Of a DNA stretch of 35,167 nt, positions 1 to 35,167 are shown piece by piece (positions within the stretch are counted from its first letter, which is position 1; each line of letters begins with the position of its first letter). The translations under genes were made by a program, and so were the position numbers. The notes under the pieces are model-generated. The model saw nothing but the letters and a program-made list of their open reading frames with translations, did not search any database and was not told where the DNA came from. Source of the DNA: SAR86 cluster bacterium (GTDB lineage Bacteria > Pseudomonadota > Gammaproteobacteria > Pseudomonadales > Pseudohongiellaceae); contig NVWI01000008.1 in the NCBI GenBank assembly GCA_002746215.1, positions 104,859 through 140,025 of the forward strand, written 5' to 3'.

Positions 1-73
1 ACCTACTTATCCTTATTCTTAATATTTATCTGCTTTTGATAACAGAGGGTATGTGTCACCAGTATACTCAAAA

Positions 74-1813
74 TTAAGTGATTCGATTAGCTTCAGCAAG
101 ACTGGTCAAACCTTTAGCGACTTTAATCAATGCTGAATTTCTAAGGTCATTGAAGCCTTGCTGTCTGGCCATATCGGCTATTTGAATAGTATTTCCATTA
201 TCCATAATAATACGTGAAATACTATCGGTGATAGGAACTACTTCATAAATCCCGACTCTGCCTTTATAGCCTTCGTTACACTTATCACAGCCCATTGCGC
301 CATATAGTTCTATATTTTCTAATTGTTCTTCAGTAAAACCTTCTTGTAACAAGATTTTCGGTGGTAATTTAATTGGTTTTTTGCAGTTATTGCAAAGCCT
401 TCTGGCTAATCTTTGAGCGATAATCAGTGTCACAGAGGTTGCCAGATTATAGGACGCAATACCCATATTCATCATGCGGCTCAACGTTTCTGAAGCGCTG
501 TTGGTGTGTAGGGTCGACAGTACCATATGGCCAGTTTGTGAGGCTTTTATCGCGATTTCTGCAGTTTCCAGGTCACGTATTTCGCCGACCATCACGACAT
601 CTGGATCTTGCCGTAAAAAGGCTCGTAGCGCAGAGGCGAAGTCGAGGCCGACTCGTGCGTTTATGGCAACCTGGTTGATGCCTTCCAAATTGATTTCAAC
701 GGGATCTTCTGCAGTAGAGATATTTCTTTCATTGGTATTGAGAATATTCAAGCCAGTGTAAAGAGAAACAGTTTTACCACTGCCGGTAGGGCCCGTGACA
801 AGAATCAAGCCTTGATGTTGGTGCAAGGCCTTGAGAAATAATTGTTTCTGGTCATCTTCATAACCCAGGGCATCAATACCCAGCATGACGCTACTGGAGT
901 CAAGAATTCGCATGACAATTTTCTCGCCCCATAAAGTAGGCAGGGTATTAACCCTGAAATCAATGGACTTGTTACGAGATAGTTTCATCTTTATGCGGCC
1001 ATCTTGCGGCAGGCGCCGTTCTGAGATATCGAGTTTTGCCATGATCTTAATTCGCGAACAAATACGATTAGCGATATTAATTGGAGGGCGAGCTATTTCT
1101 TTGAGGATGCCATCCAGGCGGTAGCGTACCCGGTAAACTTTTTCGTAAGGTTCAATATGAATATCAGAGACACCCAGTTTTATTGCATCTAACAGGACTT
1201 TATTGACGAACTTGACGATGGGTGTGTCATCAATACCTTCTGCGGGGTCTTCCTCAGCGCTTTCTTCTATTATTTCGATATCTATCTCTTCGAGGTCAAG
1301 GTTATCAAGGCCTTGGTATTCATAGTTACCCTCTTCTACATCTTCACCCTCACCGCCAAGATCTAACAGCTCATTTATCAGGCTTTGTAGCTTGTCATCT
1401 TCAACGATGATCAGGTCTATACTGGCGCCAGTGTTAAATTTTATTTCATTAATAGCATTTTCATCTGAAGGGTCAGATACTGCCAGGCTCACACGGTTAC
1501 CTTTTTTCTGCAGGGGAAGCACATTGTGTTTCTTAATAAGCTTGGCATTTACCAGCTTTACAGGTTCACCAAGAGTGACAGGGTCTAACGCAGCTAAATC
1601 AATTCTAGGTAGCCCGAATTCAATAGAAGCGGTTTCTGCAATTGCCTTACTATCCAGAATGTTATTTTTAACCAGATAGCGGGTTAGAGGAATGTTTTCT
1701 TCGCGGGCTTGACTGTAGGCTCTAAGCATTTCCCCTTGAGCAATTAAATTTATAGCGACCAGTTTTTTAGCTAAACCTTTGATTTCAATTTCACTTTTTA
1801 ATTCAGTGCTCAT
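74..1813 (-). CDS. pilB: Type IV pilus assembly ATPase PilB
   Basis: This is the cytoplasmic hexameric ATPase that powers pilin polymerisation at the inner-membrane platform. The 579-residue product has an N-terminal GspE/MshEN-type domain (about 50-150), an acidic linker (about 155-195) rich in Asp and Glu, and a secretion ATPase core. Visible motifs are Walker A GPTGSGKT (341-348), the Asp-box and Walker B around RQDPDVVMVGEIRD (401-414), the His-box TGHMVLSTLHTN (427-438), and a zinc-binding tetracysteine (C474, C477, C509, C512). Length is normal for PilB, which is usually about 565-580 residues. It starts at an ATG with a poor Shine-Dalgarno sequence and is divergent from pilA, as in Pseudomonas. 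The next gene on this strand, expected to be pilC, would lie before base 74, outside the window. The tetracysteine and the location beside a major pilin argue for PilB over GspE. Confidence 0.96.
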   Translation of the reverse strand: MSTELKSEIEIKGLAKKLVAINLIAQGEMLRAYSQAREENIPLTRYLVKNNILDSKAIAETASIEFGLPRIDLAALDPVTLGEPVKLVNAKLIKKHNVLPLQKKGNRVSLAVSDPSDENAINEIKFNTGASIDLIIVEDDKLQSLINELLDLGGEGEDVEEGNYEYQGLDNLDLEEIDIEIIEESAEEDPAEGIDDTPIVKFVNKVLLDAIKLGVSDIHIEPYEKVYRVRYRLDGILKEIARPPINIANRICSRIKIMAKLDISERRLPQDGRIKMKLSRNKSIDFRVNTLPTLWGEKIVMRILDSSSVMLGIDALGYEDDQKQLFLKALHQHQGLILVTGPTGSGKTVSLYTGLNILNTNERNISTAEDPVEINLEGINQVAINARVGLDFASALRAFLRQDPDVVMVGEIRDLETAEIAIKASQTGHMVLSTLHTNSASETLSRMMNMGIASYNLATSVTLIIAQRLARRLCNNCKKPIKLPPKILLQEGFTEEQLENIELYGAMGCDKCNEGYKGRVGIYEVVPITDSISRIIMDNGNTIQIADMARQQGFNDLRNSALIKVAKGLTSLAEANRIT

Positions 1814-1911
1814 GTTAATAGTTTACTTTAACTTTCTGACTTTTCTATATAAAAATAAAAGATTTTTCATATTAAGTGGGAACTAAAAAATAACCAAAAA
1901 ATGGAATAAAG

Positions 1912-1926
1912 TGACAAATATTGTCA
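1912..1926. promoter_or_regulatory. Palindrome TGACAA-ATA-TTGTCA, possible PilR-type activator site
   Basis: This is a perfect inverted repeat with 6-bp arms and a 3-base centre. It sits about 190 bases upstream of the predicted pilA start of transcription. Pseudomonas PilR recognises short TGTC/GACA-containing boxes upstream of pilA, and both arms contain that core. The assignment to PilR is inference, since the distance is larger than in Pseudomonas. Confidence 0.4.
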
Positions 1927-1987
1927 ATAAATTATAGGGCATTTAGGATAAATGTCATTTTTATTTGTTGAGCCACCTTAAAAAACA

Positions 1988-2003
1988 GGTGATCTATTTC
2001 ACA
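1988..2003. promoter_or_regulatory. CRP/Vfr-like binding site
   Basis: The sequence GGTGA-N6-TCACA matches the CRP consensus TGTGA-N6-TCACA in 9 of 10 conserved positions. The N6 is TCTATT, also close to the E. coli centre, and the site is followed by TTTT. In Pseudomonas the CRP homologue Vfr controls pilus genes. The site is centred about 120 bases upstream of the predicted pilA transcription start and about 180 bases upstream of the pilB start codon, so either gene could be the target. Confidence 0.55.
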
Positions 2004-2036
2004 TTTTAGACTTGAAAAATTAGATTTGAACGATAG

Positions 2037-2064
2037 ATAGCCCTAAATAAGGGGCTATTTTATT
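2037..2064 (+). terminator. Terminator-like hairpin upstream of the pilA promoter
   Basis: A 7-bp stem ATAGCCC/GGGCTAT (2037-2043 with 2052-2058) has an 8-base loop and is followed on the plus strand by TTTTATT. It lies before the sigma-54 promoter and no plus-strand gene precedes it. It may end a short upstream transcript or insulate the promoter. The stem is short and confidence is moderate. Confidence 0.4.
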
Positions 2065-2088
2065 AAATAAACACATTCAGCATAAAAC

Positions 2089-2104
2089 TGGCACAAGCTT
2101 TGCA
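2089..2104 (+). promoter_or_regulatory. Sigma-54 (RpoN) promoter of pilA
   Basis: The sequence TGGCAC-N5-TTGCA matches the -24/-12 consensus closely. GG (2090-2091) and GC (2102-2103) are 12 bases apart as required. Transcription should begin near 2115, giving a leader of about 75 bases. RpoN plus PilR/PilS control of pilA is established in Pseudomonas and related genera. No pilS or pilR gene is in this window. Confidence 0.88.
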
Positions 2105-2189
2105 CGGTTAAATGCAGATATTAGATAATATGCCTTATGCGGTGATCTGATTATCTTGAATAACGTTTTTTTAACTTAGGAGACACAAC

Positions 2190-2615
2190 ATGAAAAACAT
2201 GAAAAAGAAAGTCCAAAAGGGTTTTACCCTGATCGAATTAATGATCGTAATTGCGATTATCGGTATTTTGGCTGCTGTTGCTTTGCCTGCTTATCAGGAT
2301 TACACGATTCGTGCTAAAGCGTCTGAACTGATTCTTGCTGCCAGCACAGCTAAAAACAGCGTTTCTGAGTATGCCATTATTAACGCTACCCTTCCTTCTA
2401 CTACAGGGATTACGATTCAGAATATCACTTCAGGTATGACCAGCTCTGTAACATGGAATGGGACTGCCAACAGAATTCAGGTTGTAGCTGATTCAACGGC
2501 TCTGGGTCAACCCGTTACTATGTATTTAACGGCATCAATTAATGGTTCCGGCGGTGTTAACTGGGTATGTAGTGCAGCTATAGGCACTAATTATCTGCCA
2601 GGTAGCTGTAACTAA
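2190..2615 (+). CDS. pilA: Type IV major pilin PilA
   Basis: This is the structural subunit of the type IVa pilus. The 141-residue prepilin has a basic 11-residue leader ending in Gly, then the class III signal [20 protein letters not shown]. Cleavage by PilD is expected after G11, and F12 would be N-methylated. Mature Glu5 (E16 of the precursor), needed for assembly, is present. Near the C terminus C127 and C140 can form the disulfide-bonded D-region loop, and the protein ends immediately after the second Cys with one Asn. The globular part is rich in Ser and Thr, which are potential O-glycan acceptors. The ATG has an AGGAG Shine-Dalgarno 7 bases upstream. Expression is predicted from the sigma-54 promoter upstream, and a strong terminator follows. 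Confidence 0.96.
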
Positions 2616-2647
2616 AATTTCGAGCTAAGCTTTAGTTTGTTATATAG

Positions 2648-2682
2648 AAGCCAGCCTGCAATAGTAGGCTGGCTTTTTTTTT
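2648..2682 (+). terminator. Rho-independent terminator after pilA
   Basis: A perfect 10-bp stem AAGCCAGCCT/AGGCTGGCTT (2648-2657 with 2666-2675) has an 8-base loop and runs into a T tract up to 2682. It separates pilA from the downstream glycan genes, which must then use read-through or their own promoter. Confidence 0.93.
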
Positions 2683-2715
2683 GAATGACTTACTGAACAT
2701 AAATTAAATTTCTAT

Positions 2716-4608
2716 ATGTTTGAATCTGACAAAAAATTCAATTGGTTTGTGGCGATAGGCATTGTTGCCAGTCTCTTGTTTGTTGCCAGTTTGTACTGGA
2801 GTGGTTTAAATGGGCCGTTCTTATTGGATGATGTGCAGAATATTCAGGCTGATTATGTAGCGGGCTTCAACTGGCCTGAAATTTATTACGCGGTCACTCA
2901 TAATAATAGCGGTATGTTGGGAAGGCCTGTCTCAGTTTTAAGTATTCTCTTTTCGGGTATTTTGCATGGCCCTGATAGCTGGGGATATAAGTATCATAAT
3001 TTACTTATCCATCTTATCAATGGCTTATTAATTTTCTGGATTTTATTAGAAATACTGCCAAGATTAGTCATAAATAAAGATCAGAAAGCCTTATGTATGG
3101 TTGCTGGCTTGAGCGCCTTATTATGGATGCTTCACCCAATCATGGTAAGTACAGTACTTTATGCTGTGCAGAGAATGGCAGAACTCTCGGCTTTGTTTAC
3201 CTTAGTCGCAATCCTTGTCTATATCTTTGCCCGTGAGGCTCTAGAAAAGCAGAACAAAAGTTATTATTTTCTGGCCTATTTAGCCTTTCCTTTAGCATTG
3301 TTGCTTGCCGTTTTTTCCAAGGAAAATGGGGCTCTGGTTCCGTTTTATATTTTTGTAATAGAGCTTGTTGTTTATCGTTTACATTTTTCCAACAAAAATG
3401 TAAGAAATAATCTTATTGTTTTTCATACCTTGTTTGTTTTTATTCCGATCATGTTGGGTTCTATTTATCTGGCGACACATTTTAGTGAACTGGCAAATTT
3501 TGCGCTTAGAGATTACAGCATGATTGAACGACTGATGACTCAGTTACATGTGATGGCTTTTTATCTCAAGTTGATTTTGTTGCCGAACCTTTCAGATATG
3601 TCTCTATTTCATGACGATTATCAGATAACTAGAACCTTTGATATTGGCACAATTCTGTTGTTCCTGTTTTTTTCAGCCTCAGTCTGGTTTGTTTTTTATA
3701 TGAAAAAAAGAGCGCCAGTGATCTCATTTTTTGTGGCCTGGTTTATTGTTTCACATCTTATGGAATCGACTTTTTTGAATCTTGAACTAGTCTTTGAACA
3801 TCGGAATTATCTTGCAGCCTTAGGCCCGATAGTCATACTCATTTACTTTGTATCCATAAGTATGCAACATAAGGGGTTAAGGTATATTCCTGTTTTTTTT
3901 ATAGCGCTAACTTCTTTTATGACTTATGCGAGGGTGGGTGAATGGCAGAGCAAGGATGTGTTTGTCACGATTGCTGTTACTGAGCACCCTGAATCACTTA
4001 GAGCACAAGTTGAATATGCATATCTTCAGTTTGCTTTAGGTAATCGGGATGCCGCTATTGAACACCTTGAAATTGGTCAAAGACTCAACCAAAGAGAATT
4101 TGGTAGTGTCGTAAATAACATTGTCTATCTGTGTGGAACGGACTTTAATTCTGAGGAGTTATTTGTTGAAGCTAAGCTGAGAGCAGCTAACTATCCAGTT
4201 ACACCGTATGCGCTGAATTCAATTGATATCTTATCAAGATTAATAAAAGACAATAATTGTTCTGGGGTGACACTGGATCAACTTTTGGAGCTCGTGCAAG
4301 TTTCAAGTAACCAGACTGATACGCAGAAAATCAAGACTTTATTGGGGTATCTACAGCGACAAGAGGCTCAGATTCGTATCTTCACAGGGGACGTTGACGC
4401 AGGTCTAAGGTATATGATTTCAGCTTATCAAAACTCTGGTGCTACCAGTATTTTAGTCGAAATAACAAATGTGCTATTAAGCGTTAAAGCTTATGAGAAT
4501 GCAGAGGAAATTATAGGTTTACTAGAGGAGCTGGATCAGAATTCTCCTAAGTCTGAGAAATATCAGATCGATATCCTTAAGACTAAACTGGCTGAATTAA
4601 AGCCGTAA
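2716..4608 (+). CDS. Membrane GT-C-like glycosyltransferase with C-terminal TPR-like region
   Basis: This 630-residue polytopic inner-membrane protein resembles the bacterial relatives of TMTC/protein O-mannosyltransferases. After a first membrane helix (about 10-30) there is an acidic pair D38-D39 in the first loop, typical of GT-C catalytic Asp residues. Later come GRPVSVLS, a YHNLLIHLINGLL helix, HPI..V.YAVQRMAE and SKENGALVPF, then VFEHRNYLAALGP, all recurrent in that family. About ten membrane segments run to residue 410. The remaining 220 residues are soluble and helical with degenerate TPR-like repeats. GT-C enzymes use polyprenyl-phosphate sugars, and the next gene could supply one. 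Position immediately after pilA parallels pilin-modifying genes such as tfpO and tfpW, but this protein is not clearly either. The acceptor is unknown and pilin is the leading guess. Confidence 0.65.
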   Translation: MFESDKKFNWFVAIGIVASLLFVASLYWSGLNGPFLLDDVQNIQADYVAGFNWPEIYYAVTHNNSGMLGRPVSVLSILFSGILHGPDSWGYKYHNLLIHLINGLLIFWILLEILPRLVINKDQKALCMVAGLSALLWMLHPIMVSTVLYAVQRMAELSALFTLVAILVYIFAREALEKQNKSYYFLAYLAFPLALLLAVFSKENGALVPFYIFVIELVVYRLHFSNKNVRNNLIVFHTLFVFIPIMLGSIYLATHFSELANFALRDYSMIERLMTQLHVMAFYLKLILLPNLSDMSLFHDDYQITRTFDIGTILLFLFFSASVWFVFYMKKRAPVISFFVAWFIVSHLMESTFLNLELVFEHRNYLAALGPIVILIYFVSISMQHKGLRYIPVFFIALTSFMTYARVGEWQSKDVFVTIAVTEHPESLRAQVEYAYLQFALGNRDAAIEHLEIGQRLNQREFGSVVNNIVYLCGTDFNSEELFVEAKLRAANYPVTPYALNSIDILSRLIKDNNCSGVTLDQLLELVQVSSNQTDTQKIKTLLGYLQRQEAQIRIFTGDVDAGLRYMISAYQNSGATSILVEITNVLLSVKAYENAEEIIGLLEELDQNSPKSEKYQIDILKTKLAELKP

Positions 4609-4655
4609 AGTATTAGTAAGCTATTTCATAATCGTGTACGTGAGGTCGTAAGTTA

Positions 4656-5519
4656 ATGGCTAATTCAGATTTCTCAATAGTGATTCCTGCTAAAAATGAG
4701 GCGCAGAATTTAAAGCTACTGTTGCCAGAGTTAAAGGCTTTATACCCAGAAGCTGAAATTATTGTTGTCAATGATGGCTCGACTGATGATTCAGTATCTG
4801 TTTGTGAAGAAAATGACGTTAATGTATTTACCCATCAGTACAGTAAGGGTAATGGCGCTAGTATAAAAACAGGAGCTAGAGCCGCTTCTCATGACATTAT
4901 TGTTTTTATGGATGGGGATGGGCAGCATCAGCCAAAGGATGTGTCTAGATTGTTAGAACAACTAAATCAGGGCGCTGATATGGTTGTCGGTGCTCGGGGG
5001 AAAAAATCGCAGGCAAGTATTGGGCGTTTACTTGCTAACTCTATTTATAATCGTTTATCTAGCTGGATTGCAGGACAACAAATACAAGATTTAACTTCTG
5101 GTCTTAGGGTCGTTAAAAAAAATAAATTCCTAAAGTTTTTGTATCTATTACCCAATGGATTTTCTTATCCGACGACCTCAACGATGGCTTTCTTTCGCGC
5201 CGGTTATTCAGTCGAGTATATCCCCATAGAAACAAAAGAAAGGCTGGGTAAGAGTCACATTAATCTTTTAAAAGATGGCATTCGCTTTTTTATAATTATT
5301 TTTAAAATCGGCACGCTCTATTCCCCCTTAAAAATATTCCTGCCAATATCTTTTGGTTTTTTCTGTATGGGCTTGGCTTATTATTTGTATACGTTCTTTA
5401 CTTTCCATAGCTTCACAAATATGAGTGCTTTATTATTTATGACTTCTGTATTGGTCTTTTTAATTGGGTTGGTTTCAGAGCAAGTAACAATGCTGATATA
5501 TAAAGACTCTGAAGAGTAA
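4656..5519 (+). CDS. GT2 glycosyltransferase, polyprenyl-phosphate-sugar synthase-like
   Basis: This 287-residue protein has a GT-A domain like dolichyl-phosphate mannose synthase. Visible signatures are FSIVIPAKNEA near the start, VVNDGSTDDS with D40, the metal-binding DGDGQ (D86, D88), and DLTSGLR, followed by two C-terminal membrane helices (about 225-280). Such enzymes transfer a sugar from a nucleotide donor to a polyprenyl phosphate on the cytoplasmic face. GAGG lies about 10 bases before the ATG. It follows the GT-C-like gene by 47 bases in the same direction, so donor production and transfer may be coupled. The sugar cannot be read from sequence. ArnC-type undecaprenyl-phosphate transferases are a related alternative. 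Confidence 0.85.
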   Translation: MANSDFSIVIPAKNEAQNLKLLLPELKALYPEAEIIVVNDGSTDDSVSVCEENDVNVFTHQYSKGNGASIKTGARAASHDIIVFMDGDGQHQPKDVSRLLEQLNQGADMVVGARGKKSQASIGRLLANSIYNRLSSWIAGQQIQDLTSGLRVVKKNKFLKFLYLLPNGFSYPTTSTMAFFRAGYSVEYIPIETKERLGKSHINLLKDGIRFFIIIFKIGTLYSPLKIFLPISFGFFCMGLAYYLYTFFTFHSFTNMSALLFMTSVLVFLIGLVSEQVTMLIYKDSEE

Positions 5520-5600
5520 CTGTTTTTTTGTGGAGCATAAATAATTGAGTTCTCTGCTGAAAATAAATACTAATCTAGTATCTCTGGGTTAATTTTGATC

Positions 5601-6305
5601 ATGCCAAATATTAAGCAAAAAATTAAATCTATTCCGCTTATAGGGTTGCTGGCAAAAGTACTCTATTTTCTCTTGATTGAACCATTTCGAAAATTTTCCG
5701 GATCAGAAGATTACTGGAAGCAACGATATGCTCAAGGAGGTAGCTCAGGTGACGGCTCTTATAAGCTGCTAGCAGACTTCAAGGCCGAAGTATTAAATGC
5801 ATTAGTAGCAAAACATGAAGTAGAGTCAGTGATTGAATTTGGCTGTGGTGATGGTAACCAATTATCTCTTTTAAACTTTTCAGCTTATCAGGGGGTAGAT
5901 GTAAGCCCGCAAGCAATCGCTTTATGCAAAGATCAGTTTTCACAAGATGCTACTAAGGCCTTTTCATTATTAGAGGAGTATCGAGGGCAGCAGAGTGATA
6001 TGAGCATGTCTCTGGACGTGATTTATCATCTTGTAGAAGATGAGGTTTTTGAAAATCACATGAAACTTCTTTTTGAATCGGCTACTGCACTGGTTGTGAT
6101 TTACTCATCTGATACAGCTCAGCAGCAGAAGATTCAGGGCAAGCATATCAGGCACCGAAAATTTACTGATTGGATAGCTAGGCACATCAATAACTGGGAG
6201 CTGGCGCGGCATATTCCAAACAAATATCCCTATAAAGGCGATGATACGTCAGGCTCATTTGCTGATTTTTATATCTACTCCCCACGAAGTCAGAAAAAAG
6301 AGTGA
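5601..6305 (+). CDS. Class I SAM-dependent methyltransferase
   Basis: This 234-residue protein has the SAM-binding motif I IEFGCGDGNQ (E79 to N86) and a downstream acidic residue in GVDVS (D100) that would bind the ribose. A hydrophobic N-terminal segment (about 11-26, IPLIGLLAKVLYFLLI) may tether it to the membrane. The C-terminal part (HRKFTDWI, NNWE, SFADFYIY) does not place it in a characterised family. The ATG at 5601 is preferred; an in-frame TTG at 5595 would add two residues, and neither has a good Shine-Dalgarno. Lying inside a glycosyltransferase cluster, it may methylate a sugar or lipid carrier, which is inference from context. Confidence 0.75.
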   Translation: MPNIKQKIKSIPLIGLLAKVLYFLLIEPFRKFSGSEDYWKQRYAQGGSSGDGSYKLLADFKAEVLNALVAKHEVESVIEFGCGDGNQLSLLNFSAYQGVDVSPQAIALCKDQFSQDATKAFSLLEEYRGQQSDMSMSLDVIYHLVEDEVFENHMKLLFESATALVVIYSSDTAQQQKIQGKHIRHRKFTDWIARHINNWELARHIPNKYPYKGDDTSGSFADFYIYSPRSQKKE

Positions 6306-6311
6306 GTTTGC

Positions 6312-7307
6312 TTGAATCAGGCTGCTCTTGGTTGGTGCTGTTCAATGGTTGAAATTGAAAATAAAAATTTGAAAAAGTCACGGTTTCAAGCCATTATTTG
6401 GCCTGCTTTGTATGCCTTTATATTGCTTTCTGTCATTCTGGCACTGAATTGGTTTTTCTCACTGAAAATTGATTATCAGCTATTTAAAATGCTTTCCTAT
6501 CAGTGGTTAGCAGCAGCTATCCTGATGCAGGGGCTGGTAATAATAGTTTTTATAATGGCTTGGCAATATAACCTGCGCCTGCATGGTCTGTCACAAATCA
6601 GCTTTTTACAATCAAGTCTCATGATAGGCATCAATTCAATTGGCAAGTACACGCCAGGTAAAATTCTCGGTGTTGTTGCCAGAGGTTCTGCCCTTTACAA
6701 AATGGCTGGTGATGGGAGGCTGGTAGTTCAGGCTACGTTGGTGGAGCAACTGGCCCTGGTCCATAGTGGAATTGTGGTTGCCGCGTTGTTCTGGTTAGTT
6801 GACAAAGGCAACATCCTACTGGCTTTACTGGTACTGGGTTTGGCGCTTATTTCAGTTTTTCTGATGGCTCGTTTTGATGAGCTGGTTGTTAATACAACGT
6901 TTAAATTACTCAGAAGAACGCCAGTTGCCCTTATGCATATTGGCTTTAGGAAAAGTTATAAACTGGTCTTTGTGTTAATGGCTCTGATGTGGGTATTGTC
7001 AGCGATGACTTTGTATCTGCTTATGATTGCATTTGGGGTTGTCGGCGGCTGGAGTATTTCTGCATTGATCTGGATAACAGTGATGGCCTATTTAAGCGGA
7101 TTTTTGGCCTTTTTTACGCCAGCAGGCCTCGGTGTGAGAGAAGGGGTCATTGTTGCACTATTGAGCGTGCAGATGGGTGTTGGAGTAGCAGTTTCAATTT
7201 CTATTCTGCATCGCTTAATTACCTTATTGTTTGATTTTTTACTGGGCTGTCTTGCTTTGTTTTTGGGTAAGTCTTATTTAATTGCTCCAATAGATAAAAG
7301 TGATTAA
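6312..7307 (+). CDS. UPF0104/AglD-like integral membrane protein (LPG synthase TM family)
   Basis: This 331-residue protein has about eight predicted membrane helices beginning near residue 27. Two family signatures are clear, GKYTPGKI (111-118) and AGLGVREG (271-278), as in the transmembrane part of MprF and in AglD/UPF0104 proteins. Members near glycosyltransferase genes are often proposed to act in flipping or handling lipid-linked sugars, though most are uncharacterised. The start is uncertain: TTG at 6312 has a GAGTGAG-type Shine-Dalgarno overlapping the stop of the previous gene, whereas the in-frame ATG at 6345 has none. The tight spacing of 6 bases to the methyltransferase indicates co-transcription. 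Confidence 0.82.
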   Translation: MNQAALGWCCSMVEIENKNLKKSRFQAIIWPALYAFILLSVILALNWFFSLKIDYQLFKMLSYQWLAAAILMQGLVIIVFIMAWQYNLRLHGLSQISFLQSSLMIGINSIGKYTPGKILGVVARGSALYKMAGDGRLVVQATLVEQLALVHSGIVVAALFWLVDKGNILLALLVLGLALISVFLMARFDELVVNTTFKLLRRTPVALMHIGFRKSYKLVFVLMALMWVLSAMTLYLLMIAFGVVGGWSISALIWITVMAYLSGFLAFFTPAGLGVREGVIVALLSVQMGVGVAVSISILHRLITLLFDFLLGCLALFLGKSYLIAPIDKSD

Positions 7308-7375
7308 ATCGATGCAACTTAGTTTCAAGTTTCAGTGTTCCTCTAGCAGCAGGGTTTCTCTGAAGCCAGACCGTC

Positions 7376-8560
7376 ATGACTAAAAATAAAATCCTTGTAA
7401 CGGCTTCTACTTTCCCTCGATGGCTTGGTGATACCGATCCTCCGTTTATTTACTATCTGTGTCTAGGTCTCCAAAAATATGAAGTACATATCCTCGCTCC
7501 ACATTGTAAGGGTTGCCCAGAGAAGGAAGTGCTAAAAGGCTTGCATATACACCGTTACCGGTATGCCCCCCAGAGCATGGAAGTTCTCGCGTATGATGGC
7601 GGCTTGCTCAGAAAAATAAAAAGCCGTCCTTTATATGCTTTGCTGTTGCCATTTTTTATTGGCGGCCAATGGCTGGCAATAAGACGCTTACAGAATAAGC
7701 ATAAGTTTGCGCTTATTCATGCTCACTGGATCATTCCGCAGGGGCTGGTTGCAGCCTTAAGCCCTTGTAAATACCTGCTAACTTCTCATGGCGGTGACCT
7801 CTATGCCTTAAAGGGTAAATTTCTTACTTCAATAAAAAAATGGATATTAAAGAAAGCCGCTAGAGTGACGGTGGTGAGTCATGCAATGGTTAGTGAGTGC
7901 GTTAAATTGGGTCTCAGAGAAAGCGATGTAACTGTACAGCCGATGGGGGTGGATACCACCGATTTGTTTGTTGCCCCAGAAAATCACGATAGTGCTGCTA
8001 GAAATGGAATTTTATGTGTAGGCCGGTTGGTCGAAAAAAAGGGAATCTCTGTCCTGATCGAAGCGTTGGCAGTACTCAGAGCAATTGAGATAAAGCCTAA
8101 GCTAACAATTATTGGAGATGGCCCTGAAGCCGAGAATCTTAAAAGGCTGGTTTCTGAAAAGAAGCTGGGTGCACAGGTCATATTTTTAGGCGCTATCAGG
8201 AATACAGATTTGCCGGCTTATTATCAGCAAGCGAGTATCTTTGTTTTACCTTCAATCATTTCCAAAGATGGGGACCAGGAAGGTTTGGGTCTAGTCAGCG
8301 TAGAAGCGATGGCCTGTGGTTGTCCTGTGATTGCCTCTGCTCTGCCGGCAGTGAAAGATGTTGTTAGTCATGAGAAAGATGGGCTACTGGTTGAGCCAGG
8401 CTCTGCATCGGCGTTTGCCAAAGCCATTCATCGATTACTTGAAGATAAAAATTTGAGAAATCTGCTGGCTGAAGCAGGCCTACAACGGGCGAGTTATTTT
8501 GATTGGAAAAAAGTCTCAGCCCGATATCAGGACATCATTGAGCAGTTGATCAGCAAATAA
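7376..8560 (+). CDS. GT4-family glycosyltransferase
   Basis: This 394-residue protein has two Rossmann domains of the GT-B fold. The N-terminal half includes HAHWIIPQG and LTSHGGDLYALKGKF, typical of GT4 enzymes that act in polysaccharide or glycolipid synthesis. The C-terminal half holds GRLVEKKGISVLIEAL and the nucleotide-sugar E-x7-E motif (E302, E310, in EGLGLVSVEA). It lacks membrane helices and should act on the cytoplasmic face. It is the last plus-strand gene of the cluster, 68 bases after the UPF0104-like gene, and converges with the acyltransferase on the other strand. Donor and acceptor cannot be deduced. Confidence 0.9.
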   Translation: MTKNKILVTASTFPRWLGDTDPPFIYYLCLGLQKYEVHILAPHCKGCPEKEVLKGLHIHRYRYAPQSMEVLAYDGGLLRKIKSRPLYALLLPFFIGGQWLAIRRLQNKHKFALIHAHWIIPQGLVAALSPCKYLLTSHGGDLYALKGKFLTSIKKWILKKAARVTVVSHAMVSECVKLGLRESDVTVQPMGVDTTDLFVAPENHDSAARNGILCVGRLVEKKGISVLIEALAVLRAIEIKPKLTIIGDGPEAENLKRLVSEKKLGAQVIFLGAIRNTDLPAYYQQASIFVLPSIISKDGDQEGLGLVSVEAMACGCPVIASALPAVKDVVSHEKDGLLVEPGSASAFAKAIHRLLEDKNLRNLLAEAGLQRASYFDWKKVSARYQDIIEQLISK

Positions 8561-8594
8561 AGCTAAGACATTGCCAGAAGGTTTTGATCCTGTT

Positions 8595-10622
8595 TTAAAA
8601 TGGGTGAACGGCCTGAATCATCGCCGCTATTTCGTTTCTGTGGCTGGACACAAATTGATCCGTCAAATGCTGATTATCGCGATAAACAATTTCATTGTTT
8701 GCCTCTGCTTTACAGATTCCATTTGGGCAGACTATTGCGTTTAAGTCCAGCAAACTAACATTTGAAAAAGACGCTGCTGCCAATGAGATACCTGCCATCA
8801 TGTCTGAAGCAGAATTAATTTCTGGTTGGTAAGTACAACTTGTAATCTTCGCGAGAAAATCAGGTTGCCAGGATTTTCGTGCTAGGCAGCCGGGGCCATC
8901 AAAAGGCAGATTATGGGTGCCGGGTATAATAAAGAGGTGTTTCAGCGCGGGTGTTAACTTGGTAAGCACTCGTTGTGTGCCTTCGTTCCATTGTTGTGTC
9001 GTGTAATCATATTCGGCTGAGTTACCGATAAATATTAGATCTGGGCTGAATTGATTTACATTAGAAAGGACATTATCACGCCACTCTTGACAGACTTCAT
9101 AGATCATCCCTATACGATCATAGTAAATGGATTCATCAACAATGGGGCAGGATGATTTGGTGTAAACAATAAAGCGCCAGCCAGCATTAATTAGAGGAGT
9201 GGCCAGGCCACTAAACCACTGTGCACCAACACTGTCACCAATCAGTACGGCAGTATGCTCCGCATTCTGATCCCCAAAAACACAGGCGAGAACTCTGGCG
9301 TTTTGGTACCAGTCATCACAACCAGATTGGTAAATCATAGGAAGATTACTTCTTACTTCTAGAAAAGTAATTTGCTGGGGGTTCTGAGCCTCAGAAAAAA
9401 CTTTAGTTTCCCATGTTTTCACAATAAAGAGAGCGGACAGCATAAGAACAAATGATGCGCATACTGTAAGGGCCGGCTTGATACTAAATAATCTCAAGTG
9501 TCGCAGTGGCGACTCTATTAAGGTGTAGGTTATTTGAGCGAGTAGCAATGAAATTATAATAAGAGATAAGTTTAGACCCATAGCTGGAGATGGAAAGATA
9601 ACGCCTCCCAAAACAAGAATCGGCCAATGCCATAAATACCAGGAATATGAAAGGTCACCAATTTTTTGCATCCATTTTCTAGAAAGTGTTCGGGTGATTA
9701 TCTGTGATGCGTTAGACGCCCCGGCTAATAAGATTAAGCCTGTTCCTAAAGATGGCAGCAGGGCATGGAATCCGGGATACACAACTTTTTCATCAAGATA
9801 AAGCAATGCCAGGAGGATGCAGGCAAGCCCTAAAGGCCCCGCTAATTTAAATATTTGGTCATAATTTTTATTATGGAAGCAGGAAGTCTTTGTGTGTATT
9901 AGAAGAAAAATGATGCCACCGAGGGCAAATTGCCAGCCCCGTCCAGGCATTAGATAAAAGGCTAGGGTCGGCGCTGCATAAGACCAATAAATTCCTAAAA
10001 TAAAACTGAAGAGGAAAATGCAAATTAATCCTATACGTAAATTATGAGTACTGTACTGCGCATGCTTGGGCTTGGTATCGCCGTGGGTTTTAAATAGCAG
10101 GAGAAATAAGAGCAAAGGCCATACTAGATAAAACTGCTCTTCAACGGCTAGAGACCAGGTATGCAGGAAAAGGCTGTTATCGGCTTCAGGCGCAAAATAA
10201 TTAAAGTCGGCAAAACTGAAATAGAAATTACTCAACCATAAGGGGACAGAATAAGCCGCCTTTGCCTGGTTGAGCTGCTCAAATGGTGCCAGGATAAAAT
10301 AAGCTAATAGTAAAGTGGCTATTACGACGGTTATCAGGGCTGGAAGAAGTCGTTTGAAGCGGCGCGAATAAAATTGTAGAAAGTTTATTTTATTGCTTGT
10401 CTGTACTTCTTTGATCAATAAACCAGTGATTAAATAACCGGATAAAACAAAGAAAATATCAACGCCAATGAAGCCGCCCAAAAAGCCTGGGATGCTGGCA
10501 TGAGAAAAAACAACTAATAAGATAGCTAATGCTCTCAATCCCTGAATGTCAGGTCTGAATCCTAGATGAATGATCTTGTCAAAATCATTTCTAGTGACAG
10601 ATGATGGCTTCAGTTCTTCCAT
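8595..10622 (-). CDS. OafA-type acyltransferase with C-terminal SGNH domain
   Basis: This 675-residue protein joins an acyltransferase-3 membrane domain (about 20-390) to a periplasmic SGNH hydrolase-like domain. The first part starts with FRPDIQGLRALAILLVVFSH, carrying the conserved Arg and H41, then FFVLSGYLITG. The second part has GDSVGAQ near 461 (nucleophile block) and DNQHLT near 650 (Asp-His pair). Two-domain proteins of this architecture O-acetylate lipopolysaccharide O-antigens, peptidoglycan or exopolysaccharide. Its convergence with the glycosyltransferase cluster suggests it decorates the same glycan. The 34-base gap between the two stops shows no clear terminator. Confidence 0.92.
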   Translation of the reverse strand: MEELKPSSVTRNDFDKIIHLGFRPDIQGLRALAILLVVFSHASIPGFLGGFIGVDIFFVLSGYLITGLLIKEVQTSNKINFLQFYSRRFKRLLPALITVVIATLLLAYFILAPFEQLNQAKAAYSVPLWLSNFYFSFADFNYFAPEADNSLFLHTWSLAVEEQFYLVWPLLLFLLLFKTHGDTKPKHAQYSTHNLRIGLICIFLFSFILGIYWSYAAPTLAFYLMPGRGWQFALGGIIFLLIHTKTSCFHNKNYDQIFKLAGPLGLACILLALLYLDEKVVYPGFHALLPSLGTGLILLAGASNASQIITRTLSRKWMQKIGDLSYSWYLWHWPILVLGGVIFPSPAMGLNLSLIIISLLLAQITYTLIESPLRHLRLFSIKPALTVCASFVLMLSALFIVKTWETKVFSEAQNPQQITFLEVRSNLPMIYQSGCDDWYQNARVLACVFGDQNAEHTAVLIGDSVGAQWFSGLATPLINAGWRFIVYTKSSCPIVDESIYYDRIGMIYEVCQEWRDNVLSNVNQFSPDLIFIGNSAEYDYTTQQWNEGTQRVLTKLTPALKHLFIIPGTHNLPFDGPGCLARKSWQPDFLAKITSCTYQPEINSASDMMAGISLAAASFSNVSLLDLNAIVCPNGICKAEANNEIVYRDNQHLTDQFVSSHRNEIAAMIQAVHPF

Positions 10623-10757
10623 TATTTATTGACTATTTAAATGCTTGAAATTCAGCATGGCATAGCTATTTTACAGGCACAAGCTGGCTTCATAAAAATG
10701 TGATTTGGGTAGGAAAATAAGAGAAAAATAAAAAATTCGATGCTTATAGTAATTAAA

Positions 10758-11594
10758 TCAAACAAAACGCATAGAAAAATCGATTGCCCGACAATGCTTC
10801 GTAAGAGCACCTATTGAAATATAATCAACACCAGTTTCCGCAACGGCGACAATACTTACATTATCATAGCCACCGGATGCTTCCAGTAAGGCTCTGCCTT
10901 TATTTATAACAACAGCCTGGCGTAAAGTCTCCAAAGAAAAATTATCCAACATCACCGTGTCAGCCTTGGCTTTCAGCGCAATTTCAAGCTGTTCCAGTGT
11001 TTCCACCTCTACTTCAACGGGTTTTTCAGGGGCAAAGCGACGTGCATAGGCTATGGCCTCAGCTATCCCTCCGCAGGCGCTGATGTGATTCTCCTTGAGC
11101 AGGAAAGCATCATATAGTCCTAAGCGATGGTTATAGCAGCCGCCCTGAGTAACTGCGTATTTTTGTGCGAGTCGTAAGCCAGGAATGGTTTTTCGTGTAT
11201 CTAAAATTTTTACCGCTGTATGTTGCACGAGTTCAGCATAGTGCCTGGCTATAGTCGCAGTGCCAGATAATATTTGTAGAAAATTTAAAGCCGTGCGTTC
11301 TGCACTAAGAATGTTTTTTGCAGAGCCATAGGCCTTAAAAATGACATCATCGATTTGGCATTGGCTACCTTCGATCACATCCCAGTCAATTTTTATAGAG
11401 GGATCGATTTGATTAAATACTTCATTGACCCAGGGCTGGCCGCAAATTACAGCTGTCTCTCTACATATCACTTGTGCCACTGCTCTTTCTTCAGTAGGGA
11501 TAAGAGAGGCGCTTATATCGCCGCTGCCAATATCTTCTTGCAGGGCACTACGAACATTAATTTCAAGGTCTTTAAGAAAAAGGCTATTGGTCAT
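10758..11594 (-). CDS. nadC: Nicotinate-nucleotide pyrophosphorylase (quinolinate phosphoribosyltransferase)
   Basis: NadC converts quinolinate and PRPP to nicotinate mononucleotide, CO2 and pyrophosphate in de novo NAD synthesis. The 278-residue product is of normal length. Active-site elements are visible: LDTRKTIPGLR (R134, K135, R141), GGCYNHR (H156, R157), LLKENH (K167), VEVETLEQ (E197), LDNFS (D217) and the phosphate-binding LEASGGY and SIGALT segments. It is divergent from ampD, with 64 bases between start codons. The nadC-ampD pairing and the nearby pil genes match the E. coli order ppdD-nadC-ampD. Confidence 0.97.
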   Translation of the reverse strand: MTNSLFLKDLEINVRSALQEDIGSGDISASLIPTEERAVAQVICRETAVICGQPWVNEVFNQIDPSIKIDWDVIEGSQCQIDDVIFKAYGSAKNILSAERTALNFLQILSGTATIARHYAELVQHTAVKILDTRKTIPGLRLAQKYAVTQGGCYNHRLGLYDAFLLKENHISACGGIAEAIAYARRFAPEKPVEVEVETLEQLEIALKAKADTVMLDNFSLETLRQAVVINKGRALLEASGGYDNVSIVAVAETGVDYISIGALTKHCRAIDFSMRFV

Positions 11595-11658
11595 GTTGGT
11601 CTCTTTTCAATAGTAGCCGCTTCATTATAGCGTAGGCCTTTTGTGGTATAACAGAACT

Positions 11659-12201
11659 ATGAAAATTATTGATCATTGTTTGGATATTGCTCGCCAACAA
11701 CACTCTCCAAACTGTAGCGACAGGCAAGACAATGAAATCAGCCTTTTGGTGATTCATAATATTAGCCTTCCGCCGGGTCAGTTCGGTGGCCCATATATTG
11801 ATGCGCTTTTTTGCAATGAGCTGGATTGTAGTCAGCATAATTTTTTTTCGGAATTAAAAGACTTAAAAGTCTCATCACATCTGTTAATTCGAAGAGATGG
11901 TGAAATTGTTCAATATGTGCCATTCAATAAACAAGCTTGGCATGCTGGTATTTCTAACTATGAAGGCCGCGATCAATGCAATAAGTTCTCTATCGGAATC
12001 GAACTGGAAGGAACTGATCATGATGAATTTACAGCGCTTCAATATCAGGCATTAAGCACCATCACTCGTGTTTTATTGCAAACATATCCGACGCTGAGTG
12101 AAGAGAGAATAGTAGGGCATTCAGAGATAGCGCCAGAAAGGAAAACTGACCCGGGCCCTAGCTTCAATTGGCATCTCTACCGAGATGGAATAATAGTTTA
12201 A
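11659..12201 (+). CDS. ampD: 1,6-anhydro-N-acetylmuramyl-L-alanine amidase AmpD
   Basis: AmpD is a cytoplasmic zinc amidase that removes the stem peptide from anhydromuropeptides during cell-wall recycling, and so controls AmpR-type signalling. The 180-residue product has the zinc ligands H33, H154 and D164, with E115 in the IGIELEG motif and K162 matching catalytic residues of the E. coli enzyme at almost identical numbering. The ATG at 11659 is chosen over an in-frame TTG at 11641 because it gives the family's usual N terminus and length. A TATAAC at 11646-11651 lies just before the ATG. The usual partner ampE does not follow. Confidence 0.95.
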   Translation: MKIIDHCLDIARQQHSPNCSDRQDNEISLLVIHNISLPPGQFGGPYIDALFCNELDCSQHNFFSELKDLKVSSHLLIRRDGEIVQYVPFNKQAWHAGISNYEGRDQCNKFSIGIELEGTDHDEFTALQYQALSTITRVLLQTYPTLSEERIVGHSEIAPERKTDPGPSFNWHLYRDGIIV

Positions 12202-12202
12202 T

Positions 12203-12213
12203 TGGTTTTACTA
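12203..12213. promoter_or_regulatory. GntR/PdhR-type operator, site 1
   Basis: TGGTTTTACTA fits the FadR-subfamily signature TNGTNNNACNA. The left half ATTGGT (12201-12206) equals the E. coli PdhR half-site, while the right half is diverged. It begins just after the ampD stop codon, far upstream of aceE. Confidence 0.45.
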
Positions 12214-12282
12214 CAAATCTACCTGCTTGATAACTATAGTAATTAAACAAAAATATTAGGCGAATAGTGTTTAAATAGTGCA

Positions 12283-12305
12283 TTTATGTAGTAAAACTAC
12301 ATAAA
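12283..12305. promoter_or_regulatory. GntR/PdhR-type operator, site 2 (perfect palindrome)
   Basis: Two perfect 10-bp arms, TTTATGTAGT and ACTACATAAA, flank a 3-base AAA centre. The core TAGTAAAACTA fits TNGTNNNACNA of FadR-subfamily GntR regulators, the group that includes PdhR and LldR. It is the strongest of the sites upstream of aceE and is 114 bases before the start codon. Confidence 0.7.
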
Positions 12306-12344
12306 CAAAGAGCTTTACTGGAAATTCAGCATAATTTTAAGTAG

Positions 12345-12358
12345 AATTGCGCGCAATT
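12345..12358. promoter_or_regulatory. 14-bp palindrome AATTGCGCGCAATT
   Basis: This is a perfect inverted repeat between operator sites 2 and 3, touching the first base of site 3. It is the only GC-rich core in an AT-rich leader. It may be a second regulator's site, but no regulator can be named. Confidence 0.4.
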
Positions 12359-12372
12359 GTAGCTTTACTACA
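12358..12372. promoter_or_regulatory. GntR/PdhR-type operator, site 3 (degenerate)
   Basis: TGTAG and CTACA arms flank a 5-base centre. The sequence equals site 2 except for one base in the left half and the base composition of the centre. It is about 50 bases before the aceE start, a position suited to blocking transcription. Confidence 0.5.
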
Positions 12373-12418
12373 GATTTTTTTCCTAAATTGTATCCCAAGA
12401 ATTCAAGAGATCTAACCT

Positions 12419-15100
12419 ATGTCAGAGAGTAATAAAGACATCGATCAACAAGAAACCCAAGAATGGGTCGATTCGATAGCTTCAGTCATAAAAAATCAAG
12501 GCTTAGATAGAGCGCAATTTTTGCTGAAATGTCTCATTAATAAAGCCACAGAATCTGGCGATCCACTTCCTCCTGATACTCTGCATACTCCATACCGCAA
12601 TACCATTCCCGTTACTGCTGAAGAAAAAATGCCAGGTGACATGTTTATGGAGCGTAGCATCCGCAGCATTATACGCTGGAATGCGATGGCGATGGTTGTG
12701 CGTGCTAATAAGCTGGGAATGGAGTTGGGTGGTCATTTATCCTCTTTTGCGTCCAGTGCGACGCTTTATGATGTTGGATACAATTACTTTTTTCGTGGAG
12801 AAACCAATAATCAAAAAGCGGATCTGATTTTTTTCCAGGGTCACTCTTCGCCGGGAACCTATTCGCGTTCTTTTCTGGAAGGGCGCTTAACAGAAGATCA
12901 GCTTGATAATTTTCGACAAGAAGTCGATGGCAAAGGGCTTTCTTCTTACCCGCACCCCTATTTAATGCCAGATTATTGGCAGTTTCCAACTGTTTCTATG
13001 GGGCTTGGGCCGCTTCAGGCAATTTACCAGGCACATGTGATGAAGTACTTGGATAACCGAGGCCAAGTGAAACAGGGAGATCGTCAAATATGGGCGTTTT
13101 TAGGTGATGGAGAGTGTGATGAGCCCGAGTCTTTGGGTGCCATTAGCGTAGCTGGACGAGAAAAGCTGGGCAATCTGAATTTCGTAATTAATTGTAATTT
13201 ACAGCGACTTGATGGCCCAGTTCGCGGTAATGGCAAAATCATACAAGAGTTGGAAGGCATATTCCGTGGGGCTGGCTGGAATGTCATCAAGGTTGTTTGG
13301 GGCAGACACTGGGATGATTTATTGTCGAAAGATACCGAGGGTCTCTTGCAGGCTCGAATGGATGAAGTCGTAGACGGTGAATACCAGACTTATAAAAGCC
13401 GAGGCGGGTCTTATACTCGCGAGCACTTTTTTGGTACAAGCCCAGAATTACTGAAAATGGTAGAACATCTTTCTGATGATGAAATTATGAATCTTAATCG
13501 TGGTGGGCATGATCCTTTTAAAGTTTATGCCGCTTACAAACAAGCCGTAGATACCCTTGATCGACCAACAGTTATTCTTGCAAAAACTGTGAAAGGTTAT
13601 GCTTTTTCAGCCATTGAAGGTCAGAATCCTGCGCATAATGCGAAAAAACTTAGTTTAGACAGTTTGAAAGATTTTCGTGATCGTTTCGGCATTCCAATTT
13701 CAGACGAAAAACTTGATGACGTTCCCTATTATCGCCCGGATGAAAATAGTCCTGAAATGCAATATATGCGTAAGCGCCGGGAAGCTTTAGGTGGCGTCGT
13801 GCCACAACGCCGGGTGCATAGTAAAAAATTGGAAACGCCTGATTTAAGCGCATTTAAGGCTATTACAACGGGTAGCGGCGATCGAGAAATATCGACCACT
13901 ATGGCATTTGTCAGGCTGTTAACGGGCTTAGTAAAAGATAAAAAAGTGGGCGAACAAATCGTTCCAATAGTGCCGGATGAAGCACGTACTTTTGGTATGG
14001 AGGGCATGTTTCGACAGATCGGCATCTATTCAGCTTTAGGACAGCTTTATGATCCCGCTGACTCCGGTCAGGTAATGTATTACCGGGAGGATGTAAAAGG
14101 ACAGATTCTAGAAGAAGGTATAAATGAAGCTGGCGCGATGAGCTCATGGCTGGCCGCTGCAACGTCCTATAGTGTTCACGATTATCCGCTCATTCCCTTT
14201 TATATTTATTACTCCATGTTTGGTTTTCAGCGTGTGGGTGATTTGTGTTGGGCTGCTGGAGACCTTCAGGCAAGGGGCTTCTTGATTGGAGGTACTGCTG
14301 GTCGAACGACTCTAAATGGTGAAGGCTTGCAGCATCAGGATGGGCACAGCCATATCATGGCTAATACCATACCTAATTGTGTGACATATGACCCTACGTA
14401 CGCTTATGAATTGGCTGTGATCATTCAGGATGGTATGCGTCGTATGTATCAAGACGATGAAAGTGTTTTCTATTACATCACCACCATGAATGAAAATTAT
14501 GTGCAGCCAGATATGCCTAAAGCGTGCGAAGAAGGCATTATAAAAGGTATGTATTTGCTCGAAGATGGTGACAGCAAAGCTTATAAAGTCACCTCAAAAG
14601 AAAAATTACGGATTCGTTTGTTAGGCAGCGGCACGATACTGCTTGAAGCCCGAGCCGCCGCAGAGATTTTGCGCAAGGACTATAAAGTCAGCGTTGATGT
14701 CTGGAGTGTGCCGAGTTTTAATGAGTTAACCAGAGATGGCCAAGCTGCTGAGCGTTGGAATATGTTGAACCCTGAAGCAGAGCCAAAAGTGTCTTATGTA
14801 GAAGAGTGCTTGTCTAAGCAACAAGGTCCTGTAGTCGTTTCAACGGATTATATAAAACTTTATGGCGAGCAAATCAGGCCGTTTGTGCCAGCACCTTTCA
14901 AAGTGCTTGGCACTGATGGCTTCGGTCGTAGCGATAGTCGAGAAAAGCTGAGACACTTTTTCGAAGTAGACCGCAACTATATAATAGTGGCAGCACTGAA
15001 TGAGCTAGCTAAAGAAGGTAGCATAGAGCCTTCTTTAGTGAGTAAAGCTATCAAGAAATTAAAATTAGACCCGGAAAAAATTAATCCGGTTTTAGTATAG
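12419..15100 (+). CDS. aceE: Pyruvate dehydrogenase E1 component, homodimeric type
   Basis: AceE is the thiamine-diphosphate-dependent E1 that decarboxylates pyruvate and acetylates the lipoyl groups of AceF. The 893-residue length matches the E. coli enzyme (887). The ThDP/Mg motif GDGECDEPES begins at residue 229 and is followed by NCNLQRLDGPV about 28 residues later, as expected. HSSPGTYSRSFLEGRL in the N-terminal part and GEGLQHQDGHSH in the second domain are also characteristic. The ATG at 12419 has only a weak purine-rich upstream sequence. aceF follows 15 bases later, so the two are an operon. Three GntR-type operator sequences precede it, suggesting pyruvate-responsive control like PdhR, although no pdhR is present here. 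Confidence 0.98.
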   Translation: MSESNKDIDQQETQEWVDSIASVIKNQGLDRAQFLLKCLINKATESGDPLPPDTLHTPYRNTIPVTAEEKMPGDMFMERSIRSIIRWNAMAMVVRANKLGMELGGHLSSFASSATLYDVGYNYFFRGETNNQKADLIFFQGHSSPGTYSRSFLEGRLTEDQLDNFRQEVDGKGLSSYPHPYLMPDYWQFPTVSMGLGPLQAIYQAHVMKYLDNRGQVKQGDRQIWAFLGDGECDEPESLGAISVAGREKLGNLNFVINCNLQRLDGPVRGNGKIIQELEGIFRGAGWNVIKVVWGRHWDDLLSKDTEGLLQARMDEVVDGEYQTYKSRGGSYTREHFFGTSPELLKMVEHLSDDEIMNLNRGGHDPFKVYAAYKQAVDTLDRPTVILAKTVKGYAFSAIEGQNPAHNAKKLSLDSLKDFRDRFGIPISDEKLDDVPYYRPDENSPEMQYMRKRREALGGVVPQRRVHSKKLETPDLSAFKAITTGSGDREISTTMAFVRLLTGLVKDKKVGEQIVPIVPDEARTFGMEGMFRQIGIYSALGQLYDPADSGQVMYYREDVKGQILEEGINEAGAMSSWLAAATSYSVHDYPLIPFYIYYSMFGFQRVGDLCWAAGDLQARGFLIGGTAGRTTLNGEGLQHQDGHSHIMANTIPNCVTYDPTYAYELAVIIQDGMRRMYQDDESVFYYITTMNENYVQPDMPKACEEGIIKGMYLLEDGDSKAYKVTSKEKLRIRLLGSGTILLEARAAAEILRKDYKVSVDVWSVPSFNELTRDGQAAERWNMLNPEAEPKVSYVEECLSKQQGPVVVSTDYIKLYGEQIRPFVPAPFKVLGTDGFGRSDSREKLRHFFEVDRNYIIVAALNELAKEGSIEPSLVSKAIKKLKLDPEKINPVLV

Positions 15101-15115
15101 AAGTAGGAGAAAATT

Positions 15116-16795
15116 GTGTCCCTGGAAAAAATAACAATTCCTGATTTGGGTGATTCGGCAGATGTCGAAGTCATTGAGGTTTTAGTTTCACCAGGTGATG
15201 AGATTCAGGAAAATGATTCTCTGTTAGTTTTGGAAACTGATAAAGCGGCCATGGAAATTCCAGCTGCTAGCGCCGGGGTTATAAAAGAAGTATTAGTGAA
15301 AGTCGGTGATACAGTTAGCCAGGGACATGAAATTATTGTCTTGGAAAGCATTTCTGCTGGTAGTGATTCTGACGATACTTCTAAAGAAAGCGTAAACACA
15401 GAAACAAACGTTGAAGCCGAATCTTCTAGCAAAAAAGTTGAAGAAGTTGAGCCGCCTGTTGAAGAGCAGAAAAACCAGAGTGTAGACAGTACAGAAACAT
15501 CAGTTGTCGATATTGTTATACCTGATCTAGGCGCTGATGATGCGGTTGAAGTCATTGATGTGCTTGTGTCAATTGGTGATGAAGTTAATGTCGATGATGG
15601 CTTGCTTACTCTGGAAACTGACAAAGCTGCAATGGATGTGCCCGCACCTTTTAGCGGTAAGATTACTGATATAAAAGTTAAAGTTGGTGATAAGGTGATA
15701 ACTGGCGCTGTTATTATGCTTGCAGAAACTTCTGCTGACGTAAGTGCTGAATCGAAACAAGAAGCAAAACCTAAACAAGCAAGCGCTGATGTTGCTGCTT
15801 CAAGCTCTCCAGTCATTCAAGCTGTTTCGCCCCCCCAACAAGCCTCTCAACAAACCTCCCAACAGGCAATTGGGCCAAAAGACAATTCTGAAGTTTATGC
15901 TGGCCCGGCAGTTAGAAAATTTGCTCGTGAACTAGGCGTTGACCTGACACAAGTTGCGGGTACAGGAACAAAAAGTCGCATCCTTAAAGAAGATGTGCAG
16001 GCCTTTGTAAAAACGACTATCCAGGGAGGAGGGGCTTCGTCATCAAGTGGTGCAGCTTTTGCTTTGCCTCAGATTAAGGATATTGATTTCAGTCAGTTTG
16101 GAGAAATTGAAGAAATTGAGATGAGTAAATTACATCAGCTGACTTCTCGGAATATGTCTCAAAACTGGCTAACCGTTCCACATGTCACTCAATTTGAAGA
16201 AGCTGATGTGACAGATTTAGAAGATTTTAGAGCGGCACAGAAAGCTCTTGCTGAGAAAAAAGGCCTCAAACTTTCGCCATTACCATTTATCGTTAAAGCC
16301 TGTGCTCAGGCCTTGACTGAATTTCCACAATTTAATGTGTCTATACATTCGTCTGGCAGTAAATTAATCCAGAAAAAATATGTGAATATTGGCGTTGCAG
16401 TAGCAACACCCGCAGGCTTGATGGTACCAGTGGTGAAGGATGCTGATCAGAAGTCAGTGTGGGATATTACAGCAGAAATAACCGAACTTAGTCAGAAGGC
16501 TAAAGACCGTAAACTCACTAAAGAGGACATGGCAGGCGGTTGTTTTACTGTTTCAAGTCTTGGCAATATTGGTGGCGCAGGCTTTACACCAATTGTTAAT
16601 GCCCCTGAAGTTGCCATTCTGGGTGTTTCTAAAACAACAGTAAAACCCGTTTGGATGAATAATGAGTTTGTGCCACGTAAGATGCTGCCGTTTTCCTTGT
16701 CTTACGACCATCGTGCCGTGAATGGTGTAGATGGTGGACTATTTTGTCAGTATCTCAATCAATTACTGAGTGATATCCGCTTAATGGTACTGTAG
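15116..16795 (+). CDS. aceF: Pyruvate dehydrogenase E2, dihydrolipoamide acetyltransferase
   Basis: AceF is the core of the pyruvate dehydrogenase complex and transfers acetyl groups from lipoyl-lysine to CoA. The 559-residue protein has two lipoyl domains with lipoylated K43 and K170 (both in LETDKAAM), linkers rich in Ser, Gln and Ala, a peripheral subunit-binding domain (about 261-297) and a catalytic domain. The catalytic motif reads SYDHRAVNG, with H532 and an Asn (N536) where E. coli has Asp; Asn here also occurs in pseudomonad-type E2p. E. coli AceF has three lipoyl domains, so this is the two-domain form. It starts at GTG, supported by AGGAG at 15105-15109. No lpd gene follows. Confidence 0.97.
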   Translation: MSLEKITIPDLGDSADVEVIEVLVSPGDEIQENDSLLVLETDKAAMEIPAASAGVIKEVLVKVGDTVSQGHEIIVLESISAGSDSDDTSKESVNTETNVEAESSSKKVEEVEPPVEEQKNQSVDSTETSVVDIVIPDLGADDAVEVIDVLVSIGDEVNVDDGLLTLETDKAAMDVPAPFSGKITDIKVKVGDKVITGAVIMLAETSADVSAESKQEAKPKQASADVAASSSPVIQAVSPPQQASQQTSQQAIGPKDNSEVYAGPAVRKFARELGVDLTQVAGTGTKSRILKEDVQAFVKTTIQGGGASSSSGAAFALPQIKDIDFSQFGEIEEIEMSKLHQLTSRNMSQNWLTVPHVTQFEEADVTDLEDFRAAQKALAEKKGLKLSPLPFIVKACAQALTEFPQFNVSIHSSGSKLIQKKYVNIGVAVATPAGLMVPVVKDADQKSVWDITAEITELSQKAKDRKLTKEDMAGGCFTVSSLGNIGGAGFTPIVNAPEVAILGVSKTTVKPVWMNNEFVPRKMLPFSLSYDHRAVNGVDGGLFCQYLNQLLSDIRLMVL

Positions 16796-16854
16796 TGAGT
16801 AGATTAGAATGGTTGTCGGGAGTATTGCCTGGTCGCCCTTCGATCCTCTTATTT

Positions 16855-16921
16855 CGTAAGTTCGGCGCTGGGAACTCGACGCCTTGCGACTCAGGTAGCC
16901 TCGCTCGAATCCGAACTTTCG
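16855..16921. repeat. Long-loop inverted repeat in a GC-rich intergenic segment
   Basis: Arms CGTAAGTTCGG (16855-16865) and CCGAACTTTCG (16911-16921) pair at 10 of 11 positions around 45 bases that themselves contain a GGCG...CGCC hairpin. A second outer pairing, GAGTATT (16820-16826) with AATACTC, is possible. The segment between aceF and yajQ is richer in G and C than its surroundings. It could be a structured RNA, an aceF terminator variant or part of a dispersed repeat. There is no T tract, so a simple terminator is unlikely. Confidence 0.45.
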
Positions 16922-16954
16922 TGACGAGAGAAAACATCTCAACGGACTCCCAGA

Positions 16955-16960
16955 TATAAT
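16955..16960 (+). promoter_or_regulatory. Probable -10 box upstream of yajQ
   Basis: A consensus TATAAT lies 42 bases before the yajQ start codon. No convincing -35 hexamer is seen 16-18 bases upstream, so the promoter may be activator-dependent or the box fortuitous. Confidence 0.4.
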
Positions 16961-17002
16961 ACTCTCGGTTCAGAAATATCACTTAAACAAAGGATAAGCG
17001 TT

Positions 17003-17485
17003 ATGCCCACATTCGATATAGTCTCCGAAATCGATATGCATGAAATGACTAATGCCGTTGATCAGGCGCAACGTGAAATGTCTAATCGTTTCGATTTTAA
17101 AGGTATCGATGCTTCATTTGAATTGAATGATTCTGAAATAATTATTAGTGCGGAAGTCGATTTCCAAACACAGCAGATGCTGGATATTCTTCACAATAAA
17201 ATGGCCAGCCGAAAGCTGGATATCAAAGCCTTAAAACCAGGAGAAGTCGAGATGTCTGGTCAACGTGCGGTCTTAAAGATCTCTATTCAGCAAGGTATTG
17301 AATCTGAAATTTCTCGGAAGATTGTTAAAAAAGTGAAAGACCAGAAAATGAAAGTGCAGGTGGCGATTCAGGGTGAGAAACTTAGAGTGACCGGTAAAAA
17401 AAGGGATGATTTACAGGGTGTAATGGCTGTGCTGAAAGATGATGATTGGGGTTTGCCTCTACAATTCAATAACTTTCGCGATTAG
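17003..17485 (+). CDS. yajQ: YajQ family cyclic-di-GMP/nucleotide-binding protein
   Basis: This 160-residue protein matches the YajQ (DUF520) family in length and sequence. It starts MPTFDIVSEIDMHEMTNAVDQAQREMSNRFDFKG, contains MASRKLDIKALKPG and GQRAVLKISIQQGIE, and ends DDWGLPLQFNNFRD. It has two ferredoxin-like domains by homology. YajQ proteins bind nucleotides or nucleic acid, and the Xanthomonas homologue binds cyclic-di-GMP. The exact role here is unknown. It is a cytoplasmic single-gene unit between two intergenic repeat-like regions. A Shine-Dalgarno-like AAGGA precedes the ATG. Confidence 0.95.
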   Translation: MPTFDIVSEIDMHEMTNAVDQAQREMSNRFDFKGIDASFELNDSEIIISAEVDFQTQQMLDILHNKMASRKLDIKALKPGEVEMSGQRAVLKISIQQGIESEISRKIVKKVKDQKMKVQVAIQGEKLRVTGKKRDDLQGVMAVLKDDDWGLPLQFNNFRD

Positions 17486-17489
17486 TGCC

Positions 17490-17612
17490 GTACCTACTGC
17501 GCTCACTTATGCTTTGTTAAAAAGAATTTTTTATTCAGTCACTTACTTTAAAAGTAAGCTTCTTCTTAAAAAATTATTTTTGCCGCGCCTAAGCTTCGCT
17601 CGTGACGGTACA
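17490..17612. repeat. Intergenic repeat-like element, copy A
   Basis: The segment after yajQ begins CTACTGCGCTCACTTATGC and ends TTCGCTCGTGACGG. In the middle is a palindrome CTTACTTT-A-AAAGTAAG. The same ordered blocks recur in diverged form after groEL at 20459-20573: GCTCAC-TA-CTTTGTT near the start, the ACTTA/GTAAGC centre, and CGCCT...TCGCTCGT-ACG at the end. It has no coding potential on either strand. The family identity is unknown. Confidence 0.45.
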
Positions 17613-17723
17613 TTATAGTGTGCAATATTGTAATGATTTTAGAGGTGTTCAAAATCAATCAAAGCTTTATCTTCTGGTTTTGATCCCCATATATAGTTAG
17701 ACCAAAACTCAAAAGGCTTTTTT

Positions 17724-18221
17724 GTGCGCTATTTATTTTTGTTGTTCATTCTTATCCCAATTGCGGAGATGCTATTACTTTTTGAAGTGGCAGATCACAT
17801 TGGTGCTTGGTCAACCTTGGCTTTGGTGGTACTTACTGCGGTGGTTGGGATTCAGATACTTAAACAGCAGGGGCTTGCCACTTTCACGCGTGCTAGTCAA
17901 AAAATGAGCAGTGGGGAATTGCCCGCTCAGGAAATGATCGAAGGGATTTTTCTGGCAGTTGGTGGAGCCTTTCTGCTTACGCCAGGCTTTATTACAGATA
18001 CTCTTGGTTTTATGTTCCTAATTGGCCCTATTCGACGCCTTTTTGTGCGTGCCCTGATCAAGTCTGGCAAGCTGGCGATGTGGAAAGCTGGTGGCCAGCA
18101 GCAATTCTTCTATACTAATTATCAAACTCGAAGTAAATCTGAAGAAGGTGGTATTTACGAGGGGGAATTTGAGCGTGAAGAGCCGATAAAGCCAGATCAA
18201 GATAAACTCGGGAAAGAGTAA
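17724..18221 (+). CDS. fxsA: FxsA family inner-membrane protein
   Basis: FxsA is a small cytoplasmic-membrane protein whose overproduction in E. coli relieves F-plasmid exclusion of phage T7. Its normal function is unknown. The 165-residue product has membrane helices near 2-20, 25-45 and 75-95, with the family pattern LFILIPIAEMLLLFEV, LTPGFITDTLGF and GPIRR, then a charged C-terminal tail. It starts at GTG, supported by AAAGG about 8 bases upstream. Its place just before groESL is common in gammaproteobacteria, but a sigma-32 promoter between them shows groESL is controlled separately. Confidence 0.9.
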   Translation: MRYLFLLFILIPIAEMLLLFEVADHIGAWSTLALVVLTAVVGIQILKQQGLATFTRASQKMSSGELPAQEMIEGIFLAVGGAFLLTPGFITDTLGFMFLIGPIRRLFVRALIKSGKLAMWKAGGQQQFFYTNYQTRSKSEEGGIYEGEFEREEPIKPDQDKLGKE

Positions 18222-18255
18222 TAAAAAGGGCAATAAAAAAAATCCCTGCTGCCTA

Positions 18256-18280
18256 TTGAAATTCCATCATCGACCCCCAT
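18256..18280 (+). promoter_or_regulatory. Sigma-32 heat-shock promoter of groESL
   Basis: TTGAAA (18256-18261) and CCCCAT followed by TTA (18275-18282) are separated by 13 bases, matching the RpoH consensus. The transcript would start near 18288 with a leader of about 130 bases. No CIRCE element was found, so HrcA control is unlikely. A weaker sigma-70-like TTGTAA/TACTAA pair lies near 18333-18362. Confidence 0.85.
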
Positions 18281-18419
18281 TTAGAGGGTTCAATCATTCT
18301 TCTTGGGTCTTTCATGCTCATAAGCTAATGATTTGTAAAAGTTTACGGTCAGTTGGTACTAAATAATCAACGGCCATCAATGTGTTATTAACACCAGATA
18401 GTTTTGGAGAATACAAACT

Positions 18420-18710
18420 ATGAAAATTCGTCCTTTACAAGACCGAGTCGTGGTACGACGTGAAGAAGAAGAAACGACATCAGCTGGCGGCATTGTCCTA
18501 CCAGGTTCTGCGACTGAAAAACCTTCTCAAGGTGAAGTTGTAGCCGTAGGTCCAGGCCGCCTTTTAGATAACGGAGACGTACGACCCGTTGATCTGAAAG
18601 CTGGAGATAAAGTTATTTTCGGTAAGTATGCCAGCAACACAGTTAAGCTTGGGGAAGAAGAATTACTCATCCTTAATGAAAGTGAAATTTTTGGTGTTGT
18701 AGAAGGCTAA
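18420..18710 (+). CDS. groES: Co-chaperonin GroES
   Basis: GroES is the heptameric lid of the GroEL folding chamber. The 96-residue product starts [14 protein letters not shown] and contains the mobile-loop region [20 protein letters not shown] and the GKYAS..VK segment, all at standard positions. GGAG lies 7-10 bases before the ATG. groEL follows after 56 bases in the same operon. Confidence 0.98.
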
Positions 18711-18748
18711 GCCTAAGAATTTTAAGCAACATTTTACTAACAGATTGA

Positions 18749-20404
<1,656 letters not shown>

Positions 20405-20420
20405 TTAGCCGTTTGGTTAT

Positions 20421-20447
20421 AAAAAACCCGCCTAGTGCGGGTTTTTT
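20421..20447 (+). terminator. Rho-independent terminator of groESL
   Basis: A perfect 11-bp stem, AAAAAACCCGC (20421-20431) with GCGGGTTTTTT (20437-20447), has a 5-base loop and ends in a T run. The A run on the other side makes it potentially bidirectional. Confidence 0.95.
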
Positions 20448-20458
20448 TATGGAAGAAG

Positions 20459-20573
20459 CTACTATGCTCACCTACTCTTTGTTGAAAGATAATTCTGTCG
20501 GACTGTTTACTTAACTGTAAGCTCACCTCCAGAATTTGATTTCGCCTCGACTAGGTATCGCTCGTTACGCTTC
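20459..20573. repeat. Intergenic repeat-like element, copy B
   Basis: This segment shares ordered blocks with 17490-17612. They are CTATGCTCACCTACTCTTTG at the start, TTTACTTAACTGTAAGC in the middle, and GCCTCGACTAGGTATCGCTCG at the end. Part of the last block also resembles 16880-16908 after aceF (CGCCTTGCGACTCAGGTAG then TCGCTCG). The rest of the gap to 20700 shows no gene and no clear signal. Confidence 0.45.
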
Positions 20574-20700
20574 TTGAAAGCTTTAACTTTAATCTTCCGT
20601 AGTCAGAAATGAATTCTTCAGTGAATATTCTTGTTTATCGTAAATATATGGAAGTGCCAGAGAGCTCGGGGAGATAACCAAAAATATAGATTTCTGTGTT

Positions 20701-21120
20701 CTATTTTTCTGATTTTTTTTCAGTATTAATGCCTTTTAGAAGGCTATCTATAACTTTTTGTAAATTGACAGGTAATTTCCGATAGTTACTAAGTAGTCGG
20801 TATTCTTCGCCTGAAATTGAAAAGTTCTCTGTTGAACTGCTTCCGGAATAGTTGGCAGATTTTTCTCTGACTTCTAATTGAATTGATCTCATCGGCGGTT
20901 CGCCATCGAGTAGCCAGGCTCGTCTGACGCCCAGCTTTAAGGCGACGTCAGGTGCACGGGAAGAGTTTGGTATGGCTTCAGCGTTAAGCCATTTTCGTAC
21001 AGCCTGGCCAGATACCTCAAATATGCCGCCCAATTCAAGGAGTTGAGTTTCTTTATGCCCAGCTTCATTGAGTGCCTGTCTGAATCTTTTTGAAAATTCT
21101 CGTCGTGTTGAATTAGCCAC
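20701..21120 (-). CDS. XRE-type helix-turn-helix regulator, phage-repressor-like
   Basis: The predicted product has 139 residues from a GTG start at 21120. Residues 5-77 (KRFRQALNEAGHKETQLLELGGIFEVSGQAVRKWLNAEAIP and on to WLLDGEPPM) resemble the DNA-binding domain of CI-like repressors. The C-terminal part (78-139) is short, polar and lacks the LexA-type Ser/Lys protease motifs, so self-cleavage is not expected. The reading frame stays open to a TTG at 21261, but the extra 47 residues look unlike a protein domain. No good Shine-Dalgarno supports either start. It diverges from the next gene and a small palindrome lies between them. The target is unknown; autoregulation or control of the neighbour is plausible. 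Confidence 0.75.
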   Translation of the reverse strand: MANSTRREFSKRFRQALNEAGHKETQLLELGGIFEVSGQAVRKWLNAEAIPNSSRAPDVALKLGVRRAWLLDGEPPMRSIQLEVREKSANYSGSSSTENFSISGEEYRLLSNYRKLPVNLQKVIDSLLKGINTEKKSEK

Positions 21121-21149
21121 AGTTTTATAAGTAATTAGTTCATGAATAA

Positions 21150-21165
21150 GTAAATATTGGTTTAC
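21150..21165. promoter_or_regulatory. Inverted repeat GTAAA-N6-TTTAC, possible operator
   Basis: A 5-bp perfect inverted repeat lies 30 bases upstream of the XRE gene's GTG, between two divergent genes. HTH repressors commonly bind such sites, but the arms are short and AT-rich. Confidence 0.3.
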
Positions 21166-21255
21166 AGAAATAAAACTATCAGTTATTTTATAATTAACTT
21201 TTGGTTTGGATTGTTGTGACTTCCGTTTTGAAAGGCAACCGTAAGGATACAGGTT

Positions 21256-21996
21256 TTGCAAATAAATATTCCACAGCTCTATTGGGGTCTTGAAACCCTG
21301 ATAATTGAGCCAGTCTTCCGTACAGGCATTAGTGCAGACATTTATGTAATCCCCTCACGCCTAAAACAAAGCAATTACTCTATTGCTTTGCTCAAGTATT
21401 GGTTCATTTACCACTTTCTTATTGCCGAAAATACCAATCATAATCCTCTCAACATTTGTGAAATCGGGGCGGATAGGGGGCGGCAATTAGAGTTTATCAA
21501 TGCAGCAGTTAAAAGAGGTTATCCAGAGGTGCACTTTTTAAAATGGGACGCTTTTGGCGAAGATATTAGCAAACCTATTTTTCGATTAAAGGGTAATAGC
21601 CGTATTCTAGAAAAGACTGATGCAAATGAATGCAGCACTATAGAACAGTTTGAAGATTATGATGTGATTATTTACTCGAATACCTCAGGAGGTAGAAAGG
21701 ACACAGAGAATGTTATTTCTGGTTTGACAGGGCGTTTAAAAAATAATGGAATTTTAATAGGTATTAATGGGCTTGCTAGAGAGAGGAAAAGTGCAGGTGT
21801 TGAATTTACATTAAACACTATTCGTGACATTGCCAAGAAGCATAAATTATCAGTTGATTTTCTAAGTGGTGGTTTTTTTAGGCGTAACGGTGGACTTATA
21901 CCTTTGCAGAAGAAACGCTGGTTTCGGTTTAATTTGTTGCTCGGTGCACTGTTGCCGTCTCTGTCAGGCGAAATATATTGGGTTTATAGAAAGTAG
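21256..21996 (+). CDS. Uncharacterised protein with SAM-methyltransferase-like motif
   Basis: This 246-residue protein is not confidently assigned. NICEIGADRGRQLEF (E69, G71, G75) resembles motif I of class I methyltransferases but with Ala-Asp-Arg replacing the usual small residues. DYDVIIYSNTSG (134-145) could be motif IV, and a GRLKNNGILIGING stretch resembles the following strand. The C-terminal part is basic. It begins at TTG, supported by an AAGGA Shine-Dalgarno at 21243-21247, and no in-frame ATG exists close by. It is AT-rich and divergent from the XRE regulator, which suggests an accessory pair. A fold search would settle whether it binds SAM. Confidence 0.6.
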   Translation: MQINIPQLYWGLETLIIEPVFRTGISADIYVIPSRLKQSNYSIALLKYWFIYHFLIAENTNHNPLNICEIGADRGRQLEFINAAVKRGYPEVHFLKWDAFGEDISKPIFRLKGNSRILEKTDANECSTIEQFEDYDVIIYSNTSGGRKDTENVISGLTGRLKNNGILIGINGLARERKSAGVEFTLNTIRDIAKKHKLSVDFLSGGFFRRNGGLIPLQKKRWFRFNLLLGALLPSLSGEIYWVYRK

Positions 21997-22176
21997 TAGA
22001 TACGCATTAAGTTGGCACTGAAACCATTTATTTCTACTTTTATGAAATTTTTTAGCCAAGGGTCTTAATCTGTGTATGGTACATGTTTAAGCACTTGAGC
22101 TTTACTTCAGCTTTAAACCTCCAGCTTTTAACAAAGGAACTTATACTTTTCACGTCAAAGTAAATATAATGGGGGA

Positions 22177-23001
22177 ATGAGTACAGAAGAACGAGATTAC
22201 GACGATTTTTCTATTGTCCCTGAGCGTGACGAGCTCGTCACTCATCGTAAACAGAAACGTGGTAATTCACTGTCTGCTACTAGTGGTAATCAAATAGCAG
22301 CAAGCTCTGGATCCAGCAGTTTGGTAAAACTCTTACTTGGAGTCCTTTTCTTAGGTTTGTTTGCAAGTGGTGGTGGTGCCTATTATTTTTACGATCAGGG
22401 GCTACAAACGCAAATATCTTTAGACCGCTCGAATGATCGGATAGTGCAGCTAGAGAATCGATTGAATCTTGTAGATGAAGCGGCTGAGCAATCATCAATG
22501 GGTTTATTAGAGAGAGTGGATTTCAATTTCTCTGAAATAGATAAATTGTGGGCGGCACGAAATGTATTACGATCGGATGCTGGTGGTCTCAATAATACAT
22601 TGGCAGGGCAGGCTGAGAACATCACTCAGATTGAAACGGCGGTCGCTAATCAGGCGGGAATGATCAATCAGCAAGCAGTAAATCTTGATCAAAATGAACA
22701 GATAATAGAAACTATTCGAAATCAGATAAATAATCTTGATAGCAGTGTTGCTGGTTTAAATAATTTGAATATCAATCAGCAGCTAACAAGCATCACAGGC
22801 GATTTGAATGTTCTCAAATCTTCACTGGCTCTGGAAGATTCAGGTCTTGTTGGCCGAGTGAACATTAATGAACAAGATATTGAGTCAATCAATTTATACC
22901 GTCTTAGTTTGAATCAAACTATTAATTCCATTCAGCAAAGTCTCAATGAGCTTGAAGAGCGTGTAGCCACGACGAATACAAGGCCTACGATCTTTCAATA
23001 A
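22177..23001 (+). CDS. Single-pass membrane protein with periplasmic coiled coil, function unknown
   Basis: This 274-residue protein has a hydrophilic N terminus with basic residues (about 23-28), one membrane helix (about 49-72) and a long region rich in Asn, Gln, Leu and Ile that is probably coiled coil. The Asn/Gln richness and repeating INNL/INQQ heptads resemble periplasmic spacer proteins. No catalytic motif is visible. By the positive-inside rule the coiled coil should face the periplasm. A TATAAT (22165-22170) sits 6 bases before the ATG, and GGGGG lies just upstream of it. The DUF938 gene follows by 73 bases. No role can be named. Confidence 0.8.
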   Translation: MSTEERDYDDFSIVPERDELVTHRKQKRGNSLSATSGNQIAASSGSSSLVKLLLGVLFLGLFASGGGAYYFYDQGLQTQISLDRSNDRIVQLENRLNLVDEAAEQSSMGLLERVDFNFSEIDKLWAARNVLRSDAGGLNNTLAGQAENITQIETAVANQAGMINQQAVNLDQNEQIIETIRNQINNLDSSVAGLNNLNINQQLTSITGDLNVLKSSLALEDSGLVGRVNINEQDIESINLYRLSLNQTINSIQQSLNELEERVATTNTRPTIFQ

Positions 23002-23074
23002 ATTTTAGCCCCACAACCTCAACCAAAATTATGTTAATTCATTGTATGTGCGCATACATTTGAAACTGGATAGT

Positions 23075-23689
23075 ATGAACAATAAACCCTTCAGCCAGGC
23101 TTGCGAAAATAATAAGCAGCCGATTCTCGAAGTCATTGCATCTCATTTCAAAGCTGGCGATCGAATAATGGAGATAGGCAGCGGCACTGGGCAGCATGCG
23201 CTTTATTTTTGTAAACAGCGACCAGAGTTAATCTGGGTACCTTGTGAAATTCCTGAGAATATGGATACGCTTGCAGCTGGTTTGCTTAGGAATGGGCTAG
23301 CAAATTTAATGCCTGCTCAGGTGCTGGATGTACGGCAGTCAGAATGGCCAGAGCAGGGCTTAGGAGGTCTGTTTAGTGCTAATTGCTTGCATATTATGCC
23401 TGCAGCTTTTAACGCGGATTTTTTTAGAGGAGCTGGCGAAGTGCTTTTGCCGGGAGCCACACTTTGTGTTTATGGGCCTTTCAAGTATCAAGGTGAATTT
23501 ACCAGTGACAGCAATGCTCGATTTGATGAATGGTTGAAAAATCGTAACTCGTTAAGTGGCATAAGAGATTTTGAAAAAATAAATCAGCTTGCGAAAGAGA
23601 ATGCTTTTGAATTTATCGAAGATAGAGCGATGCCGGCTAATAATCAGTGTCTGATATGGCGCAAAGAATTGGTAAACCAAAAAGGTTAA
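23075..23689 (+). CDS. DUF938 family SAM-dependent methyltransferase
   Basis: This 204-residue protein has the family's start (KPFSQACENNKQPILEV), a SAM-binding motif EIGSGTGQH (33-41), and the conserved SANCLHIMP, GPFKYQGEFTSDSNARFDEWL and AMPANNQCLIW elements. The substrate of DUF938 proteins is unknown. The ATG at 23075 is preferred over an in-frame TTG at 23042 because the family usually starts one or two residues before the KPF motif. It is a plain cytoplasmic protein without membrane helices. Confidence 0.88.
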   Translation: MNNKPFSQACENNKQPILEVIASHFKAGDRIMEIGSGTGQHALYFCKQRPELIWVPCEIPENMDTLAAGLLRNGLANLMPAQVLDVRQSEWPEQGLGGLFSANCLHIMPAAFNADFFRGAGEVLLPGATLCVYGPFKYQGEFTSDSNARFDEWLKNRNSLSGIRDFEKINQLAKENAFEFIEDRAMPANNQCLIWRKELVNQKG

Positions 23690-23744
23690 ATTACGTTAAA
23701 GGTGTTTTAACTTTACTAAAATTTTAAATAAGAAATCGGGAATC

Positions 23745-25949
23745 ATGAAAAACAATAAGTGCTTGAAGAAAATTTTTTTTTACGCTCCAGTCTTGCTTTG
23801 CCTACTTCCAACATTACTGTATGGGCAGAATACTGCAGCGGATGAAGGTTCTGCCTTTGTCAGAAAGTCGGTTGATATTCAGCGGACGACATTGGCGCCA
23901 GTTATTGACGGTGTACTTGATGATGAAATCTGGAAGCAGGCAACTGTCATCACTGATTTACACCAGGTTAATCCCGTTGACCATGGTACGCCGACTCAGG
24001 AAAGTATTTTTTACGTCACTTATGATGATAATTATTTTTATGTTGGGGCCCGCTTGTTTGATACGCAACCGGATGAAATTATTGCCCGGACTATGATCCA
24101 GGGCCAGACAGTGCGCTTTGATGATAACGTGCATATCATTCTCGATACCTTTAATAATAGTAGAACTGCCTTTCGTTTTGTTACCAATGCTAATGCGATT
24201 CGGGATGATGCAGTTTTCGAAAGTCCAACCAGTAATAACTTTGATTGGTCCGGGATTTGGCTGGTGGATTCACAGATTGATGATCAGGGTTGGACCACTG
24301 AAATAGCTATTCCTTTTACCACCATGAATTTTGATCCGAACAGCAGTACCTGGGGCTTCAACCTTGAACGCGAAATTGCTCGCAATAATGAAAGGCTGGC
24401 CTGGTCCTCATTCAATCGTGCGATTGATCCATCTACTGGAGGACAGATAGAGGGTATGAATGGTCTGCAACAAGGGTTGGGCCTGGATATAGTGCCGTCG
24501 GTGAGCATCGTTAATGCTGAAGATCATATTAATAACAGTTCAGATTCGAGATTTGATCCCTCATTAGATGTTTTCTATAAATTCACCCCCAACCTTACTG
24601 GTGCATTGACGCTGAATACCGATTTTTCGGCAACGGAAGTGGATGATCGGCAGGTGAACCTGACACGTTTCTCATTGTTTTTCCCTGAAAAGCGTGACTT
24701 CTTTTTACAGGATTCCGAAATTTTTAGTTTTGGTGGTTCTTCAAGTAATAATGGTATTCCGTTTTACTCACGGCGTATTGGCCTGGATGCAGCCAGTGGT
24801 CAGCCGGTGGATATTGATGTTGGAGGCAAGCTGGCAGGTCGAGTCGGAAATTTGAGTGTCGGTGCTCTGGTGGTGCAACAAGAAGCAAGAGTTGGTGTGG
24901 ATGATGCGCCACTTTTTGTTGGTCGTATCACACAAAACATTTTGGAAGAATCTCGTATCGGGGCTATTTTCACACAGGGTGACCCTAACAGCTTAATTGA
25001 TAACTCTCTGGCTGGTGTGGACTTCAGGTATCGCAATACCCGCTTTTCGACGAATCACACCTTGACCGGTGACTTTTGGTATCAACAGAGTGATACGGAT
25101 GGTCTGACGGGAGATGACAAAGCTTATAGTGCTAATCTTGATCTTGGTACAGAGAATACAGGCTTTAGTGGTACGCTTGGTTATAATTACATTGGTGCTG
25201 AATATAATCCAGCACTTGGTTTTGCAAATCGCCGAGGTATAGAAAAACTCGATGCAGAGATGCAAGCACGTTACTACACTACCGGCAATCCACTGTTACG
25301 CCATTACTTTGGTAGGCTTAGGTATTCACATACCCGTCGAATAGATAACGGGGAGATGCAAAGTGAAGAGCTCTCTTCACGATTATTTAGTCTTAATAGC
25401 CACCAGGCGGATCGTCTTTACTTAGATGTTCAGCGAGAACGGGAAGGTTTGACAGTCGATTTCCCTATTAGTCCTGGCATTGTAATTCCGGCTGGTAAAT
25501 ATTCTTTCGACAGTATTGAAGTGGGGCTGGAAAGCTCCGAATTTAGGGATATAGTGCCAGACATCAGTTATAAGCAAGGTGATTTTTACAATGGTGAGCA
25601 GCGTGAAGTAGGACTAGGACTTGGTTGGCAACCGAACCCTCGTTTCTCTACAAACTTTTCTTATCGTTATACTGATATTGATCTGCCTCAGGGGGATTTC
25701 ATTACTCGCCTGGTCAGTCTAAATACCACTGTGGCTTTTAGCTCAACCTGGTCATGGATCAACCTAGTGCAATATGACAATTTATCATCATCTGCGGGGT
25801 TAAATAGCCGGGTGCACTGGAATCCTCAAGCAGGTGAAAACCTCTATTTTATTATTAATTATAACTTTGATTCTGATGGGGTATTTTCTGGCGTGAGCGC
25901 CAGAGATTCGGAAATTGTACTGAAATATAGCAAAAACTTTAGGTTTTAA
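23745..25949 (+). CDS. DUF5916-type outer-membrane beta-barrel with CBM9-like N-terminal domain
   Basis: This 734-residue protein has a Sec signal peptide (cleavage near LYGQ-N, residue 28). A carbohydrate-binding family 9-like domain follows (VIDGVLDDEIWKQA to about 220, with YFYVGARLFDTQ). The rest is a long beta-strand-rich region typical of DUF5916 outer-membrane barrels, including LFFPEKRDFFLQDSEIF, and it ends KYSKNFRF, with the terminal Phe typical of BAM substrates. Such proteins are widespread in marine bacteria and their ligands are unknown. A role in binding or uptake of glycans or peptides is possible but unproven. It stands alone with no TonB box seen. Confidence 0.82.
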   Translation: MKNNKCLKKIFFYAPVLLCLLPTLLYGQNTAADEGSAFVRKSVDIQRTTLAPVIDGVLDDEIWKQATVITDLHQVNPVDHGTPTQESIFYVTYDDNYFYVGARLFDTQPDEIIARTMIQGQTVRFDDNVHIILDTFNNSRTAFRFVTNANAIRDDAVFESPTSNNFDWSGIWLVDSQIDDQGWTTEIAIPFTTMNFDPNSSTWGFNLEREIARNNERLAWSSFNRAIDPSTGGQIEGMNGLQQGLGLDIVPSVSIVNAEDHINNSSDSRFDPSLDVFYKFTPNLTGALTLNTDFSATEVDDRQVNLTRFSLFFPEKRDFFLQDSEIFSFGGSSSNNGIPFYSRRIGLDAASGQPVDIDVGGKLAGRVGNLSVGALVVQQEARVGVDDAPLFVGRITQNILEESRIGAIFTQGDPNSLIDNSLAGVDFRYRNTRFSTNHTLTGDFWYQQSDTDGLTGDDKAYSANLDLGTENTGFSGTLGYNYIGAEYNPALGFANRRGIEKLDAEMQARYYTTGNPLLRHYFGRLRYSHTRRIDNGEMQSEELSSRLFSLNSHQADRLYLDVQREREGLTVDFPISPGIVIPAGKYSFDSIEVGLESSEFRDIVPDISYKQGDFYNGEQREVGLGLGWQPNPRFSTNFSYRYTDIDLPQGDFITRLVSLNTTVAFSSTWSWINLVQYDNLSSSAGLNSRVHWNPQAGENLYFIINYNFDSDGVFSGVSARDSEIVLKYSKNFRF

Positions 25950-26195
25950 GCCATCATTTAAATAAAACACTGCCAAGTTTAAAGTGCGCTTGGTCGGTAA
26001 CTTATTGGATTAATTAAATTAAACTTTATCGTAAGTATAGCGGGGAAAATTTTTACTAAAGTTGGGATTTTCGTATTTTAATAAATTTCTAAGAGAAGTT
26101 GAAAATCTTAGGCTTAGGTTAACTTAAGGGTTTTGGTATTAGCACCCTGACCGGGATTTAAAACCGATTAGAATGAGTATAGCAAGTTATTGAAA
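25950..26195. other. Intergenic gap with no clear feature
   Basis: This AT-rich stretch between the DUF5916 gene and the tRNA holds a weak CCAAG/CTTGG hairpin (near 25973-25994) without a T tract, possibly a poor terminator. No promoter, gene or repeat was recognised. Confidence 0.5.
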
Positions 26196-26280
26196 TGGTG
26201 CGGACGGAGAGACTTGAACTCTCACACCTTACGGCACTAGAACCTAAATCTAGCGCGTCTACCAATTCCGCCACGTCCGC
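26196..26280 (-). tRNA. tRNA-Leu(UAG), CCA encoded
   Basis: The 85-base minus-strand gene begins GCGGACG and ends CGTCCGC, then a discriminator A and genomic CCA. The anticodon stem CTAGA/TCTAG holds a loop TTTAGGT with anticodon UAG (26246-26244), reading CUA and CUG. A long variable arm (class II) and the T-loop TTCAAGT are present, both expected for tRNA-Leu. It lies between ybbP and the DUF5916 gene. Confidence 0.97.
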
Positions 26281-26291
26281 ACAGGTCGCGT

Positions 26292-26319
26292 ATTATACCT
26301 GTTAATCCGTTCTTAGCAA
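26292..26319 (-). promoter_or_regulatory. tRNA-Leu promoter overlapping the ybbP stop codon
   Basis: On the minus strand TTGCTA (26319-26314) and TATAAT (26297-26292) are 16 bases apart, and the G+C-containing discriminator ACGCGACC follows, as in stringently controlled promoters. Transcription would start about 5 bases before the mature tRNA. The ybbP stop codon is inside the spacer. Confidence 0.75.
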
Positions 26320-28848
26320 TTGTAATGGCTTTTGTTTTAATACAGACCTAGTTGCCACTAAAGCAGTGACGACACTTAAGGTTGAAATAGCGAAAATACT
26401 GAAAATTGTAATGCCCCAGGACAAGCTCCATATACTGTCGAAAATAAACCAGGAAATGGCATAGGAGATCAGTAGGCTCATACTGACACCAACTAAAGCG
26501 GCAAAAAAGCCGAGGATGCCGAACTCAATTTGTATCATACGTTGCACATCTTTAAAGTTGGCTCCAAGTATTTTTAATAGATTGATTTCCCAGAAGCGAG
26601 TTTTCACTTCGTAGCGGGCAATGGAAAATAGTACGACCAGTCCAGCAAAAATCGCTAAATACGCCATGACTTTAATGCCCCAGCTAATCTGATTGGTAAT
26701 ATCTAGAATACTAGCAACTAGTTGACCAACATTGATTATTGAAATGTTAGGCAGTGTTTCTACTATTTCATTTTGAATGCTCAGATGTTGCTCTTCGGGC
26801 ACATTACTGACTGCCGCGATAAAGGTTTTCGGTGCTGGGTCCAATACGCCTGGCTGGAAAGAGATGAAGAAATTCGGCTGAAAACTGTTCCAGTCCACTG
26901 TGCGTAAATTCATTACGCGGCCAGTGATCGGAACACTTTGTACGTCAAAACTGATGGTGTCACCAACCTTGACATTAATACGTTCTGCAAAATCCTGTTC
27001 CAATGAAATGCCGGGTAATTCGTCGGAACCAAAGACCCAAGGGCCGTCCCACATTTCGCCAGCAACAAGCTCCTCGGAACTTTTTAGTGCATCTTGATAA
27101 GTCAGATTAACGGAGCGTCGGCGCTGCATTTGTTCATCAGGGGTTTCTTCAAAAGCGCTTACTTCGCCAGCATTAATGGTTTCCATTCTGGCGCGTACTT
27201 GCGGGGAAACAAAGGAAAGTGTATGTCCGTAATCAGCTAGAATTGTCTCAAGGGGGGCGAGCTGGTCAGGCTGAATGTCGAACATAAAGAAATCGGGCAC
27301 TGAAAAATCATCAGGTTGGGAAATTTCTTCTTGCAAGCCTTTTTCAATTTGCGGAATCAGGTTGATAAGTAGTGAGCCTAGGCCTATCGCCAGAAAACAG
27401 GAGATTGCACCTAAGCGGTTGCGGCTTAAATTGCGCAGAGCCAGTTTTTGGGTGACGGAAGAGTGGTTGGAAAATGAGCCGCAAAATTTGAGAATATACC
27501 AGGCGACCAGGCCGAGAATAAAAATAGCGATAAGAAATGCGGCAATAAAAAGGCTGCCAATCATCACGGAATTGGATTGCCATATAGCCAGCGACCAGAA
27601 CACAATTAATATAGGCGCATAACTCATCACATGACGCTGCCAATGTGGTAGAGATTTACTTGGTTGAATTTTCTCATGAAACAGCGCGATGGGGTGCAGA
27701 TCATAAATTTTTGACAGAATAGGCAGACAGCAGATCACAGAGCCGATAGTGCCTAAAAATAAAGCCAGAACAAAAGAACTCAGCTCCATTTGATTCTCAA
27801 AACCGCGTGGTAAAAAATTCTCGAATAAGCTGGGCAATACTGGCATTGTAATAAAACTGATTACACTGGCTATGCTTGCACTGATGGCGCCAAGTAGCAC
27901 AATTTGTATCAGGGTCATCAGGTAAGCTTGTTTCGGCGTGCCGCCCAGGCACATTAATATCGCCATATCTTTGAAGCGGCTGGTAAAGAAAGAGCGGAAC
28001 AGATAAGCAGCACCCACACCAGCCAAAAACAGGGCAATCAAAGCAATTAGCCCGAGATAATCATTCATATAAGCTAGAATGCGGCCCAAATCTTCGCTGC
28101 GTTCCTGATGGGTTGTCATGCTTATGCGGCGGGTATCGCCGAGTATGTCGAGTTCCGCTTGGCGGAATTCGTCTTCCCAACTATCCATGTTCACATCTTC
28201 GATAAACTTGTAGAAACGTGAATAATTGATACGACTGCCAAACTGAATCAGCCCGGTTGCCTGAATTTGTTCCAGCCCCATATAGACTGCCGGAAAATTG
28301 GACATGACTGATATTGTGCTGCTGGGGTCGATATCAATAATATCGGTAATGGTGTAGTCCATAGCACCGATCTTGATACTGTCACCAATAGTTAAGCTTA
28401 GCGTCAACATCAGGCTTTCAGCTACCCAGATAGAATTACTGCTAAACAGCTGCTGACGTAATTCATCCGTCAGAATGCCGCCTTCTTGTAAAACGAATTC
28501 ACCGTATTGTGGGTAGCTTGCATCAATGGCAATGAGTTGGCTCATACGTGAGACGTCATTTCCGGCGACCATAGAGAGGAAAGAAATTTGATCGGAATAC
28601 TCATAATCGGTATTAAAAATATTGTCGGCCAGTGTAAATTCAACCTCAGTTAGCGGTGCATTACCTGAAATTTGTGCGTCTGCTGTAAGAATGGCTCTGG
28701 AATTGTTGGTCAAATGCGTATCAATGGAATTTTTAAAGGAATCCAGCGCGATAAAACCAATCAGCCCGATAGACAGGTTGATAATAAAGAAAAGACTGAA
28801 ACGAAAATTATTGGAAATTTCCTTGTAGGCGAGCTTTAGCCAAAGCAT
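26302..28848 (-). CDS. ybbP: ABC transporter permease, YbbP/FtsX family
   Basis: This 848-residue inner-membrane protein resembles YbbP (an FtsX-domain permease) with an N-terminal helix (about 16-35), a large periplasmic part, membrane helices near 265-380 and 410-490, and a second FtsX domain at about 720-840. It pairs with the ATPase encoded immediately upstream: the stop TGA of ybbA and the ATG of this gene share one base (TGATG). Proteins of this type extract or traffic envelope lipids or lipoproteins rather than importing solutes, but the substrate of YbbAP is not established. No unusual break in the reading frame was seen. Confidence 0.92.
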   Translation of the reverse strand: MLWLKLAYKEISNNFRFSLFFIINLSIGLIGFIALDSFKNSIDTHLTNNSRAILTADAQISGNAPLTEVEFTLADNIFNTDYEYSDQISFLSMVAGNDVSRMSQLIAIDASYPQYGEFVLQEGGILTDELRQQLFSSNSIWVAESLMLTLSLTIGDSIKIGAMDYTITDIIDIDPSSTISVMSNFPAVYMGLEQIQATGLIQFGSRINYSRFYKFIEDVNMDSWEDEFRQAELDILGDTRRISMTTHQERSEDLGRILAYMNDYLGLIALIALFLAGVGAAYLFRSFFTSRFKDMAILMCLGGTPKQAYLMTLIQIVLLGAISASIASVISFITMPVLPSLFENFLPRGFENQMELSSFVLALFLGTIGSVICCLPILSKIYDLHPIALFHEKIQPSKSLPHWQRHVMSYAPILIVFWSLAIWQSNSVMIGSLFIAAFLIAIFILGLVAWYILKFCGSFSNHSSVTQKLALRNLSRNRLGAISCFLAIGLGSLLINLIPQIEKGLQEEISQPDDFSVPDFFMFDIQPDQLAPLETILADYGHTLSFVSPQVRARMETINAGEVSAFEETPDEQMQRRRSVNLTYQDALKSSEELVAGEMWDGPWVFGSDELPGISLEQDFAERINVKVGDTISFDVQSVPITGRVMNLRTVDWNSFQPNFFISFQPGVLDPAPKTFIAAVSNVPEEQHLSIQNEIVETLPNISIINVGQLVASILDITNQISWGIKVMAYLAIFAGLVVLFSIARYEVKTRFWEINLLKILGANFKDVQRMIQIEFGILGFFAALVGVSMSLLISYAISWFIFDSIWSLSWGITIFSIFAISTLSVVTALVATRSVLKQKPLQLLRTD

Positions 28849-29513
28849 CAGATAAATTTACCTCCTTGTAAGCGCAGCTGGCGACCGCAACGTAAAGCCA
28901 ATTTCTCATTGTGAGTAACAAACAATAAGGTCATTTTGTGTTTTTCTACTAACTCGAAGATCATGTCACTGATATGTTCACCAGTAGCACTATCCAGATT
29001 TCCCGTAGGCTCATCTGCTAATAAAATACTGGGTCTGACTACCATGGCACGGGCAATGGCGACGCGCTGACATTCACCACCGCTGAGTTGATATGGGAAG
29101 TGATCCATGCGATGACCCAAACCGACTTGTTCCAGGGCCTCTTGAGCTTTCTCAATGGAAGCTTTGTCTTTAAATAAATCCAGCGGCAGGGAGACATTTT
29201 CTAATGCGGTCAAATGTGACATCAAATGAAACTGTTGAAAAATGATGCCGATGTTCTGCGCCCGAAATTTAGAGAGTTCTTCTTCATTGAGTTGTTGCAT
29301 GTCCTGTTCATTCAACAATATTTCACCGGAACTGGGGCTATCAAGACCAGCTAATAGCGTTAACAGGGTTGATTTACCGCTACCGGATTGACCGAGAATA
29401 GCGACACTTTCACCGACTTCCATACCCATGTTTAAGTCTTTCAGGACTTCGATAGGTTCAGAGCCAGCAACAGTTTCAAAATTTTTATAGAGGTTTTTTA
29501 CTTCAAGAATCAT
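28848..29513 (-). CDS. ybbA: ABC transporter ATPase, YbbA/LolD-like
   Basis: This 221-residue ATPase has Walker A GQSGSGKS (41-48), a Q-loop in IIFQQFHLMSH, the signature LSGGECQRVAIARA, Walker B ILLADEPTGNLDS and the H-loop LFVTHNE. The family also includes LolD and MacB-type ATPases. Adjacency and translational coupling to the YbbP-like permease, and to tesA upstream, identify YbbA. It would hydrolyse ATP at the cytoplasmic face to drive its partner. Confidence 0.95.
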   Translation of the reverse strand: MILEVKNLYKNFETVAGSEPIEVLKDLNMGMEVGESVAILGQSGSGKSTLLTLLAGLDSPSSGEILLNEQDMQQLNEEELSKFRAQNIGIIFQQFHLMSHLTALENVSLPLDLFKDKASIEKAQEALEQVGLGHRMDHFPYQLSGGECQRVAIARAMVVRPSILLADEPTGNLDSATGEHISDMIFELVEKHKMTLLFVTHNEKLALRCGRQLRLQGGKFI

Positions 29514-29521
29514 GGAAAGCC

Positions 29522-30133
29522 TTAAGGGAGCAGGGGGAGTAAAAATTGATAGACGTGTTCGGCAACAATTCTACTGCCTTCAATATTAGGGTGAATACCA
29601 TCGGCCTGATTAAGCTCTGGGATTGCGGCAACATCTAGTAATAAAAAGGGCATGAAAGGCAGCTGATATTCTGCTGCCAGATCGGGGAAAACCTGGGCAA
29701 AGGATGAGGTATATTCCGGCCCCATATTAGGCGGGGTTAACATGCCTGTCAGTGCCACTTGAATGTTGTTACTTTGGGCAAACTCTATAGCTTCAGCCAG
29801 GTTGCCCTTCATGTTGTCTACGCTAAGACCACGTAGACCATCATTAGCCCCCAATGAAAGAATTACCAGATCTGGACGTGAACGAACATACCATTGCATA
29901 CGTTCCAAAGCGCTAGCTGAAGTAGAACCGCTGATCCCGGCATTGACTATTGTAATGTCGCCATAGCCTTCTCTTTTCAGACGCTCATCAACAAGAGAAG
30001 TGAACGCCTGTTCGGTTTCCAGGCCGAGGCCCTCAATTAGAGAGTCGCCCAGGAACAGGACAGTGAAAGTCTCCTGAGCCTGAATTAAAGGGCTGGCAAT
30101 TAAAAGTAGGGTAATGAGTGTTTTTCCAAGCAT
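29522..30133 (-). CDS. tesA: Periplasmic GDSL esterase TesA (acyl-CoA thioesterase I / lysophospholipase L1)
   Basis: This 203-residue protein has a signal peptide (about 1-19, ending in IQAQ) and the SGNH hydrolase blocks: LGDSLIEGLGL (nucleophile Ser near 31), GISGSTSA, LGANDGLRG and the Asp-His pair in DGIHPN. TesA is a periplasmic enzyme with broad thioesterase, arylesterase and lysophospholipase activity. It lies 8 bases upstream of ybbA on the same strand, so the three genes probably form one operon. In E. coli tesA and ybbA are adjacent but divergent. Confidence 0.93.
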   Translation of the reverse strand: MLGKTLITLLLIASPLIQAQETFTVLFLGDSLIEGLGLETEQAFTSLVDERLKREGYGDITIVNAGISGSTSASALERMQWYVRSRPDLVILSLGANDGLRGLSVDNMKGNLAEAIEFAQSNNIQVALTGMLTPPNMGPEYTSSFAQVFPDLAAEYQLPFMPFLLLDVAAIPELNQADGIHPNIEGSRIVAEHVYQFLLPLLP

Positions 30134-30180
30134 CGGCGTATTTTATAGTAATCAGTTTGTTTTTATAGCTTTTAAACGTG

Positions 30181-30220
30181 CAAAAAATATCGAAGGGTAA
30201 AGCCACTGCGATATTTTTTG
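30181..30220 (-). terminator. AT-rich inverted repeat, probable terminator of the metallo-beta-lactamase-fold gene
   Basis: Arms CAAAAAATATCG (30181-30192) and CGATATTTTTTG (30209-30220) pair perfectly over 12 bp around a 16-base loop. On the minus strand the second arm ends in a T run 20-60 bases after the upstream gene's stop. The stem is A+T-rich, so termination strength is uncertain. It could also act in the other direction. Confidence 0.55.
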
Positions 30221-30241
30221 AATTGTTGTTGGCTGTTTATT

Positions 30242-31132
30242 TTACATTTGCAGAAGTTCACTATAAACCACGGCAACAAAGGCATCGCCATCACTCCAGC
30301 GATCATCATACTCTGCCGTAAAGTTACTGGCCTGAATCTGTGGAAGGCTCATGCCGCTGGCAATGGCGCTTCTAACCCGGTTTCTTATCGTAACAAATAT
30401 TCCTAGTTGTTCTTCTACATCAGCACGGGTACTGACTACGCCATGTCCGGGAAGAAAGCGTGTTTCTGCGTTGGAAATATCCAGTAGCTTTTGGTAGGAC
30501 GCCATGATGCCATGAAAGCTGCCGTTGTTGCCGGTGTCTACCCGAGGGTAGGCTACGGTGCGGAAGACATCACCGGTATGAATAATATTGGCTTTACGGA
30601 AATACACAAAGGCATCGCCATCGGTATGCCCGGGGCCATTATAGAAGACATGAATGTCATCACCATTTAGATGAAAGTCCATGCTCTCGAGGAAAGTCAC
30701 TACCGGCAGGCTAAGGCGTTCATCTTCAGTCAGCATATCAGGATTATCAAAACCGGCAGTCAGACGTGATCGCACATTTTCATGGGCAAAAATCACGGCA
30801 CCCTGGCGAGCCATATTCAGGTTGCCACCAACATGGTCACCATGAATGTGAGTATTGAATACGTAGCGGACAGGCTGATCGGTAAGAGTAGCTATTGCGT
30901 CCAGAATTTTTCTACTAAGTGGCGCAAACTGATCATCAACCAGAAATACACCATCTTCACCAATGGATACGCCGATATTTCCACCTTGCCCTTCAAGGTA
31001 ATAGAGATTATCAGTTAACTGATGGGGAACTATTTCCACGCTGCTCATGTCTTGCTGAGCAAAAAGCGTTAAGGGAAATAATATTAACCCCGTCAATACT
31101 ATGCTCCGTTTTGGGAATTTTATTCGATTCAC
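30242..31132 (-). CDS. Exported metallo-beta-lactamase-fold hydrolase
   Basis: This 296-residue protein has a Sec signal peptide (about 1-26, cleavage near LFAQ-Q) and zinc motifs HIHGDH (H95, H97, D99, H100), GPGHTDGD (H169), HTGDVF (D188) and GH (H230). The arrangement resembles QuiP-like and other periplasmic MBL-fold enzymes rather than a known antibiotic-hydrolysing class. The substrate cannot be deduced. GTG at 31132 is chosen because AGGAG lies 7 bases upstream. It is on the opposite strand from the padR operon, with about 210 bases between start codons. Confidence 0.88.
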   Translation of the reverse strand: MNRIKFPKRSIVLTGLILFPLTLFAQQDMSSVEIVPHQLTDNLYYLEGQGGNIGVSIGEDGVFLVDDQFAPLSRKILDAIATLTDQPVRYVFNTHIHGDHVGGNLNMARQGAVIFAHENVRSRLTAGFDNPDMLTEDERLSLPVVTFLESMDFHLNGDDIHVFYNGPGHTDGDAFVYFRKANIIHTGDVFRTVAYPRVDTGNNGSFHGIMASYQKLLDISNAETRFLPGHGVVSTRADVEEQLGIFVTIRNRVRSAIASGMSLPQIQASNFTAEYDDRWSDGDAFVAVVYSELLQM

Positions 31133-31258
31133 GGCGATCTCCTTATTAATTGCTTTACGTATGCATGCTAGTTATATGCCGCTGAGAATACGTTGTCCCA
31201 AATAAAGCATCAATAGTTCTAGCCGTACAATTGCGTAAAAAATGAGTAAATTACTTTA

Positions 31259-31277
31259 AAAGCTATAGTATAGCTTT
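31259..31277. promoter_or_regulatory. 19-bp palindrome, probable PadR-family operator 1
   Basis: Arms AAAGCTATA and TATAGCTTT flank a central G. The palindrome overlaps the start of the -35 hexamer (31276-31281) of the padR promoter. Its position suits autorepression by the first gene of the operon. Confidence 0.6.
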
Positions 31278-31304
31278 GAGTATTATAATTTATACTAGTA
31301 TAAT
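31276..31304 (+). promoter_or_regulatory. Sigma-70 promoter of the padR-RND operon
   Basis: TTGAGT (31276-31281) and TATAAT (31299-31304) are 17 bases apart. Transcription should begin near 31311, 34 bases before the padR ATG. Two palindromes overlap its ends. Confidence 0.75.
31290..31303. promoter_or_regulatory. 14-bp palindrome, probable PadR-family operator 2
   Basis: TTATACTAGTATAA is self-complementary and covers most of the -10 hexamer. Its centre is about 28 bases from the centre of operator 1. A repressor bound here would block RNA polymerase. Confidence 0.6.
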
Positions 31305-31344
31305 TAGGCCTATCATTAATTAGTCTATGTTTGCTTATTGAAAA

Positions 31345-31896
31345 ATGAATACGAAAACTTTGTGTCTGGCAGTACTTAGTCTTGGCAAAGCCTCTGGCTA
31401 TGATATTGGTAAAAAGCTCGAAGATCCCTTTGGTCATTTTGTCGATGCGGCCCGTAGTGGTGTCTATCCAGTGCTTAAATGTCTGGAGGAAGAGGGCTTG
31501 GTTCAATATGAGGATGTAGAACAGGTTGCACTTCCAAATAAAAAAATCTATGAGCTGACTGACAAGGGAAGAGACTTATTGAAAGCTGAATTGGAAGTGT
31601 TAGCGCCTGTTCACAAAATTCGTTCACAGTTTATGCTATTAATTTTCTTTGCAGACATGCTGTCTGAGAAGCGCTTAGAAACAATTTTTAAAGAGCGAAT
31701 TCAAGAGATGGAACACTTTTTGCAAGATGAACCAAACTGGCGTAGGTATGTAGAAGGGAATAAAGGGCAGGAATTCCTGCTTGATTATGTGCATTTTAAG
31801 ATGGCGTCTGAGAAGGAATTCCTGGAGAAAAATGCATGGAAGTTATTGAAAGGTTTGAAAACTGAAGAGATGGAAATGGAGAACAACGATGAATAA
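31345..31896 (+). CDS. PadR-family transcriptional regulator
   Basis: This 183-residue protein has the PadR winged-helix domain at the N terminus (LCLAVLSLGKASGYDIGKKLED, then GVYPVLKCLEEEGLV and the wing KKIYELTDKGRDLL). The C-terminal half is helical and forms the dimer or ligand arm in the Vir-type PadR group. PadR repressors often control adjacent efflux genes, as LmrR does. The stop codon overlaps the next gene by 8 bases (31889-31896), so the two are translationally coupled. The promoter contains two palindromes consistent with autoregulation. Confidence 0.9.
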   Translation: MNTKTLCLAVLSLGKASGYDIGKKLEDPFGHFVDAARSGVYPVLKCLEEEGLVQYEDVEQVALPNKKIYELTDKGRDLLKAELEVLAPVHKIRSQFMLLIFFADMLSEKRLETIFKERIQEMEHFLQDEPNWRRYVEGNKGQEFLLDYVHFKMASEKEFLEKNAWKLLKGLKTEEMEMENNDE

Positions 31897-33001
31897 GTCT
31901 ACCGGAATTGCCTTCGGTGTATGTGTGGCCCTGGTGCTGTGGATGGCCTCCGGCATGTTAATGGGTGGTGGCGAGCTAAGCGATGTTGTTACTAATGACA
32001 ATGACAATGTTATCGATAACCGTGTGCTGGTCGAAGTCACTGACATGTTAGCTGAGGAAGTTACCAGCTACATCATCGCTAACGGTAGCGCGAGACCAGA
32101 CCGTGAGGTTTTATTGCGTGCCGAAACAAGTGGCCAAATTGACAGTATTTTGGTCAATGAGGGCAGTTATGTTGATGCAGGTAGTGTCATCATGCGAATT
32201 AAAATGGATGATCGTGCCATTCGCGAAGAGCAGGCAAGCATTAATTTACAAGAGAAACAGCGTCTCTATGAAGCCCAGGTTAACCTGCATGAAAGAGGCT
32301 TCGTCTCAACTAGTGAGCTGGATACTGCGCTTACACAATTAAAGCTGGCAGAAGTTGAGCTTGAACGTATCCATCTGGAAATTGAAAAGACCTACATCAG
32401 AGCACCTTTTGGCGGCTATATAGAGGAAAATATAGTAGACCTGGGTGAGTATGTTGGTTTAGGTAACGAGCTAACCCGTATTGTTGATAACGATCCTTTG
32501 GTAGTAAATACTTATGTGTCACAGAATGATGTTGAGTTTCTGGCGCTGGGTGTTGAGGCAAAAGTGGAACTGGTTAATGGACGTCAAACAGTCGGTCAGA
32601 TTCGTTATATTTCACCTCGAGCAAATGAAGCTACGCGTACATTCCGGGTAGAGATTGCTGTTTCTAATACAGAAGGTTTAAGGGCTGGTAGCAGTGTAAC
32701 CGCTCGAATTCCGCGTCAGCAAGTGACGGCGCACTATTTGTCAGCTGGTTTGCTAACCCTGAATGAAGAAGGGGATATTGGTATTAAAACTGTAAACCTA
32801 GAAGGGGTCGTTGAGTTTTATCTTGTCAAAATTGAGTTATCAGATGCTAATGGTATGTGGATCAGTGGCTTGCCAGAAAGAGCCCGAGTTATCACTATTG
32901 GCCAAGGTTTTGCTGGAATTGGTGAGGCCGTCAGGATTACGGTAGCAGACCCTGAAATGGCCTGGGATGTCCCCCAACCCCGGTATTCTGAACTGAGATA
33001 G
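31889..33001 (+). CDS. RND efflux periplasmic adaptor (membrane fusion protein)
   Basis: This 370-residue protein has an N-terminal membrane anchor (about 6-25), a lipoyl/barrel-sandwich domain (VLLRAETSGQIDSILVNEGSYVDAGSVI and IEKTYIRAPFGGYIEENIVDLGEYV), a short helical hairpin and beta-barrel segments (DNDPLVVNTYVSQNDV). It belongs to the HlyD/AcrA-type family that links an inner-membrane RND pump to an outer-membrane channel. Lacking a lipobox, it seems anchored by a transmembrane helix. It starts with an ATG inside the padR end and is followed by the RND pump 38 bases later. No outer-membrane factor gene is seen in the window. Confidence 0.9.
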   Translation: MNKSTGIAFGVCVALVLWMASGMLMGGGELSDVVTNDNDNVIDNRVLVEVTDMLAEEVTSYIIANGSARPDREVLLRAETSGQIDSILVNEGSYVDAGSVIMRIKMDDRAIREEQASINLQEKQRLYEAQVNLHERGFVSTSELDTALTQLKLAEVELERIHLEIEKTYIRAPFGGYIEENIVDLGEYVGLGNELTRIVDNDPLVVNTYVSQNDVEFLALGVEAKVELVNGRQTVGQIRYISPRANEATRTFRVEIAVSNTEGLRAGSSVTARIPRQQVTAHYLSAGLLTLNEEGDIGIKTVNLEGVVEFYLVKIELSDANGMWISGLPERARVITIGQGFAGIGEAVRITVADPEMAWDVPQPRYSELR

Positions 33002-33039
33002 GTTTAGAGATTAAGAGTTAACAGAGGCAGAATTTTACT

Positions 33040-35167
33040 ATGAATACTTTAATAGACGCCGCTTTTTCAAGGCCGAAAGTTGTGATTTTAATGTTGCTGA
33101 GCATTATGATCGCAGGTGCTTATGCCTATGTAAGCATCGCGAAAGAATCTATGCCGGATATCCCGATTCCTATTGTTTATGTCTCTATGGTTCACGAAGG
33201 TATTTCTCCAGAGGATGCTGAGCGTTTGTTGGTCTTGCCCATGGAAAGGGAATTACAGTCGATAGAAGGCCTAAATGAAATGTCTGCTACTGCCTCTGAA
33301 GGTCATGCTTCAGTCACGATGGAATTTGATGCCGGTTATGATATTGATCAGGCTCTGCTTGATGTCAGGGAGCAAGTCGACAGAGCTCGCGTAGAATTGC
33401 CTCCGGAAACACTGGAACCAACAGTCAATGAAGTCAATATATCGGAATTTCCGGTTCTTTCGGTTTCACTCTCTGGAAGAGTCTCTGAACGAACATTGAT
33501 TACTATCGCCAGGGATTTACAGGACAGGATTGAAGGCTTGCCTAATGTGCTTGAAGTAACAATTGGCGGTGATCGTGAAGAAATGCTCGAAATCCTGATT
33601 GAACCTTCTGTGCTTGATGCTTATGAATTGTCCTTCCAGGATATTTCCAACCTTGTTAGCACCAATAATCAGTTGATCGCCGCCGGCGCCCTGGACTCAG
33701 GAGCAGGCCGGATGATCTTAAAGGTGCCAGGTGTCATATCTGAATTGGATGACATTTTGACGATGCCAATCAAGGTGTTGGATGATCGTGTCGTTACTTT
33801 TCAGGATGTTGCTACTATAAGACGAACCTATAAAGACCCAGAAAGTTTTGCCAGAATCAATGGTGAAAATGCGGTGGTGCTGGAAATTTCCAAACGCTCA
33901 GGCGCTAATATTATTCAAACCATTGAAAATGTTCGCGGCCTGATTAGTACCGCTGAGGATGCCTGGCCAGCATCTATAAATGTAACCTACCTGCTGGATG
34001 GCTCTGAGCAAATTCGTACGATGCTGGGTGACCTGGAAAATAATGTTATCACTGCCATTATTCTGGTGATGATTGTGGTTGTTGCTGCCCTCGGCGTCGG
34101 CCCGGCTCTGTTGGTAGGGCTTGCTATCCCGGGATCATTTCTTGCCGGGATACTGATCATTTATGGGATGGGGCTGACGATGAATATGATTGTGCTGTTC
34201 AGTCTAATACTGGTTGTTGGCATGCTGGTGGATGGAGCAATTATCACGATTGAACTGGCAGAACGACTTAGATTAGAGGGCCTCCCTAAAAAAGAGGCCT
34301 TCGCGCAGGCCGCGAAACGTATGGCCTGGCCTATCATTGCATCGACAGCAACCACCCTGTCGGTTTTTCTTCCTTTACTCTTCTGGCCGGGCATGATGGG
34401 AGAGTTTATGAAGTATCTGCCAATAACCGTTTTGATTACGCTTAGTGCTTCCCTTTTCATGGCGCTTTGTTTTATTCCGGTACTGGGTGGGGTTATTGGT
34501 CGCCAAGTGAGTGCCACGACAGTGGCAAATACTGAGTATGTCAGGCATCAAAGTGTTAGAGCTGCCACGGGTTTTAAACTGAAATATTTGAAATTACTTT
34601 GGAAACTGCTTAATCATCCGGGCAAGGTTCTTGCCGGTATGATTCTATTCTTGTTAGGCACATATACTATTTATGGAATGTTCGGTAAGGGTGTCGAATT
34701 TTTTCCTTATCAGGAGCCGGAATTTATTCAGGTGGAAGTGCATGCTAGAGGTGATTTGTCGATTTATGAAAAAGATCAGATCATGGTTAATGTAGAAAAC
34801 CGTTTGTTGGATATGGATTATCTGGATGCAGTTTATACCAGAACGTCTGGTGGTGGTGGGCAAAATTCAAACACTGAAGATACGATTGGCGTAGTTCAGT
34901 TAGAATTTGTCGATTGGGATTTGCGCCCCACTGCGGTTGAACTGCAACAGGTTGTGCGCGGCAGGCTGGCTGATGTGCCTGGCATTCAAATTGAAATTGC
35001 TGAGCAGGAAAGTGGCCCGACTGGAGGTAAGCCTATCGAGCTTAAAGTAAGCTCAGATGATTCGAGCAAACTTGAAGAAGCAGTGGCAAACATACTTGCA
35101 GCTATGAATGAGATAGGTGGCTTTATCAATGTTGAAGATAATCGAACGTTACCGGGCATAGAATGGG
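33040..35167 (+). CDS. RND efflux pump, HAE1/AcrB-like family (3' end outside window)
   Basis: An open frame runs from ATG at 33040 to the window edge, about 709 codons, against about 1,030-1,050 for a full pump, so it is incomplete. Translation gives the typical first helix (residues 10-31), AKESMPDIPIPIVYVS, the porter domains with an EGHASVTMEF/QALLDVREQVDRA segment, then the TM4 motif VGMLVDGAIITIELAE near residues 394-409. Only one Asp (D398) is present where AcrB has an Asp pair, the second being Gly. A second periplasmic half begins near 560. With the adaptor and PadR regulator it forms a tripartite-type efflux system; the substrate is unknown. Confidence 0.93.
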   Translation, partial: MNTLIDAAFSRPKVVILMLLSIMIAGAYAYVSIAKESMPDIPIPIVYVSMVHEGISPEDAERLLVLPMERELQSIEGLNEMSATASEGHASVTMEFDAGYDIDQALLDVREQVDRARVELPPETLEPTVNEVNISEFPVLSVSLSGRVSERTLITIARDLQDRIEGLPNVLEVTIGGDREEMLEILIEPSVLDAYELSFQDISNLVSTNNQLIAAGALDSGAGRMILKVPGVISELDDILTMPIKVLDDRVVTFQDVATIRRTYKDPESFARINGENAVVLEISKRSGANIIQTIENVRGLISTAEDAWPASINVTYLLDGSEQIRTMLGDLENNVITAIILVMIVVVAALGVGPALLVGLAIPGSFLAGILIIYGMGLTMNMIVLFSLILVVGMLVDGAIITIELAERLRLEGLPKKEAFAQAAKRMAWPIIASTATTLSVFLPLLFWPGMMGEFMKYLPITVLITLSASLFMALCFIPVLGGVIGRQVSATTVANTEYVRHQSVRAATGFKLKYLKLLWKLLNHPGKVLAGMILFLLGTYTIYGMFGKGVEFFPYQEPEFIQVEVHARGDLSIYEKDQIMVNVENRLLDMDYLDAVYTRTSGGGGQNSNTEDTIGVVQLEFVDWDLRPTAVELQQVVRGRLADVPGIQIEIAEQESGPTGGKPIELKVSSDDSSKLEEAVANILAAMNEIGGFINVEDNRTLPGIEW

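Follow-up and report, generated by a model that had tools for sequence, protein, structure and literature searches.

A pilin-linked GT-C/TPR protein as the proposed core of a type IV pilin O-glycosylation locus in a SAR86 cluster bacterium

In Pseudomonas, group IV pilins are modified by TfpW, a GT-C enzyme encoded in the pilA cassette with a terminator behind the pilin gene, and pilin glycosylation is reported to govern phage attachment (PMC11841053, PMC12369383). Dedicated or general pilin O-glycosylation, often by genes linked to the pilin, is described for TfpO/PilO, TfpM, PglS and PglL (PMC12645811, PMC3643930). GtrABC systems combine a lipid-phosphate-sugar GT2, a flippase and a GT-C enzyme (PMC11127046). 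The cadherin O-mannosyltransferases TMTC1-4 join a GT-C domain to C-terminal TPRs and carry a DD in the first loop; a catalytic DD and a lipid-phosphate Arg are described for TMTC, OST, PMT and ArnT (PMC7801869). Here we analyze a 35,167-nucleotide stretch of a SAR86 cluster bacterium genome (the window), in which a putative GT-C/TPR transferase lies directly behind pilA. We consider it likely that this locus encodes a three-component O-glycosylation system that is dedicated to the pilin and whose tailoring genes are exchangeable.

Gene content of the pilA-nadC interval

Six glycan genes sit between pilA and nadC, as found by ORF calling and a family search of the window (Table 1). This agrees with the original prediction of six cell-envelope sugar genes in the interval, and profile matches bear out the families it named (GT2, methyltransferase, LPG_synthase_TM, GT4, and AT3-SGNH); the membrane GT-C-like transferase that it also proposed is borne out by a structure model, not by Pfam or NCBIfam. 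For E. coli, we take the order to be hofC-hofB-ppdD(pilA)-nadC-ampD. The order pilB-pilA-cluster-nadC-ampD-aceE recurs in two genomes of the same genus, G049 and G051, in which the gene behind pilB is presumably pilC. All six genes keep their order and orientation in G051, at 45-79% identity, and this conservation, together with an enzyme-pilin pairing that recurs across many families, argues that the arrangement is not due to chance. Two further genomes of the genus (G050 and G052) carry neither the enzyme nor a full-length pilA ortholog. A known defense system is ruled out by PADLOC, which yields no match among the six proteins, as is a known structured RNA by the lack of any Rfam match at gathering score in positions 1800-12500.

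Table 1. Features of the window in and around the glycan gene cluster, with positions counted from the first nucleotide of the window.
Feature	Position	Strand	Length	Basis
pilB, pilus assembly ATPase (flanking context)	74..1813	-		TIGR02538 5.6e-249
pilA, type IV pilin (proposed acceptor)	2190..2615	+		PF00114 7.1e-10, PF07963 4.5e-11
Intrinsic terminator/attenuator, pilA to GT-C gene	2646..2685	+		14-bp stem (2646-2677), then T-run
Core transferase (proposed pilin O-glycosyltransferase)	2716..4608	+	630 aa	AF2 model and VIA alignment
GT2, polyprenyl-phosphate-sugar synthase-like (GtrB/DPM type)	4656..5519	+	287 aa	PF00535 1.2e-28
Methyltransferase, SAM-dependent	5595..6305	+	236 aa	PF08242 2.6e-5, PF08241 1.7e-4
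Stand-alone LPG_synthase_TM (UPF0104-like)	6312..7307	+	331 aa	PF03706 1.5e-16
GT4 glycosyltransferase	7376..8560	+	394 aa	PF00534 3.9e-46
AT3-SGNH acyltransferase (OafA/OafB type)	8595..10622	-	675 aa	PF01757 3.5e-28, PF19040 4.8e-22
nadC (right flank, context)	10758..11594	-		TIGR00078 3.9e-91
ampD	11641..12201	+		ORF list; family by profile match

The putative transferase and its donor and tailoring partners

The AF2 model of the 630-residue protein (pLDDT 95.3, pTM 0.94) divides into a GT-C membrane domain (approximately residues 3-426) and a C-terminal TPR domain (approximately 413-630). Because Foldseek's own best rows for this model are TPR proteins, the GT-C assignment rests on VIA re-alignment, which gives a Z score of 18.9 against OST/AglB (rmsd 4.6, 313-334 residues aligned), 18.3 against Pmt4, and 17.4 against ArnT, with TPR structures well below at 13.4 or less. 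The protein is accordingly modeled as a member of the GT-C glycosyltransferase superfamily, and its helix list fits 11 TM segments, counted by eye, before the TPR fold begins near residue 413. Pfam returns a weak TPR match alone (1.0e-3, under the cut-off), NCBIfam returns none, and a PDB profile search with the GT-C alignment finds repeat proteins only among the matches listed (best 60 of 135).

Three positions, D38, D39, and R363, are each present in 83 of 83 family sequences, R363 lying inside the peptide pattern that gathered the named loci. Among 23 members gathered without any such pattern, all have D39 and R363, and at least 90% have D38. By motif reading, D38/D39 and R363 appear to correspond to the catalytic DD and lipid-phosphate Arg of GT-C enzymes. 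A Cys473-Cys515 pair is invariant in the 23 members; we claim no disulfide because both cysteines are present in only 56 of the 83 sequences. A WaaL/PglL/TfpO-type ligase was rejected, as neither the protein nor its own genome has a PF04932 (Wzy_C) match in a search that was positive in 9 of 14 control genomes, and a PMT_2 (PF13231) protein elsewhere in the genome was likewise sought, with 0 matches. The DUF1736 domain (PF08409) of a true TMTC was not found: it is absent from the 23 members at E<=1 among the matches listed (25 of 30 families) and from all of 184 genomes, the control genomes giving no signal either.

The GT2 matches DPM synthase (5mlz, 2.1e-11) and sll0501 (5ekp, over residues 3-277) in the PDB and a GtrB-like phage family (phrog_841, 1.7e-31), and its sequence includes a DGD motif and ends in a hydrophobic tail. 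By similarity, it is probably a polyprenyl-phosphate-sugar synthase, which would, in the cytoplasm, attach a sugar to undecaprenyl phosphate. A GT2 of this kind lies within 5 kb of the enzyme in 44 of the 80 best named loci. The donor synthase need not be local, since in 26 of the 80, where at least 1 kb of sequence is present downstream, no close GT2 (at least 48% identity) lies within 5 kb. The model of the UPF0104-like protein (pLDDT 76; alternative ATG at 6345) aligns by VIA to six MprF entries with Z scores of 20.2-22.0, the next row being 7.2. It is thus predicted to fold like the N-terminal membrane domain of MprF and is proposed as a candidate flippase, which would turn the lipid-linked sugar toward the periplasmic face. 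A phmmer search of the PDB returns nothing for this protein or the AT3 protein. The GT-C/TPR enzyme would then move the sugar onto Ser/Thr of the adjoining pilin.

The remaining genes would tailor the product. The methyltransferase (EFGCGDG motif; alternative ATG at 5601) may act in glycan tailoring and the GT4 may add a second sugar; together, they may methylate and lengthen the lipid-linked sugar. The AT3-SGNH protein, which has GGFIGVD and GDSV motifs and matches the phage O-antigen acetylase family phrog_6705 at 4.7e-136, would O-acylate the glycosylated product in the periplasm. The methyltransferase, GT4, and acyltransferase are the exchangeable members of the cluster when relatives are compared. 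ORFs downstream of enzyme loci are largely glycan genes, unlike those lying 5-10 kb upstream (scanned: 136 of 153 ORFs downstream, from 28 loci, and 119 of 124 upstream, with 25 families listed of 79 and of 163); the 31 GT2 matches downstream include the core GT2s. Two features of the cluster count against a pilin-dedicated three-component system: a GT4 is unusual in systems with a lipid-phosphate monosaccharide, and the AT3 gene lies on the opposite strand to the rest.

The presence of a GT4 also raises a sub-case of this reading, in which the GT4 lengthens, on lipid monophosphate, an oligosaccharide that the GT2 has begun, in the manner of Haloferax AglJ, and the GT-C protein acts as an oligosaccharyltransferase to pilin. 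AglJ loads dolichyl phosphate for later extension, and AglJ (TIGR04182) is the best NCBIfam match of the GT2, at 122.5 bits against a cut-off of 325. Consistent with extension, at least 17 of the 136 scanned downstream ORFs match PF00534, genes for ABC exporters closely follow that for the GT2 in Zhongshania and in two loci of Acinetobacter, and the OST/AglB and PMT structure rows are tied for the 630-residue protein. However, many loci have no GT4 match nearby, and GtrB/DPM-type GT2s usually make monosaccharide donors (PMC11127046). We regard en-bloc transfer as less likely than not.

Linkage of enzyme and pilin across genomes

The core of the cluster is not specific to its source genome. Among 80 named loci, which are the best of at least 584 confirmed loci and not a random draw, 52 have a same-strand pilin no more than 1 kb upstream, and 59 have a pilin within 5 kb, seven of them beyond the 1-kb upstream set. 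The pilin filter misses some pilins (locus L072, for example, has a pilA match), and some named loci are on the same contigs as family loci. No pilin is nearby in 16 of the 80, of which four lie beside prepilin-peptidase and/or coaE, by reading of ORFs. In a sample of 276 genomes drawn evenly from the window's class, 70 carry the enzyme; in 52 of these carriers at least one copy lies no more than 5 kb from a pilin, and in 18 none does after flank reading, several of them at contig ends. Hence, some members of the family would have other or distant acceptors. The original prediction had set the pilin association against wide occurrence of the cluster away from pilA, and these counts favor the association.

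Within the same sample, 41 of the best 90 copies (top GT-C rows, at least 420 bits, lower rows dropped) are within 1 kb of a PF00114 pilin among the pilin matches listed, and all 41 pilins are upstream on the same strand. The share of genomes with PF00114 is 68 of 70 among carriers and 129 of 206 among the rest (odds ratio 20, p 1.3e-9, uncorrected for phylogeny). The pairing persists where flanking genes differ and in other classes of the phylum.

Between pilA and the enzyme gene, the terminator-like fold has a z score of -4.1, with 0 of 200 shuffles folding as well, and its stem is the longest among 14 terminator-like sites. Of 64 pilin-enzyme gaps, 52 contain a terminator, versus 0.2 expected from shuffles that keep base composition only, the count covering gaps with the enzyme only; one contig enters twice (L010 and L033), leaving 51 of 63 without the duplicate. 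This arrangement is the pilin-accessory layout known from Pseudomonas. Such a terminator would hold enzyme output far under pilin output, or it may just end pilA.

The mature PilA has 130 residues, with Cys116 and Cys129, and Ser/Thr make up 26 of the 102 residues after position 28, so that the pilin, predicted to be Ser/Thr-rich, is moderately so. Enzyme-linked pilins contain slightly more Ser/Thr (22.2%, n=74) than others (18.8%, n=21; p 0.002, phylogeny ignored), and comparison of the pilins points to no conserved acceptor Ser/Thr. Enzyme divergence tracks pilin divergence, while GT2 divergence does not: across 44 loci, with GT2 distances controlled for, the distances among pilins and among TPR domains are correlated (0.33, Mantel p 0.001), but with TPR distances controlled for, those among pilins and among GT2s are not (0.03, p 0.35), kinship being accounted for by thinning only. 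Under the harshest thinning (18 loci), significance is lost (TPR 0.15, p 0.13; membrane domain 0.19, p 0.08). The TPR domain perhaps recognizes the pilin; because in three of four milder thinnings the membrane domain tracks the pilin as closely, or almost as closely, as the TPR domain does, the correlations argue only weakly for recognition specific to the TPR domain.

These observations bear on whether the cluster instead acts, like a Gtr system, on LPS or some other surface polysaccharide, the pilA-nadC gap merely tolerating insertions. Such a role would fit the phage O-antigen-conversion families matched by the GT2 and AT3 proteins, the variation among relatives of genes downstream of the core, and the minority of homologs away from pilins. 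Yet the constant partner is the pilin, not nadC, even where flanks and classes change; the closest pilins are invariably upstream on the same strand, most gaps hold a terminator, and the enzyme diverges with the pilin. The Wzy_C search described above, which also bears on O-antigen synthesis, points the same way, and we judge this alternative improbable. Least credible of all is the idea that the GT-C/TPR protein has lost sugar transfer and helps to assemble pilin in a role like that of TfpY: Pseudomonas does have pilin-adjacent accessory genes without glycosyltransferase function (PMC11841053), but the GT-C catalytic positions show little or no variation, and a synthase-like GT2 is often close by. 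The original proposal that the cluster makes, transfers, and tailors a lipid-linked sugar, with pilin as candidate acceptor, thus gains support from the linkage and the lack of Wzy_C, although we infer both acceptor and chemistry.

Wider reading and comparison with known systems

A broader view, on which we are evenly divided, is that the enzyme represents a widespread class of bacterial pilin O-glycosyltransferases with TMTC architecture (GT-C plus TPR), found in about a quarter of class genomes (70 of 276). A fast-evolving TPR domain would read the pilin, a conserved GtrB-like GT2 and MprF-flippase-like protein would supply the donor, and swapped tailoring genes would vary the pilus coat, plausibly against pilus-binding phages. 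A literature search that reached few subscription papers found no description of a pilin-linked GT-C/TPR glycosyltransferase. If this view is correct, an enzyme that modifies pilins and is widely found among proteobacteria has escaped notice, since protein O-glycosyltransferases are mostly sought by their WaaL/Wzy_C signature. The enzyme would give a bacterial model of the domain layout seen in TMTC cadherin O-mannosyltransferases and many pilin-enzyme pairs for use in glycoengineering. It would also be a candidate origin of pilus-surface variation, which could govern phage attachment.

The window shares with GtrABC systems, by similarity, a lipid-phosphate-sugar GT2 and, by VIA alignment of the model, a protein with the GT-C fold. 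It differs in that the proposed acceptor is a pilin, not a polysaccharide, and in that a protein with the predicted MprF N-terminal membrane fold takes the place of the flippase, none of the six proteins having a Pfam match to a GtrA-type flippase. TfpO/PilO, TfpM, PglS, and PglL share the proposed target but are WaaL-like, unlike the window protein. As with TfpW, the window's GT-C gene has pilA directly upstream with a terminator between. TfpW adds D-arabinofuranose, and the window enzyme is set beside it by description only.

TMTC proteins share the GT-C plus TPR layout and the DD in the first loop and, by motif reading, a conserved Lys between TM5 and TM6 and Arg before TM10 (PMC7801869). 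Among the families listed for the 23 members, the window family nevertheless has no match to the TMTC segment between TM7 and TM8 (DUF1736). It also has an invariant QRM where TMTC proteins have GRAD. The cluster most likely adds a lipid-delivered sugar to the pilus by means of an enzyme built like the animal cadherin-mannosylating proteins; the pairing of this enzyme with a pilin recurs in many other proteobacteria.

Linkage of the enzyme to the pilin gene

The gene order in the window is pilB, pilA, six glycan genes, nadC, ampD and aceE, the last assigned from our own reading of the ORF and the genomes of relatives. The six genes encode a 630-aa membrane protein, a GT2, a methyltransferase, a UPF0104-like protein (PF03706), a GT4 and, on the opposite strand, an AT3-SGNH acyltransferase; Pfam and NCBIfam matches of the window proteins uphold the families originally predicted for them.

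Coordinates of the features discussed
Feature	Location	Strand	Remarks
Window	G000:C13:104859-140025	forward
pilA	2190-2615	+
Hairpin with T-run	2646-2677		14-bp stem between pilA stop and enzyme start; z -4.1
630-aa GT-C-TPR enzyme	2716-4608	+
GT2	4656-5519	+
Enzyme homolog, L030	G013:C24:19447-21213		six in-frame stops
Tandem pilin matches	G136:C1:2644782-2650181		six; genome of L090 (titled uncultured Pseudohongiella)
pilB, genus relative G051	L117:11525-12927		spread over three ORFs
ABC exporter and PF04464 protein	L084:12761-15686		Zhongshania aquimaris

The enzyme belongs with the pilin. Its homologs (E <=0.001) occur in 35 of the 137 genomes of the window's own family; by our own count, a pilin gene lies directly upstream in 11 of 14 loci fetched from genera g1-g3, and 11 of 16 from genus g8 have one or two oppositely oriented pilin genes on the upstream side and a GT2 downstream. 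A scan of named genomes yielded at least 584 confirmed enzyme loci, and among the best 80 of these, 52 have a pilin gene in the same orientation no more than 1 kb upstream and a further 7 have one elsewhere within 5 kb; 5 end at a contig edge and 16 show no pilin. By ORF reading, the enzyme adjoins prepilin-peptidase and/or coaE genes in four of these 16 (L050, L057, L064 and L110).

An evenly drawn sample of 276 genomes of the class contained 90 strong copies (>=420 bits) in 70 genomes. Among the PF00114 matches listed, a pilin lies within 1 kb of 41 of the 90 copies, in every case upstream and in the same orientation, and 43 of the 70 carriers have one no more than 5 kb from a copy; inspecting the flanks in the remaining 27 carriers adds nine, giving 52 of 70 by our own count. 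PF00114 is present in 68/70 carriers versus 129/206 non-carriers. In a draw across the phylum, the enzyme has a match at 1e-40 in 14 of 120 genomes, nine of which belong to other classes. Nine stretches from eight such genomes include six with a pilin beside the match (L209, L210, L212-L215) and three without (L208, L211, L216); a tenth fetched stretch, from the window's own class (L217), has none beside the match. Two genomes of the window's genus, G050 and G052, carry neither the enzyme nor a full-length pilA ortholog: in G052, on our reading, nadC is directly followed by prepilin-peptidase and coaE genes, and in G050 the contig stops ~1.5 kb from nadC.

Shuffling predicts 9.3 terminator-like sites and 14 are observed, the hairpin between pilA and the enzyme gene having the longest stem among them. 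Such a terminator is present in 52 of 64 loci versus 0.2 expected, counting pilin-enzyme gaps only.

Three neighbouring enzyme copies are present in each of L070, L071 and L080, interleaved with pilin genes in L070, and enzyme and pilin look there as if they were duplicating together. The GT-C copies of L156 and L159 adjoin unusual pilin-like ORFs (~160-320 codons stop to stop), and their genomes (G353 and G252) also hold a pilA-linked copy. One genome carries a tandem array of pilin matches. In one relative (L030), the enzyme gene is, to judge from its interrupted frame, decaying.

Fold of the enzyme and its divergence with the pilin

The sole Pfam or NCBIfam match of the 630-aa protein is a sub-threshold TPR. 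Its AlphaFold2 model, built from an alignment of 83 sequences, is very confident (mean pLDDT 95.3, pTM 0.94). Re-alignment against solved structures matched residues ~3-426 to GT-C enzymes (yeast OST and archaeal AglB, Z 18.9; Pmt4, 18.3; Pmt1-Pmt2, 18.1; ArnT, 17.4) and residues ~413-630 to TPR proteins (Z <=13.4), which rank first by Foldseek alone. D38, D39, R70, K202, H362, R363 and Y365 each occur in 83/83 aligned members. The last three fall inside a peptide pattern that served to gather the named loci, but in 23 family members obtained without patterns all seven positions are invariant or almost invariant. Read as motifs, D38/D39 and R363 would correspond to the catalytic and lipid-phosphate positions of TMTC, PMT, OST and ArnT, as described in the available text of PMC7801869.

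Between the window and two genus relatives (L003 and L005), the membrane domain is 48-52% identical and the TPR domain 33%. At the 44 loci where all three genes (pilin, enzyme, GT2) are present, distances between pilins correlate, given GT2, with those of the TPR domain (0.33, p 0.001) and the membrane domain (0.27); given TPR, pilin and GT2 show no correlation (0.03, p 0.35). Thinning to 36, 29, 21 and 33 loci leaves correlations of 0.18-0.22 for TPR (p 0.002-0.022) and 0.17-0.25 for the membrane domain (p 0.004-0.02); with 18 loci neither reaches significance. The enzyme as a whole thus follows the pilin. That the TPR part reads the pilin is our guess, based on where it lies and how far it has diverged.

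Candidate donor and tailoring genes and a proposed pathway

The window GT2 matches the structures of dolichol-monophosphate-mannose synthase (5mlz) and the sll0501 glycosyltransferase, aligns over nearly its full length with the phage GtrB-like family, and ends in a hydrophobic C-terminal tail. It is far more conserved in genus relatives G049 and G051 (77-78% identity) than the transferase (43-45%). Of the best 80 named loci, 38 have a close GT2 (>=48% identity) no more than 1 kb away and 44 have one no more than 5 kb away; of the others, 10 end at a contig edge, and 26, each with at least 1 kb of downstream sequence, have none. The window's own genome lacks a further close GT2, the next match being at 2.0e-9.

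The predicted model of the UPF0104-like protein (pLDDT 76) folds like the N-terminal membrane domain of MprF: six MprF entries score Z 20.2-22.0 across 275-283 residues, against 7.2 for the next row. Because that domain flips aminoacyl-phosphatidylglycerol, we propose the protein as a candidate flippase for the lipid-linked sugar. Different PF03706 proteins occur at other loci, accounting for 9 of the 136 downstream ORFs scanned, and ABC exporters are found in Acinetobacter (L094 and L098) and Zhongshania (L084).

Judging from gene content, the tailoring genes behind the core of pilA, enzyme and GT2 are exchangeable between relatives. G051 keeps all six cluster genes in order (its split pilB reflects either frameshifts or assembly errors), and G049 keeps the core, followed by its own PF03706, methyltransferase and GT4 genes. 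The continuation in G016 comprises PF03706, GT4, NAD epimerase, two aminotransferases, a Gfo/Idh oxidoreductase and a hexapeptide acetyltransferase; G017 shares the oxidoreductase and carries an AT3 protein at 47% identity, and its similarity to G016 further points to a single aminotransferase and the acetyltransferase. The 136 ORFs of the downstream 5 kb also include 31 GT2 (core GT2s included), 17 GT1/GT4, 12 methyltransferase and 4 NAD epimerase matches. Among 119 ORFs 5-10 kb upstream, NAD epimerase matches 2, and the 25 commonest of 163 families include no glycosyltransferase or methyltransferase. In L084, a CDP-glycerol glycerophosphotransferase-like protein accompanies the exporter behind pilin, enzyme and GT2, raising the possibility of a pilin glycan with glycerol phosphate.

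In the proposed pathway, the GT2 would charge Und-P, the GT4 would perhaps extend the lipid-linked sugar and methylation perhaps follow; after flipping, the GT-C enzyme would transfer the sugar to pilin Ser/Thr in the periplasm, and the AT3-SGNH protein would O-acylate the product. Members of that family act on surface carbohydrates via a periplasmic SGNH domain, according to the available text of PMC7448272. Beyond residue 28, Ser/Thr content is modestly enriched in linked pilins (22.2%, n=74) versus 21 control pilins (18.8%), and reaches 25.5% in the window's own. Less probably, the cluster would modify LPS or another surface polysaccharide; the absence of any Wzy_C match from the window's own genome, which is 98% complete, counts against an O-antigen role.

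Comparison with known systems

Eukaryotic TMTCs share the layout of a GT-C domain with C-terminal TPRs, but the DUF1736 signature is not among the matches listed for 23 members of the family of the 630-aa enzyme, which is why we set aside a TMTC identity. The pilin glycosyltransferases TfpO, TfpM, PglS and PglL are WaaL-like in the descriptions available, whereas the window enzyme is GT-C-TPR; a search of open-licence papers turned up no description of a pilin enzyme combining GT-C and TPR domains. TfpW, similarly described as a GT-C pilin glycosyltransferase, may be a relative, the two being compared by description only. The pilA-terminator-enzyme order of the window matches the pilin-terminator-accessory layout of Pseudomonas pilin-accessory cassettes, in which, in the available text of PMC11841053, the terminator is proposed to attenuate accessory expression.
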